58,566 nt of DNA from positions 1-58,566 of the forward strand of contig NZ_CDBZ01000066.1 in NCBI RefSeq assembly GCF_000819985.1. Reading direction: 5' to 3'. A program made the position numbers and the translations under genes. The stretch comes from Aeromonas media. Lineage in GTDB: Bacteria > Pseudomonadota > Gammaproteobacteria > Enterobacterales > Aeromonadaceae. The notes beneath the pieces were generated by a model. The model did no database searches and was not told the DNA's origin. It worked only from the letters and a program-made list of their open reading frames with translations. Below, piece after piece: positions 1 through 58,566 of the stretch. Position 1 is the first letter of the stretch. Every line of letters starts with the position of its first letter.

Positions 1-2
1 AA

Positions 3-1109
3 TCAGGTGCGGAATGACGGGTATACGGCTGTGGCAGTCAGCAACTGATCGGCAAAGGTAAATATCTCATCAACGGAGCCAATAGGATGTCGGGTTTCTT
101 TCTTGTCAGCATCAAATAAACCAAGATATTTCTGCTTCGAATTGAAATGTAAGCGGCACAGAGGCTTGCGGTTATTGTCGTCGAGCAAGATACCAAAATA
201 ACTCTGGGTGTCCCTGGCCGCTATCCTGGTTACATCAAACCGCTGCCTCAGGATGGCTTTGACGACGTTGAAGCCTTCAACCTCCTCAATGCTGGTGTCG
301 ATCTTCGATTTTTCTTCATTATTATTCTCAGCCTCATTGCCATCGTTTGAGCCACTACTGTCAAAGACGGGCTGAATTGTTGAGGAATTGACGCTGCTAC
401 CTATCGCTGACTTCAATCTGGCATTGATGCTGTCATTGAGGAACTGGCTGAGAGCTTTCTTGGTGATGTCGGTAAAAGACTGTTTCACTCGTGCAGTAAG
501 AACGCCGTCATAAATACGGGATGCAAAGAATTTCACAAAGTCTTCTTCTGGTGAGGAAAATTGCTCGGCGAGCAATTTCTTGATTTGACTGAGGTATTTC
601 AGCTCTCCCGCCGCATCTACTACGGATTCAACATCGAAGGCGGTCTTGGTCAGCTTCAGCACCTCGGGTACTACGTGCTCATCGATATCTTCCAGATCCA
701 GCGTTAGGAATGGTTTCTCGTCCATCTTGTTTGGGGCATCAAGGTCGGTATAGAACTCGTATTGAGCACCATTGGTCAGTATCCCGATCCGGGCATTGGT
801 GACGGCAAAGTACCTGAATAGTTGTCCTGAATGCTTGGCAGAGAGCTTCTCACTGTATTTCTTACACTCCACCAATATTTGTACCTGACCATCTTTGAGA
901 ATGGCGTAGTCAACTTTTTCGCCTTTCTTGATACCCGTGTCTGCAGTGAATTCGGGGATTACTTCGGTGGGGTCGAACACATCATAACCGAGTACGCGGT
1001 TGAGAAATGGCATGACAAAGGCGTTCTTTGTTGCCTCTTCGGTTGCGATCATGGATGACTGCTGAGTGATTTTTTTGGCTAGGCTCTGTAGCTGTTCTGA
1101 AAAATCCAT
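3..1109 (-). CDS. orphan HsdR N-terminal-domain nuclease-like protein
   Basis: This 368-residue protein resembles the stand-alone type I restriction R-subunit N-terminal family (HSDR_N). A PD-(D/E)xK-type site is visible: D67 in VDYAI and E81-C-K83 in ILVECKK, preceded by a helical region. The rest is helical and ends in a beta-rich segment from about residue 280. No helicase motifs and no hsdM or hsdS neighbour are seen, so it is not a complete restriction system as far as the window shows. The ATG has a GAGGAA ribosome site. Base composition is visibly more AT-rich than glnE next door, which suggests horizontal acquisition. The stop codon lies at the window edge. Function is unknown; nuclease activity is inferred from the motif only. 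Confidence 0.7.
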   Translation of the reverse strand: MDFSEQLQSLAKKITQQSSMIATEEATKNAFVMPFLNRVLGYDVFDPTEVIPEFTADTGIKKGEKVDYAILKDGQVQILVECKKYSEKLSAKHSGQLFRYFAVTNARIGILTNGAQYEFYTDLDAPNKMDEKPFLTLDLEDIDEHVVPEVLKLTKTAFDVESVVDAAGELKYLSQIKKLLAEQFSSPEEDFVKFFASRIYDGVLTARVKQSFTDITKKALSQFLNDSINARLKSAIGSSVNSSTIQPVFDSSGSNDGNEAENNNEEKSKIDTSIEEVEGFNVVKAILRQRFDVTRIAARDTQSYFGILLDDNNRKPLCRLHFNSKQKYLGLFDADKKETRHPIGSVDEIFTFADQLLTATAVYPSFRT

Positions 1110-1382
1110 TATTTCCTCTCTGCATCGACGCGCTGTGTTGGTACTGCTCAGTTGGGGTTAGATGCTCCTCTCTGGATTAACGATATGCCTGTGACCCAGA
1201 TTCCCACGTTTCTGCCCATATTCAGCAAAGCGCCATACGATGCCAAGATATGAATACCTGAAACAGGATCCAGCTCACCGCTATTGAGCTGTATATGAAA
1301 TAAATCGAGGGATCTTGTTCGAGCGGGCCTTAATACAACAAGGGGCGCCGTGGCGCCCCTTGTTGTCGATGCGGCGGTAGCC
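1110..1382. other. intergenic stretch between the nuclease-like gene and glnE
   Basis: This 273-base gap holds the ribosome site of the nuclease-like gene at its left end and the glnE terminator at its right end. The middle is AT-richer than glnE and may belong to the same acquired segment. I found no convincing gene: one open frame on the minus strand has no family resemblance and runs through the terminator. Confidence 0.5.
1335..1366 (-). terminator. rho-independent-type terminator of glnE
   Basis: A perfect 15-base inverted repeat with a 2-base centre (left arm 1335-1349, right arm 1352-1366). Both outer flanks are ACAACA/TGTTGT, so it could act in either direction. It lies just past the glnE stop. 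Confidence 0.8.
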
Positions 1383-4277
1383 TTACTCCCCCAGCAGCTG
1401 TTGCCAGACCGCCAGCACATGGCCCCGCTCGGTCAGCAGCTGATCGTCCCCCACCTTGCGGGAGATCTCCGAGAGGTTGAGGCGATGGCCCTGGTTGCGG
1501 ATCTCCAGATAGGCGTGTTTCAGCCCCTCCGCCTGCTCCAGGGTCAATACCCCCGCCATCACGCACTCGTCGAAGATGCGCACGTTGTCCGACCAGCGGG
1601 TCAGGGCCTCAGGCTCGCCACAGGCGTGGGCCAGCACCAGGTACTGGGCGATGAACTCTATGTCCACCATGCCGCCCGGGGACTGCTTGAGATCGAACTC
1701 CCCCTCGCCCGCCTTGAGCAGGTGATCCCGCATCTTGTGGCGCATCTCGCGCACCTCGCGGGCCAGGGTTGGGAGGTCGCGCTCCTTGGCCAGCACGGCG
1801 CGACGGATGCGGGCAAAGTCGGCGATGACCCCCTCGTCCCCATAGATGGGGCGGGCCCGCACCAGGGCCTGATGCTCCCAGGTCCAGGCCTCGTGCTGCT
1901 GGTACTGCTCATAGGCGGCGAGAGAGGAGACCAGCAGGCCGGCGTCGCCGGAGGGGCGCAGCCGCATGTCGATCTCGTAGAGGATCCCCGAGGGGGTGCG
2001 GGTGCTGAACAGGTGCAGGATCCGCTGGGCCAGGCGCAGGTAGAACTGGCGGCTGTCGATGGGCTTGCGCCCGTCGGTGTAGCCGTTGGGGTCACCGCCG
2101 TGCAGGAAGACGAGATCGAGATCCGAGCCGTAACCCAGCTCTATGCCGCCCAGCTTGCCGTAGGCCACCACGGCGAAGCCGCGCTGGCCGCTCAGTGCCA
2201 CCTCGGGGGGTACCCCGTAGCGCTCGCTCATCTGGGCCCAGGCCTGATTGACCACCTCTTCGGTGATGGCCTCCGCCAGCCAGGTGAGGTGGTCGCTCAC
2301 CTTCATCAGCGGCAGGGCGCCGGCGATGTCGGCGGCGACTATGCGCAGCAGCTGTACCTGCTTGAACTGGCGTAGCGCCTCCATCTGCTGCTCCACGTCC
2401 TCTTCGGGGATGCGCAGCAGGAACTGACGCAGCTGGGGCTTGTACTGATCCAGCGGGGTGGGGTGGTAGAGGTGCTGGGGATCCAGCAGCTCGTCCAGCA
2501 GTATGGGGTAGCGGGCGAGCTGCTCGCTCACCAGGTTGCTCTCGTCGCACAGGCGCACCAGCTGGCGCAGGGCGGCGGGGTTCTCCGCCAGCAGTTGCAG
2601 GTAGGCGCTGCGGGTGAAGATGCGGGTCAGCAGGGTGCAGACCCGCTCGAACAGGCGGGCGGGCTCACGGCTCGCCACCACCAGTCGCAGCAGCTCAGGC
2701 ATCAGCCAGTCCAGGGCGATGCGCCCCTGGGGCCCGACCTGGCGGCGCTTGTACTCCTCCTTGAAGCGCAGCAGAGCGGCGCAAAGCGGCGCAGGCTCGG
2801 TCACCCCTTGTGCAGTCAGCAGTTGCTCCAGCTCGGCGGCGTCGAGCTCGGTGCGCCAGAGATCGAGCCAGAGCTGCTCCAGGTGAGCGGGGGCTTCTTT
2901 CTCTTCCCCCACCACGGCGACGAACTCCTGATGGACTATGGCCATCTCCTCGTCGAGGTGCGTCATGAAGGCGTCCCAGTCGGCGAAGCCGGTGGCGGCG
3001 ATCAGTCGCTGGCGATCCCGCTCCTCGGTGGGCAGGGTCTGGGTCTGCTGATCCCCTATCTCCTGCAATATGTTCTCGACCCGGCGCAGGAAGCGATAAG
3101 CCTGGAGCAAGCGCGCGCAGCGCTCCTCATCGAGGGCGCCGCTTTGGGCGATGGCCGCCAGCGCTTCGGGCAGGTGGCGCACCCGCAGGGCGGGCTCGCG
3201 GCCGCCACGGATGAGCTGCAGCGCCTGGGCGATGAACTCCACCTCGCGGATGCCGCCGGCCCCCAGCTTGATGTTGCCCTCCAGCCCCTTGCGGCGTACC
3301 TCGGCGGCTATCATCGCCTTCATCTGGCGCAGGCCGTCGATGACGCCAAAGTCGATGTAGCGGCGGAACACGAAGGGGCGCAGTAGCTCGGTGAGGGCCT
3401 GGGCGTGTTCGCACTGGGGCCCCAGCACCCGCGCCTTGACCATGGCGTAGCGCTCCCAGTTGCGGCCATGGTGCTGGTAGTAATCCTCCATGGCGGCGAA
3501 GGAGATGGCGAGCGGCCCCGCCTCGCCGAAGGGGCGCAGCCGCATGTCGACTCTGAACACCTGACCATCCTGAGTGGGCTGGTGCAGGGCGTTGATCAGG
3601 CGCTGGCCCAGCTTGATGAAGAACTGCTGGTTGGCGAGTTCGCGCCGCCCGCCGACCGTGTAGCCGTTCTCCGGGAAGGTGAAGATGAGGTCGATGTCCG
3701 AGGAGAAGTTCAGCTCGCCGCCCCCCAGCTTGCCCATGCCGAGGATGAGCAGGGGCTGAGGGTCGCCGTTGCCGTCCATGGGGGTGCCAAGCTCGGCGCA
3801 CTGTCTGGCGTAGAGCCAGTCCCGGGCGCCGCAGATCAGCGCGTCCGCGAGCCTGGTGAGATGGATGAAACTCTCTTCCACCTCGGCCTGACCCAGCAGC
3901 TCGCGCCAGGCGATCACCAGCATGCGGCTGCGTCTGAACTGGCGCAGCACTCGCTTGAGCGCCTCCTCGTCATGGACCTCGGCGAGCAGGGCCGCCAGAT
4001 CGCCCTCGTAGGCGGGCCAGCGCTCGGACAGCGCCAGATCCCCGGAGGTCAGGGTCTGTGCCAGCAGCTCCGGCTGCTTGATGAGGGAGTCTGCGACGAA
4101 ATCCGAGAGGCCAAACAGGGTCAGCAGGGTCTGCTGCTCCATCGCGGGCAAATCGCCATAGTCGGGCGCCAGCGCCAGCAGCCGCTGCCACTGGCGCCCG
4201 GCCTGATCCTGCAGCAAGGGTGACAGAGCAGAGAGGGATGCCGGAGATGGGGGAAGAGAAGAGGAATGCTGGGCCAC
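1383..4277 (-). CDS. glnE: bifunctional glutamine synthetase adenylyltransferase/deadenylase GlnE
   Basis: GlnE attaches AMP to, and removes it from, glutamine synthetase in response to PII signalling, tuning nitrogen assimilation. Two nucleotidyltransferase cores are visible: GMGKLGGGELNFSSDIDLIF near residues 178-198 (deadenylylating half) and YGKLGGIELGYGSDLDLVF near residue 700 (adenylylating half). Each carries the expected G...DxD metal site. Length is 964 residues with this start, against about 946 in E. coli. I chose the GTG at 4277 because AAGGA sits 8 bases upstream. The frame stays open to another GTG at 4361, but that one has no ribosome site and would add 28 low-complexity residues. 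Confidence 0.95.
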   Translation of the reverse strand: MAQHSSSLPPSPASLSALSPLLQDQAGRQWQRLLALAPDYGDLPAMEQQTLLTLFGLSDFVADSLIKQPELLAQTLTSGDLALSERWPAYEGDLAALLAEVHDEEALKRVLRQFRRSRMLVIAWRELLGQAEVEESFIHLTRLADALICGARDWLYARQCAELGTPMDGNGDPQPLLILGMGKLGGGELNFSSDIDLIFTFPENGYTVGGRRELANQQFFIKLGQRLINALHQPTQDGQVFRVDMRLRPFGEAGPLAISFAAMEDYYQHHGRNWERYAMVKARVLGPQCEHAQALTELLRPFVFRRYIDFGVIDGLRQMKAMIAAEVRRKGLEGNIKLGAGGIREVEFIAQALQLIRGGREPALRVRHLPEALAAIAQSGALDEERCARLLQAYRFLRRVENILQEIGDQQTQTLPTEERDRQRLIAATGFADWDAFMTHLDEEMAIVHQEFVAVVGEEKEAPAHLEQLWLDLWRTELDAAELEQLLTAQGVTEPAPLCAALLRFKEEYKRRQVGPQGRIALDWLMPELLRLVVASREPARLFERVCTLLTRIFTRSAYLQLLAENPAALRQLVRLCDESNLVSEQLARYPILLDELLDPQHLYHPTPLDQYKPQLRQFLLRIPEEDVEQQMEALRQFKQVQLLRIVAADIAGALPLMKVSDHLTWLAEAITEEVVNQAWAQMSERYGVPPEVALSGQRGFAVVAYGKLGGIELGYGSDLDLVFLHGGDPNGYTDGRKPIDSRQFYLRLAQRILHLFSTRTPSGILYEIDMRLRPSGDAGLLVSSLAAYEQYQQHEAWTWEHQALVRARPIYGDEGVIADFARIRRAVLAKERDLPTLAREVREMRHKMRDHLLKAGEGEFDLKQSPGGMVDIEFIAQYLVLAHACGEPEALTRWSDNVRIFDECVMAGVLTLEQAEGLKHAYLEIRNQGHRLNLSEISRKVGDDQLLTERGHVLAVWQQLLGE

Positions 4278-4383
4278 GGTTGCCGTCCTTGTGATTAACG
4301 GGTCTGCAGAGGGAATGAAAACACCGGCAGCCAATCTAGCATTGTCCCGCGCCTGCGTCACAGCCCGGGAGAGAGAAGCATGA

Positions 4384-4409
4384 GCCGGCGGGGAAAATGG
4401 GCCGCCGGC
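4384..4409 (-). terminator. possible weak terminator after the GNAT gene
   Basis: An 8-base inverted repeat (GCCGGCGG at 4384-4391, CCGCCGGC at 4402-4409) lies directly after the acetyltransferase stop. It is GC-rich, but no T-run follows on the minus strand, so termination is uncertain. Confidence 0.3.
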
Positions 4410-4415
4410 GCAGGC

Positions 4416-4856
4416 TCAGGGGCGCTGATAGATCTCGGGGTCGTATTTTTCCATCAGGCTGCCAGGGGCGCGGGGCGGCGCGAAGCCAAAACCGGCATAG
4501 AGCCCCTGGGCATCCGAGGTGGCAAGCATGAGGCGGCGCAGCCCCTGCAAGGCGGGATGGGCCAGGATGGCGGCGATCAGCGCCTTGCTGTGGCCCTGAC
4601 CGCGATGGGCGGGCAGCACGAATACATCGGACAGATAGCCGAAGGTGGCTTTGTCTGTGATGACCCGGGCGAAGGCCACCTGCTGGCCGTCGACATAGCC
4701 GCCGAAGCAGAGGGAATGATTGATGGCCCGTTGCACCGTGGAGAGGGGAATGCCGAGGCTCCAGTAGGCCTCCTCGGACAGGAAACGGTGAATGAGCGGG
4801 ACATCGAGGCGTCCCTTGTCGTCGCTGATCTCCAGTGGGGATTGGGTGTGCTGCAT
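4416..4856 (-). CDS. GNAT family N-acetyltransferase
   Basis: A 146-residue single-domain acetyltransferase. The acetyl-CoA binding motif A is clear: the strand YLSDVFVLPAHRGQGHSKALI carries the R-G-Q-G-H/x pyrophosphate loop, followed by LMLATSDAQGLYAGFGF, the usual motif B with the catalytic-region Tyr. It resembles small uncharacterised GNATs that act on amino groups of small molecules or peptides; the substrate cannot be read from sequence. The ATG at 4856 is preferred over one 21 bases upstream because AAGGAG lies 7 bases before it. It appears monocistronic between glnE and the chemotaxis gene. Confidence 0.85.
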   Translation of the reverse strand: MQHTQSPLEISDDKGRLDVPLIHRFLSEEAYWSLGIPLSTVQRAINHSLCFGGYVDGQQVAFARVITDKATFGYLSDVFVLPAHRGQGHSKALIAAILAHPALQGLRRLMLATSDAQGLYAGFGFAPPRAPGSLMEKYDPEIYQRP

Positions 4857-4888
4857 CCTGGCTCCTTGCCGTGACATGAGATGAAATG

Positions 4889-4911
4889 AAAAAGGCCCCT
4901 CGCGGGGCCTT
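4889..4911 (-). terminator. terminator of the chemotaxis transducer gene
   Basis: Stem AAGGCCCC / GGGGCCTT (4892-4899, 4904-4911) with a 4-base loop, followed on the minus strand by a run of five Ts. It lies 23 bases past the stop of the transducer gene. Confidence 0.8.
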
Positions 4912-4933
4912 CCAGTTTACTCAAATCACGGCC

Positions 4934-6184
4934 TCAGGCCAGCTTGAAGGCCTGGATATGATTGTCCAGCGTCTGGCTGTGGTGCTCCACCAGTTCGGAG
5001 GCATCTTTCAGCTCCCGCAGCACCACCACGGAGCCTTCCACCACCTGTTTGACCTGCTCCAGGTTGGCGTTCATCTCTTCGGCCACCGAGCTCTGCTGCT
5101 CGGAGGCGGCGGCGATCTGGCGGTTCATGTCGGCCACCCCCTGCACCCGCTGCACTATGGTGGCGAGCTGATCGCCGGCCTGGGTCACCTGCGCCACCCC
5201 CTTGTCCGCCTGCTGAACGCTCTCGGCCATCAGGCCGACGGCCTGGCGGGCATTGCCCTGCAACTGCTCGATCATCTTCTGGATCTCGACGGTGGCGGCC
5301 TGGGCCCGGTTCGCGAGTTCGCGCACCTCGGAGGCGACCACGGCGAAGCCACGCCCCGCCTCGCCGGCGCGGGCGGCCTCGATGGCGGCGTTCAGAGCCA
5401 ACAGGTTGGTCTGCTCCGAGATGCTGCGGATGGTGTCCACCACTGAGCCGATGCGATCGACCCCGTGCTCCACCTCGTTGACCACGGCAGAGGAGCGCTG
5501 GATGTTGCCGGAGAGGGTGTCTATGGTGCTGACGGTGGCGGCCACACAGCGGCTGCCCTCCTCGGCCAGGGCGCTGGCATCGAAGGTGGCGTGGGAGGCC
5601 TGTTCCGCATGGTTGGCCACCTCGCGAATGGCGCCCACCATCTGGCTCATGGCGCTGGCGAGCTGTTCTATCTGGGTGAACTCCTCGTTGATCGCCTCGT
5701 TCGCCTCCTCCATGCAAAGCGTCACCTGGGAGGCGATGTCATTGAGCTCCTTGCAGGCGGCGCGCTGGGTGCCGAACACCTCCTTGAGGTTATCCTGGGA
5801 ATGGGCGACCGCCTTGGCGATGTCCCCGAACTCGTCCCGGGACTTGAGCAGCACGCTGTGGCTGAGATCCTTGCGGGCGAAGCGCTCCAGCAGGCCCACC
5901 AGATAATGCACCTGCTTGACCATGAGCCGGGAGCCGGTCAGCAGCAGCACCACGAAGACGACCCCCATCAGCGCCGTCTCCATCAGACCGGTCCAGAGCA
6001 GACGATCGGCAATGGCATTCGCCTTGGTGGCGTCTATGCCCTCGCCGAGCAGGGTGGCTTCCAGGTTGCTGGCATCGAACCAGAGCTTGGCCAGCAAGAG
6101 CAGCGTGCTGAACACCATGAGCAGCACCACCTTGGGCACCAACCGGATGTTGCTCATTCGCCTCTCCAGCGAGTTTAACTGCAT
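4934..6184 (-). CDS. methyl-accepting chemotaxis protein with minimal external loop
   Basis: This 416-residue transducer relays a signal to CheA/CheW and the flagellar motor. Two membrane segments are seen (about residues 17-36 and 68-87), separated by only about 30 residues, so there is no room for a normal periplasmic sensor domain. A HAMP-like linker and a cytoplasmic signalling domain follow. The hairpin tip reads [20 protein letters not shown], the hallmark of the family. The ATG at 6184 has AAGGAG 9 bases upstream; a longer frame to 6238 lacks a ribosome site. The input may be membrane state or a partner protein, possibly via the divergent ion-channel gene (inference). Confidence 0.92.
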
Positions 6185-6285
6185 AATCTTTCTCCTTCTT
6201 AATGGCCGGTTTTCCTTTGTCCTCAGGAATATCGGCATTATCTTCCTTTTTATTAATTCGCACCGTGCCTAAAGTAGGAAATTGT

Positions 6286-7038
6286 ATGCGACATCACTTA
6301 ACTCACCTGCGCGCCATGGATCTGCTGATGGCGTTTCTGTCGGTGATCTCCGTTTCTCTGGTCTGCGCCCGCTGGTGGGGCCACAGTGAGTGGAGTCCGC
6401 AGACCCTGCAACTCTTCTATGACGTCGATAGCCTGATCTGCTATTTCTTCCTCGCCCACTTCGCCTACGGCTGGGTGCGGGCCCCCAATCGGATGGCCTT
6501 CTTCAAGGCCAACTGGTTCTATCTGCCGGGCAGCCTGCCCATGGTGGAACAGCTGCGCTGGGCGCGGCTGATCCAGCTGTGGCGGGTCTATCAGCTGCTG
6601 CGAGACAGGCCGGACCTGCTGGGCATGTTTCGCCGGGAGCGCAACGAAACCACCTTGTCCGGCATTCTGTTCCTGTTCTTCCTGCTGCTGGGGGTGGGCT
6701 CCGGCGTCATGTACTGGCTGGAGACGGGCCAGCCAGGCAGCCTGATCCAGACCCCCTATGACGCCTTCTGGTGGACGCTTGTGACGCTGTCGACCGTGGG
6801 TTACGGGGATCTGGTACCCAAGACCGAGGAGGGGCGCTTCGTCGCCAGCCTGCTCATCCTGTTTGGTGTGGGTCTGTTTGGCGCCCTCAGCGGTTTCATG
6901 GCCAGCCTGTTCGTGCATCCCGGCAAGACCAACGACGACACCACCCTGTGGCGACGCCAGCAGAGCGAGCAGCAGGCGCAACTGTTGCAGGAGCTGAAGG
7001 CCCTGCGTGCCGAGGTGAGGGCATTGCAACAGAAGTAG
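6286..7038 (+). CDS. voltage-gated-type potassium channel subunit
   Basis: A 250-residue inner-membrane protein with the potassium selectivity filter TVGYGD in TLVTLSTVGYGDLVPKT. The topology reads as S1 (LLMAFLSVISVSLVCARWW), S2 (FYDVDSLICYFFLAHFAYG), a positively charged S4-like helix (RWARLIQLWRVYQLLRD), S5, pore loop and S6, then a cytoplasmic coiled coil (QQSEQQAQLLQELKALRAEV). It would tetramerise to pass K+. The ATG at 6286 is preceded by AGGAA; an upstream in-frame start at 6202 has no good ribosome site and would overlap the divergent promoter region. It shares a 101-base promoter region with the chemotaxis transducer on the other strand. Confidence 0.88.
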   Translation: MRHHLTHLRAMDLLMAFLSVISVSLVCARWWGHSEWSPQTLQLFYDVDSLICYFFLAHFAYGWVRAPNRMAFFKANWFYLPGSLPMVEQLRWARLIQLWRVYQLLRDRPDLLGMFRRERNETTLSGILFLFFLLLGVGSGVMYWLETGQPGSLIQTPYDAFWWTLVTLSTVGYGDLVPKTEEGRFVASLLILFGVGLFGALSGFMASLFVHPGKTNDDTTLWRRQQSEQQAQLLQELKALRAEVRALQQK

Positions 7039-7191
7039 CCTGCGGCGTCTGGAATGGTCGCGTGGCAAACGGGAGAGACGGTGAGACGCCTCTCAGTCAG
7101 GGGGGCGCCGCTTTTCTTTGCTTGTCCTTTGACCCGCTGGCGGCTTAACATTCGGCCTGCAACCTAATTCAACGAAGAGAATCGATCGACC

Positions 7192-7797
7192 ATGCGCGCC
7201 CTTCTCGGGATCTTGATCTGCTTGTGTGCCCAACAGGTACTGGCCGATACCCGTTATGTCTCAGACAACATCTTTACCTATATCCACAACGGTCCTGGCA
7301 CCCAGTACCGGATCCTCGGCAGCGTCAAGGCTGGTGAGCCGCTGGAGGTCAAGGCGGTGAACAACGACGCCGGTTTCACCCAGGTGGTGGACGGCCGTGG
7401 TCGTGAAGGCTGGATCAAGAACAGCGAGCTGCAGGCGGAGATCAGCCTGCGCGAGCGCCTTCCCCAGGTTCAGAAAGAGCTGGATGAGGCCAGGGCCCGT
7501 CTGCTGAACCTCAATGGCGACAACGAGCGACGCTTCGCCGAGAAGGATGGCCAGATCACCGAGCAAAGCAAGGAGATCGCCAGCCTGAAGGCCCAGCTCG
7601 CCAGCCAGAGCACAGAGATGAGCAGCCTCAAGGAGCAGAACGACGCCCTGACTCAGAGCTATGACAACCAGGAGCACGACATGCAGATGGACTGGTTCAT
7701 CCGCGGTGGTGCCATGGTGCTCGGCGGCATACTGCTCGGCATTCTCCTCCCCATGCTGCCCCGTCGTCGCAAGAGCAGCGAGCGCTGGATGAACTGA
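7192..7797 (+). CDS. YgiM-type SH3-domain membrane protein (TIGR04211 family)
   Basis: A 201-residue envelope protein: signal sequence (cleavage likely after LAD near residue 19), a bacterial SH3 domain (about residues 20-85, with the typical NIFTYIHNGPGTQYRILGSV beginning), a coiled coil (about 88-165) and one C-terminal membrane helix (GGAMVLGGILLGILLPML) followed by a basic tail. Length and order match E. coli YgiM (206 residues), whose role is poorly known. SH3b domains often bind cell-wall peptides. It has its own terminator downstream. Confidence 0.85.
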   Translation: MRALLGILICLCAQQVLADTRYVSDNIFTYIHNGPGTQYRILGSVKAGEPLEVKAVNNDAGFTQVVDGRGREGWIKNSELQAEISLRERLPQVQKELDEARARLLNLNGDNERRFAEKDGQITEQSKEIASLKAQLASQSTEMSSLKEQNDALTQSYDNQEHDMQMDWFIRGGAMVLGGILLGILLPMLPRRRKSSERWMN

Positions 7798-7820
7798 TCG
7801 CCCGGGCGATCGCCAAGAGA

Positions 7821-7844
7821 AAGGTCGCCACGGCGGCCTTTTTT
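7821..7844 (+). terminator. terminator after the YgiM-type gene
   Basis: Stem AAGGTCGCC / GGCGGCCTT with one G-T pair and a tiny loop, followed directly by TTTT. Confidence 0.75.
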
Positions 7845-7952
7845 CATGGGGGCGCATAGACCATGTCAGGGGTCGCCAGGGGGCCTCTGCGGCCGTAAGA
7901 TGAGCCCAAGACCCGTGCCCTGCGCACCCTTCTCAACAAGAGCCTTCAACAT

Positions 7953-8732
7953 ATGTCATCAACCGAACAGGCCCGCTGGTTCGTGCTGGGGGGCGATCAC
8001 CTCGTCCTGCTGGATGAACGGGGGCAGATCCCCCAGGGCCCCAGGGCCTGCCTGCCCGCCCATCTGCACTCCGCCCATTTTGAGTCTTTTGATGAGTGGG
8101 ACGGGCTGCCCTGTTATCTGCTGGATCTGGGGCCGGATGCCGAGAGCCCTCCCCTGGCGGGGCTGCGCCAGCTGATGGTGGCGGGGGACGAGGAGGGGTT
8201 TCGCCTCGCCGGTCGCGCCTGGCAGTTGGCCACCTTCCGCCGCACCCATCGCTTCTGCGGCGAATGTGGCGCCCCCATGACCCCCAAGGCGAGGGAGTGG
8301 GCACAGATGTGCCGGCATGGTCACGTCGTCTACCCGCGCATCTCCCCCTGTATCATAGTGGCGGTGCGCAAGGGCCCGGCTATCCTGCTGGCGGCCCATC
8401 GCCGTCACTATCAGGCGGAGGATCCCATGTATACGGTGCTGGCGGGCTTCGTGGAGGCGGGGGAGAACCTGGAGCAGTGCGTGGCGCGGGAGGTGTTCGA
8501 GGAGAGCGGCATCCGGGTGTGCAACGTGCGCTACGTGGCGAGCCAGCCCTGGCCCTTCCCCCACAGCCTGATGATGGGCTTCACCGCCGACTACCAGAGC
8601 GGCGAGATCAAGGTGCAGGACGACGAGCTGGTGGCCGCCGACTTCTTCGAGGCGGACCAACTGCCACGGCTGCCCCCCCACGGCACCATAGCGCGGCGGC
8701 TGATCGAGCAGAGCCTCGCAGAGAAGTGGTGA
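7953..8732 (+). CDS. nudC: NAD(+)/NADH diphosphatase, RNA de-NADding enzyme NudC
   Basis: This 259-residue Nudix enzyme splits NAD(H) into NMN(H) and AMP and removes NAD caps from RNA. The Nudix box reads GFVEAGENLEQCVAREVFEESGI (G-x5-E-x7-REVxEExG), followed by the NudC-specific array SQPWPFPHSLM. A zinc-ribbon precedes it. The first Cys pair is C102/C105 and a third is C120, but the fourth position, Cys in E. coli, is Gly123 (CRHGH), so His122 or His124 would have to complete the site. No clear ribosome site is visible before the ATG. It lies alone between the YgiM-type gene and hemE. Confidence 0.93.
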   Translation: MSSTEQARWFVLGGDHLVLLDERGQIPQGPRACLPAHLHSAHFESFDEWDGLPCYLLDLGPDAESPPLAGLRQLMVAGDEEGFRLAGRAWQLATFRRTHRFCGECGAPMTPKAREWAQMCRHGHVVYPRISPCIIVAVRKGPAILLAAHRRHYQAEDPMYTVLAGFVEAGENLEQCVAREVFEESGIRVCNVRYVASQPWPFPHSLMMGFTADYQSGEIKVQDDELVAADFFEADQLPRLPPHGTIARRLIEQSLAEKW

Positions 8733-8834
8733 GGGCGAGGCCCTGAAAAGCGGGGCCTTGGTTTGCGCCCCCTCACATCTTTGCACTCCGGCGACCCTGC
8801 GGCGCGTTTGTGCCGCCCTCAGCCTCGCACAAAG

Positions 8835-8867
8835 TGGTATCATATCCGCCATTTTATGCTGGATATG
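8835..8867 (+). promoter_or_regulatory. candidate hemE promoter (extended -10) and leader dyad
   Basis: TGG-TATCAT (8835-8843) fits an extended -10 element. It runs into a perfect 7-base inverted repeat, CATATCC (8841-8847) and GGATATG (8861-8867), ending 15 bases before the hemE ATG. The dyad could be an operator or a leader hairpin; no regulator is identified. Confidence 0.4.
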
Positions 8868-8882
8868 AACTCAGGAACTGGG

Positions 8883-9950
8883 ATGAAAGAGCTGAAGAAC
8901 GATCGATACCTGCGTGCCCTGCTGCGCCAGGATGTGGACATGACCCCGGTGTGGATGATGCGTCAGGCTGGCCGCTACCTGCCGGAATACAAGGCGACCC
9001 GCGCCGTCGCGGGGGACTTCATGTCCCTGTGCCGCAACGCCGAGCTGGCCTGTGAAGTCACCCTGCAGCCGCTGCGCCGCTATCCCCTCGATGCCGCCAT
9101 CCTCTTCTCCGATATCCTGACCGTGCCCGACGCCATGGGGCTGGGCCTCTACTTCGAGCACGGGGAAGGCCCGCGCTTCGAGCGCCCCATCAAGTCCATG
9201 GCCGACGTGCAGGCGCTGCCCATCCCGGATCCGGAAGACGAGCTGGGTTACGTGATGAACGCGGTGCGCACCATTCGCCGCGAGCTCAAGGGCGAAGTGC
9301 CGCTGATCGGCTTCTCCGGCAGCCCCTGGACCCTGGCCACCTACATGGTGGAGGGGGGCAGCTCCAAGGCCTTCACCAAGATCAAGCAGATGATGTATGC
9401 AGAGCCGCAGACCCTGCACCTGCTGCTGGACAAGCTGGCGGACAGCGTGATCAGCTACCTCAACGCCCAGATCAAGGCGGGTGCCCAGTCCGTCATGGTG
9501 TTCGACACCTGGGGCGGCGTGCTGACCCCCCGCGATTACTGCGACTTCTCCCTGCAGTACATGCACAAGATTGTCGATGGCCTGATCCGCGAGAATGAGG
9601 GGCGCCGCGTGCCGGTCACCCTGTTCACCAAGAATGGCGGCCAGTGGCTGGAACAGATCGCCGCCACCGGCTGCGATGCGCTGGGACTGGACTGGACCAC
9701 AGACATCGCGGATGCCAAGCGCCGGGTCGGTGACAAGGTGGCGCTGCAGGGCAACATGGATCCCTCCATGCTTTACGCCGCGCCTGCGCGTATCCGCGAA
9801 GAGGTCGCCACCATTTTGGCGGGCTTTGGCAGCGGCAACGGCCACGTCTTCAATCTGGGTCACGGCATCCATCAGGATGTGGACCCGGAGCACGCCGGGG
9901 TGTTTGTGAATGCGGTGCACGAGCTGTCGGCTCAGTACCACGGCCGCTGA
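8883..9950 (+). CDS. hemE: uroporphyrinogen decarboxylase HemE
   Basis: HemE removes four acetate carboxyls from uroporphyrinogen III to give coproporphyrinogen III in heme synthesis, in the cytoplasm. The 355-residue protein has the family size and the N-terminal signature [15 protein letters not shown] with the substrate-binding Arg residues, plus [12 protein letters not shown] (catalytic Asp) and [17 protein letters not shown] chose the ATG at 8883 because it aligns with known HemE starts ([14 protein letters not shown]) and has an AGGA site 8-9 bases upstream. The frame is open 120 bases further but without support. Confidence 0.97.
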
Positions 9951-9972
9951 GCGCGGCAGACAGCACGATGAG

Positions 9973-9996
9973 AACGGGGCCTGCGGGCCCCGTTTT
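9973..9996 (+). terminator. hemE terminator
   Basis: Stem AACGGGGCC / GGCCCCGTT (9973-9981, 9986-9994) with a TGCG loop, followed by a short T-run. Confidence 0.8.
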
Positions 9997-10137
9997 GCTG
10001 CCCGGCCTCGCGGGGGCTGCATCCTGGTCACCGCTCGGGTTACACTGCACCACCACTGAACAGGGTCGCGGACAGGATGGGCGAGTGCACCTCCTGACGA
10101 CCGTGTGAGGGCGTCGTCGAACATGGCAGGAGGCAGG

Positions 10138-11067
10138 ATGGGCAAGAGTGCATGGGACTGGGGAATCGATCTTGGCGGAACCAAGTGCGAGTGCGTGGTA
10201 CTCGAGGGTGACGAGGTGCTGCTGCGCCATCGCATCCCCACCGAGCGCCGTGGCGGTTACGAGCACATGATAGGCCAGATCGCCAAACTGGTGGACGAGT
10301 GCGCCGAGCGGCTCGGCCAGCGTCCCGCCATCCTCGGCATGGGCACCCCGGGGGCGCGGGATCCCCAGACCGGGCTGATGAAGAACTGCAACACCACAGA
10401 GCTCAACGGCAAGCCGTTCAAGGAAGATCTGGAGCGCAGGCTCGGCATTCCTGTGCTGATCGCCAACGACGCCAACTGCTTCGCCCTGGCGGAAACCCAT
10501 CTGGGGGCGGTGCGCCAGCACCATCCCGATGCCAAGGTGGTGTTCGGTATCATCATGGGCACAGGGGTGGGCTCCGGCATCGTCATCAACGGCCAGATCC
10601 TCAACGGCCATCACGGCATTGCCGGTGAGTGGGGCCACAACGTGCTCTCTCCCGACGGCCCCGAGTGCTACTGCGGCAAGCGCGGCTGCGTCGAGACCTT
10701 CATCAGCGGCCCGGCGCTGGAGGCCTGGTATGAGGCCAAGGCCAAGCGCCATCTGTCACTGGCCCAGATAGTGGCGGCCAGTGCCCACGATCACGTCGCC
10801 AGACTCACCATGGACCGGCTGCACCTGCTGTTCGGCCAGGCCTTGGCCAACGTGGTCAACATTCTGGATCCGGACGTCATCGTCATCGGTGGCGGGGTGG
10901 GCAACGTGCAGAGCCTCTACAGCGTCGGTCGGCAGACGGTACTGCCATTCCTCTTCAACCCCCGCTTCGCCACCCCCATCATAGCGCCGGCCCTGGGAGA
11001 CAGTGCCGGGGTGTTCGGGGCCGCGCTGCTGGCCAGAGGCGTCTTCAAGGAGGCCCTGCTGTCGTGA
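10138..11067 (+). CDS. mak: ROK-family sugar kinase, fructokinase (Mak)-like
   Basis: A 309-residue ROK kinase that would phosphorylate a hexose with ATP. The ATP-binding DLGGTK opens the protein. The ROK zinc/sugar signature is intact: GIAGEWGHN then CYCGKRGCVETFISG. The segments KNCNTTELNGKPF and LANVVNILDPDVIVIGGG match E. coli Mak (manno(fructo)kinase) more closely than NagK in my reading, so fructose or mannose is the likely substrate; N-acetylglucosamine remains possible. ATG at 10138 was chosen because AGGAGG ends 4 bases before it; ATGs at 10123 and further upstream are alternatives. It may be co-transcribed with epd 49 bases downstream. Confidence 0.85.
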   Translation: MGKSAWDWGIDLGGTKCECVVLEGDEVLLRHRIPTERRGGYEHMIGQIAKLVDECAERLGQRPAILGMGTPGARDPQTGLMKNCNTTELNGKPFKEDLERRLGIPVLIANDANCFALAETHLGAVRQHHPDAKVVFGIIMGTGVGSGIVINGQILNGHHGIAGEWGHNVLSPDGPECYCGKRGCVETFISGPALEAWYEAKAKRHLSLAQIVAASAHDHVARLTMDRLHLLFGQALANVVNILDPDVIVIGGGVGNVQSLYSVGRQTVLPFLFNPRFATPIIAPALGDSAGVFGAALLARGVFKEALLS

Positions 11068-11116
11068 ACCAGTCAGGGACCCGTCACTTTGTCGCAGGTA
11101 AGGACACAGATTTTTC

Positions 11117-12127
11117 ATGATCAAGATTGCCATCAACGGATACGGGCGCATCGGCCGCAACGTGTTGCGCGCCCTCTACGAGAGCGGCCGCGATAACCAG
11201 CTTAAGATAGTCGCCATCAACGAACTGGCGGCCCCGGAGGCCATGGTGCATCTGACCCGCTTCGACACCAGCCACGGCCGGTTCGGCTATCCGGTGCAGC
11301 TCGCGGGCAACAGCATGCTGGTGGGGGAGGATCTCATCTCCCTGTTCGCCGAGCAGGATCCGTCGCGGCTACCCTGGCGGGCGCTGGGGGTGGATGTGGT
11401 GCTGGACTGCACCGGGGTATTCGGCTCCCGGGCCGATGCCGAATTGCATCTGGGGGCGGGAGCGGGCAAGGTCTTGTTCTCCCATCCAGCGGATGCAGAT
11501 GTGGATGCCACCATAGTCTACGGGGTGAACCATCAGGTGCTGACGGGGCGGGAGCGGATCGTCTCCAATGCCTCCTGTACCACCAACTGCGTGGTGCCCG
11601 TCATCGAAACATTGCATCGAGAATTCGAGATAAATTGTGGTACTATTACGACAATTCATTCGGCCATGCACGATCAGCAAGTCATCGATGCCTATCACAG
11701 CGACTTGCGTCGAACCCGGGCCGCCAGCCAGTCCATCATCCCGGTGGATACCAAGCTGGCAAAGGGGTTGGAGCGAATCCTTCCTCACTTCGCCGGCAAG
11801 TTCGAGGCGATCGCGGTACGGGTGCCGACCATCAACGTCACCGCCATGGATCTGAGCATTACTGTTCGTAAAAAAGTGACAGTTAGTGACGTAAATCAAG
11901 CCCTGCAACGGGCATCCAGAGGTACATTACAGGGTATCCTGGACTACACGGAAGAGCCGCTGGTCTCCGTAGACTTTAATCATGATGCACACTCCTGCAT
12001 CATTGATGGTACCCAGACCCGGGTGAGCGATGCCAACCTCGTCAAGATGTTGATGTGGTGTGATAACGAATGGGGCTTCGCCAACCGCATGCTGGATACC
12101 ACCCGGGCCATGATGGCCGCAGGCTGA
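11117..12127 (+). CDS. epd: D-erythrose-4-phosphate dehydrogenase Epd
   Basis: Epd oxidises erythrose 4-phosphate to 4-phosphoerythronate, the first committed step toward pyridoxal phosphate. The 336-residue protein is of the GAPDH superfamily: Rossmann start [17 protein letters not shown], catalytic NASCTTNC, and the Epd-type segment [20 protein letters not shown], which distinguishes it from GapA. It stands directly before pgk and fbaA, the classic epd-pgk-fba order. Its product feeds the pathway that includes PdxJ, found at 32.5 kb. Two patches (about 11610-11660 and 11850-11960) are AT-rich with codons unlike the rest. Confidence 0.95.
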
Positions 12128-12193
12128 GAGTCTGCACCGGGCGCAAGGTTACTGTTTTTTTAACATTACCTGAAAATATATAGAGGACTGAAT

Positions 12194-13357
12194 ATGTCTG
12201 TTATCAAGATGACCGACCTGGATCTGGCGGGTAAACGCGTTCTGATCCGTGCTGACCTGAACGTGCCGGTAAAAGACGGCAAGGTCACTTCCGATGCACG
12301 TATCGTGGCGACGCTGCCGACCATCAAGCTGGCTCTGGAAAAGGGCGCCAAGCTGATGATCACCTCCCACCTGGGTCGTCCGACCGAGGGTGAATACAAC
12401 GAAGAATTCTCCCTGGCCCCGGTAGTCAACTATCTGAAAGACGCTCTGTCCTGCCCGGTCCGCCTGGCCAAGGATTACCTGGATGGCGTAGAAGTCGCCG
12501 CCGGTGAGCTGGTTGTGCTGGAAAACTGCCGTTTCAACAAAGGCGAGAAGAAGAACACCGAAGAGCTGGCCAAAAAATACGCCGCCCTGTGTGACGTCTT
12601 TGTAATGGATGCGTTCGGTACTGCTCACCGTGCCGAAGGTTCCACCTACGGTGTGGCCCAGTTCGCCCCGGTTGCCTGTGCCGGTCCGCTGCTGGCGGGT
12701 GAACTGGACGCCCTGGGCAAGGCCATGCTGAAGCCCGAGCGCCCCATGGTTGCCATCGTTGGCGGCTCCAAGGTCTCCACCAAGCTGACCGTGCTGGAAT
12801 CCCTCTCCAAGATCGCTGACCAGCTGGTGGTTGGTGGTGGCATCGCCAACACCTTCATCGCCGCTGCCGGTCACAACGTCGGCAAGTCCCTGTGCGAGCA
12901 CGACCTGATCGACACCGCCAAGAAGCTGGCTGCCGAGACCAACATTCCGGTGACCACAGACGTCGTCGTGGGTACCGAATTCTCCGAGTCCACCCCGGCC
13001 ACCATCAAGTCTGTTAGCGATGTGACCGATGGCGACATGATCTTCGACATCGGCCCTGACTCTGCCAAGGCCCTGGCCGACATCATCATGAACGCCAAGA
13101 CCATCCTGTGGAACGGCCCGGTCGGTGTGTTCGAGTTCGACCAGTTCGCCGAAGGCACCAAGGTGATCGCCGAAGCTATCGCCGCTTCCCCGGCCTTCTC
13201 CATCGCTGGCGGTGGTGACACCCTGGCCGCCATCGACAAGTTCGGCATCGCCGACAAGGTCTCCTACATCTCCACCGGCGGCGGCGCCTTCCTGGAGTTC
13301 GTAGAAGGCAAGGTACTGCCGGCTGTCGCGATTCTCGAAGAGCGCGCCAAAGCCTAA
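12194..13357 (+). CDS. pgk: phosphoglycerate kinase Pgk
   Basis: Pgk interconverts 1,3-bisphosphoglycerate + ADP and 3-phosphoglycerate + ATP in glycolysis. The 387-residue protein has the usual two-domain pattern: the N-terminal substrate signature [15 protein letters not shown], the phosphate-binding segment SHLGRPT, and C-terminal nucleotide-binding [13 protein letters not shown] and [10 protein letters not shown]. Codon use is strongly biased, as in highly expressed genes. AGAGGA precedes the ATG. Confidence 0.98.
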
Positions 13358-13367
13358 TTGACCCGGG

Positions 13368-13389
13368 ACGGGGGGCAAAAGCCTCCCGT
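13368..13389 (+). terminator. hairpin between pgk and fbaA
   Basis: ACGGGGGG / CCTCCCGT stem (one G-T pair) with loop CAAAAG, followed by TTCGTTT. It sits 11 bases past the pgk stop and may attenuate or protect the pgk message rather than stop it fully, since fbaA follows. Confidence 0.5.
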
Positions 13390-13473
13390 TTCGTTTATCA
13401 TGTGGCCGCTGTGCCGGTTCATGATGAACCCCCCATTTTTTATTAACGGCATACGAGAACAGGACGATTAAAC

Positions 13474-14553
13474 ATGTCTAAGAAAATTTTCGACTTCGTA
13501 AAACCCGGCGTGATCACTGGTGATGACGTTCAGAAAGTGTTCGCCATCGCTAAAGAGAACGGCTTTGCTCTGCCTGCCGTGAACTGCGTCGGTACCGACT
13601 CCGTCAACGCCGTGCTGGAAGCTGCCGCCAAGGTCAAAGCCCCGGTCATCGTTCAGTTCTCCAACGGTGGTGCCGTGTTCACCGCCGGCAAGGGTCTGAA
13701 GCTGGAAGGCCAGCAGGCTGCCATCATCGGTGCCATCTCCGGTGCCAAGCACGTGCACGCCGTTGCCGAAGCCTACGGTGTACCGGTAATCCTGCACACC
13801 GACCACGCCGCCAAGAAGCTGCTGCCGTGGATCGACGGTCTGCTGGAAGCGGGCGAGAAGCACTTTGCCGAGACCGGCAAGCCGCTGTTCTCCTCCCACA
13901 TGCTGGATCTGTCCGAAGAGTCTCTGGAAGAGAACATCGACATCTGCTGCGAGTACCTGACTCGCATGGCCAAGATGAACATGACTCTGGAGCTGGAACT
14001 GGGTTGCACCGGTGGCGAAGAAGACGGTGTGGACAACAGCCACATGGATCAATCCGCCCTGTACACCCAGCCGGAAGATGTGGCTTACGCCTACGAGCGT
14101 CTGTCCAAGATCAGCCCGCGTTTCACCATCGCTGCCTCCTTCGGCAACGTGCACGGTGTTTACAAGCCGGGTAACGTCAAGCTGACCCCGTCCATCCTGG
14201 ACGCTTCCCAGAAATACGTTTCCGAGAAGTTCGGTCTGCCGGCCAAGTCCCTGGACTTCGTGTTCCACGGTGGCTCAGGTTCCACCCTGGAAGAGATCCG
14301 CGAATCCATCTCCTACGGCGTCGTGAAGATGAACATCGACACCGACACCCAGTGGGCTACCTGGGAAGGTCTGTTGAACTTCTACAAGACCAACGAAGCC
14401 TACCTGCAAGGCCAGCTGGGCAACCCGGAAGGCGCCGACAAGCCGAACAAGAAGTTCTACGATCCGCGCGTATGGCTGCGTGCCGGTCAGACTTCCATGA
14501 TCGCCCGTCTGGAGAAAGCCTTCTCCGACCTGAACGCCATCAACGTACTGTAA
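13474..14553 (+). CDS. fbaA: class II fructose-bisphosphate aldolase
   Basis: This zinc aldolase cleaves fructose 1,6-bisphosphate to dihydroxyacetone phosphate and glyceraldehyde 3-phosphate. At 359 residues it matches E. coli FbaA (class IIA). Metal-binding features are visible: LHTDHAAKK, the ELELGCTGGEEDGVDNS segment, GNVHGVYKPGNVKL and FHGGSGS. Codon use is of the highly expressed type. It is the last gene of epd-pgk-fbaA and is closed by two tandem terminators. Confidence 0.98.
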   Translation: MSKKIFDFVKPGVITGDDVQKVFAIAKENGFALPAVNCVGTDSVNAVLEAAAKVKAPVIVQFSNGGAVFTAGKGLKLEGQQAAIIGAISGAKHVHAVAEAYGVPVILHTDHAAKKLLPWIDGLLEAGEKHFAETGKPLFSSHMLDLSEESLEENIDICCEYLTRMAKMNMTLELELGCTGGEEDGVDNSHMDQSALYTQPEDVAYAYERLSKISPRFTIAASFGNVHGVYKPGNVKLTPSILDASQKYVSEKFGLPAKSLDFVFHGGSGSTLEEIRESISYGVVKMNIDTDTQWATWEGLLNFYKTNEAYLQGQLGNPEGADKPNKKFYDPRVWLRAGQTSMIARLEKAFSDLNAINVL

Positions 14554-14577
14554 TTCGTTACCGTATCTTGATTGCTG

Positions 14578-14604
14578 AAGAGGCGCCCTGCGGGGCGCCT
14601 CTTT
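14578..14604 (+). terminator. first fbaA terminator
   Basis: An 11-base perfect stem (14578-14588 with 14593-14603), loop TGCG, followed by a short T-rich tail. Confidence 0.88.
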
Positions 14605-14630
14605 CATTTTGGGCCCTCGGCTGGCCCCTA

Positions 14631-14656
14631 AAAAGGTGTCCTTCGGGACACCTTTT
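14631..14656 (+). terminator. second, tandem fbaA terminator
   Basis: Stem AAAAGGTGTCC / GGACACCTTTT around a TTCG-type loop. It lies 27 bases after the first terminator, so readthrough from the strong glycolytic operon is stopped twice. Confidence 0.88.
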
Positions 14657-14763
14657 ACATTTCTGTGATCCACGGAGGCTGGAATGGTGACCCTGGGCTG
14701 GGTATTATCGATGACACTGCGTTTAATTTAGTAAACAAATGCAACCAAGGCAGGATGCTGAGC

Positions 14764-16068
14764 ATGCAGACAGGAAGACACAACGGACACCAGGAGCACG
14801 TGGCCTCCTATTATGCGGCCACCCGCAACGACCATAGGCAGTGGCCCGAGCTCAGCGGTGAGCTGGATGCCGACGTCTGCATCATAGGCGGCGGTTTCAC
14901 CGGCCTCAACACCGCCATCAACCTGGCCGAGGCCGGTTACAAGGTGGTGCTGCTGGAGGCCAACCGCATCGGCTGGGGCGCCTCTGGGCGCAACGGCGGC
15001 CAGCTCATTCGCGGCATCGGCCACGACACCAGCCAGTTTGCCCGCTGGATAGGCGAGCAAGGGGTGCGCGAGCTGGACCTGATGGGGCTGGAGGCGGTGC
15101 AGCTGGTGCGCGAGCGGGTCGCGCGGTTCAACATCGACTGCGATCTGATCTGGGGCTACTGCGACCTCGCCACCAAGTCACGCCACCTCAAGGGATTTGA
15201 GGAGGATGCCGAGCACTTGGCCAGCCTGGGTTACCGGCATGAACTCAGGCTGGTCCCCAAGGGGGAGATAAGGTCAGTGGTGGGGTCGGATCGCTATATC
15301 GGCGGCATGATCGACATGGGCTCAGGCCACCTGCACCCCCTCAACCTGGCGCTCGGCGAGGCCCGTGCGGCAGCCAGCCTGGGCGTCGCCCTGTTCGAGC
15401 ACTCCAGGGTGACCCACATCGAGTATGGCGAACGGGTCGAGGTGACCACGGCCCACGGCCGCTGCCGCGCCAACTACCTGGTGATCGGCTGCAACGCCTA
15501 CCTCAATGAGCTCAATCCCGAACTGGGGGGCAAGGTGCTGCCGGCGGGCTCCTACATACTCGCCACCCAGGTGCTGGAGAAACGGCTGCGCCAGCGGCTG
15601 CTGCCGCAAAACATGGCTGTGTGCGATCAGAACGTGGCGCTCGACTACTACCGGTTGTCGGCCGATGGTCGCCTGCTGTTTGGCGGGGCCTGCAACTACT
15701 CGGGGCGTGATCCCAGGGACATCAAGGCGTTTATGCTGCCCAAGCTGCTGCGGGTCTTCCCTGAGCTCGCGGGCACCGCCATCGAGTTTCAGTGGGGGGG
15801 CATGATAGGCATAGGCGCCAACCGGCTGCCTCAGATCGGGCGCCTCAAGGAGCATCCCAATGTGTTCTATGCCCAGGCTTACTCGGGGCACGGCCTCAAT
15901 GCCACTCACATGGCCGCCAAGCTGGTGGCCGAGGCGATCAGGGGGGAGAGCCGGGGCTTCGATCTCTTCAGTAGCGTGCCCCACATGACCTTCCCCGGCG
16001 GACCTGCCCTGCGCTCCCCCTTGCTGGCGCTCGGGATGCTGTGGCACCGGATGAAGGATCTGCTGTAA
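14764..16068 (+). CDS. FAD-dependent oxidase, gamma-glutamylputrescine oxidase (PuuB)-like
   Basis: A 434-residue DAO-family flavoprotein. The dinucleotide-binding motif CIIGGGFTGLNTAINLAEAG lies near the N-terminus, followed by NRIGWGASGRNGGQL (covalent/FAD-contact region in this group). The C-terminal YSGHGLNATHMAAKLVAEAI closes the FAD site. Overall layout and many segments (ASYYAAT, GHLHPLNLALGEA, LDYYRLSADGRLLFGG) follow E. coli PuuB, which oxidises gamma-glutamylputrescine in putrescine breakdown. No puuA, puuC or puuD is nearby, so another gamma-glutamylated or free amine could be the substrate. Start is uncertain: ATG at 14755 or 14764 share the same AAGG/AGG site. Confidence 0.85.
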   Translation: MQTGRHNGHQEHVASYYAATRNDHRQWPELSGELDADVCIIGGGFTGLNTAINLAEAGYKVVLLEANRIGWGASGRNGGQLIRGIGHDTSQFARWIGEQGVRELDLMGLEAVQLVRERVARFNIDCDLIWGYCDLATKSRHLKGFEEDAEHLASLGYRHELRLVPKGEIRSVVGSDRYIGGMIDMGSGHLHPLNLALGEARAAASLGVALFEHSRVTHIEYGERVEVTTAHGRCRANYLVIGCNAYLNELNPELGGKVLPAGSYILATQVLEKRLRQRLLPQNMAVCDQNVALDYYRLSADGRLLFGGACNYSGRDPRDIKAFMLPKLLRVFPELAGTAIEFQWGGMIGIGANRLPQIGRLKEHPNVFYAQAYSGHGLNATHMAAKLVAEAIRGESRGFDLFSSVPHMTFPGGPALRSPLLALGMLWHRMKDLL

Positions 16069-16105
16069 GTCTAAGGGGGAGGGCTGGCGGCAGGGAGGAG
16101 GGCGC

Positions 16106-16525
16106 TTATCCCTGCTGCGCCGGTTCTGCCAGTTGCCAGCCCTGCTCTGTCTTCATCATCCAGACCTGGCTCTCCTGCGCCAGGGCCTGGCCTGCCTCGA
16201 ATTCGCCGTATTTGCGCTCCAGCTCCATCAGCGCCATCTCCTGCTGGAAGGGGCCGACCCTGTCATAGACCAGATCCTCGTCGTGCAGTACCTGCAGCTG
16301 ATCCAGCCCCTGCTTGAAGTGGAGCCGGTAGCTCACCCTGACGAGATAGACCCCCTCCATCCGCTCCTCCTTGTCGAGCACGGCGAAGTCGCTGATCTCG
16401 AACAGGTTAGCGTCTGTCTCGGCCTGCAGCCTGGCGGTGACCTGGCTCTGGATCGCCTCTTCACCTGGACCTGAGTTGCAGCCATAGAGCCAGCAGGCCA
16501 GCAGGGGGATGAACCACTTTTTCAT
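16106..16525 (-). CDS. putative lipoprotein of unknown function
   Basis: A 139-residue secreted protein with a lipoprotein signal: MKKWFIPLLACWLYGCNSG, with lipidation expected at Cys16. The mature part has no family I recognise; it reads as a mixed alpha/beta domain followed by acidic, Gln/Glu-rich helices. The ATG at 16525 has GGAG 8 bases upstream and gives a normal signal peptide, unlike the longer open frame to 16588. A promoter is visible upstream. It is convergent with the PuuB-like gene. Confidence 0.75.
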   Translation of the reverse strand: MKKWFIPLLACWLYGCNSGPGEEAIQSQVTARLQAETDANLFEISDFAVLDKEERMEGVYLVRVSYRLHFKQGLDQLQVLHDEDLVYDRVGPFQQEMALMELERKYGEFEAGQALAQESQVWMMKTEQGWQLAEPAQQG

Positions 16526-16579
16526 CAAAACTCCGGATGATGCGAGACGGGAAAGGGAAAATTTTGCCATGGCGCCTGT

Positions 16580-16608
16580 CATATACAAGGGATGGTCAGA
16601 AAAATCAA
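16580..16608 (-). promoter_or_regulatory. sigma-70-type promoter of the lipoprotein gene
   Basis: On the minus strand TTGATT (16608-16603), a 17-base spacer, then TATATG (16585-16580), about 55 bases before the lipoprotein ATG. Confidence 0.55.
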
Positions 16609-16655
16609 CGCGCAGTGGAGAGGGCGGCCCGCGAGCTAAAGCAGACCGCCATGAT

Positions 16656-18434
16656 TCAGCGCAGCTTGTCCAGCTGGCCGAGGAACTCGGCGGGCCCCAT
16701 AAAGCCGGTCACCCGCTGACCGCTTACCTCGTTGCCATCGCGATCGAAGAAGATCAGGGTCGGTAGCCCCAGCACGTTCAGCCCGTTGAGCAGCGCCACA
16801 TCCGCATCGTCGTTGGCGGTGACATCCGCCTGCAGCAGCACCATGTCAGCAAAGCGCGATTGCACCTCGGGATCGCTGAAGGTCTTGTGCTCGAACTCCT
16901 TGCAGGCGACGCACCAGTCGGCGTAGAGATCCAGTAGCACCGGCTTGCCGCGGGCGGCCTCGAGTCGGGTCTTGAGGTCATCCAGGGTCTTGATGCGGAT
17001 GAATTGAGGAGCCTGGATCCCGGTGCTGGCCTTGACGCCAGGCTCGGGCAGCAGCAGGTCCTTGCCCACCACCACCAGAGTCATCATCACCAGCAACAGC
17101 ACGAAGCCGCCGAGACTCTTGCCGAGCGAGTGGGCGCGATGCTGGTTGTGGTGATAGAGATAGGCACACAGCACCAGCGCCCAGCCGAGCCAGAGCAGGG
17201 TGGCGATCTGCTCGCTCAAGAGCCGTGACAGCAGCAGTATGGGCACCGCCAGCAGTGCAAAACCAAAGAGTTGCTTGATCACATCCATCCAGGCGCCCGC
17301 CTTGGGCAGCAACTTGCCCCCCGAGGTGCCGAGCAGCAGCAGCGGCAGACCCATCCCCAGCGACAGGGCATAGAGCGCCGCGCCGCCAAGCCAGAGATCG
17401 CCGCTCTGGGCTACGTAAATAAGCGCCCCCGAGAGCGGCGCCGTGGTGCAGGGGGAGCAGACCAGGCCGGAGATCATCCCCATGATGGCAACCCCTACCA
17501 CGGATCCACCCTGTTGGCGGTTGGAGAGGCCTGACAGCCGGGTCTGCAGGCTACTCGGCAGTTGCAGGGTATAGAGCCCGAACATGGAGAGCGCCAGCAG
17601 CACGAACATGATGGAGAGGCCGATCAGCACATAGGGGTGCTGCAGCGCGGCCTGGAACTTCAAGCCGGCCGAGGCGACGACCAGCCCGAGCAGGGTGTAG
17701 GTGACCGCCATCCCCTGCACATAGACGAAGGAGAGCAGGAAGGCGCGGCGGGTGGAGAGGTGCTGACCGGCACCGGCGATGATGCCGGTCAAAATGGGGT
17801 ACATGGGGAAGACGCAGGGGGTGAATGCCAGCCCCAGCCCGAGCGCAAAGAAGGCGGCGATGCTGAGCCAGAAGCCCTGGCTGCCGAGGGCGGCCGCCAG
17901 TCGATCCTGCTGGCTGCTGGCTGGCGCTTTGATGGCGTCAGCGGGGCCGGCCTGCCCGGCGGCGTCACTGGTGGCAGTGAGAGGCTGCACGGGGATCAGC
18001 TTGTCGGTGGGCGGATAGCAGAGACCCTCGGTGCAACCCTGATAGCTTATCTTGAGGCTGGCGGAGCCCCCCACCTCGGTCAGGGTGACGGGGATCTTCA
18101 GCTCCTGATAGAAGACCCGGGTCTTGCCGAAGAAGTCATCCTCATGTTCGGTGCCTGCAGGCAGCACGGGCGCCTCGAAGGCGAGGTTGTCCCCCTTGAC
18201 GCCGATGCTGTGGCGATAGAGATAGTAACCGTCGGCGAGGCGCAGGGTCAGCAGCAGCTTGTTTCCTTGCTGCTCGCTCTCGAGGGCGAAGGCCTCGTCG
18301 ACTTTCAGAAATTTGGGCTGGGCATTGGTCTCGATGCCGAGACTGCTGAGCAGATCCTGGCTGCTGGCCTGGACGGGGACCGCGAGCAGGCTCAGCAGGA
18401 GCAGCAGGGGGGAAAGCAGGTGAAACAGTGTCAT
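16656..18434 (-). CDS. dsbD: thiol:disulfide interchange protein DsbD
   Basis: DsbD moves reducing power from cytoplasmic thioredoxin to periplasmic DsbC, DsbG and CcmG. The 592-residue protein has a signal peptide (MTLFHLLSPLLLLLSLLAVPVQA), an N-terminal immunoglobulin-like domain with the redox pair in YQGCTEGLCYPP, eight membrane segments with the paired Cys of FTPCVFPMYP and CSPCTTAPLSG, and a C-terminal thioredoxin domain with WCVAC. All six expected cysteines are present. The ATG overlaps the cutA stop as ATGA and has GGAG just before it, so the two genes are translationally coupled, as in many Gammaproteobacteria. Confidence 0.97.
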   Translation of the reverse strand: MTLFHLLSPLLLLLSLLAVPVQASSQDLLSSLGIETNAQPKFLKVDEAFALESEQQGNKLLLTLRLADGYYLYRHSIGVKGDNLAFEAPVLPAGTEHEDDFFGKTRVFYQELKIPVTLTEVGGSASLKISYQGCTEGLCYPPTDKLIPVQPLTATSDAAGQAGPADAIKAPASSQQDRLAAALGSQGFWLSIAAFFALGLGLAFTPCVFPMYPILTGIIAGAGQHLSTRRAFLLSFVYVQGMAVTYTLLGLVVASAGLKFQAALQHPYVLIGLSIMFVLLALSMFGLYTLQLPSSLQTRLSGLSNRQQGGSVVGVAIMGMISGLVCSPCTTAPLSGALIYVAQSGDLWLGGAALYALSLGMGLPLLLLGTSGGKLLPKAGAWMDVIKQLFGFALLAVPILLLSRLLSEQIATLLWLGWALVLCAYLYHHNQHRAHSLGKSLGGFVLLLVMMTLVVVGKDLLLPEPGVKASTGIQAPQFIRIKTLDDLKTRLEAARGKPVLLDLYADWCVACKEFEHKTFSDPEVQSRFADMVLLQADVTANDDADVALLNGLNVLGLPTLIFFDRDGNEVSGQRVTGFMGPAEFLGQLDKLR

Positions 18435-18748
18435 GAGGTCTCCTGTGTCAACCAGTCGAGATAGGGTTGATGACCCTGGCTTGCGGGGAGCGCCAGGATC
18501 TCCGGCACCTGGTAAGGGTGGTGGGCCAGAATGCACTGACGCAAGGGCTCGAACAGCGAGGCCCTGGATTTGATGATGAGCTGGATTTCACGTGCGCGCT
18601 CAATTTTCCCCTGCCAGCGATAGACGGAGTTTACTCCCGGTAACTGGTTGATGCAGGCGGCGAGGCGCTGGGTGAGGAGGTGCTCGCAGAGGAGGTCTGC
18701 ACTGGCTTCATCAGGGCAGGTGCAGAGCACCAGAATGGCGTCGGTCAT
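18431..18748 (-). CDS. cutA: divalent-cation tolerance protein CutA
   Basis: A 105-residue trimeric ferredoxin-like-fold protein linked to copper and other divalent-cation tolerance. Family features are VLCTCPDEASADLLCEHLLTQRLAACINQLPGVNSVYRWQGKI and ELILxIKSR-like IQLIIKSRASLFEPL, ending in HPYQVPEILALPASQGHQPYLDWL. I chose the ATG at 18748, which aligns with family starts, although its ribosome site is weak. The stop overlaps the dsbD ATG. Confidence 0.93.
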   Translation of the reverse strand: MTDAILVLCTCPDEASADLLCEHLLTQRLAACINQLPGVNSVYRWQGKIERAREIQLIIKSRASLFEPLRQCILAHHPYQVPEILALPASQGHQPYLDWLTQETS

Positions 18749-18942
18749 GGGGTTGGCAGTCTCATCAACGGGGGCGCTCTGGCCCTCTGGAACAGCGGTT
18801 ACTATACCGGGCAAAGGGGCAAATAGCACCCGGTCCGCGCCCGGCTGGCGGGACGCTCAATTAGTGATGCGCCCGAGATAGACGCTGTGAAAAGGACAGG
18901 GCAGAATGAGCGGGCTTGTTCCCACTCTACGTAAGGAAATGT

Positions 18943-19284
18943 ATGACCCAACAGAATGAGCAGCAGAGAAACCGCATGTTGAGCCTGTTGCGTGAAGGCG
19001 AACGCCGCATGTTGGTGCAACTGGCCGGTCTGCTGCGTACCAGTGTCGATGAAATCAATGCTGAACTGGAGAAAGAGGAGCTGCTGTCCGCCCTGGAGCA
19101 ACCCATCACGGTGGAGTACCTCAACGGTGTGGTGCAGCACCATCTGTTCGAGCGTCTGCACAAGGGGGACATGGTCGCGGCACAGCGCATGCTGAACCAA
19201 TATCAGAGCGACCTTGAGGCCATGCTGAACCAGGAATCGGCCCAGATCGAGACGCCCGCCGACGAGGTAAAGGCGCAAGCCTGA
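18943..19284 (+). CDS. small conserved-looking protein of unknown function
   Basis: A 113-residue, highly charged, mainly helical protein that I do not recognise. It begins MTQQNEQQRNRMLSLLREGE and continues with a segment that reads like a short helix-turn-helix (MLVQLAGLLRTSVDEINAELEKEELLSAL), then a helical tail rich in Gln, Met and Glu. No signal peptide or membrane segment. A good AAGGAA site precedes the ATG and a strong terminator follows, so it is probably a real single-gene unit. A small DNA-binding or adaptor role is possible but only a guess. Confidence 0.7.
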   Translation: MTQQNEQQRNRMLSLLREGERRMLVQLAGLLRTSVDEINAELEKEELLSALEQPITVEYLNGVVQHHLFERLHKGDMVAAQRMLNQYQSDLEAMLNQESAQIETPADEVKAQA

Positions 19285-19311
19285 ATGCCTGTCTTCTGAG
19301 GCTCCAGATCA

Positions 19312-19348
19312 GCACCATCATGCCAGCCGCATGATGGTGCCTCGTTTT
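19312..19348 (+). terminator. terminator between convergent genes
   Basis: A perfect 12-base stem, GCACCATCATGC / GCATGATGGTGC (19312-19323, 19329-19340), followed by CTCGTTTTATT. Confidence 0.88.
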
Positions 19349-19362
19349 ATTCCCTTCCTCTG

Positions 19363-19803
19363 TTAACCCGTGACCCGTTGCGCCCCCTGGCCCGGGATGG
19401 GGAACACCTTGTCATAGCTCCAGTTGTAAATGAAGGCATAGACCAGGTAGAACAGCACGAAGCCCAGATCCAGCAGCAGCGCCTCCAGCAGACCGATGTC
19501 GAGCCACCAGGACATTACCGGCAGTGCGACGACCAGCAAGCCCCCCTCGAAACCCAAGGTATGCAGCACCCGCTGCCACAGGCTCTTGTGGGTATGGCCC
19601 TGCAGGCGTAGCAGCAACCTGTCCACCCCGATGTTGTAGACATAGTTCCAGACGGTGGCGACTACCGAGAAGAACAGGGCAAGCGGGCCCATGTGGTTGA
19701 GACCGACGCCGGTGACCCAGCTTGCCAGGGGGGCGGCGATCAGCAGGCCAATCAATTCGAAGCCGATGGCGTGGCGCAGGCGGTCACGGGTATTACGCAT
19801 CAT
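19363..19803 (-). CDS. PACE family (AceI-like) multidrug efflux transporter
   Basis: A 146-residue inner-membrane protein made of two tandem bacterial transmembrane pair domains. Each repeat opens with the family motif: RDRLRHAIGFELIG at the N-terminus (with the conserved Glu of the AceI type) and QRVLHTLGFEGGL at about residue 78. Four membrane helices are visible, and the second repeat contains the typical ALLLDLGFVLFYLVYAFIYNWSYDKVFP. PACE proteins export chlorhexidine and related biocides or short diamines. It is divergent from a LysR gene, the same arrangement as aceI/aceR, so that regulator probably controls it. The start could be either of two adjacent ATGs. Confidence 0.92.
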   Translation of the reverse strand: MMRNTRDRLRHAIGFELIGLLIAAPLASWVTGVGLNHMGPLALFFSVVATVWNYVYNIGVDRLLLRLQGHTHKSLWQRVLHTLGFEGGLLVVALPVMSWWLDIGLLEALLLDLGFVLFYLVYAFIYNWSYDKVFPIPGQGAQRVTG

Positions 19804-19857
19804 CTGTCTCTCTATCTATCTCTTTCTGTGGATGGCGACCAATGTATCGCTATTATT

Positions 19858-19897
19858 CGATAGGTTCATGTTGGTATCTATCGTTAAAATAGATAGA
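19858..19897. promoter_or_regulatory. LysR-type operator candidate between PACE and LysR genes
   Basis: Two overlapping dyads built from the same half-site: CGATAG (19858-19863) with CTATCG (19878-19883), and TCTATC (19877-19882) with GATAGA (19892-19897), 9 bases apart. The second contains ATC-N9-GAT, a typical LysR-family box. Further CTATC repeats lie at 19811-19820. They sit in the 126-base divergent promoter region. Confidence 0.6.
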
Positions 19898-19929
19898 GCT
19901 AGGTCCAAGAGCAGAGCAGGAGCAGACGG

Positions 19930-20811
19930 ATGACCCCTTCACTGGAACAATTCAAGGCGTTGCTGGCGGCGGCTGAGACGGGATCTTTCTCGGCGGCGGC
20001 GCGCCGGCTGGGCAAGGCGCAGTCGGTGGTGAGCACCGCCATTGCCAACCTGGAGATCGACCTCGGCCTCGAGTTGTTCGATCGCAGCGGCCGCTACCCG
20101 GTGCTGACCGAGGCGGGGGCCCGCATCAGTCAGGAGGCGGGGGTGCTGCTGGCCCAGAGTGAGCGGCTGCAGGCCATTGCCGGGGAGCTGGCCAGCGGCA
20201 TAGAGTCGCGCCTGACGCTCGCCATCGACGATGACTCCCACCTGCCCTGGCTGGGGGCCCTGCTGGAGGCGTTCGCCGGCCGCTACCCGGCGGTGGAGCT
20301 GGAGCTGCTGTTCCCGCTGATGGAAGATGTGACCGAGCTGCTCAAGAGCGGGCGGGCCCAGCTCGGCATCAGCTACCAGAAGGCGCACCCCGAGCGGGAG
20401 CTGGTTTCCCGCTCCCTGGGGAGCGTCGCCATGCCCCTGGTGGTCTCCCCGGATCATCCCCTGGCCCACAAGACACCGCTGCACGAGAGCGACCTGCAAG
20501 GGGCCCGCCAGCTGATGGTGACGGGGCGGCGGGAGGGCACGGAGCGCCATCGCTTTCGCCTCTCGTCCCAGGTGTGGTGGGTCGAGGGGGATCTCGGGAT
20601 CCTGGAGCTGGTCAAGCTGGGGCTGGGCTGGTCTGCGGTGCCCGAGTTTCTGCTGCACCGGCCGCTGGCGCGAGGGGAGCTGGTGGTACTCAAGCCGGAT
20701 TTCATTCCCCAGGCCGAGCTGGAACTGGAGTTGCAGTGGTATCGCGCCCGCCCGCTCGGGCAGGCGGGGCGCTGGCTGAAGGAGGCCCTGCTGGCGCGGG
20801 TACCTCGTTAG
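19930..20811 (+). CDS. LysR-family transcriptional regulator
   Basis: A 293-residue regulator: N-terminal winged helix-turn-helix (FKALLAAAETGSFSAAARRLGKAQSVVSTAIANLEIDLGLELFDRSG, about residues 6-52) and a C-terminal periplasmic-binding-like effector domain (about 90-290). It is divergent from the PACE transporter across an operator-like region, so it probably activates that gene when a substrate amine or biocide binds. This is inferred from the aceI/aceR precedent. Confidence 0.9.
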   Translation: MTPSLEQFKALLAAAETGSFSAAARRLGKAQSVVSTAIANLEIDLGLELFDRSGRYPVLTEAGARISQEAGVLLAQSERLQAIAGELASGIESRLTLAIDDDSHLPWLGALLEAFAGRYPAVELELLFPLMEDVTELLKSGRAQLGISYQKAHPERELVSRSLGSVAMPLVVSPDHPLAHKTPLHESDLQGARQLMVTGRREGTERHRFRLSSQVWWVEGDLGILELVKLGLGWSAVPEFLLHRPLARGELVVLKPDFIPQAELELELQWYRARPLGQAGRWLKEALLARVPR

Positions 20812-20817
20812 CCGACC

Positions 20818-21729
20818 TTACTCGGTCAGGGAGTAGGGCAGGGGTTGCAGGGCAAGGCGGGAGCCTTCCTCCTGCTTGAGGCGGAAACTGGCATCGGCCT
20901 CGGTGTCTTTTGGCAGCACGGCGGTGAGCCACAGCTGGCCATCCTGCTGCCAGGCGTTCAGCACCATGCCGCTGCGCCGCCAGTTGTCACCGAGCTGGAT
21001 CTCCAGGGTATCGCCGCTGGCAACGGGGCCACTGGCCTGCCCGGCCAGCACGAAGAGGGCGCGGTTGTTGGCACCACGGTACTTCGCGCGCGCCACTATC
21101 TCCTGTCCCATGTAGCAGCCCTTGGTGAAGCTGATGCCGTCCAGGGCCTGCAGGTTCAGCATCTGGGGAATGTACTCACCCTGATGAACCGCCTCCAGGT
21201 GCGGGATGCCGGCCTTGATATCCAGACCCCACCAGAGTGATTCCTGTCCGACGGGCAAGCCGATATCGAGCGGTTGTTCGCTCACCAGCAACCATCGTTC
21301 GGCTTCCACCCTGACCGCCATGCCCCCCTCGACAAGGCCGGTTTCCTGAAGGCCGTATTGCGCCGCGATCCAGGCATCCGTACCCTGACCGGCCAGACCG
21401 ATCGCCTGGCCCTGGAACTCGCCGATCTCGACCTTGGCGAACACCGCAAACTTCTTGAGTTCGGGCAACTGGCGCGCCAGCACCGACGGCTTGGTCAGCA
21501 GCAGCAGGCTTTCATCGAGGCAGAGCAGGCGAAAATCGCTCCACAGCTTGCCCTTGGGGTCGCAATGGCCGCCGAGGGTGCTTTGGCCCGGTTGCAGGGT
21601 ATTGACGTCGCAGGTGACCTGGCCTTGCAGATATTTCACGCGATCATTGCCGGTGAGGCGGGTGATGGCCAGATCGGTCAGGGGAAACAGGGTTGGCTCG
21701 GCAGGAAGAACAGGGGTCGGCAGGCTCAC
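20818..21729 (-). CDS. ygfZ: folate-binding Fe-S/tRNA-modification protein YgfZ
   Basis: YgfZ is a folate-dependent protein needed for the activity of some iron-sulfur enzymes, including MiaB in tRNA modification. The 303-residue protein carries the diagnostic KGCYMGQEIVARAKYRG motif (about residues 215-231) with its essential Cys. The start is a GTG with GGAA about 9 bases upstream. It is divergent from sdhE-ygfX, the usual gammaproteobacterial arrangement. Confidence 0.95.
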   Translation of the reverse strand: MSLPTPVLPAEPTLFPLTDLAITRLTGNDRVKYLQGQVTCDVNTLQPGQSTLGGHCDPKGKLWSDFRLLCLDESLLLLTKPSVLARQLPELKKFAVFAKVEIGEFQGQAIGLAGQGTDAWIAAQYGLQETGLVEGGMAVRVEAERWLLVSEQPLDIGLPVGQESLWWGLDIKAGIPHLEAVHQGEYIPQMLNLQALDGISFTKGCYMGQEIVARAKYRGANNRALFVLAGQASGPVASGDTLEIQLGDNWRRSGMVLNAWQQDGQLWLTAVLPKDTEADASFRLKQEEGSRLALQPLPYSLTE

Positions 21730-21842
21730 GATGGTATTCCAGAGACAGAAAGTATGTGACCTGCATGGTAAAGACGTAAGGAATGTTTGTCAGCCGGAAA
21801 ATCCAGCTGCTACCATCCCCGGGTCTTTGTAAGGAGAGTTCC

Positions 21843-22112
21843 ATGTTGAGCCCAATTGAAAAGTCCCGCCTGAAGTGGGCCTGCCGTCGCGGCATGCTCG
21901 AGCTGGATGTGATATTTATGCCCTTTTTCGAGCACGAGTTCGACTCCCTGAGCGAAGCACAGCAGCAGACCTTCATCCGCCTGCTGGAGTGCGAGGATCC
22001 CGAACTGTTCCGCTGGAGCATGGGCCATGGTGTGCCGAGCGATCCCGATTTCGCCGCCATGATCCCCCTGATCCTGGAACGCAATCAGGCCCGTCATGAT
22101 CGTCTGAGTTGA
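21843..22112 (+). CDS. sdhE: FAD assembly factor SdhE (YgfY/CptB)
   Basis: An 89-residue protein that helps attach FAD covalently to succinate dehydrogenase; it was earlier described as the antitoxin CptB. The RGMLE(L)D motif that contacts the flavoprotein is present at RRGMLELDVIF near residue 17. AAGGAG lies 7 bases before this ATG, which excludes the longer upstream frame. ygfX begins 6 bases after its stop. Confidence 0.95.
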   Translation: MLSPIEKSRLKWACRRGMLELDVIFMPFFEHEFDSLSEAQQQTFIRLLECEDPELFRWSMGHGVPSDPDFAAMIPLILERNQARHDRLS

Positions 22113-22118
22113 TTCCTG

Positions 22119-22529
22119 ATGCGGGTCCTGATGCCCGTCATCCCCTCCCGGCGGCAGCGCATGCTGCTGCTTGCCCTGTTTCTGCTGTTGCTCTGGCCGG
22201 TTGCCGCTCTGATCCATGGCTGGCAATGGGGGCTGTTTCTCCCCTGCTGGTTGCTGGGGCTCTGGCTGGCCTGGCGCCCCGTCATGCAGAGGGGCGATGC
22301 GCTCTGCTGGGACGGAGAGTGGCTGGAGTGGCAAGGCCGACGTCATCGGCTGGATGACCGCAGCCGTATCCTGCCCGGTGTGCTCTGGCTGAGGTTGCAG
22401 ACAGAAGAGGGCGCCGAGCGCCGCCTCTGGCTCTTCTCCGACGCCCTGGCACCCGAGCATTACCGCGCCCTGGCCCGCGCCATCCACCTCGCCCTGCCCA
22501 AACCGCCAGATTCACCCCATAACAGATGA
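22119..22529 (+). CDS. ygfX: YgfX/CptA family membrane protein
   Basis: A 136-residue protein with two N-terminal membrane helices (MLLLALFLLLLWPVAALIHG and GLFLPCWLLGLWLAW) and a C-terminal soluble region. Position directly behind sdhE and topology match YgfX (CptA), described as inhibiting FtsZ/MreB polymerisation in E. coli; its physiological role with SdhE is unsettled. Its stop codon lies inside the left arm of the terminator that separates it from convergent nadB. Confidence 0.85.
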   Translation: MRVLMPVIPSRRQRMLLLALFLLLLWPVAALIHGWQWGLFLPCWLLGLWLAWRPVMQRGDALCWDGEWLEWQGRRHRLDDRSRILPGVLWLRLQTEEGAERRLWLFSDALAPEHYRALARAIHLALPKPPDSPHNR

Positions 22530-22553
22530 CCCCGCCGGGGCGGGGTCATCTGA
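22524..22553. terminator. hairpin between convergent ygfX and nadB
   Basis: A perfect 14-base inverted repeat (22524-22537, 22540-22553) that includes the ygfX stop codon. It lacks a long T-run in either direction, so its strength is uncertain. Confidence 0.65.
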
Positions 22554-22573
22554 TTGACGGTGGTGGGAGTCAT

Positions 22574-24190
22574 TCACTCCCGATCCGGCGTCAGCACTGT
22601 CGGCTTGGGGTTTGCTTGCATGTCCGGGTAGTCGAGGTTGTAGTGCAACCCGCGGGACTCCTTGCGCTCCAGGGCACAGTTGACGATGAGCTCGGCCACC
22701 TGCAACAGGTTGCGCAGCTCCAGCAGGTTGTTGGAGACGCGGAAGTTGGCGTAGTACTCCTGCACCTCCTGCTTGAGCAGGTCGATGCGGCGCTTGGCGC
22801 GCGCCAGCCGTTTGTTGGTGCGCACTATCCCCACGTAATCCCACATCATCAGCCGCAACTCGTGCCAGTTGTGCTGGATCACCACTTGTTCGTCCGAGTC
22901 ATCCACCTGACTCTCGTCCCAGGCGGGTAGATGGGGTGGTTCCACGCTGGTCGGGAGCTTGGCCAGGATGTCGGCCCCCGCCTGATGGGCGTAGACCACG
23001 CATTCCAGCAGGGAGTTGGAGGCCATGCGGTTGGCGCCGTGCAGCCCGGTGTAGGTCACCTCGCCGATGGCGTAGAGGCCGGGGATGTCGGTCTGGCCGT
23101 TGTTGTCGATCATCACGCCGCCACAGGTGTAGTGGGCCGCCGGTACTATGGGCATCGCCTCCTTGGTGATGTCGATGCCCACCGCGAGACAGCGCTCATA
23201 AATGGTCGGGAAGTGCTTGATGATGAAGTCGGCCGGTTTGTGGCTGATGTCCAGATACATGCAGTCGGCCCCGAGTCGCTTCATCTCGTGGTCGATGGCG
23301 CGGGCGACGATATCACGGGGTGCCAGCTCGGCCCGCTCGTCGAAGTCTGGCATGAAGCGGCTGCCATCGGGACGGCGCAGATAGGCCCCTTCCCCGCGCA
23401 ACGCTTCGGTCAGCAGGAAGTTGGGGTCATCGGGATGGAACAGGCTGGTGGGATGGAACTGGTTGAACTCCAGGTTCGCCACCCGACAGCCAGCGCGCCA
23501 CGCCATGGCGATGCCGTCCCCCGAGCTCACGTCCGGGTTTGAGGTGTACTGATACACCTTGGAGGCGCCGCCGGTGGCCAGTGCCACGAAGCGGGCGCGG
23601 ATCACCTCGACCTGCTCGACGTTGCGATTCCAGACGTAGGCGCCGAGTACCCGGTTGCCTGGCAGGTCCAGCTTGCGGGTGGTAATGAGATCGACTGCGT
23701 TGAAGCGCTCCATCAACTGGATGTTGGGGTGGGCGCGTACCTGATCGATCAGGGTGAGCTGCACCGCTTTGCCGGTGGCGTCCGCCGCGTGGAAGATGCG
23801 GCGATGGCTGTGACCCCCTTCCCGGGTCAGGTGATAGTGGGATTCCCCCTCGGCATCCTCCTCCTGATCGAAGGGGACACCTTGCTGGATCAGCCACTGG
23901 ATGGAGTCGCGGGCGTTGCGGGCGGTGAACTCCACCACGGCCGGGTCACACAGCCCGGCGCCAGCGTTGAGCGTGTCGCTCACATGGGATTCGATGCTGT
24001 CGGTCTCGTCGAACACGGCAGCGATGCCTCCTTGCGCATAGAGAGTGGCCCCTTCACTGATGGGCCCCTTGCTCAGAACCAGGACTTTGGCCTGGTCTGC
24101 CAATCGCAACGCGAGGGACAGACCGGCGGCACCGCTGCCAATGATCAGTACGTCGCAAAGGTATTCAACACTTGCTTTCATAAGTATCAT
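22574..24190 (-). CDS. nadB: L-aspartate oxidase NadB
   Basis: NadB oxidises L-aspartate to iminoaspartate, the first step of de novo NAD synthesis. The 538-residue flavoprotein has the FAD motif [19 protein letters not shown], the succinate-dehydrogenase-like active-site segments [13 protein letters not shown] and [16 protein letters not shown], and [27 protein letters not shown], all as in E. coli NadB. ATG at 24190 or 24181 could be used; neither has a strong ribosome site. It is divergent from rpoE, the conserved gammaproteobacterial order. Confidence 0.97.
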
Positions 24191-24271
24191 TGGCCTGGAT
24201 TAAGAACTGGCCCCATGGTAGCCCAAGGGGGGTTGTGATGCAGCCTGCATCACATTTTTTTCAATGCAAGC

Positions 24272-24298
24272 GAACTTTCTCTGATTCCTCCTGTCTGA
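24272..24298 (+). promoter_or_regulatory. sigma-E promoter of the rpoE operon
   Basis: GAACTT (24272-24277), exactly 16 bases, then TCTGA (24294-24298). This fits the sigma-E consensus GGAACTT-N16-TCTGA at all but the first base. It ends 65 bases before the rpoE ATG, as expected for autoregulation. Confidence 0.8.
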
Positions 24299-24362
24299 AC
24301 TTGTGCGCTTAGAAGGGGCCGGAAAAGAAGAACGATAACCTGATGGGGGTTTTACGGCTCTG

Positions 24363-24944
24363 ATGAGCGACCAGAATCTACTGGACGAACAGCTGGTTGA
24401 ACGGGTCCAGCGTGGCGATAAAAATGCATTCAACCTGTTGGTAAGAAAATACCAGCATAAGGTGGTCAACCTGGTGGCCAGGTATGTCAACAATCCGGGC
24501 GATGTGCCGGATGTGGCGCAGGAGGCCTTTATCAAGGCTTACCGGGCGTTGCCGACATTCCGTGGCGAGAGTGCGTTTTACACTTGGTTGTATCGGATCG
24601 CCGTCAACACGGCCAAAAATTACCTGACCTCACAGGGGCGCAGACCGCCCAGCAGTGATGTCGAAGCGGACGAGGCTGAATATTATGGTGGTGGTGAAGC
24701 CCTGCAAGAAGTGGCCACCCCGGAAAATCTGGCGCTGACCGACGAGATCAAGCGTACCGTGTTTGCCGCCATAGAAGCCTTGCCAGAAGACTTGAGAACA
24801 GCGATCACCCTTCGTGAAATGGAAGGGCTGAGCTACGAAGAGATTGCGGAGATCATGGATTGCCCTGTGGGTACGGTGAGATCCCGTATCTTTCGGGCGA
24901 GGGAAGCAATCGATAAAAAGCTGCAACCTCTGATCGAGAATTAA
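24363..24944 (+). CDS. rpoE: envelope-stress sigma factor RpoE (sigma-E)
   Basis: A 193-residue group 4 (ECF) sigma factor that directs transcription of outer-membrane stress genes. Region 2 (YQHKVVNLVARYVNNPGDVPDVAQEAFIKAYRALPTFRG) and region 4 (LPEDLRTAITLREMEGLSYEEIAEIMDCPVGTVRSRIFRARE) are intact, with length close to E. coli RpoE (191). It heads the operon rpoE-rseA-rseB-rseC and has its own sigma-E-type promoter. Confidence 0.98.
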   Translation: MSDQNLLDEQLVERVQRGDKNAFNLLVRKYQHKVVNLVARYVNNPGDVPDVAQEAFIKAYRALPTFRGESAFYTWLYRIAVNTAKNYLTSQGRRPPSSDVEADEAEYYGGGEALQEVATPENLALTDEIKRTVFAAIEALPEDLRTAITLREMEGLSYEEIAEIMDCPVGTVRSRIFRAREAIDKKLQPLIEN

Positions 24945-24967
24945 ACTGGGGAAAGACAGGCAAACTT

Positions 24968-25555
24968 ATGGCAAATAAAGAGCAACTTTCAGCCCTGATG
25001 GATGGTGACCTCAGCGACATGGAGGTTCTGAACGAGCTGGGAACGGATCCCGCTCTGCAAGATACCTGGGCTCGTTACCATCTGATCGGTGATGCCATGC
25101 GGGGAGACCTGCCGGTCAATCTGCAACTGGATCTCAGTGACAGCATCATGCTGGCACTGGAAGATGAACCCGTCATACTGGCGCCCAAGCTGGTGCAACC
25201 TGTTATGCCTCAGGTGAAGCCTGCTGGCAAGGTAATACCTCTGGTCCGCCGGTTTGGCCAACAGATGGGGCAGTACGCCATTGCCGCATCGGTGGCCGCC
25301 GCCGTCATCTTCGGGGTGCAGCAGTACCAGGGCAGCGACGGCATGCCGGCCAACCCTGTGCTCAACACCATACCGGTCGGTGGCAGTGCGACGCCAGTGA
25401 GTGTGCACTATCCCCAGGAGGGCAACCGCGCCACTCCTCGCCAGCAAGGCTTGAACGAGCAACAGATGCAGGAGCAGCGCGAGCGTATCAACGCCTTCCT
25501 GCGAGACCATCAATTGCAACAGCGTCTGCTGCAAGACAAGCAGATTCAGGAATAA
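24968..25555 (+). CDS. rseA: anti-sigma-E factor RseA
   Basis: A 195-residue single-pass membrane protein that holds sigma-E inactive until DegS and RseP cleave it. The N-terminal sigma-binding domain has the family opening KEQLSALMDGDLSDMEVLNEL (within the first 25 residues). One membrane helix follows (YAIAASVAAAVIFGVQQY, about residues 101-118), then a periplasmic Gln/Arg-rich tail for RseB. AGGCA-type site just upstream; 23 bases after rpoE. Confidence 0.95.
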   Translation: MANKEQLSALMDGDLSDMEVLNELGTDPALQDTWARYHLIGDAMRGDLPVNLQLDLSDSIMLALEDEPVILAPKLVQPVMPQVKPAGKVIPLVRRFGQQMGQYAIAASVAAAVIFGVQQYQGSDGMPANPVLNTIPVGGSATPVSVHYPQEGNRATPRQQGLNEQQMQEQRERINAFLRDHQLQQRLLQDKQIQE

Positions 25556-25576
25556 CGCATCTTTAGGGATCAGACC

Positions 25577-26557
25577 GTGCGCCAGTCCAGCCTCATTCTG
25601 CTGGCCTCTCTCCTGCTGATTTGTGCCAAGGCCTCGGCCGACGATCTGTCGGCCGAGGCCTTGTTGCAGCAGATGCAGAGTGCCGTTTCGCAACAAAATT
25701 TTGAGTTGTCCATGGTCAAGGCCCGTCAGGGACGCCTCGAGCCCATTCGTTTCAGTCACGGGGTGATCGATGGCAAGGAGGTTGCTCATCTGAGCTACCT
25801 CGACGGCAAGGCGGTGGAGTACCTGCAACGCCAGAATGAATACACCTTCTTCGAGAACACCCACGAACCCTACACACTGAAGGGGGCGCGTTTTCCTGGC
25901 GTATGGTCGAGTCTGGTGAGGATGCCGCTGCCCCGGGTGCTGGAAAGCTATGACCCCGTGCTGGCCGGTCGTAGCCGGGTGGCCGGTCTGGTGGCGCAAG
26001 TCGTGAGACTGGTGCCCAAGGAGGCGGACAAGTACGGCTTTGTACTCTGGGTCGATGAGCAGAGTCATCTGCTGCTGCGGGTGGACATGGTGGACAAGGA
26101 AGGCAACCTGGTGGAGCAGGTGCTGGGGGTAGATCTGGACAGGCAGCCGGCGCCCGCGCCCTGGCTTGTCACCTTGGCCCGCAGCAAGCTGCCCGATGTG
26201 CTGGCATTGGAAGACGCCTATCCCGCTCCCCAGCAGACCCTGAACTGGCACCTGACCTGGCTGCCGGGTGGATTCAAGGTGCTCTCTCAGGACAGGCACC
26301 AGCTGGTCAGCACCAGCCTGCCGGTGGACTACATGATGCTGTCGGACGGCGTGGTGGATCTCTCCGTCTATGTCTCCCGGGTCGATCCCAAGCAGGCGGT
26401 GCGTCAGCAATTGATCCGCCAGGGGGCCACTTCACTGGTGAGCTTCGTCAACGAGGTCGGCGTGGAGATCACCGTGGTCGGGGAAGTCCCTACCGAGACG
26501 GCCAAGCGCATCGCCGAGTCGGTGCAGCCGCTGGCCCGCAACGAGGCGGTTCAGTGA
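25577..26557 (+). CDS. rseB: sigma-E regulator RseB
   Basis: A 326-residue periplasmic protein that binds RseA and shields it from DegS, releasing it when lipopolysaccharide intermediates bind. It starts at GTG with a clear signal peptide (MRQSSLILLASLLLICAKASA). The MucB/RseB two-domain fold follows: a large LolA-like N-terminal domain and a smaller C-terminal domain beginning near residue 215 (NWHLTWLPGGFKVLS). Confidence 0.95.
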   Translation: MRQSSLILLASLLLICAKASADDLSAEALLQQMQSAVSQQNFELSMVKARQGRLEPIRFSHGVIDGKEVAHLSYLDGKAVEYLQRQNEYTFFENTHEPYTLKGARFPGVWSSLVRMPLPRVLESYDPVLAGRSRVAGLVAQVVRLVPKEADKYGFVLWVDEQSHLLLRVDMVDKEGNLVEQVLGVDLDRQPAPAPWLVTLARSKLPDVLALEDAYPAPQQTLNWHLTWLPGGFKVLSQDRHQLVSTSLPVDYMMLSDGVVDLSVYVSRVDPKQAVRQQLIRQGATSLVSFVNEVGVEITVVGEVPTETAKRIAESVQPLARNEAVQ

Positions 26558-26638
26558 GGTGGCATGCGGCCACTTGCCGAACCGGGACGACCGTGCTGAG
26601 ATCGGGTAAGTCCATAGCCGTTCGTCTGGAGTCATCTT

Positions 26639-27109
26639 GTGAGTAACATGAGCGAAGAGCTGGCAACCGTGGTGGCCGTCGAGGGGGCTTTTGCCTGGGT
26701 GGAGTGTGAACGGCGTTCAGCCTGCAGCGGCTGCCACCAGCAGTCCAATTGCGGTACCGGCACAGTCGCCAAGGCCTTTCCCCTGAAGTCGCAGCGACTG
26801 CGGGTGGCGCTGACCGCCGAGGTTCTGGTCGGTCAGCAAATCAGGCTTGGCATTCCCCAGGCGAGTATCCTGCGCGGCGCGGCCCTGGTTTATGTGCTGC
26901 CGCTGTTCTGCCTGCTACTCGGTGCCCTGCTCGGCCAGCTCTGGTTGGCGCCGCTGCTGTCGGCGGGGGAGGGCGTCACCATCCTCAGTTGCTTGCTCGG
27001 TGGCACCATCGGATTTTTACTGGTTCGTTACTTTTCTGCCCGGCTCGAGCAAGGGGAATATGGTCCCCGCATGCTCGGCGTGGTACTCAATACCCGTCAC
27101 CTCTCCTGA
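26639..27109 (+). CDS. rseC: SoxR-reducing/sigma-E operon protein RseC
   Basis: A 156-residue inner-membrane protein with an N-terminal cysteine cluster (CERRSACSGCHQQSNCGTG) and two membrane helices near residues 84-105 and 110-131. RseC family members take part in reducing SoxR and modulate sigma-E. The GTG at 26639 fits GGAG 7 bases upstream; an ATG three codons later is less well placed. Fourth gene of the rpoE operon. Confidence 0.93.
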   Translation: MSNMSEELATVVAVEGAFAWVECERRSACSGCHQQSNCGTGTVAKAFPLKSQRLRVALTAEVLVGQQIRLGIPQASILRGAALVYVLPLFCLLLGALLGQLWLAPLLSAGEGVTILSCLLGGTIGFLLVRYFSARLEQGEYGPRMLGVVLNTRHLS

Positions 27110-27279
27110 GCGGCGTTACCCTTTTCTGGCTCCGTCGCCGCCGTTTTGGTGCCGAGGGCCCGCCAGACAAGGCGCTATTTCTGGTGCCCGCCGACTAAAG
27201 ATTGGCCGTCGACCTGGTTATCCAGTAAAATCCTGCCCTCATATCCGACCCTAACTTAATTTTGAGTGATTCTTGCTCG

Positions 27280-29073
27280 ATGAAACACATTCGTAACTTT
27301 TCGATTATTGCGCACATCGACCACGGTAAATCGACCCTGTCGGACCGTCTGATCCAGACTTGTGGCGGCCTGTCCGACCGCGAGATGCAGGCTCAGGTGC
27401 TTGACTCCATGGATCTGGAGCGCGAGCGCGGCATTACCATCAAAGCACAGAGTGTGACCCTGAACTACCAGGCACAAGACGGTAACACCTATCAGCTGAA
27501 CTTTATCGACACCCCGGGCCACGTGGATTTCTCCTACGAGGTTTCTCGCTCCCTGGCGGCCTGTGAAGGGGCTCTGCTGGTGGTGGATGCCGGTCAGGGG
27601 GTTGAGGCACAGACTCTGGCCAACTGCTACACCGCCATGGAGATGGAGCTGGAAGTGGTGCCCATCCTGAACAAGATCGATCTGCCTGCCGCAGAACCCG
27701 AGCGGGTTGCGGAAGAGATCGAGGACATAGTCGGCATAGACGCCATCGATGCGGTGCGTTGCTCCGCCAAGACCGGCCTGGGTGTCGATCTGGTGCTGGA
27801 AGAGATAGTGGCCCGTATCCCGTCACCGGAAGGTGATCCGGATGCCCCGCTGCAGGCGCTGATCATCGACTCCTGGTTCGACTCCTACCTGGGCGTCGTC
27901 TCCCTGGTGCGTATCAAGAACGGTTCGCTCAAGAAGAACGACAAGATCAAGGTGATGAGCACCGGTCAGGTGTGGGGCGTGGATCGCATCGGTATCTTCA
28001 CCCCCAAGCAAGTGGACACCATGGGCCTGGGTTGTGGCGAGGTAGGTTGGGTCGTCTGCGGCATCAAGGACATCCACGGCGCCCCTGTGGGCGATACCCT
28101 GACGCAGGCCAAGAACGGTGCCGACAAGGCGCTGGCCGGCTTCAAGAAGGTGAAGCCGCAGGTCTATGCGGGTCTGTTCCCCATCTCCAGCGATGACTAC
28201 GAGTCGTTCCGCGATGCGCTGGACAAGCTCTCCCTGAACGATGCCTCCCTGTTCTTCGAGCCGGAAAGCTCCACCGCACTGGGCTTCGGCTTCCGTTGTG
28301 GCTTCCTCGGCATGCTGCACATGGAGATCATCCAGGAGCGTCTGGAGCGGGAATACGATCTGGATCTCATCACCACGGCACCGACCGTAGTGTATGAAAT
28401 CGAGCTGAACAACGGCGAGACCATCCACATCGACAGCCCGGCGGCTATGCCTCCGGTCAACAATATCAAAGAGATGCGCGAGCCCATCGCCGAGTGCAAC
28501 ATCTTGTTGCCGCAGGAGTACATGGGCAACGTGATCACCCTCTGTATCGAGAAGCGTGGCGTGCAGACCAACATGGTCTATCACGGCAAGCAGGTGGCGC
28601 TGACCTACGAGATCCCGATGGCGGAAGTGGTGCTCGACTTCTTCGACCGCCTGAAATCCACCAGTCGCGGCTACGCCTCCCTGGATTACGGCTTCAAGCG
28701 CTTCGAAACCTCCGAGATGGTCCGCCTCGACATCATGATCAACGGTGAGCGCGTCGATGCCCTGGCCATCATCACCCACAAGGAGAACGCCCAGTATCGC
28801 GGTCGCCAGGTGGTTGAGAAGATGCGTGAGCTGATCCCGCGCCAGATGTTCGACATCGCCATTCAGGCGTCCATCGGCAACCAGATCATCGCCCGCAGCA
28901 CGGTCAAGGCCCTGCGCAAGGACGTGACCGCCAAGTGCTACGGCGGTGACGTGAGCCGGAAGAAAAAGCTGCTGAACAAGCAGAAAGAAGGCAAGAAGCG
29001 GATGAAGTCCCTGGGCCGTGTCGACGTGCCGCAAGAGGCCTTCCTCGCCATTCTCCACGTCGGAAAGGATTAA
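27280..29073 (+). CDS. lepA: elongation factor 4 LepA
   Basis: A 597-residue translational GTPase that acts on ribosomes during initiation or stalled elongation. The G1 motif [18 protein letters not shown] (G3), NKID (G4) and the LepA-specific C-terminal domain ([18 protein letters not shown]) are present. I chose the ATG at 27280, which matches known LepA starts ([16 protein letters not shown]); the frame also offers a TTG at 27262. lepB follows 3 bases after the stop, forming the lepA-lepB-rnc-era-recO-pdxJ unit. Confidence 0.97.
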
Positions 29074-29076
29074 TAG

Positions 29077-30000
29077 ATGGCAAGCACCTTTTCCCTGATC
29101 CTGGCCATAGTCACTCTGCTGACCGGCATCATCTGGACAGTCGACAAGCTGGTCTGGTCCAAGCAACGGGCAGCCAAGATTGCGGCTGCCCGTGCCAACG
29201 CCGGCTCGAACATCGATGAGAAGACGCTGGCCAAGGTGGCTCCCATGCCGGTCTGGATCGAGCAGACCGGCGGTGTCTTCCCGGTCATCGCGCTGGTGCT
29301 GATCCTGCGTTCCTTCATCTTCGAGCCGTTCCAGATCCCCTCTGGTTCCATGATGCCCACCCTGCTGGTGGGCGACTTCATCCTGGTGGAGAAGTTCGCC
29401 TACGGCCTGCGTGATCCCGTGACCAACACCAAGTTCCTCGAGACAGGTTCTCCCGAGCGTGGCGATGTGGTGGTGTTCAAGTATCCGCTGGATACCCGGG
29501 TGGACTACATCAAGCGGGTGGTCGGCATGCCCGGCGATCGGGTGATCTATCGCAACAAGGAGCTGATGATCCGGCCCAAGTGCGAGGAGCAGGAAGGGAA
29601 AACGTGCCCGGGCTTCAAGAAGCTCGACGTCAAGTTCGAGCAACGGGGGGAGTTCAGCCAGATGGGGATCCCGCTGGATCGCTACACCGAGCAGCTGGGC
29701 ACAGTTTCTCACGAGACCCTGCGCAACCCCCTGATGCCGGACCTGGTGGATCGCTACTATCGCCAGCCCGGTACCTACCCGGATGAGTGGGTGGTGCCGG
29801 AAGGCCACTATTTCGTGATGGGTGACAACCGCGACAACAGTACCGACAGTCGTTTCTGGGGCTTCGTGCCCGAGCAGAACCTGGTGGGCAAGGCGGTTGC
29901 CATCTGGATCAGTTTCGAATTTGAGCGCGAGGAAGGATCCAGCTTGCCAAGCTGGGTGCCGACCGGTGTGCGCTTCAACCGCATTGGCGGAATCAAGTAA
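29077..30000 (+). CDS. lepB: signal peptidase I LepB
   Basis: A 307-residue inner-membrane protease that cleaves Sec and Tat signal peptides. Two N-terminal membrane helices are seen (about residues 4-22 and 66-84). The Ser-Lys catalytic pair is intact: Ser91 in PSGSMMPTL and Lys146 in DYIKRVVGMPGD. The late box GDNRDNSTDSRFWG is also present. It abuts rnc with no gap. Confidence 0.97.
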   Translation: MASTFSLILAIVTLLTGIIWTVDKLVWSKQRAAKIAAARANAGSNIDEKTLAKVAPMPVWIEQTGGVFPVIALVLILRSFIFEPFQIPSGSMMPTLLVGDFILVEKFAYGLRDPVTNTKFLETGSPERGDVVVFKYPLDTRVDYIKRVVGMPGDRVIYRNKELMIRPKCEEQEGKTCPGFKKLDVKFEQRGEFSQMGIPLDRYTEQLGTVSHETLRNPLMPDLVDRYYRQPGTYPDEWVVPEGHYFVMGDNRDNSTDSRFWGFVPEQNLVGKAVAIWISFEFEREEGSSLPSWVPTGVRFNRIGGIK

Positions 30001-30672
30001 ATGAATATCAAGATGAACAGACTGCAGTCCCGTCTCGGGCATGTCTTTCAGGATCAAGAGCTGCTGACCCGGGCGCTGACCCACCGCAGCGCCGGTTCCC
30101 GTCACAACGAGCGACTGGAATTTCTGGGGGACTCCATCCTGAGTCTGGTGATTGCCGATGACCTCTTCCACCGCTTTCCGCAAGCGGCGGAAGGGGATCT
30201 CAGCCGGATGCGCGCCACCCTGGTGCGGGAGAAGACCCTGGCCGAACTCGGCCGGGAGTTCGACCTCGGGGATCACCTGATCCTGGGGCCCGGCGAGCTG
30301 AAAAGCGGCGGGTTCCGTCGCGAGTCTATCCTGGCCGACACTGTCGAGGCGGTGATCGGCGCCGTCTATCTGGATACCGATCTGGAGCGGGTGCGGACTT
30401 TGTTGCTCGGCTGGTACGCCAGCCGCCTGGACGAGATAAAACCAGGCATAGAGCAGAAGGATCCCAAGACCCGGCTGCAGGAAATTTTGCAGGGAAGCCG
30501 CAAATCCCTGCCGACCTACACAGTGACCAACGTCAAGGGCGAAGCCCACAACCAGGAGTTCACCGTCCAGTGTGACGTGGATGGCCTGGATGGTCCGCTG
30601 GTCGGGGTCGGCACCAGCCGCCGCAAGGCCGAACAGGCTGCGGCGCAGCAAGCACTGGAAAGACTGTCATGA
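30001..30672 (+). CDS. rnc: ribonuclease III Rnc
   Basis: A 223-residue double-strand-specific endonuclease that processes rRNA and many mRNAs. The catalytic signature [18 protein letters not shown] and the second acidic site ([14 protein letters not shown]) are present, followed by a C-terminal double-stranded RNA-binding domain ([20 protein letters not shown] to the end). The first ATG directly follows the lepB stop. The 3' end is unusual: its last codons and stop are repeated 62 bases downstream, just before era. Its TGA overlaps the ATG of the intervening mini-ORF. Confidence 0.97.
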
Positions 30673-30734
30673 CTGCTATTGATGCAAGAGGCCGCGGTCT
30701 TTCAACACAACAGGCACTGGAAAAACTGTCATGA
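30669..30734 (+). repeat. diverged copy of the rnc end/era start junction with 21-codon mini-ORF
   Basis: The 25 bases at 30651-30675 (end of rnc through its TGA) recur at 30713-30737 with three mismatches, exactly 62 bases on. Between them runs a mini-ORF whose ATG (30669) overlaps the rnc stop as ATGA and whose TGA (30732-30734) overlaps the era ATG as ATGA. Its last residues, QQALEKLS, mirror the RNase III C-terminus QQALERLS. It would pass terminating ribosomes from rnc to era. Whether the peptide matters is unknown. Confidence 0.7.
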
Positions 30735-31630
30735 CAGATACGACTTACTGCGGCTTTGTCGCCATCGTGGGCCGCCCCAATGTGGGCAAGTCCACCCTGC
30801 TCAACAAGCTGCTTGGCCAGAAGGTCAGCATCACCTCGAAGAAACCCCAGACCACCCGTCACCGGATTTTGGGGATAGACACCGAGGATAACCATCAGAC
30901 CATCTATGTGGATACCCCGGGTCTGCACATCGAAGAAAAGCGGGCCATCAACCGCCTGATGAACCGCGCCGCCACCAGTTCCCTGGGTGATGTGGCCATG
31001 GTGGTCTTCATGGTCGACGGTACCCACTGGACCAAGGACGACGAGATGGTGCTCGGCAAGTTGCGCCATCTGCCTTGCCCCGTGGTGCTGGCGGTCAACA
31101 AGGTAGACAACGTCAAAGAGAAAGAAGACTTGCTGCCCCACCTGGAGTGGCTGGGCCAGCAGATGAACTTTGCCCACATACTGCCCATCAGTGCCGAGAA
31201 GGGCACCAACGTGGAGAAGATCCGCGAGTGGGCCAAGGATCTGCTGCCGGAGAACAACTTCTTCTTCCCGGAAGATTACGTGACCGACCGCTCGTCCCGC
31301 TTCATGGCCTCAGAGATCATCCGCGAGAAGCTGATGCGTTTCACCGGCGAGGAGCTGCCCTACTCGGTGACGGTGGAGATCGAGCGCTTCAAGGTGGAAG
31401 AGAACGGTCTCTACCACATCCACGGCCTCATCCTGGTGGAGCGCGATGGCCAGAAGAAGATGGTCATCGGCAACAAGGGCGAGAAGATCAAGACCATAGG
31501 TACCGAAGCGCGCCTCGACATGGAGCGGCTGTTCCAGAACAAGGTGCACCTGGAGCTGTGGGTCAAGGTCAAGTCCGGCTGGGCCGATGACGAGCGCGCC
31601 CTGCGCAGTCTTGGCTACGGTGACGATTAA
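30731..31630 (+). CDS. era: ribosome-assembly GTPase Era
   Basis: A 299-residue GTPase that binds 16S rRNA and is needed for small-subunit maturation. G-motifs: [14 protein letters not shown] (G1), DTPG (G3), NKVD (G4). The C-terminal KH domain carries the RNA-binding [13 protein letters not shown]. Its ATG overlaps the stop of the 21-codon mini-ORF described at 30669-30734. Confidence 0.98.
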
Positions 31631-31644
31631 GTGGCGCTGGCTGA

Positions 31645-32352
31645 TTGCTGAACCCGGCTTTCGTCATCCACAGTCGGCCCTATCGGGAGACCAGTCAGCT
31701 GGTCGAGGTCTTCACCCAGGATAGCGGCCGATTTACCCTGGTGGCTCGCGGTTCTCGCGGGCCACGCTCCCCTCTGAAGGGGCTGCTGCAACCCTTCACC
31801 CTGCTCACCATGAGCTGGCGTGGCAAGGGTGATCTCAAGAACCTCGCCCAGGTCGAATGCCCGGATCACTCCCTGCGACTCGGTGGCGATCGCCTCTTCT
31901 ACGGTCTCTATCTCAACGAGCTGGTCTACTACCTGCTCGAAGCCCATACCCCCTTTCCCGAGGTGTTTGATGCCTATGCCCGTGCCCTGATGGCGCTGGC
32001 GGACGGCGAGACGCCAGAGCTGCCCCTGCGCCGCTTCGAGTTTCTGCTGTTGCAGGCGCTTGGCTATGCGGTGGACTTCGAATATGCCGCCGACGACGAC
32101 TCCCCGATCCAGCCCGAGCTGCTCTACGGCTTCGAGCGGGAGCTCGGCTTTGTCGCTTGCGAGCGGGCGCCGGATCCCCGTACCCTGTTCCTCGGCGCCC
32201 ACCTGCTGGCCTTCGCCGAGGGGCGCTTCGATACCCCTCCCTTGCTGCAGGCGGCTAAACGTTTCAGCAGGCTGGCGTTGCAGCCCTATCTGGGTAAACG
32301 CCAGTTAAAGAGCCGGGAGTTGTTTTTAAAACGCCGGAATAGCTTGGGTTAA
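31645..32352 (+). CDS. recO: DNA repair protein RecO
   Basis: RecO loads RecA on SSB-coated DNA together with RecR. The 235-residue protein has the N-terminal OB fold (FVIHSRPYRETSQLVEVFTQDSGRFTLVARGSRG) and the C-terminal helical domain (LRRFEFLLLQALGYAVDF; AAKRFSRLALQPYLG). The only start in frame is the TTG at 31645, after an in-frame TGA and without a clear ribosome site. A GTG at 31631, right behind the era stop, opens a frame (MALADC-stop) that would join RecO if one base were added near 31645, so a one-base deletion is possible. Confidence 0.85.
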   Translation: MLNPAFVIHSRPYRETSQLVEVFTQDSGRFTLVARGSRGPRSPLKGLLQPFTLLTMSWRGKGDLKNLAQVECPDHSLRLGGDRLFYGLYLNELVYYLLEAHTPFPEVFDAYARALMALADGETPELPLRRFEFLLLQALGYAVDFEYAADDDSPIQPELLYGFERELGFVACERAPDPRTLFLGAHLLAFAEGRFDTPPLLQAAKRFSRLALQPYLGKRQLKSRELFLKRRNSLG

Positions 32353-32390
32353 CCGCTCTGAGGCGTTACCCGACACGGTAAGAATGTTAC

Positions 32391-32425
32391 CGACGTCCGA
32401 TTACGCTGCGCTAATCGAACCTACG
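32391..32425. repeat. extragenic palindromic repeat-like element
   Basis: Core dyad CGATTA (32398-32403) and TAATCG (32412-32417) around CGCTGCGC. On the minus strand it reads like the widely dispersed GATTAGCGCAGCGTAATC-type intergenic palindromes of Gammaproteobacteria. A second small hairpin, GCGCGG-TAG-CCGCGC, lies at 32445-32459. Both occupy the 140-base recO-pdxJ gap. Confidence 0.5.
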
Positions 32426-32492
32426 AGCTGATATACGGATATTCGCGCGGTAGCCGCGCAGTCAACAGATGAAGAGTTTCAAGGAGTCCTCA

Positions 32493-33230
32493 ATGAGTGA
32501 AATCTATCTGGGTGTGAACATCGACCATATCGCCACTCTGCGCAACGCCCGCGGCACCCAGTATCCCGATCCTGTCCAGGCCGCCTTCGTGGCCGAGCAG
32601 GCCGGTGCCGATGGCATTACAGTGCACCTGCGCGAAGATCGCCGCCACATCACCGACCGCGACGTGGAGATACTGCGCCAGACCATCCAGACCAGGATGA
32701 ACCTGGAGATGGCGGTAACAGAGGAGATGATCGGCATCGCCTGCCGTATCAAGCCCCAGTTCGTCTGCCTGGTACCGGAGAAGCGCACCGAGGTGACCAC
32801 CGAGGGCGGCCTGGATGTGGCCGGTCAGCTCGACAAGATCACCGATGCGGTGACCCGCCTTGCGGCCGTCGGTGCCCAGGTGTCGCTCTTCATCGACGCC
32901 GACCCCATCCAGATAGATGCGGCCGCCGAGAGTGGTGCCCCCTTCATCGAGATCCACACCGGTCGCTATGCCGATGCCACCACGGATGCGGAGCGCAACG
33001 CCGAGTTCAAGCGCATCGCTGCCGGCGCCTCCTATGCCGCTGGCAAGGGGCTTAAGGTCAATGCCGGCCACGGCCTGCACTACCACAACGTCAAGGCCAT
33101 CGCTGCCATTCCCGAGCTCTATGAGCTCAATATCGGCCACGCCATCATAGGCCGTGCCGCCTTCGACGGTCTGGCCAAGGCGGTCAGTGACATGCGCCTG
33201 CTGATGCAGGAAGCCCGTCAGGGGATCTGA
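32493..33230 (+). CDS. pdxJ: pyridoxine 5'-phosphate synthase PdxJ
   Basis: PdxJ condenses 1-deoxyxylulose 5-phosphate with 3-amino-2-oxopropyl phosphate to form pyridoxine phosphate. The 245-residue TIM barrel shows the family start [40 protein letters not shown] and GHGLHYHN with the active-site His. AAGGAG lies 7 bases before this ATG. A terminator follows at once; acpS, which often comes next in relatives, is absent. Confidence 0.98.
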
Positions 33231-33253
33231 TGTCGGTCTGCCTGCATCGCATA

Positions 33254-33286
33254 AACAAGGGACGCCTCGGCGTCCCTTGTTGTTTT
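33254..33286. terminator. bidirectional terminator between pdxJ and amiD
   Basis: A perfect 13-base stem (33254-33266, 33269-33281) with a 2-base centre, followed by GTTTT on the plus strand. It serves convergent pdxJ and probably amiD. Confidence 0.85.
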
Positions 33287-33299
33287 CGGGGAAGGGGGC

Positions 33300-34214
33300 T
33301 CAGCCCGGCTCGGGGAAGTAGCGCTCCAGCAGGGCCATAAGGATGGCCTGGCACTCGGCATCCGGCTCCCCGGTGATCAAGGCGGGGCGGAAATGGAGCT
33401 GGAATGCACGCATGGCGGCGCGGCTCTGCTCATCCCAGGCGCCGCTTGGCGCTACCCCATAGCCGTAGCGGGCGAGCTGTTGCTGCCATTGCTGCGCATC
33501 CCAGAGGGGGAGTGGCGCCTGGCGCAGTTCGGCCACTCTGGCCTCGTCTGGCCAGGCGCCGACGCCATGGTGAAGGGCCAGCTCGCGCCAGGGGAAGTGG
33601 GGGCCGGGATCCTGCTTGCGTTCGGGGGCTATATCGCTGTGGGCCAGCACCTGGGTGGGGGGGATCTGGTAGCGATCGACCAGCTCCCGGGCCAGAGCGC
33701 CGAGAGCGGCGATCTGGGCCCGGGTATAGGGTTGCCAGCGCCTCAGGTGGGCAGGCAGGGATTCGTCTTCCGTGGGATAACCCAGATTGACTATCTCAAT
33801 GCCCAGCGAGCTGGCGTTGAGCCCGGCATACTGATGCCAGCGGCTGCGACCGGCGTGCCAGGCACGTTGGCTGTCGGGCACCAGCTGGTAAACGGGGAGC
33901 GGGCGTTGCTCGGTGTCGCGGGGGATCAGGTAGTGGGCACTCACCTTGTGTTCGGGTTTGGTCAGCAGGCGCAGGGAGCGGGCGTCGTCCTCGTCGGTGT
34001 AGTGGAGGATCAGAAAAGCGATGCGCTCATTCTGGTTGGCACTGACATGACGGGTGGAGAGCTGATAAGGCGCCGGTTGGCAGGCGCCGAGCCCCAGCAG
34101 CAGGCAGAGTGACAGCAGTATGGTGCGGCATCTGTCTGGCAAGGGGGAAACAAGGGATGGCCAGCGCGGCCTGCCGCCCAGGCGGAATGACGGGGGGCAG
34201 GTGCGCTGGCCCAT
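33300..34214 (-). CDS. amiD: N-acetylmuramoyl-L-alanine amidase AmiD-like lipoprotein
   Basis: This enzyme cleaves the amide between MurNAc and L-Ala in peptidoglycan or muropeptides at the inner face of the outer membrane. The amidase_2 domain shows zinc ligands in FLILHYTD, HSDIAPERKQDPGP and the ALxWHAGxS-like RAWHAGRSRW. A peptidoglycan-binding domain forms the C-terminus (YGYGVAPSGAWDEQSRAAMRAFQLHF). The lipobox LGAC gives lipidation at Cys45 with the ATG at 34214, an oddly long leader. A TTG at 34142 would give a normal 21-residue leader; neither start has a good ribosome site. Confidence 0.9.
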   Translation of the reverse strand: MGQRTCPPSFRLGGRPRWPSLVSPLPDRCRTILLSLCLLLGLGACQPAPYQLSTRHVSANQNERIAFLILHYTDEDDARSLRLLTKPEHKVSAHYLIPRDTEQRPLPVYQLVPDSQRAWHAGRSRWHQYAGLNASSLGIEIVNLGYPTEDESLPAHLRRWQPYTRAQIAALGALARELVDRYQIPPTQVLAHSDIAPERKQDPGPHFPWRELALHHGVGAWPDEARVAELRQAPLPLWDAQQWQQQLARYGYGVAPSGAWDEQSRAAMRAFQLHFRPALITGEPDAECQAILMALLERYFPEPG

Positions 34215-34255
34215 GGCTCAGGCGCGCTGTCTGAGGGTGACGTGCGCGCGCGGGC

Positions 34256-34741
34256 TCATGGCTCTGACCTGTACTTGGCGGTGAGGCCGATGAGGAAGTT
34301 GCGCAGGATCTGATCCCCGCAATCCTGGTAGTGCTTGTGATCCTTGGCGCGGAACAGGGCGCTCAGCTCGGACTTGGAGAGGTTGAAGTTGGCGAGCTTG
34401 AGGGTGCCCAGCATGTCTTCTTCCTTGTAGTCGAGGCCGATGCGCAGCTTGCGCAGGATCAGGTTGTTGTTGATCCGGTTCGGGATCACCTGGGGCGGGG
34501 CATTTTCCCGCACACCGCGACGCACGGCGATGAAGCCGTCGAGGAACTGGCTCAGGGCCGAGTCCGGGCAGGCGGCATAGCCTGCTTCCTGCTCTTCCCC
34601 TTCCGCGGCCTCTTTCAGCAACCAGCTGTGGAGCTGGGCGTGATCGACGGTCAGGTTGCCCTTGGCAAACATCTCGACCATCTGATCGTTGCTGATGGTG
34701 AGGGCGTAGCGCAGGCGGCGCAGAATATCGTTGTTGGTCAT
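34256..34741 (-). CDS. DUF1456 (YehS family) protein
   Basis: A 161-residue protein with two tandem copies of the DUF1456 helical repeat: MTNNDILRRLRYALTISNDQMVEMF at the start and NRINNNLILRKLRIGLDYKEEDMLGTL at about residue 88. Relatives are called YehS in E. coli; function unknown. AGGAG lies 6 bases before the ATG. It lies between barA and amiD on the same strand. Confidence 0.9.
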   Translation of the reverse strand: MTNNDILRRLRYALTISNDQMVEMFAKGNLTVDHAQLHSWLLKEAAEGEEQEAGYAACPDSALSQFLDGFIAVRRGVRENAPPQVIPNRINNNLILRKLRIGLDYKEEDMLGTLKLANFNLSKSELSALFRAKDHKHYQDCGDQILRNFLIGLTAKYRSEP

Positions 34742-34804
34742 GTTGACTCCTGTGGAAACGGCGCGATTTTACCATCTGCGGGCCCCGCAGTCAGAAAAAG
34801 CGCC

Positions 34805-37521
<2,717 letters not shown>

Positions 37522-37525
<4 letters not shown>

Positions 37526-37644
37526 GCTGATAAACCGCCGGCAAACATGATGAAGACCATGGCCCCGGGGGCCTGTGGGCGCAGGGGGAGGGCTGGCAAT
37601 ACAGTCGATGTCACCGTAAGGGCGCTCAGGCCGTATCCTGTCAT
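37522..37644 (-). repeat. second barA start copy with 40-codon mini-ORF
   Basis: The mini-ORF begins MTGYGLSALTVTSTVLPAL, aligning without gaps to the BarA start MTKYGLRARVLAFTILPTL; 20 of the first 27 bases match. After about 19 codons the similarity fades. Its TGA (37524-37522) overlaps the barA ATG (37525-37523) as ATGA. Offset to barA is 119 bases. No clear ribosome site precedes it. Confidence 0.75.
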
Positions 37645-37721
37645 ATCAATGGGCCACTTATGGTCAGATTGGGCAATGGGGCAGAGGCCGCAGCTCGGGC
37701 CCTCAGGCCGCATTTGGTCAT
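37641..37721 (-). repeat. first barA start copy with 26-codon mini-ORF
   Basis: The mini-ORF begins MTKCGLRARAAASAPLPNL and aligns in frame and without gaps to the BarA start; 22 of the first 27 bases match, and of the codons in that stretch that differ, all but one change synonymously. Its TGA (37643-37641) overlaps the ATG of the second copy (37644-37642) as ATGA. Offset to that copy is 77 bases. Confidence 0.75.
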
Positions 37722-37763
37722 ACTATTATTCTTGTGGGACAATGGCCTGCTGCAGATTCCACA

Positions 37764-37792
37764 ATCATGACATAGCCACCTATAGGCACCAA
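37764..37792 (-). promoter_or_regulatory. candidate barA promoter upstream of the start copies
   Basis: Minus strand TTGGTG (37792-37787), a 17-base spacer, CATGAT (37769-37764). If used, the barA message begins near 37757 and contains both mini-ORFs before barA. Confidence 0.4.
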
Positions 37793-37797
37793 GTTTT

Positions 37798-39120
37798 ATG
37801 GCCCAGTTTTTCAAGCCCCAAAAGAAATCCACCCAGCCCCAACGTATTGAATTTACGATAGACAGTCTGGACCACCACTGTGTCGGTGTCGGCCGTCATC
37901 AGGGCAAGGCCATCTTCGTCGAAGGGGCACTCCCCGGTGAGCTGATCAAGGCTCGCATCGTCGATGACAAGAAGCACTATGCCCACGCCGCCCTGCAACA
38001 GATAGTGACCCCGGCGGCCAATCGCATCGATCCCTTCTGCCCCCATTATCGCGAGTGCGGCGGTTGCAGTGCCCAGCACCTCGGCGAAGCGGATCAGCAG
38101 GCGGTCAAGGAGGCCGGGCTGGTCAGCTTGTTCGAGCGCCTTGGCAACATCAAGGCGCCGGCGCTCGAGCCCGTGCTCAAAGGGGAGTCCCGCGCCTACC
38201 GCCGGGTCTGCCGTCTCGCCATCAAGTTTGACAAGAACGGTCGCTGCACCCGGGTGGGTTTCCGTCGCCGTCAATCCAATGACCTGGTGGAGGTGGCGGG
38301 CTGCCCCGTGCTGGCCGATCCCCTCTCTGCCCTCATCACCCCCCTGCGCGAGTGCCTCAATCGCTTGAAGAGCCAGCGCGAGCTGGGGCATGCGGAGCTC
38401 ATCCAGGCCGAACAGGGCATCATGATGTTGCTGCGCCACACTGGTCGCCCCAACGAGGCGGATCGCGCCCTGCTGGTGGCATTTGCCGAGGCCCAGGGGA
38501 TAGACCTCTATCTGCAGGCGGCGGATGAGCGCATTGAACCCCTGCGCCAACAATTTCAGCCGAGCTACACCCTCGATGGCCTGTCTCTTGCATTCGCCCC
38601 TGGCGACTTCATTCAGGTCAACGGCCCCATCAACCAGAGCATGGTGACCCAGGCGCTGGCGTGGCTGGGGGCGACCAAGGACGACAAGGTGCTGGATCTC
38701 TTCTGCGGCATCGGCAACTTCACCCTGCCGCTGGCCCGTCAGGCCCGTGAAGTGGTGGGGGTCGAGGGGGAGCTTGCCATGGTGGCCCGTGCCGAGGAGA
38801 ACGCCCGTCGCAACGGCATCGACAACGCCCGTTTCTACAAGGCGGATTTGAGCGGCGACATCGTCGGCATGTCCTGGGCGCGGGAAGGCTTCGATCTGGT
38901 GTTGCTGGATCCGGCCCGGCCCGGGGCGCTGGAAGTCATGAGCCACGTGGCGGCACTTTCGCCCAAGCGGGTGGTCTATGTTTCCTGTAACCCTGTCACC
39001 CTGGCCCGGGACAGCCAAGTGCTGGTGAAGGGGGGTTATCGACTGGCTCGCCTGGGGATGCTGGACATGTTCCCCCACACCGGTCATCTGGAGTCCATGG
39101 CGCTGTTTGAACGGGATTGA
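37798..39120 (+). CDS. rlmD: 23S rRNA (uracil-1939-C5)-methyltransferase RlmD
   Basis: A 440-residue SAM-dependent RNA methyltransferase with an N-terminal TRAM domain (about residues 15-70), an Fe-S cluster formed by CPHYRECGGCSAQHLG and a later Cys (near residue 160), and a C-terminal methyltransferase fold (KVLDLFCGIGNFTLPLA; LLDPARPGA). The catalytic Cys is in VVYVSCNPVTLARD. It is divergent from barA and precedes relA, as in many Gammaproteobacteria. No ribosome site is obvious before its ATG. Confidence 0.97.
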   Translation: MAQFFKPQKKSTQPQRIEFTIDSLDHHCVGVGRHQGKAIFVEGALPGELIKARIVDDKKHYAHAALQQIVTPAANRIDPFCPHYRECGGCSAQHLGEADQQAVKEAGLVSLFERLGNIKAPALEPVLKGESRAYRRVCRLAIKFDKNGRCTRVGFRRRQSNDLVEVAGCPVLADPLSALITPLRECLNRLKSQRELGHAELIQAEQGIMMLLRHTGRPNEADRALLVAFAEAQGIDLYLQAADERIEPLRQQFQPSYTLDGLSLAFAPGDFIQVNGPINQSMVTQALAWLGATKDDKVLDLFCGIGNFTLPLARQAREVVGVEGELAMVARAEENARRNGIDNARFYKADLSGDIVGMSWAREGFDLVLLDPARPGALEVMSHVAALSPKRVVYVSCNPVTLARDSQVLVKGGYRLARLGMLDMFPHTGHLESMALFERD

Positions 39121-39246
39121 GCAGGCTGTTTTCGGATTGCCGGTGCTGCGTTTTGTCGGCCTTACGATGCCGGTAGCGCTGTTTGCGCAGGGGTGATTAG
39201 GGTAATCTAGATCTGCAAAAATGGGCCTGATGTGCGAGAGAAACCT

Positions 39247-39264
39247 GTTGCCGGGATCGGCAAC
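39247..39264 (+). other. hairpin in the rlmD-relA gap
   Basis: Perfect stem GTTGCCG / CGGCAAC with a GGAT loop, 108 bases before the relA ATG, in a 251-base gap. It lacks a T-run, so it may be a leader structure of relA. I see no strong promoter match in this gap. Confidence 0.35.
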
Positions 39265-39371
39265 ATGCCTTGAAAACTCTCCCGCGCATCCCCATTTGAG
39301 GCAGTCATCAGCTGATGAGGGGATGGCAGAAAGCATCGGCTTTCGGCCCCACAATTTTAAGGATTGATACC

Positions 39372-41582
39372 ATGGTTGCGGTGCGCGAAATTCATTTGAA
39401 AGACAATTTCACTCTGGAGGAGTGGGTCAGTTCCCTTACCCTGAGTGAAAGCGACAAGAATCAACTGCGAACCGTCTACCAGTACTGTCTGACGCTTGGC
39501 GACGAGGCGCTCACCAACCGCCTGCTGGTGCGTGGCGTCGAGATGGTGGGCATACTGCTGATGCTCAGCATGGATCTCGCCACCCTCAAATCGGCCATTC
39601 TCTATCCCTTCGTCGAAGCCGGCCTCATCAAGCAGGAGAAGGTGAACGAGGACTTCGGTCCCAAGATCGCCAAGCTGGTGGAAGGGGTGCTGGAGATGGA
39701 GGCCATCCGCTCTCTGCAGACCCTGCACCGCAGCGAGACCTCCCCGGAGCAGGTGGACAACGTGCGCCGCATGTTGCTCGCCATGGTGGAGGATGTGCGC
39801 GCTGTCGTCATCAAGCTGGCGGAGCGGATCGCCTGCCTGCGGGAAGCCAAGCTGGCGGATGAAGAGACCCGGGTGCTGATGGCCCAGGAGATCACCAACA
39901 TCTATGCGCCCCTTGCCAACCGCCTCGGCATAGGTCAGCTCAAGTGGGAGCTCGAAGATCTCGCCTTCCGTTACCTGCACCCGGATACCTACAAGCAGAT
40001 CGCCAAGCAGCTCGATGAGAAACGACTCGATCGAGAGCGCTACATCCGCGAGTTCGTACAGTCCTTGCGCGATGCGCTTGCCGAGGCCGGCGTCGAGGCC
40101 GAAGTCTACGGCCGCCCGAAACACATCTACAGCATCTGGCGCAAGATGCAGAAGAAACACCTCGAGTTCAACGAGCTGTTCGACGTGCGTGCGGTGCGGG
40201 TGATCACCAAGCGGCTGCAGGATTGTTACGCGGCGCTCGGCATCGTCCACACCCATTTCCATCATATTCCCCGCGAATTTGACGACTATGTCGCCAACCC
40301 CAAGCCCAACGGCTACCAGTCCATCCACACAGTGGTGGTGGGGGAGGAGGGGAAGACGGTGGAGATCCAGATCCGCACCGAGCAGATGCATCAGGATGCC
40401 GAACTCGGCGTGGCGGCGCACTGGCGCTACAAGGAAGGGGCCCAGGCTGCAGCCAAGACCAGTACCTTCGAAGACAAGATCGAGTGGCTGCGCAAGCTGC
40501 TCGCCTGGCAGGAGGATCTCTCCGAGAGCGGCTCCCTGCTGGACGATCTGCGCAGTCAGGTGTTCGAGGACAGAGTCTATGTGTTCACCCCCAAGGGGGA
40601 CGTCATCGACCTGCCGGCGGGGGCTACCCCGCTCGATTTTGCCTATCACGTTCACAGCATGATCGGCCACCGCTGCATCGGGACCAAGGTGGATGGCCGC
40701 ATAGTGCCCTTTACCTACACGCTGCAGACCGGTGATCAGGTGGAGGTGATCACCCAGAAGGAGCCGAACCCGAGCCGCGACTGGATGAACCCCAATGCAG
40801 GCTTCCTGCGCTCCAGCCGGGCGCGGGCCAAGGTGGCGACCTGGTTCAGAAAGCTGGATCGGGACAAGAACATCGCCGCCGGCAAGGAGCTGCTGGAGAA
40901 GGAGCTGGACAGGCACAACCTGACGCTCTCCAAGGTGGACAAGGTGGTGCTGGAGCGCTTCCATGCGGAGGAGCTGGAAGATCTGTTGGCCGGCATCGGC
41001 AGCGGCGACATCCGCATCAACCAGCTGCTCAACTACCTCGACACTCGTTACAACAAGCCGACGGCGGAGGAAGAAGACCGCCGCCTGCTGGAGAAGCTGG
41101 AGCAGAAGGCCAATGCGCCCTTCCGCCCCAAGGCCAAGGATCACATCGTAGTGGAAGGGGTCGGCAATCTGATGACCCACATCGCCCGTTGCTGTCAGCC
41201 CATCCCGGGGGACTCCATCCAGGGTTTCATCACCATGGGTCGTGGCGTCTCCATCCACCGGGAGGATTGCGAACAGCTGAAAGAGCTGTCGCGCCGCAAC
41301 CCGGAGCGACTGATCGATGCGGTCTGGGGGGAAAACTACTCCGGCGGTTATGGCCTCACCATCCGCATCCTCTCCAACGACAGATCCGGCCTGCTGCGTG
41401 ACATCACGACCGTGCTGGCCAACGAGAAGATCAACGTCATGGGGGTGCGCTCGCGCTCCAACGTGCGCGAGCAGACTGCCGAGATCGACATGGAGCTGGA
41501 GATCTACAACATCAACGCCTTCAACCGGGCCTTGGCCAAGCTCAGCCAGCTCAACGACGTGATCAGTGCCAAGCGCCTCTGA
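39372..41582 (+). CDS. relA: (p)ppGpp synthetase I RelA
   Basis: RelA makes the alarmone (p)ppGpp when uncharged tRNA enters stalled ribosomes. The 736-residue protein has an N-terminal pseudo-hydrolase domain that lacks the HD metal motif, as expected for RelA; a synthetase domain (YGRPKHIYSIWRKMQKK; DVRAVRVI; PKPNGYQSIHTVV); a TGS domain (VYVFTPKGDVIDLPAGATPLDFAYHVHS); a zinc-finger-like region with CC in IARCCQPIPGD; and a C-terminal ACT/RRM domain. AAGGA lies 9 bases before the ATG. Confidence 0.97.
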   Translation: MVAVREIHLKDNFTLEEWVSSLTLSESDKNQLRTVYQYCLTLGDEALTNRLLVRGVEMVGILLMLSMDLATLKSAILYPFVEAGLIKQEKVNEDFGPKIAKLVEGVLEMEAIRSLQTLHRSETSPEQVDNVRRMLLAMVEDVRAVVIKLAERIACLREAKLADEETRVLMAQEITNIYAPLANRLGIGQLKWELEDLAFRYLHPDTYKQIAKQLDEKRLDRERYIREFVQSLRDALAEAGVEAEVYGRPKHIYSIWRKMQKKHLEFNELFDVRAVRVITKRLQDCYAALGIVHTHFHHIPREFDDYVANPKPNGYQSIHTVVVGEEGKTVEIQIRTEQMHQDAELGVAAHWRYKEGAQAAAKTSTFEDKIEWLRKLLAWQEDLSESGSLLDDLRSQVFEDRVYVFTPKGDVIDLPAGATPLDFAYHVHSMIGHRCIGTKVDGRIVPFTYTLQTGDQVEVITQKEPNPSRDWMNPNAGFLRSSRARAKVATWFRKLDRDKNIAAGKELLEKELDRHNLTLSKVDKVVLERFHAEELEDLLAGIGSGDIRINQLLNYLDTRYNKPTAEEEDRRLLEKLEQKANAPFRPKAKDHIVVEGVGNLMTHIARCCQPIPGDSIQGFITMGRGVSIHREDCEQLKELSRRNPERLIDAVWGENYSGGYGLTIRILSNDRSGLLRDITTVLANEKINVMGVRSRSNVREQTAEIDMELEIYNINAFNRALAKLSQLNDVISAKRL

Positions 41583-41598
41583 TACCCGATAAATAGTG

Positions 41599-41617
41599 AC
41601 CGGCCCCCGTGGCCGGT
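41599..41617 (+). other. hairpin between relA and mazG
   Basis: Stem ACCGGCC / GGCCGGT with a 5-base loop, 16 bases after the relA stop, followed by TGTGCTTT. It may be a weak terminator or a stabilising 3' end for relA. Confidence 0.4.
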
Positions 41618-41661
41618 TGTGCTTTATGACCCTTCTTGAACGAATCGAAAGCGAAGATCCC

Positions 41662-42459
41662 ATGTCCCAACGTTACGACCTCCCTCAATTGCTCGACATC
41701 ATGGCTCAACTGCGCTCCCCGGACGGGGGTTGCCCCTGGGATCTCAAGCAGAGCTTCCAGACCATAGTGCCCCACACCCTGGAAGAGGCCTACGAGGTGG
41801 CCGATGCCATCGAGACTCAGGATTGGGATGGATTGAAGGGGGAACTCGGGGATCTGCTGTTCCAGGTGGTCTTCTACGCCCAGCTTGGCAAGGAGCAGGG
41901 ACTGTTTGATTTTGCCGACATAGTCGATGCGGTGAGCGAGAAACTCATTCGCCGCCACCCCCATGTGTTCTCCGATGCGGACCTCGGTGACGAGCAGGCG
42001 GTCAAGGTGAACTGGGAGGCGGAGAAGGCCAAGGAGCGGGCCGCGCTGGATAAAGAGAGCGTGCTCGATGACATCCCCCTCTCGCTGCCGGCCCTGACCC
42101 GGGCCGCCAAGATCCAGAAGCGCTGCGCCACCGTCGGTTTCGACTGGAAGACGCTCGGGCCGGTAGTGGACAAGATCCACGAGGAGATTGAGGAGGTGAT
42201 GGAAGAAGCGCTGATGGTCGATGTGGACGAGGCACGGGTAAGCGACGAGCTCGGTGATCTGCTGTTTGCCACCGTCAACCTGGTGCGCCATCTGGGCAAG
42301 GATCCCGAGCAGGTGCTGCGGGGTGCGAACGCCAAGTTCGAACGACGTTTTCGTCAGGTTGAGCAGTTTATTGCAGCGGAAGGGCTGAAAATGACGGATT
42401 GCACCCTGGAGAAGCTGGATGCAGCCTGGTGCCGGGCCAAGGAAACCGAGCAAAGTTGA
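41662..42459 (+). CDS. mazG: nucleoside triphosphate pyrophosphohydrolase MazG
   Basis: MazG hydrolyses (d)NTPs to monophosphates and affects ppGpp levels. The 265-residue protein has two MazG domains. The first shows [27 protein letters not shown] with the EExxE-type metal site followed by [16 protein letters not shown]; the second repeats this as [10 protein letters not shown] and [17 protein letters not shown]. It follows relA. The ATG at 41662 matches the family start best; an in-frame ATG at 41626 is possible, and neither has a strong ribosome site. Confidence 0.95.
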
Positions 42460-42505
42460 TTTGGCGCAAGACGAGGGAGCGGCGAGCCTGATAGATTTTT
42501 GTTCA

Positions 42506-42534
42506 TTGTTTGGGAGAGGGGGTTTTGGTATACT
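42506..42534 (+). promoter_or_regulatory. pyrG promoter
   Basis: TTGTTT (42506-42511), a 17-base spacer ending in an extended -10 TGG, then TATACT (42529-42534). Transcription would start about 42541 within a run of Cs, 60 bases before the pyrG ATG. Confidence 0.7.
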
Positions 42535-42582
42535 GTTTCCCCGTCCTGCTTCATCCCCGAAGCACCCCTTAAAATTCCCTAA

Positions 42583-45626
<3,044 letters not shown>

Positions 45627-45653
45627 TTACTGCCTGCAATTCTTAAGCTGTTG

Positions 45654-45684
45654 AAAAGCCCCGCCACTCTGGCGGGGCTTTTTT
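45654..45684 (+). terminator. eno terminator
   Basis: A 13-base stem (45654-45666, 45670-45682) with a CTC loop, running into a six-T tract. Confidence 0.9.
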
Positions 45685-45713
45685 GTATCTGTCGCCACCC
45701 CATTGTCAGGCCA

Positions 45714-45734
45714 GCCGCTGATCTGCGGCGGTTT
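45714..45734 (+). terminator. possible second weak terminator after eno
   Basis: GCCGC / GCGGC (45714-45718, 45725-45729) followed by GGTTTT. The rest of the eno-ftsB gap to 45913 shows T-rich tracts and the ftsB ribosome site, but no gene or convincing promoter. Confidence 0.35.
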
Positions 45735-45913
45735 TCGTATGGTTGCCGCCAATCTGGCGCCAAGGCCGCCCGTCCTGGGAACTGCGCGGTTTTTTGGCCC
45801 TCGTCTGCTCGGCCCGTCATCTTTTTTAGTCCCCCGCCCCGTCTGGCACACCGGCTTTCTTTTGTCTTGCCTGCGAATATGGGAAACTAGGCCGCTTGAA
45901 GGAGACTCAGTGC

Positions 45914-46231
45914 ATGCGGCTACTCACTCTTATCCTGCTCCTCCTGTTGGGAGGGCTGCAATATGACTTCTGGCTGGGGAAAAACGGCCTATCCGATTAT
46001 CGGGAGCTCTCCAATGCCATCGAGCGGCAACAGCAGGACAATCTGGTTCTCAAGGACCGCAACAACCTGATTTACCGGGAGATCGACGATCTGACCTCGG
46101 GCCTTGAGGCCATCGAGGAGCTGTCGCGCAACGATCTTGGCTACATCAAGCAGGGCGAGACCTTCTACCGGATCATTCCCAAAGACAAAGACCAAGCAAC
46201 GGAGCCGGACGGCGTCCCCTACGATGATTGA
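45914..46231 (+). CDS. ftsB: cell division protein FtsB
   Basis: A 105-residue bitopic divisome protein that bridges FtsL and FtsQ and helps activate septal wall synthesis. One membrane helix (MRLLTLILLLLLGGLQYDFW) is followed by a leucine-zipper-like coiled coil (YRELSNAIERQQQDNLVLKDRNNLIYREIDDL) and the conserved LGYIKQGETFYRII. AAGGAG lies about 10 bases before the ATG. It overlaps ispD by 8 bases, the usual ftsB-ispD arrangement. Confidence 0.95.
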   Translation: MRLLTLILLLLLGGLQYDFWLGKNGLSDYRELSNAIERQQQDNLVLKDRNNLIYREIDDLTSGLEAIEELSRNDLGYIKQGETFYRIIPKDKDQATEPDGVPYDD

Positions 46232-46934
46232 TTGCCACAGCGGGCTGACCGCCATAGTTCCGGCCGCCGGTATCGGCAGCCGCATGGGAGCAGACTGCCC
46301 CAAGCAGTACCTGACACTGGCAGGGAAGACCATCCTGGAGCATACGCTCGGCTGTTTACTGTCCCATCCGGGCATAGCCCGGGTGATAGTGGCGCTGGCG
46401 CCGCACGATGAGTGGTTCGAGCAACTGGCCGTGGCGGCCGACCCGCGGGTGCTGCGAGTGGAAGGGGGGAGCGAGCGTGCCTATTCGGTGCTCAACGCCC
46501 TGCATGTGGTAGAGGGGAAGTGGGTACTGGTGCATGACGCCGCCCGCCCCTGTCTGACCCAGGGGGATCTCGATGCCCTGATAGCCAGTGCCATGGCGTG
46601 CGATGGCGCCATCCTCGGTAGCCGGGTGCGCGACACCATGAAACGCACAGACGGGGCTGGCAACATAGTGGCTACCGTCGAGCGCGAACAGCTTTGGCAT
46701 GCCCTGACGCCGCAGATGTTTCCCACCGGCACCCTGAAGCGGGCGCTGGAGGAGGGGCTGGCCTTGGGGGCCCTCATCACAGACGAAGCCTCCGCCATGG
46801 AGCGCGCCGGTTTTACCGTGAAGATGGTGGAGGGGCGTGCCGACAACATCAAGGTGACCCGCCCGGAAGATCTCTCCCTGGCCGAGCTCTTTTTACAACA
46901 ACAGAGTGCGCGCCAGCAGGTGCGACCCGATTGA
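46224..46934 (+). CDS. ispD: 2-C-methyl-D-erythritol 4-phosphate cytidylyltransferase IspD
   Basis: IspD joins CTP and methylerythritol phosphate in the non-mevalonate isoprenoid pathway. The 236-residue protein has the nucleotide-binding AIVPAAGIGSRMGADCPKQYL, then VHDAARPCL and DEASAMERAGFTVKMVEGRADNIKVTRPED. The ATG lies inside the ftsB end. ispF, the enzyme two steps later in the pathway, follows, separated by a 21-codon mini-ORF. Confidence 0.97.
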   Translation: MIDCHSGLTAIVPAAGIGSRMGADCPKQYLTLAGKTILEHTLGCLLSHPGIARVIVALAPHDEWFEQLAVAADPRVLRVEGGSERAYSVLNALHVVEGKWVLVHDAARPCLTQGDLDALIASAMACDGAILGSRVRDTMKRTDGAGNIVATVEREQLWHALTPQMFPTGTLKRALEEGLALGALITDEASAMERAGFTVKMVEGRADNIKVTRPEDLSLAELFLQQQSARQQVRPD

Positions 46935-46951
46935 CCCGCAGAGGGGCCCGC

Positions 46952-47017
46952 ATGATCCGCATTGGACATGGTTTTGATGAGACAGATTTCTGTGTATTGA
47001 GGGGGGATCAGGCATGA
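46952..47017 (+). repeat. diverged copy of the ispF start with 21-codon mini-ORF
   Basis: Bases 46952-46978 match the ispF start (47014-47040) at 24 of 27 positions, exactly 62 bases upstream, and each copy has a GAGGGG ribosome site. The mini-ORF reads [20 protein letters not shown] plus Ala; its first nine residues repeat the IspF N-terminus. Its TGA (47015-47017) overlaps the ispF ATG as ATGA. Confidence 0.8.
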
Positions 47018-47490
47018 TGCGAATTGGACATGGTTTTGACGTGCACAAGTTTGGCGGGGTTGGCCCCTGCATGCTGGGTGGCGTCCCGGTACCCTATGAG
47101 CAGGGCCTGCTGGCCCACTCCGACGGTGACGTCGTGCTGCATGCGGTGAGCGATGCCCTGCTGGGGGCCATAGGCGCCGGTGACATCGGCCGTCACTTCC
47201 CCGATACCGCCGCCGAGTTCAAGGGGATCGACAGCCGCATCCTGCTGCGGGACGTCTTTGCCCGGGTACAGCAGGCGGGCTATGCCATCGGCAACCTGGA
47301 TGTGACCATCATCGCCCAGGCTCCCAAGATGGCGCCACATATCGGGGCTATGTGCGCCGTGCTGGCGGCCGATCTGCAATGTGATTTGAACCGGGTGAAT
47401 GTCAAGGCGACCACCACAGAACAACTCGGGTTTACGGGGCGCAAGGAAGGGATCGCCACCGAAGCCGTCGTCTTACTGGTGAAACAATGA
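47014..47490 (+). CDS. ispF: 2-C-methyl-D-erythritol 2,4-cyclodiphosphate synthase IspF
   Basis: IspF cyclises CDP-methylerythritol 2-phosphate to the cyclodiphosphate. The 158-residue trimeric enzyme shows the zinc and substrate residues in [40 protein letters not shown] and [14 protein letters not shown]. It overlaps truD by ATGA. Its own start is preceded by a diverged copy of itself. Confidence 0.97.
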
Positions 47491-48548
47491 TGCTGGAACA
47501 GCTGAGCTATCTGCACGGGGCGCCGGTCGCCCGCGGTATCCTCAAGGCCGAGGCCGCCGACTTCGTGGTGAATGAAGATCTCGGCTTCGAACCCTGCGGG
47601 GAAGGGGAGCACATCTTCGTGCGGGTGCGCAAAACCGGCGAGAACACCGCCTGGGTCGCGGGCCTGCTGGCCGATGCGGCCGGTGTCAACCGCAATGCGG
47701 TGACCTGGGCGGGTCTCAAGGATCGCCACGCGGTGACCGAGCAGTGGTTCGGCATTCATCTGCCGGGCAAGGGCGAACCGGATCTCTCTGTCATCCAGAG
47801 CGACAGCATCCAGATCCTGCAGGCCAAGCGCCACAACAAGAAGTTGCGAGTTGGCTACCTCAAGGGCAACCACTTCACCCTGCGCCTCACCGGTCTGGAA
47901 CAGGCAGGCGATCTGGAAGCCCGGCTGCAGGCCATCGCCACTCAGGGCGTGCCCAATTACTACGGCGAGCAGCGCTTTGGCCGGGATGGCAACAACCTGG
48001 ACGCGGCCAAGGCGATGTTTGCCGGCAAGCGGATCAAGGATCGCAACAAGCGCTCCCTCTATCTCTCCGCCGCCCGCAGCATGCTGTTCAACGCCATTGT
48101 CAGCGCCCGCATCGAACAGGGGCTGGCACACCAGCTGCTGGCCGGTGACTGTGTGATGCTGAGGGGCAGCCACTCCATCTTCAGTGAAGAGGTGCTGACT
48201 CCCGAGCTGGAGGCGCGCCTCGCCTCCGGCGACGTGCAGCTCACCGCCCCCCAGTGGGGCCGTGGCCGACTGGCGAGCCAGGGTGCCGCCGCCGAGTTTG
48301 AACAGGCAGTGCTGGCCCCTTACGCCGAATGGTGTGACGGACTGGAGAAGGCCGGACTGGATCAGGACAGGCGTCCACTGCTGCTCAAGCCGGAGCAGAT
48401 GAGCTGGCAGCAGGATGGCGAGGTGCTGACCCTCTCCTTCTTCCTGCCGGCCGGTGCCTTTGCCACCAGCGTGGTGCGCGAGTTAATGCAGGCCGAAGAG
48501 GCCGATCACGGTTTCAGGAACCCAACCGATGCGAATTCTGGTCAGTAA
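47487..48548 (+). CDS. truD: tRNA pseudouridine(13) synthase TruD
   Basis: TruD converts U13 of tRNA-Glu to pseudouridine. The 353-residue protein has the catalytic Asp in [16 protein letters not shown] and the TruD-specific insertion domain with [16 protein letters not shown]. It overlaps ispF (ATGA) and surE (20 bases), so the genes are tightly coupled. Confidence 0.96.
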
Positions 48549-49290
48549 TGACGATGGAGTACATGCCGAGGGCATTCGTGCCCTCAGCGAGGCGCTGACT
48601 GCCTGCGGCGAAGTCATTGTGGTGGCGCCGGATCGCAACCGCAGCGGCGCGAGTCACTCCCTGACGCTGGAAGTGCCGCTGCGGGTTACGCGCCTTGGCG
48701 AAACCGGCTTTAATGGCCGCGAGAGTTATGCGGTGAAGGGCACCCCGACCGACTGCGTGCACCTGGCGGTCAACGAGCTGGTGCGCCCGGAGCCGGACAT
48801 GGTGGTGGCCGGAATAAACCACGGCGCCAACCTGGGGGATGATGTCATCTACTCGGGCACGGTCGCTGCGGCCACCGAGGGACGCCACCTTGGCTTCCCC
48901 TCCATCGCCATCTCCCTGGTGGGCAAGACCCACTTCGCCACGGCGGCCCACTATGCGGCCTTGCTGGTGAAGGGGCTGATGAAACATCCCCTGCCTGCCG
49001 ATCAGATCCTCAACGTCAACGTGCCGGACCTGCCCCTCGAACAGATCAAGGGGATCAGGGTGACCCGCCTTGGCAACCGCCATCCCGCCGAGTCGGTGAT
49101 CCGCAGCGAGGATCCCCGTGGCCAGCCCATCTACTGGATAGGCCCCCCCGGCAGCCAGCAGGATGCGGGAGACGGCACTGATTTCGCCGCCATCGAGCAG
49201 GGTTATGTCTCCATCACCCCATTGACCATCGACATGACTGCCTATGACAGTCTGGCGAGTCTGGGTGCCTGGCTGGATCTGCAGGGATGA
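48529..49290 (+). CDS. surE: 5'/3'-nucleotidase SurE
   Basis: A 253-residue metal-dependent phosphatase acting on nucleoside monophosphates, linked to stationary-phase survival. The N-terminal metal site [21 protein letters not shown] and [24 protein letters not shown] are all present. Its start lies inside the truD end; pcm starts 5 bases after its stop. Confidence 0.97.
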
Positions 49291-49294
49291 CGTT

Positions 49295-49912
49295 GTGATA
49301 GTACAGCGCCTGTTGAATCAACTGATTGCCCAGGACATTCGTGATTTCCGCGTGCTCGCGGCGATTGCGAAAGTGCCGCGCCAGCTGTTTGTGGATGAAG
49401 CCATGGCTCACAAGGCCTGGGACAATACGGCCCTGCCCATCGGCCATGGCCAGACCATCTCCCAGCCCTACATAGTGGCGCGGATGACAGAGTTGCTGAT
49501 CCAGAACGATCCGGCCCATGTGCTGGAGATCGGCACTGGCTCCGGCTATCAGACCGCAGTGCTGGCCCACCTGGTGGAGCATGTCTACACGGTGGAGCGG
49601 ATCAAGTCGTTGCAGTTCCAGGCCCGGCGCCGGCTGCGCCAGCTCGACCTGCACAATGTCTCGGCCAAGCACGGCAACGGCTGGCTGGGCTGGCCCAACA
49701 AGGGACCGTTCGATGCCATCCTGGTGACGGCCGCGGCGAGCGAGGTGCCCAAGGCCCTGACCGATCAGCTGGCCGAAGGCGGGCGTCTGGTGCTGCCGGT
49801 GGGGGATAGCCAGCAGACTCTGCAGCTGATCGAGCGATCCGGCTCCCAGCTGACCAGCCGGATCCTGGAGCCGGTGCGTTTTGTTCCCCTGATTGACGGA
49901 GATGTGGAGTGA
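49295..49912 (+). CDS. pcm: protein-L-isoaspartate O-methyltransferase Pcm
   Basis: Pcm repairs isoaspartyl damage in aged proteins using S-adenosylmethionine. The 205-residue protein has [33 protein letters not shown] and the SAM-binding [20 protein letters not shown] chose the GTG at 49295 with AGG about 9 bases upstream; the open frame extends further into surE. It is coupled to yqaA by GTGA. Confidence 0.96.
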
Positions 49913-50490
49913 AGTTGTTTTCCCGTTTGTACGTACTGGTGATGCAGTGGGCCCGTCACAAGCACGCCCCCTGGTATCTCTCCATCACCGCCTTTATCGA
50001 GTCGGTGTTCTGGCCTATTCCGGTGGACGTGATGCTGGCCCCCATGGCGCTCGCCAAGCCGCACAAGGCGTGGCACTACGCCGGGTTGGCAACCCTCTTC
50101 TCGGTGCTGGGGGCGCTGTTTGGTTATGCCCTTGGCTATGCCCTGTGGGAACCCGTGGTCCAGCCGCTGGTGATCTCGGTTGGCTATGAAGACAAGATTG
50201 CGCTGGCCGAGCAGTGGTTTGCGCAGTGGGGGATCTGGGTGATTTTTATTGCCAGTTTCACGCCGATCCCCTACAAGGTGTTTACCGTTACTGCAGGCTT
50301 GCTCCACATGGCACTGCTGCCCTTTATCCTGACCTCGCTGATCGGCCGAGGCATGCGATTTTTCCTGGTAGCGGGTCTGATGCGATGGGGGGGTGAGAAG
50401 ATGGAGCGCAAGCTGATGCACTATGTGGATGTGCTCGGCTGGCTCTGTATTGGTTTGGCCATTACGGCCTATTTCTGGTTTAGTCGTTAA
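49909..50490 (+). CDS. yqaA: YqaA/DedA-like membrane protein (VTT domain)
   Basis: A 193-residue inner-membrane protein of the SNARE-associated/VTT group, related to DedA flippases. Features: [23 protein letters not shown] near the start, re-entrant and membrane helices in between, and the family signature [22 protein letters not shown] near residue 115. It starts with GTG overlapping the pcm stop. The position between pcm and nlpD is conserved in Vibrionaceae and Aeromonads. Confidence 0.88.
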
Positions 50491-50499
50491 GGATCCACT

Positions 50500-51564
50500 A
50501 TGCGTTCGCGTGTTTGGCAAGGAAGCAGTGTCATCGTATTGTCATGGCTACTGCTTGCCTGCTCTTCCAGCAAGACTGCTGCCCCGGTACAGAGTCTGGG
50601 CAATGACCCCATTGCCTCGACCATCCCGACTCGTCAAAACATGGCCAATTCGGGCATGCAGGGTGGCAGTTACACAGTGGTGAAGGGGGATACCCTGTAC
50701 TCCATCGCATTCCGTTCGGGCATGGATGTCGCGTCCCTGGTCAGCCTCAACGGGATCAGCCCCCCCTACAACATCTATCCGGGCCAGCAGCTCAGGCTGG
50801 ATGGCTCTTCCGGCGCTGTGGTCAGCACAGGCATGGCAATGAGCCGCCCTGTCACCAGCGGCAACGGTACCTATGAGGTGCGTCGTGGCGATACCCTGAG
50901 CAGCATAGGCCGCCAGTTCAATGTGTCCAATCAGACTCTGGCACAGCGCAACAACCTGCAGGCACCCTATTCACTCCATGTTGGCCAGGTACTCAACGTA
51001 GGCTCGAGTGCGGCGGCAGGCGGCCAGATGGTAGCGGCGACCACACCGTCGGTGACCAGCTCTGGACCAAAACCCATGGCGACAGCACCGGCAGGTACGA
51101 CCACACCGTTTATTGCTCAGAAAACGATTGCTCCTGCACCGTCAACAGCATACGCTCAGGCGAAAGAACAAAAAAACATCAGTTCCCAGTCAACTCTCTC
51201 CTGGCATTGGCCAGCGAAAGGACGGGTCGTTGAAGGCTTCTCCGTTGCGGAACAGGGCAACAAGGGCATCGACATCTCCGGCCAGAAGGGTCAACCCGTT
51301 TACGCCGCCAGCGGCGGCAAAGTGGTCTACGCGGGTAGTGCACTCAGGGGTTACGGCAAGCTGATTATTCTCAAGCACAACGATGACTACCTCTCTGCTT
51401 ACGCCCACAACGACGAGCTGAGGGTCAGGGAGGGAGACTCCGTCAAAGGCGGAGCCGTCATCGCCAACATGGGTAGCACGGATGCGCCGGATGTGCGCTT
51501 GCACTTTGAAATCCGGTACAAAGGCAAGTCAATCAACCCTATGGGCTATTTGCCAAAGCGTTAA
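50500..51564 (+). CDS. nlpD: amidase activator NlpD
   Basis: NlpD is an outer-membrane lipoprotein that activates the septal amidase AmiC. The 354-residue protein has a lipobox (LLLACSSS), two LysM domains (YTVVKGDTLYSIAFRSGMDV and YEVRRGDTLSSIGRQFNVSN), a Pro/Thr-rich linker, and a C-terminal LytM (M23) domain. The LytM metal residues are degenerate: GIDISG lacks the preceding His and RLHFEI replaces HxH. This is typical of an activator rather than an enzyme. It directly precedes rpoS. Confidence 0.95.
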   Translation: MRSRVWQGSSVIVLSWLLLACSSSKTAAPVQSLGNDPIASTIPTRQNMANSGMQGGSYTVVKGDTLYSIAFRSGMDVASLVSLNGISPPYNIYPGQQLRLDGSSGAVVSTGMAMSRPVTSGNGTYEVRRGDTLSSIGRQFNVSNQTLAQRNNLQAPYSLHVGQVLNVGSSAAAGGQMVAATTPSVTSSGPKPMATAPAGTTTPFIAQKTIAPAPSTAYAQAKEQKNISSQSTLSWHWPAKGRVVEGFSVAEQGNKGIDISGQKGQPVYAASGGKVVYAGSALRGYGKLIILKHNDDYLSAYAHNDELRVREGDSVKGGAVIANMGSTDAPDVRLHFEIRYKGKSINPMGYLPKR

Positions 51565-51565
51565 C

Positions 51566-51589
51566 CCAGAGAGCTAGGTCTTACTCTGG
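51566..51589 (+). other. inverted repeat in the rpoS leader
   Basis: CCAGAG (51566-51571) and CTCTGG (51584-51589) with a 12-base loop, 21 bases before the rpoS ATG in the 46-base nlpD-rpoS gap. It could hold the translation start region of rpoS, or form part of a longer leader arising inside nlpD. Confidence 0.35.
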
Positions 51590-51610
51590 TTCAGGTCAGG
51601 GAGACATATC

Positions 51611-52594
51611 ATGAGCCAAGAACAACTGGTAATGCAGGATGCAGAGTTAGAGTTCGACGAAGAGCTGGAGGCCCAGGAGGAAGAAGAGGTTCAGGAGGTT
51701 GCCGCCGAGGCTGAGGAGATCATCTCCGATGAGCTCATGGTGCCGGAACTGAACAAGGTGATGGACGCCACCCAGCTCTATCTGGGGGAGATCGGCTTCT
51801 CCCCCCTGCTCACCGCTGAAGAGGAAGTCTACTACGCCCGTCGTGCCCTGCGCGGTGACAAAGCCGCGCGCAAGCGCATGATCGAATCCAACCTGCGCCT
51901 GGTGGTCAAGATTGCCCGGCGCTACAACAACCGCGGCCTGGTGCTGCTGGATCTCATCGAAGAGGGCAACCTCGGTCTCATCCGCGCGGTCGAGAAGTTC
52001 GACCCGGAGCGCGGCTTCCGTTTCTCCACCTATGCCACCTGGTGGATCCGCCAGACCATAGAGCGGGCCATCATGAACCAGACCCGCACCATCCGGCTGC
52101 CGATCCATGTGGTGAAGGAGCTGAACGTCTACCTGCGCACCGCGCGCGAACTCTCCCACCGCCTAGACCATGAACCCACCGCCGAAGACATCGCCTTCGC
52201 GCTGGATCGCTCGGTCGACGATGTGAACCGCATGCTCAAGCTCAACGAAAAGATCACCTCGGTGGATACTCCCATCGGCGGCGATCGCGACAAGGCCCTG
52301 CTCGATGTCCTGTCCGATGAGCGAGGCATGGGGCCAGAGCTGGAGTCCCAGGAAGATGACATGCGCAGCAGCATAGTCCACTGGCTGGAAGAGCTGAATC
52401 CCAAGCAGCGTGAGGTACTGGCTCGCCGCTTCGGCCTGCTCGGTTATGAGCCAGCGACGCTCGAAGACGTGGGGGCCGAGATTGGCCTGACCCGGGAGCG
52501 GGTGCGCCAGATCCAGGTCGAGGGGTTGCGCCGCCTGCGGGAGATCCTGCTGGGACAGGGGCTCTCCATCGAGGCCCTGTTTAGAACCAATTGA
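51611..52594 (+). CDS. rpoS: stationary-phase sigma factor RpoS (sigma-38)
   Basis: RpoS directs the general stress response. The 327-residue protein has an acidic N-terminus, region 1.2 ([22 protein letters not shown]), regions 2 ([53 protein letters not shown]) and 3, and region 4 ([30 protein letters not shown]). Length matches E. coli (330). AGGGAGA precedes the ATG. Confidence 0.97.
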
Positions 52595-52636
52595 TCCGAA
52601 CTAGCTGACGGCTGTTATGCCGAGGACAGTCACAAC

Positions 52637-52659
52637 AAAGGGGCCAGAGGCCCCTTTTT
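52637..52659. terminator. rpoS terminator, probably bidirectional
   Basis: Stem AAAGGGGCC / GGCCCCTTT with an AGA loop and a five-T run on the plus strand. It lies between convergent rpoS and tsaD. Confidence 0.88.
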
Positions 52660-52681
52660 CATTGCGAGAGGATCCTTGGGA

Positions 52682-53695
52682 TCACACGGGATCCAGGGTA
52701 TCCAGCGGCCAGCGCGGCACCGCCTTGACGACCAGCGGCTCGAACACGCCCGTCTTGAGGCGTTGCATGCCGGCATAGGCGATCATGGCGCCGTTGTCGG
52801 TGCAATACTCGGTGCGCGGATAGAACACCTCGCCCTTGAGACTCTCCATCAGCTCGGCCAGCTGGGCGCGCAGATGACGGTTGGCGCTGACGCCCCCGGC
52901 CACGACTAGGCGCTTGAGCCCGGTCTCTTTCAAGGCGCGGCGGCACTTGATGGCCAGAGTGTCGACCACAGCATCCTCAAACGCCCGGGCGATGTCGGCA
53001 CGGGTCTGCTCATCGTCACCATTGGCGGCTATGGTGTTGGCGGCAAAGGTCTTGAGGCCGGAGAAGCTCATGTCGAGCCCGGGTCTGTCCGTCATGGGGC
53101 GGGGGAAGGTGAAGCGTCCCGTGGTGCCTTTCTCGGCCAGACGGGAGAGCAGAGGGCCGCCCGGGTAGTCCAGTCCCATCAACTTGGCTGTCTTGTCGAA
53201 GGCCTCGCCAGCGGCATCGTCGATGGATTCTCCCAGTAGTTGATAACTACCTATGCCGTCGACCCGCACCAGCATGGAGTGACCGCCGGAGACCAGCAGC
53301 GCCACGAAGGGGAACTCGGGGGCCCGCTCCTCCAGCATGGGAGCCAGCAGGTGGCCCTCCATATGGTGCACCGCCACGGCGGGTTTACCCCAGGCCATGG
53401 CGAGGGAGCGGCCTATGGTGGCCCCCACCAGGATGGCGCCAACCAGACCCGGTCCCGCAGTGTAGGCGATGCCGTCGATGTCATCTTTACCCAGTCCCGC
53501 CTCTTGCAATGCTGCCTGGATCAAGGGGATCGTCTTGCGGACGTGATCCCGGCTGGCGAGCTCGGGGACGACGCCACCGTAGTCCGCATGCAGCTTGACC
53601 TGGCTGTACAACTGGTGGGAAAGGATCCCTTTTTGATCGTCGAAGATCGCGATCCCGGTTTCGTCACAGGATGTCTCTATGCCCAATACACGCAT
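52682..53695 (-). CDS. tsaD: tRNA threonylcarbamoyladenosine synthase subunit TsaD
   Basis: TsaD transfers the threonylcarbamoyl group onto A37 of ANN-decoding tRNAs with TsaB and TsaE. The 337-residue protein has the ASKHA fold: [11 protein letters not shown] at the start, metal-binding HMEGH (His111 and His115), SGGHSMLV, and the late [12 protein letters not shown]. It is divergent from rpsU, the conserved arrangement. Confidence 0.97.
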
Positions 53696-53774
53696 TGCTA
53701 AAAAATTTCACTGCTAAAATGAGACGGCTATGGTAACCTTCGCGGGTTTTTTAAACCAGAGCGATCTCTGCGGG

Positions 53775-53804
53775 TTTACTTTCATTCCCTGTCCAGAGTA
53801 TAAT
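53775..53804 (+). promoter_or_regulatory. promoter of the rpsU-dnaG-rpoD operon
   Basis: TTTACT or TTACTT at 53775-53781, a 17-18 base spacer, then a perfect TATAAT (53799-53804), 70 bases before the rpsU ATG. Confidence 0.75.
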
Positions 53805-53862
53805 TTCGCACCATTTTAAGACATGCTGATCGATTGAAGGTCAGCTAACCATATATCACTGA

Positions 53863-54090
<228 letters not shown>

Positions 54091-54105
54091 TCGGGGGAGC
54101 ATGCC

Positions 54106-54549
54106 GTGTCTCTGAAGGATCAACTCAAGGATCAACAAAAACTTGCCATGCTGGCCAAAGACAAGGCTCGCTTGGGAGCGATCCGTTTGTTGATGGCAGA
54201 AATCAAGCAGCGTGAAGTCGATACCCGTGTCGAGCTCAATGATGAGGATATCCTCGCTGTCGTGACCAAGATGGTCAAACAGCGCCGCGATTCCATCAGC
54301 CAATTTGAAGCTGCCGGTCGTCAGGATCTTGCCGACAAAGAGTCCGCCGAGATTCTGGTGCTGCAGGAATTCCTGCCGCAACAGCTGACCGCAGAGGAAA
54401 TTGCCGTGTTGATCGAGCAAGCCATCACCGAAAGTGGGGCTGCCGTCATGGCGGATATGGGTAAAGTCATGGCTGTCTTGAAGCCGAAAATTCAGGGGCG
54501 TGCCGATGTCGGCGCCGTCAGTGCTCAGGTGAAAACCCGCTTGGCGTAA
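54106..54549 (+). CDS. GatB/YqeY domain protein
   Basis: A 147-residue helical protein of the YqeY family, whose domain resembles the tRNA-binding tail of GatB. Family features: LKDQLKDQQKLAMLAKDKARLGAIRLLMAEIKQREVDTR at the start and VLQEFLPQQLTAEEI near residue 85. The start is a GTG after GGGGGAG. Its exact role is unclear; its place between rpsU and dnaG is conserved outside the Enterobacteriaceae. Confidence 0.93.
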   Translation: MSLKDQLKDQQKLAMLAKDKARLGAIRLLMAEIKQREVDTRVELNDEDILAVVTKMVKQRRDSISQFEAAGRQDLADKESAEILVLQEFLPQQLTAEEIAVLIEQAITESGAAVMADMGKVMAVLKPKIQGRADVGAVSAQVKTRLA

Positions 54550-54575
54550 CAGGCATTTCTCTTGTTAGTCGAAAG

Positions 54576-54610
54576 AAGCCGTGCTTCCCTGTGAATGCGC
54601 GGCTTTTTTA
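54576..54610 (+). terminator. internal terminator before dnaG
   Basis: Stem AAGCCGTGC / GCGCGGCTT (one G-T pair) with a 12-base loop and a six-T tract. E. coli has a comparable site between rpsU and dnaG that keeps primase low relative to S21. Confidence 0.8.
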
Positions 54611-54637
54611 TTTTCTCTGCAGTGAAACAGGACGGTT

Positions 54638-56425
54638 ATGGCAGGCAGGATCCCACAATCCTTTATCGATGATCTGCTCGTACGCACAGACATAGTCGAG
54701 CTGATCGACTCGCGAGTGCGGCTGAAGAAGGCTGGCAAGAACTATCAGGCTTGTTGTCCTTTTCATAACGAAAAAAGCCCCTCTTTCACCGTCAGTCAGG
54801 AGAAGCAGTTCTACCACTGCTTCGGTTGCGGTGCTCACGGCAATGCCATCGGCTTTGTCATGGAGTACGACGGACTCGAATTCCCGGACGCCATCGAAGA
54901 GCTCGCCAGCATGCAAGGCATGCAGGTACCCCGCGAGCAGAGTCTGGGCGGCTCTGCAAGCTCTCAGCCTGCCGTCAGCAAGGATCTGTTCGAGCTGATG
55001 AACCAGATTGCCCGCTTCTATGAGAGCAATCTCAAGAACGCGCCGCAGGCGGTGGAATACCTTAAGGGGCGTGGTCTGACCGGTGAAGTGGTCAAGCGCT
55101 TCAACATAGGCTATGCCCCGGGAGACTGGGATCAGGTGCGTCGGCGCTTTGGCGCCAGCCGGGATCACGAGCAGTTGCTTATCTCCGGTGGCATGTTGAT
55201 CCCCCGCGACAGCGGCCCAGGCAGCTATGATCGCTTCCGCGATCGCATCATGTTTCCCATCCGTGACAAGCGGGGCCGGGTCATCGGCTTCGGTGGCCGG
55301 GTGCTGGGGGACGGCACTCCCAAGTACCTCAACTCCCCGGAAACCCCCATCTTCCACAAGGGGCGTGAACTGTTCGGCCTCTACGAGGTGAAGCAGGCAC
55401 ACAAGGATCCTCGCCGGATCCTGGTGGTGGAGGGCTACATGGATGTGGTGGCGCTCGGTCAGTACGACATCGACTATGCGGTGGCCGCCCTGGGCACCGC
55501 CACCACCAGCGACCATATCCACACCCTGTTTCGGACCACGGCCGAGGTGGTCTGCTGTTACGACGGTGACAACGCCGGCCGTGAGGCGGCCTGGCGGGCG
55601 CTGGACAACGCACTCTCCCATCTGCAGGACGGGCGCGAACTCAAGTTCGTGTTCCTGCCCGATGGAGAAGATCCGGATTCGCTAGTGCGCCAGATTGGCA
55701 AGGAGGGGTTTGAGGCCTTGCTGGACGAGGCCCAGCCCTTCGCCGATTTCATGTTCGAGCGTCTCGGGCGTGATGCCGCCCTCTCTGGTGAGGCGGGCAA
55801 GTTTGAAGTGGCCAACAAGGCTGCCGAACTGATCCGTCGCGTGCCGGAGGGCTTTACCCGGGAAGGATTGATCACCCGGCTCTCCAGCATGATGCGTTGG
55901 GGGGAGAACAAGCAGCGGATCGCCGAGCTGTTTGCCCGCAATAGCCAGCCCAAGGGCGAAGTCAGCAAGCCCAAGGCCGCCAAGCTGACCCCCATTCGCC
56001 GGGCACTGGCTCTGATGGTGCAATATCCGGCGGTGACGGCCGAACTGCCGGCCATGCCGGAACTGGCTGGACTGCGGGTGCAGGGCATCAAGTTCCTGTT
56101 GCAGTTGCATCAGCAGATCCTGACTCAGCCAGGGATCACGACCGGCATCTTGCTGGAGCACTGGCGTGGCACCAAGGAGGGGGAAATCCTGGCTCAATTG
56201 GCCATGCACGACCTGTTTGAAGAGATCAAGCTCGACCAGGAGCCGGATATTCTGGGAGAATTGCAGGATACCTTCGTCGGTTTCATCAACCAGTTTCTGA
56301 AGCAACGAATCGAAGAATTGCAGGCCAAGGTGGCTCAGGAAAGGCTAAGCTCTGAGGAAACACAGGAGCTGATGATGCTGATCAGAGAGGTACAGATTGA
56401 GAAAAGAAATGAGAGCGGGGCTTGA
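54638..56425 (+). CDS. dnaG: DNA primase DnaG
   Basis: DnaG lays RNA primers for replication. The 595-residue protein has an N-terminal CHC2 zinc ribbon (CCPFHNEKSPSFTVSQEKQFYHCFGCG), the TOPRIM catalytic core with Glu in LVVEGYMDVVAL and DGD in CCYDGDNAGREAAW, and a C-terminal DnaB-binding helical domain. AGGA precedes the ATG. Confidence 0.98.
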   Translation: MAGRIPQSFIDDLLVRTDIVELIDSRVRLKKAGKNYQACCPFHNEKSPSFTVSQEKQFYHCFGCGAHGNAIGFVMEYDGLEFPDAIEELASMQGMQVPREQSLGGSASSQPAVSKDLFELMNQIARFYESNLKNAPQAVEYLKGRGLTGEVVKRFNIGYAPGDWDQVRRRFGASRDHEQLLISGGMLIPRDSGPGSYDRFRDRIMFPIRDKRGRVIGFGGRVLGDGTPKYLNSPETPIFHKGRELFGLYEVKQAHKDPRRILVVEGYMDVVALGQYDIDYAVAALGTATTSDHIHTLFRTTAEVVCCYDGDNAGREAAWRALDNALSHLQDGRELKFVFLPDGEDPDSLVRQIGKEGFEALLDEAQPFADFMFERLGRDAALSGEAGKFEVANKAAELIRRVPEGFTREGLITRLSSMMRWGENKQRIAELFARNSQPKGEVSKPKAAKLTPIRRALALMVQYPAVTAELPAMPELAGLRVQGIKFLLQLHQQILTQPGITTGILLEHWRGTKEGEILAQLAMHDLFEEIKLDQEPDILGELQDTFVGFINQFLKQRIEELQAKVAQERLSSEETQELMMLIREVQIEKRNESGA

Positions 56426-56544
56426 TATTTGAGTGATTAGTCCCAATATGAATACCGTTGCCCGAATCGACGGGATTAAAAGCAAACATTTTATAACCGC
56501 CTGGCCCCGACAATACTGCGGGCAGGGGTTTCTCATGACCGACG

Positions 56545-56577
56545 CCGCAACCAGACATAGCATGTCTGGCGGTTTTC
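56545..56577 (+). terminator. hairpin between dnaG and rpoD
   Basis: CCAGACA / TGTCTGG (56551-56557, 56563-56569) flanked by CCG/CGG, followed by TTTTCT. rpoD starts 70 bases later, so a partial terminator or processing site is likely. The remaining 222-base gap probably holds an rpoD promoter, but I could not pick one with confidence. Confidence 0.55.
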
Positions 56578-56647
56578 TATTAGAATTGGCTATTTGCGCA
56601 GCAGCGCACTGTACGCGCAACCTAGCAACACCAACCGGATGAGTTCT

Positions 56648-58504
<1,857 letters not shown>

Positions 58505-58566
58505 TCCAGAGGCTTTTCCCTGAGCAGTCTCAAAAGCCCCGCCACGCGGCAATGCTGATCAGTTAA

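Follow-up and report, generated by a model that had tools for sequence, protein, structure and literature searches.

Small tandem duplications lie at gene junctions in many Aeromonas genomes. Judging from sequence comparison, coupled junctions mostly retain the extra copy as a very short reading frame, which appears to hand ribosomes to the real start. The duplications, their distribution among the sampled lineages, the conservation of their frame, the weak constraint on their amino acids and their link to coupled junctions are all directly observed. These features are probably explained by the combination of a lineage-specific tendency to short boundary duplications, a frame kept by selection for termination-reinitiation coupling, and the movement of alleles between species.

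Echo starts in the Aeromonas media window

The window, that is, the whole analyzed stretch of 58,566 nt of A. media contig NZ_CDBZ01000066.1, contains four echo starts, which are diverged upstream copies of a gene's initiation region: two at barA, one at ispF and one at era. A first-pass annotation had described them and, reading the sequence directly and by script, we located all four at its offsets of 77 and 119 (barA), 62 (ispF) and 62 (era) bases. As it had noted, every offset is 2 modulo 3, and each mini-ORF closes with a TGA that overlaps the next ATG as ATGA. The features are as follows.

30001..30672, + strand: rnc (RNase III), the upstream gene, assigned from the ORF list, C-terminus and reading frame; its TGA and the era echo start overlap as ATGA
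30669..30734, + strand: era echo mini-ORF, 21 codons plus TGA; second half similar to the rnc tail; its stop overlaps the era ATG
30731..31630, + strand: era from its real start, offset 62 from the echo ATG at 30669
37641..37721, - strand: first barA echo mini-ORF, 26 codons plus TGA; echo ATG at 37721, step 77
37522..37644, - strand: second barA echo mini-ORF, 40 codons plus TGA; echo ATG at 37644, step 119, ending as ATGA at the real barA ATG
34805..37525, - strand: barA sensor kinase gene from its real start (ATG 37525), preceded by two relay steps
46104..46934, + strand: ispD, the upstream gene, with its start taken from the longest ORF
46952..47017, + strand: ispF echo mini-ORF, 21 codons plus TGA; AGAGGGG before its start is Shine-Dalgarno (SD)-like by eye
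47014..47490, + strand: ispF from its real start, offset 62 from the echo ATG at 46952

The similarity of the era echo in the window is to the rnc tail and to the bases just after the ATG; it extends no further into the era start. In the window, the ispD stop begins 20 nt upstream of the ispF echo start; in several relatives, it shares bases with the start of an echo or of a gene. The first barA echo ATG occupies the position of the real barA start in echo-free species, and the barA relay would lead from this ancestral start.

A gene-blind scan of the window for local duplications gave only three hits with a score of at least 22, namely the era, barA and ispF sites, and the same organization was found in other species with diverged sequence; the echo starts are therefore not due to chance, which the first-pass annotation had named as one way its proposal could fail. 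Assembly error, the other way, is ruled out by echoes in the single-contig genomes G010, G015, G023, G035 and G036 and by echo-free alleles in relatives. When relatives were compared, these junctions proved to have echo-bearing as well as echo-free alleles. The window echoes belong to a larger group of gene-boundary duplications.

The relay frame at six junctions

Six junctions (era, barA, ispF, cusA, sbcC and trpG) were followed in up to 37 Aeromonas genomes. The relay, defined as the path from the echo start to a stop/start overlap with the real start, was intact in 102 of 104 echo-bearing sequences (91 of 93 distinct ones), counts that are not of independent events, as the sequences are related by descent. 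The accepted overlaps, +1, +5 or -2, were fixed after the sequences had been viewed; with +1 or +5 alone, 98 of the 104 relays were intact. The two other reading frames reached a stop/start overlap in 25 of 208 cases. Most mini-ORFs end in ATGA, and the others in TGATG or an 8-base overlap. For trpG, 26 loci were examined, four of 30 (G003, G005, G033 and G035) having been left out for an unaligned start codon, and two similarities of score 9, one a relay and one not, were excluded as chance. At cusA, sbcC and trpG, 36 genomes had a match, and the six that gave no locus were left out, as were G019 (contig edge) and G036 (no recognizable echo start) for ispF.

The relay steps measure 62 or 65 bases at era; 59, 62 or 77 at ispF; 8, 86, 89, 170 or 179 at sbcC; 88 at trpG; and 32, 47, 77, 80, 116, 119, 152, 155, 158 or 161 at barA, plus a single 79. 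At cusA, they measure only 77 or 80 (23 steps counted, a count that echoes under the similarity threshold would escape). All are 2 modulo 3 with two exceptions: the barA step of 79, found in G010 and closed by an 8-base overlap, and the trpG step of 88. The natural trpE/trpG overlap is the 8-base ATGACTAA, and all seven trpG mini-ORFs end in this same overlap. In G018 and G032, a frame-shifted barA form is bridged by an extra ATGA (32+47). The ispF relay is broken in G004 and G020, where GGAGG precedes the GTG start; in other species the ispF echo has a 77-base form similar to the ispF start.

The amino-acid constraint is low in most mini-ORFs, and the relay frame is nonetheless kept. At cusA, the diversity at codon positions 1, 2 and 3 was 0.36, 0.30 and 0.36 in the mini-ORFs vs 0.11, 0.00 and 0.22 in the real gene. 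The mini-ORF values lean to position 3 at ispF (0.28, 0.28 and 0.39) and barA (0.24, 0.29 and 0.34) and are uneven at trpG (0.13, 0.06 and 0.18); all were computed solely on mini-ORFs already of relay length.

These data bear on two other readings. The relay steps might have been kept because they regulate, working like valves or attenuators on the output of genes such as barA, ispF and era. In favor of this, the two-unit barA forms persist in many species and several real ispF starts have an SD-like GGAGG within the echo; however, the sequence, number and length of the mini-ORFs differ between close species, several species have no echoes, and no conserved peptide is apparent across the species compared, which makes regulation quite an unlikely reason for their retention. 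Alternatively, the relays could be tolerated neutral scars, whose frame seems conserved only because a small number of alleles were inherited in common or copied horizontally. At era, identical echo cores across species do point to few independent alleles, and boundary duplications also occur where a relay is impossible, in the DNA between genes and at their 3' ends. Substitution-only simulations on a spanning tree were not decisive, with modest odds against neutrality (log10 P of -1.2, -2.3 and -0.9). Nevertheless, we regard neutral scars as unlikely: the cusA mini-ORFs differ at about one-third of their sites, yet all 23 steps are 77 or 80; the other frames seldom succeed; and relays concentrate at coupled junctions, as described below. 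Gaps in the simulation alignments were mostly not multiples of three (3/6, 14/39 and 3/21); as these alignments cross differing numbers of units, the relay steps were preferred as evidence. Column shuffles carried no information on stops.

Density of boundary duplications and a proposed mechanism

In the relative G023, we found 29 boundary duplications in 640 kb, one of them a tRNA pair by eye, or about 44 per Mb in the sampled stretches. Twenty-seven Aeromonas records contained 34 non-tRNA boundary duplications in 545 kb, of which 18 lie at era and barA, the sites from which the finding started, compared with four in 1,035 kb from 52 other gammaproteobacteria; locus L344, from an uncultured Aeromonadaceae, was placed in neither group. 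Boundary duplications are rare in basal Aeromonas and in E. coli K-12. Among the start pairs in the 640 kb of G023, a relay was present at 8 of 9 coupled junctions vs 1 of 11 uncoupled ones (Fisher p ~0.0009), the exception being one coupled junction with a spacing (d) of 88. Each coupled relay in G023 has kept the overlap offset that its junction had originally (+1, +5 or -4).

Based on these comparisons, we propose that, in much of the genus, gene boundaries acquire or retain short tandem duplications, with a spacing of approximately 50 to 180 bases, at a much higher frequency than in relatives. A duplication spanning a coupled junction would yield a copy that includes the stop of the upstream gene and the start of the downstream gene. 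The upstream gene would then terminate on the copied start, and the copy would become a mini-ORF closing on the same type of overlap at the real start. Ribosomes ending the upstream gene would reinitiate on the mini-ORF, complete it, and reinitiate on the real gene. Tandem duplication as the origin and selection through termination-reinitiation coupling are what we infer; the echo alleles would spread between species by homologous recombination and also be lost by recombination. The relays that the first-pass annotation had suggested as one function of the echoes thus gain strong comparative support from the intact frames at six junctions and their concentration at coupled ones.

A broader version, which we put forward tentatively, is that a lineage-specific process in core Aeromonas steadily makes boundary duplications of 50 to 180 bases, with on the order of 200 per genome (an extrapolation from 640 kb of one genome). 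Coupled junctions would take them almost only in frame, giving stepping-stone ORFs on which reinitiation now depends, and a constructive neutral ratchet could be separating operon genes with their coupling unbroken.

In Haloferax volcanii and E. coli, 13 of the 14 gene pairs tested showed strict termination-reinitiation coupling (PMC6728339). The Aeromonas relay steps use the same overlap geometry as ordinary coupled pairs (ATGA or TGATG), but a duplication-made mini-ORF, in frame and with little amino-acid constraint, lies between the genes. Short upstream ORFs that deliver ribosomes to a coupled gene are known; the proposed Aeromonas relays differ by their origin in junction duplication, by two serial steps at some loci and by forming a set of loci across the genus. 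The echoes constitute replicated natural tests of the number of termination-reinitiation steps that a coupled junction can tolerate and of the properties that count in the ORF between the genes, and they are a likely case of selection on a reading frame with little on the peptide. Their restriction to one lineage points to a so far unrecognized source of short duplications in Aeromonas. In addition, relay junctions could easily be mis-annotated as gene starts or small proteins.

Probable origin and movement of the copies

Nine of ten tested echoes match their own gene start (z 6.7 to 32.5), and the tenth, the era echo of the window, matches its own rnc tail (z 9.7). The upstream gene tail was recognized by score in the echoes of era (z 8.1 and 9.7) and sbcC (z 4.3); its score had z <2 at barA, ispF, cusA and trpG, where the recognizable part is the gene start. 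At cusA and trpG, an upstream tail in the echo was seen by eye only. The copy adjoins its source at all loci. Among the ten echoes from six loci, no clear sequence is shared between loci: the comparison gave just two matches, both weak (scores of 10 and 12, with z of 4.1 and 4.3), and a dispersed repeat common to the loci was not found.

The closest known system is that of the mycobacterial MIRUs, so the statement in the first-pass annotation that no such pattern had been described needs correction. MIRUs are described as short, repetitive, apparently mobile sequences of many mycobacteria that insert at start codons and contain an internal ORF coupled to the gene at -4 nt, and their insertion is thought to alter expression little, given this coupling (PMC12548453). 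Aeromonas echoes resemble that account: they are short, they sit where a stop meets a start and, in most sequences, their internal ORF is joined to the next gene by an ATGA overlap (-4 nt). MIRU units have sizes near 77 bp. An origin of the echoes as a MIRU-like mobile repeat inserting at stop/start overlaps would fit this geometry and the recurrence of step 77 at barA, ispF and cusA, but it is very improbable, since the MIRU as there described is a dispersed repeat, whereas the echoes match their own locus and not clearly the echoes of other loci, and boundary duplications also lie away from starts. Duplicated starts kept as relays in Aeromonas are not described among the literature matches listed, a search with much subscription literature outside its scope.

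The echo alleles seem to move between species: five genomes have the same 36-base core in their era echo, although their era genes are up to 8% different from that of the window, and the presence of the era echo, which is absent from 19 of the 37 genomes, requires 11 changes on the tree. The first-pass annotation had alternatively viewed the echoes as scars of illegitimate recombination with related DNA. The apparent crossing of species agrees with part of that idea; the copies themselves look like tandem duplications made in place. That each echo was made directly by such recombination would account for the patchy distribution, for echo cores common to distant species, and for some trpG echoes that by eye are nearer to the start of another species than to their own. 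We consider it improbable, however, because the era and sbcC copies carry the upstream gene tail in tandem-duplication order, the coupled relays of G023 keep the original overlap offset, and G005 carries two nearly identical tandem era units.

Staggered breaks followed by end joining would yield local duplications of similar size. A Ku-dependent route of this kind is unsupported in Aeromonas and was rejected as the source, as bacterial Ku (PF02735) was found in 0 of 37 genomes; among 14 control genomes, the search matched Bacillus subtilis. Error-prone copying was considered since the copies are rarely near-identical. Ordinary aging suffices, because a G023 duplication with a spacing of 171 bases, absent from G000 and G022, has copies 8% apart in a stretch whose divergence between species is about 10%, and a third, diverged copy can be made out by eye in the interval separating the two. 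Fresh identical repeats may be unstable.

Echo starts in the window and across Aeromonas

The first-pass annotation had claimed four echo starts, i.e., diverged upstream copies of a gene start that open a mini-ORF before the real start, at era, ispF and barA; sequence and script bore out all four in position and offset.

Echo starts in the window
era echo: ATG 30669, real ATG 30731; plus strand; offset 62; mini-ORF of 21 codons, TGA overlapping the next ATG
ispF echo: ATG 46952, real ATG 47014; plus strand; offset 62; mini-ORF of 21 codons, TGA overlapping the next ATG
barA first echo: ATG 37721, next ATG 37644; minus strand; offset 77; mini-ORF of 26 codons, TGA overlapping the next ATG
barA second echo: ATG 37644, real ATG 37525; minus strand; offset 119; mini-ORF of 40 codons, TGA overlapping the real ATG

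These three sites were the sole hits with a score of at least 22 when the window was searched, without regard to genes, for local direct similarity. The genome of the window (G000) is near A. rivipollensis (G022).

The rnc-era, barA and ispF queries were matched in 37/37 Aeromonas genomes, and a script traced translation onward from either the upstream gene or the first of the echo starts. The strain comparison that the annotation had asked for showed echo-bearing and echo-free alleles at all three sites. The era echo is present in 18/37 genomes, with a plain rnc-era overlap in 19, and the ispF echo in 20 of the 36 genomes fetched (G019 was left out at a contig edge; G036 was fetched and was not interpretable). 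At least one barA echo unit is found in 31/37 genomes. In the remaining six (A. cavernicola, A. diversa, A. lacus, A. simiae, G016 and G029), barA starts at the position of the others' first echo, which is therefore probably the ancestral start site.

Further echo starts emerged when 640 kb of the closed relative G023 were scanned, and three of its junctions, which we take from sequence recognition, not from a search, to be cusB-cusA, sbcD-sbcC and trpE-trpG, were followed through the genus. Echoes were found in 23/30, 5/30 and 7/26 loci, respectively; four of 30 trpG loci were skipped, as the start was not aligned, and two chance-level trpG similarities (score 9), one of them non-relay, were set aside. 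G023 has trpG and sbcC echoes that its close relatives G000 and G022 lack. Upstream of sbcC, loci L244 (G031) and L250 (G036) carry long echoes (offsets 179 and 178) that reach well into the gene and include, by eye, a disturbed copy of the nucleotide-binding motif.

Local duplications at gene boundaries

The phenomenon is tied to gene boundaries, not to starts. The 640 kb scanned of the 4.55 Mb of G023 contain 40 local duplications, 29 of which lie at gene boundaries as set by an ORF-picking script, not by annotation, with spacings of 52 to 179; one is a tRNA pair by eye. They occur at 5′ ends, at 3′ ends, including convergent ones, and between genes. As controls, the basal Aeromonas G029 (400 kb) had six boundary hits, each judged by eye to be a tRNA gene; two further genera of the family (200 kb each) had three (a tRNA and two weaker hits) and one (a tRNA); and E. 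coli K-12 (350 kb) had five, which we take, in part by eye, to be a CRISPR array, two BIME/REP-like elements, a 5S rRNA and one weak match. Per Mb, G023 had 17.2 interior duplications; the control stretches had 5.0, 10.0, 0.0 and 11.4.

In the stretch around era, 34 boundary duplications other than tRNA genes were counted in 27 Aeromonas records totalling 545 kb (26 from named species and one uncultured), versus four in 1,035 kb of 52 other gammaproteobacteria, at equal interior rates (11.0 vs 11.6 per Mb). The era and barA echoes, the sites that prompted the finding, account for 10 and 8 of the 34, and the other 16 amount to about 29 per Mb. No boundary duplication was found in the stretch around era in A. 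simiae and A. diversa; locus L017 of the basal species A. diversa (G009) has two local repeats at about 951-1864 (spacing 87 and 96, 97-98% identity), one classed as boundary. Duplications vary among core species: with the threshold set at 20, none were seen in nine of 36 stretches, seven of which come from core species; G016 had none in 40 kb and G036 two in 60 kb.

Variable direct repeats, not the same from one species to another, occupy one junction about 1.5-1.9 kb from the barA start (L020 of G012, 10372-10718; L010 of G002, 9996-10179; L012 of G004, 60-313), with spacings of 100 to 178 bases. In L031 (G023), 3191-3464, two 103-base copies are spaced by 171 bases, and a third, heavily diverged one can be seen by eye between them; there is just one copy in G000 and G022, and G010 and G018 align to the entire array at about 70%. 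A tandem array of about 63-base units lies in a region classed as intergenic in L032 (A. rivuli, G024; about 3283-3661). Several Aeromonas species carry a boundary duplication about 8 kb upstream of era (spacing 105 to 118).

Positions of the duplication about 8 kb upstream of era
L317, about 1730
L319, about 1748
L330, about 1775
L334, about 1811
L336 and L338, about 1834

Reading frame at the relays

Allowing overlaps of +1, +5 or -2, a relay, in which each mini-ORF stop overlaps the next start, reaches the real start in 102/104 echo-bearing sequences of the six junctions (91/93 distinct), versus 25/208 in the two other frames; the sequences are related by descent, and the counts are not independent events. 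With +1 or +5 only, the count is 98/104, the four ispF sequences added by -2 having TGATG overlaps.

Relays in frame and in the two other frames
era: 18/18; 0/36
barA: 31/31; 14/62
ispF: 18/20; 7/40
cusA: 23/23; 2/46
sbcC: 5/5; 2/10
trpG: 7/7; 0/14

The two failures, both at ispF, come from A. bestiarum and A. piscicola (loci L100 of G004 and L099 of G020). Their GTG start follows a GGAGG, the two echo units have decayed, and the relay seems lost.

Outside trpG, relay steps are 2 modulo 3 (8, 32, 47, 59, 62, 65, 77, 80, 86, 89, 116, 119, 152, 155, 158, 161, 170 and 179), the sole exception being 79 at barA of G010, which ends in ATGACTAG. A frame-shifted barA echo is bridged via an internal ATGA (steps 32 + 47) in A. 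lusitana and A. tecta. In contrast, the spacer from the ispD stop to the ispF echo start takes all residues modulo 3 among echo-bearing genomes (20, 30, 39, 43, 58, 59, 72, 87 and 100). The trpG offset, 88, is not 2 modulo 3 because the mini-ORFs finish in the natural 8-base trpE-trpG overlap, ATGACTAA.

In G023, 14 of the 29 boundary duplications lack a start-codon pair and the remaining 15 yield 20 pairs, some of them scored on each of the two strands. Where a long upstream ORF stops at the echo start, 8/9 pairs are relays, versus 1/11 where it does not (Fisher p ~0.0009); one of the eight is a 138-codon frame opposite a longer gene that may not be real, and without it the count is 7/8. The two other frames of the coupled set give 4/18. 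This contrast provides the best single argument that the frame may be maintained by coupling. The relay-stop offset equals that of the upstream gene (+1, +5 or -4) in 8/8 coupled relays, and the rule seems to be that a mini-ORF ends in the overlap type formerly used by the upstream gene.

The frame is retained at relays, the sequence much less so.

Diversity at codon positions 1/2/3
cusA: mini-ORF 0.36/0.30/0.36 (even); real gene 0.11/0.00/0.22
barA: mini-ORF 0.24/0.29/0.34 (nearly even); real gene 0.04/0.00/0.32
ispF: mini-ORF 0.28/0.28/0.39 (nearly even); real gene 0.02/0.02/0.41
trpG: mini-ORF 0.13/0.06/0.18 (not even); real gene 0.03/0.00/0.28
era: mini-ORF 0.10/0.12/0.10 and 0.23/0.28/0.24 (even); real-gene comparison compromised by differing lengths close to the start

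Substitution-only simulations, a weak test, gave log10 P of -1.2, -2.3 and -0.9. Along the spanning tree of these simulations, 3/6, 14/39 and 3/21 alignment gaps were multiples of three, in alignments that cross differing unit numbers. Column shuffles gave no information on stops.

Coupling at ATGA overlaps is well established (PMC6728339, PMC12548453). The nearest relative described is the mycobacterial MIRU, which according to PMC12548453 inserts at start codons with an internal ORF coupled at -4 nt. Since the echoes have the same geometry at start codons, while the dispersed sequence common to MIRUs is absent among those tested, they would work like MIRUs and are not members of that family.

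Origin and movement of echoes

Nine of 10 echoes tested match their own gene start; the era echo of the window scores z -0.5 against its own gene start vs 9.7 against the rnc tail. Among six loci, the upstream-gene tail is detectable by score at era and sbcC only, with remnants by eye at cusA and trpG. In-place tandem duplication is a probable origin that fits these matches taken together. In A. bivalvium (G005), the era echo consists of two 65-base units that are almost the same (97% over 93 bases); ispF has two units of 77 in A. finlandensis, A. rivuli and G034. A search for Ku found it in 0/37 Aeromonas genomes.

On a 37-genome tree built from the same three genes, barA echoes require 3 changes, ispF 7 (two unscored genomes being counted as echo-free) and era 11; shuffled era labels average 12.7, with 111/500 as low, hardly less clustered. 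G000, A. australiensis, A. rivipollensis, A. salmonicida and G023 share a 36-base era echo core without a single difference, while their era genes show 91.6 to 98.3% identity with that of G000. The simplest reading is that echo alleles may have been exchanged through homologous recombination. Five other 62-base era echoes match 28 to 35 of the 36 core bases.
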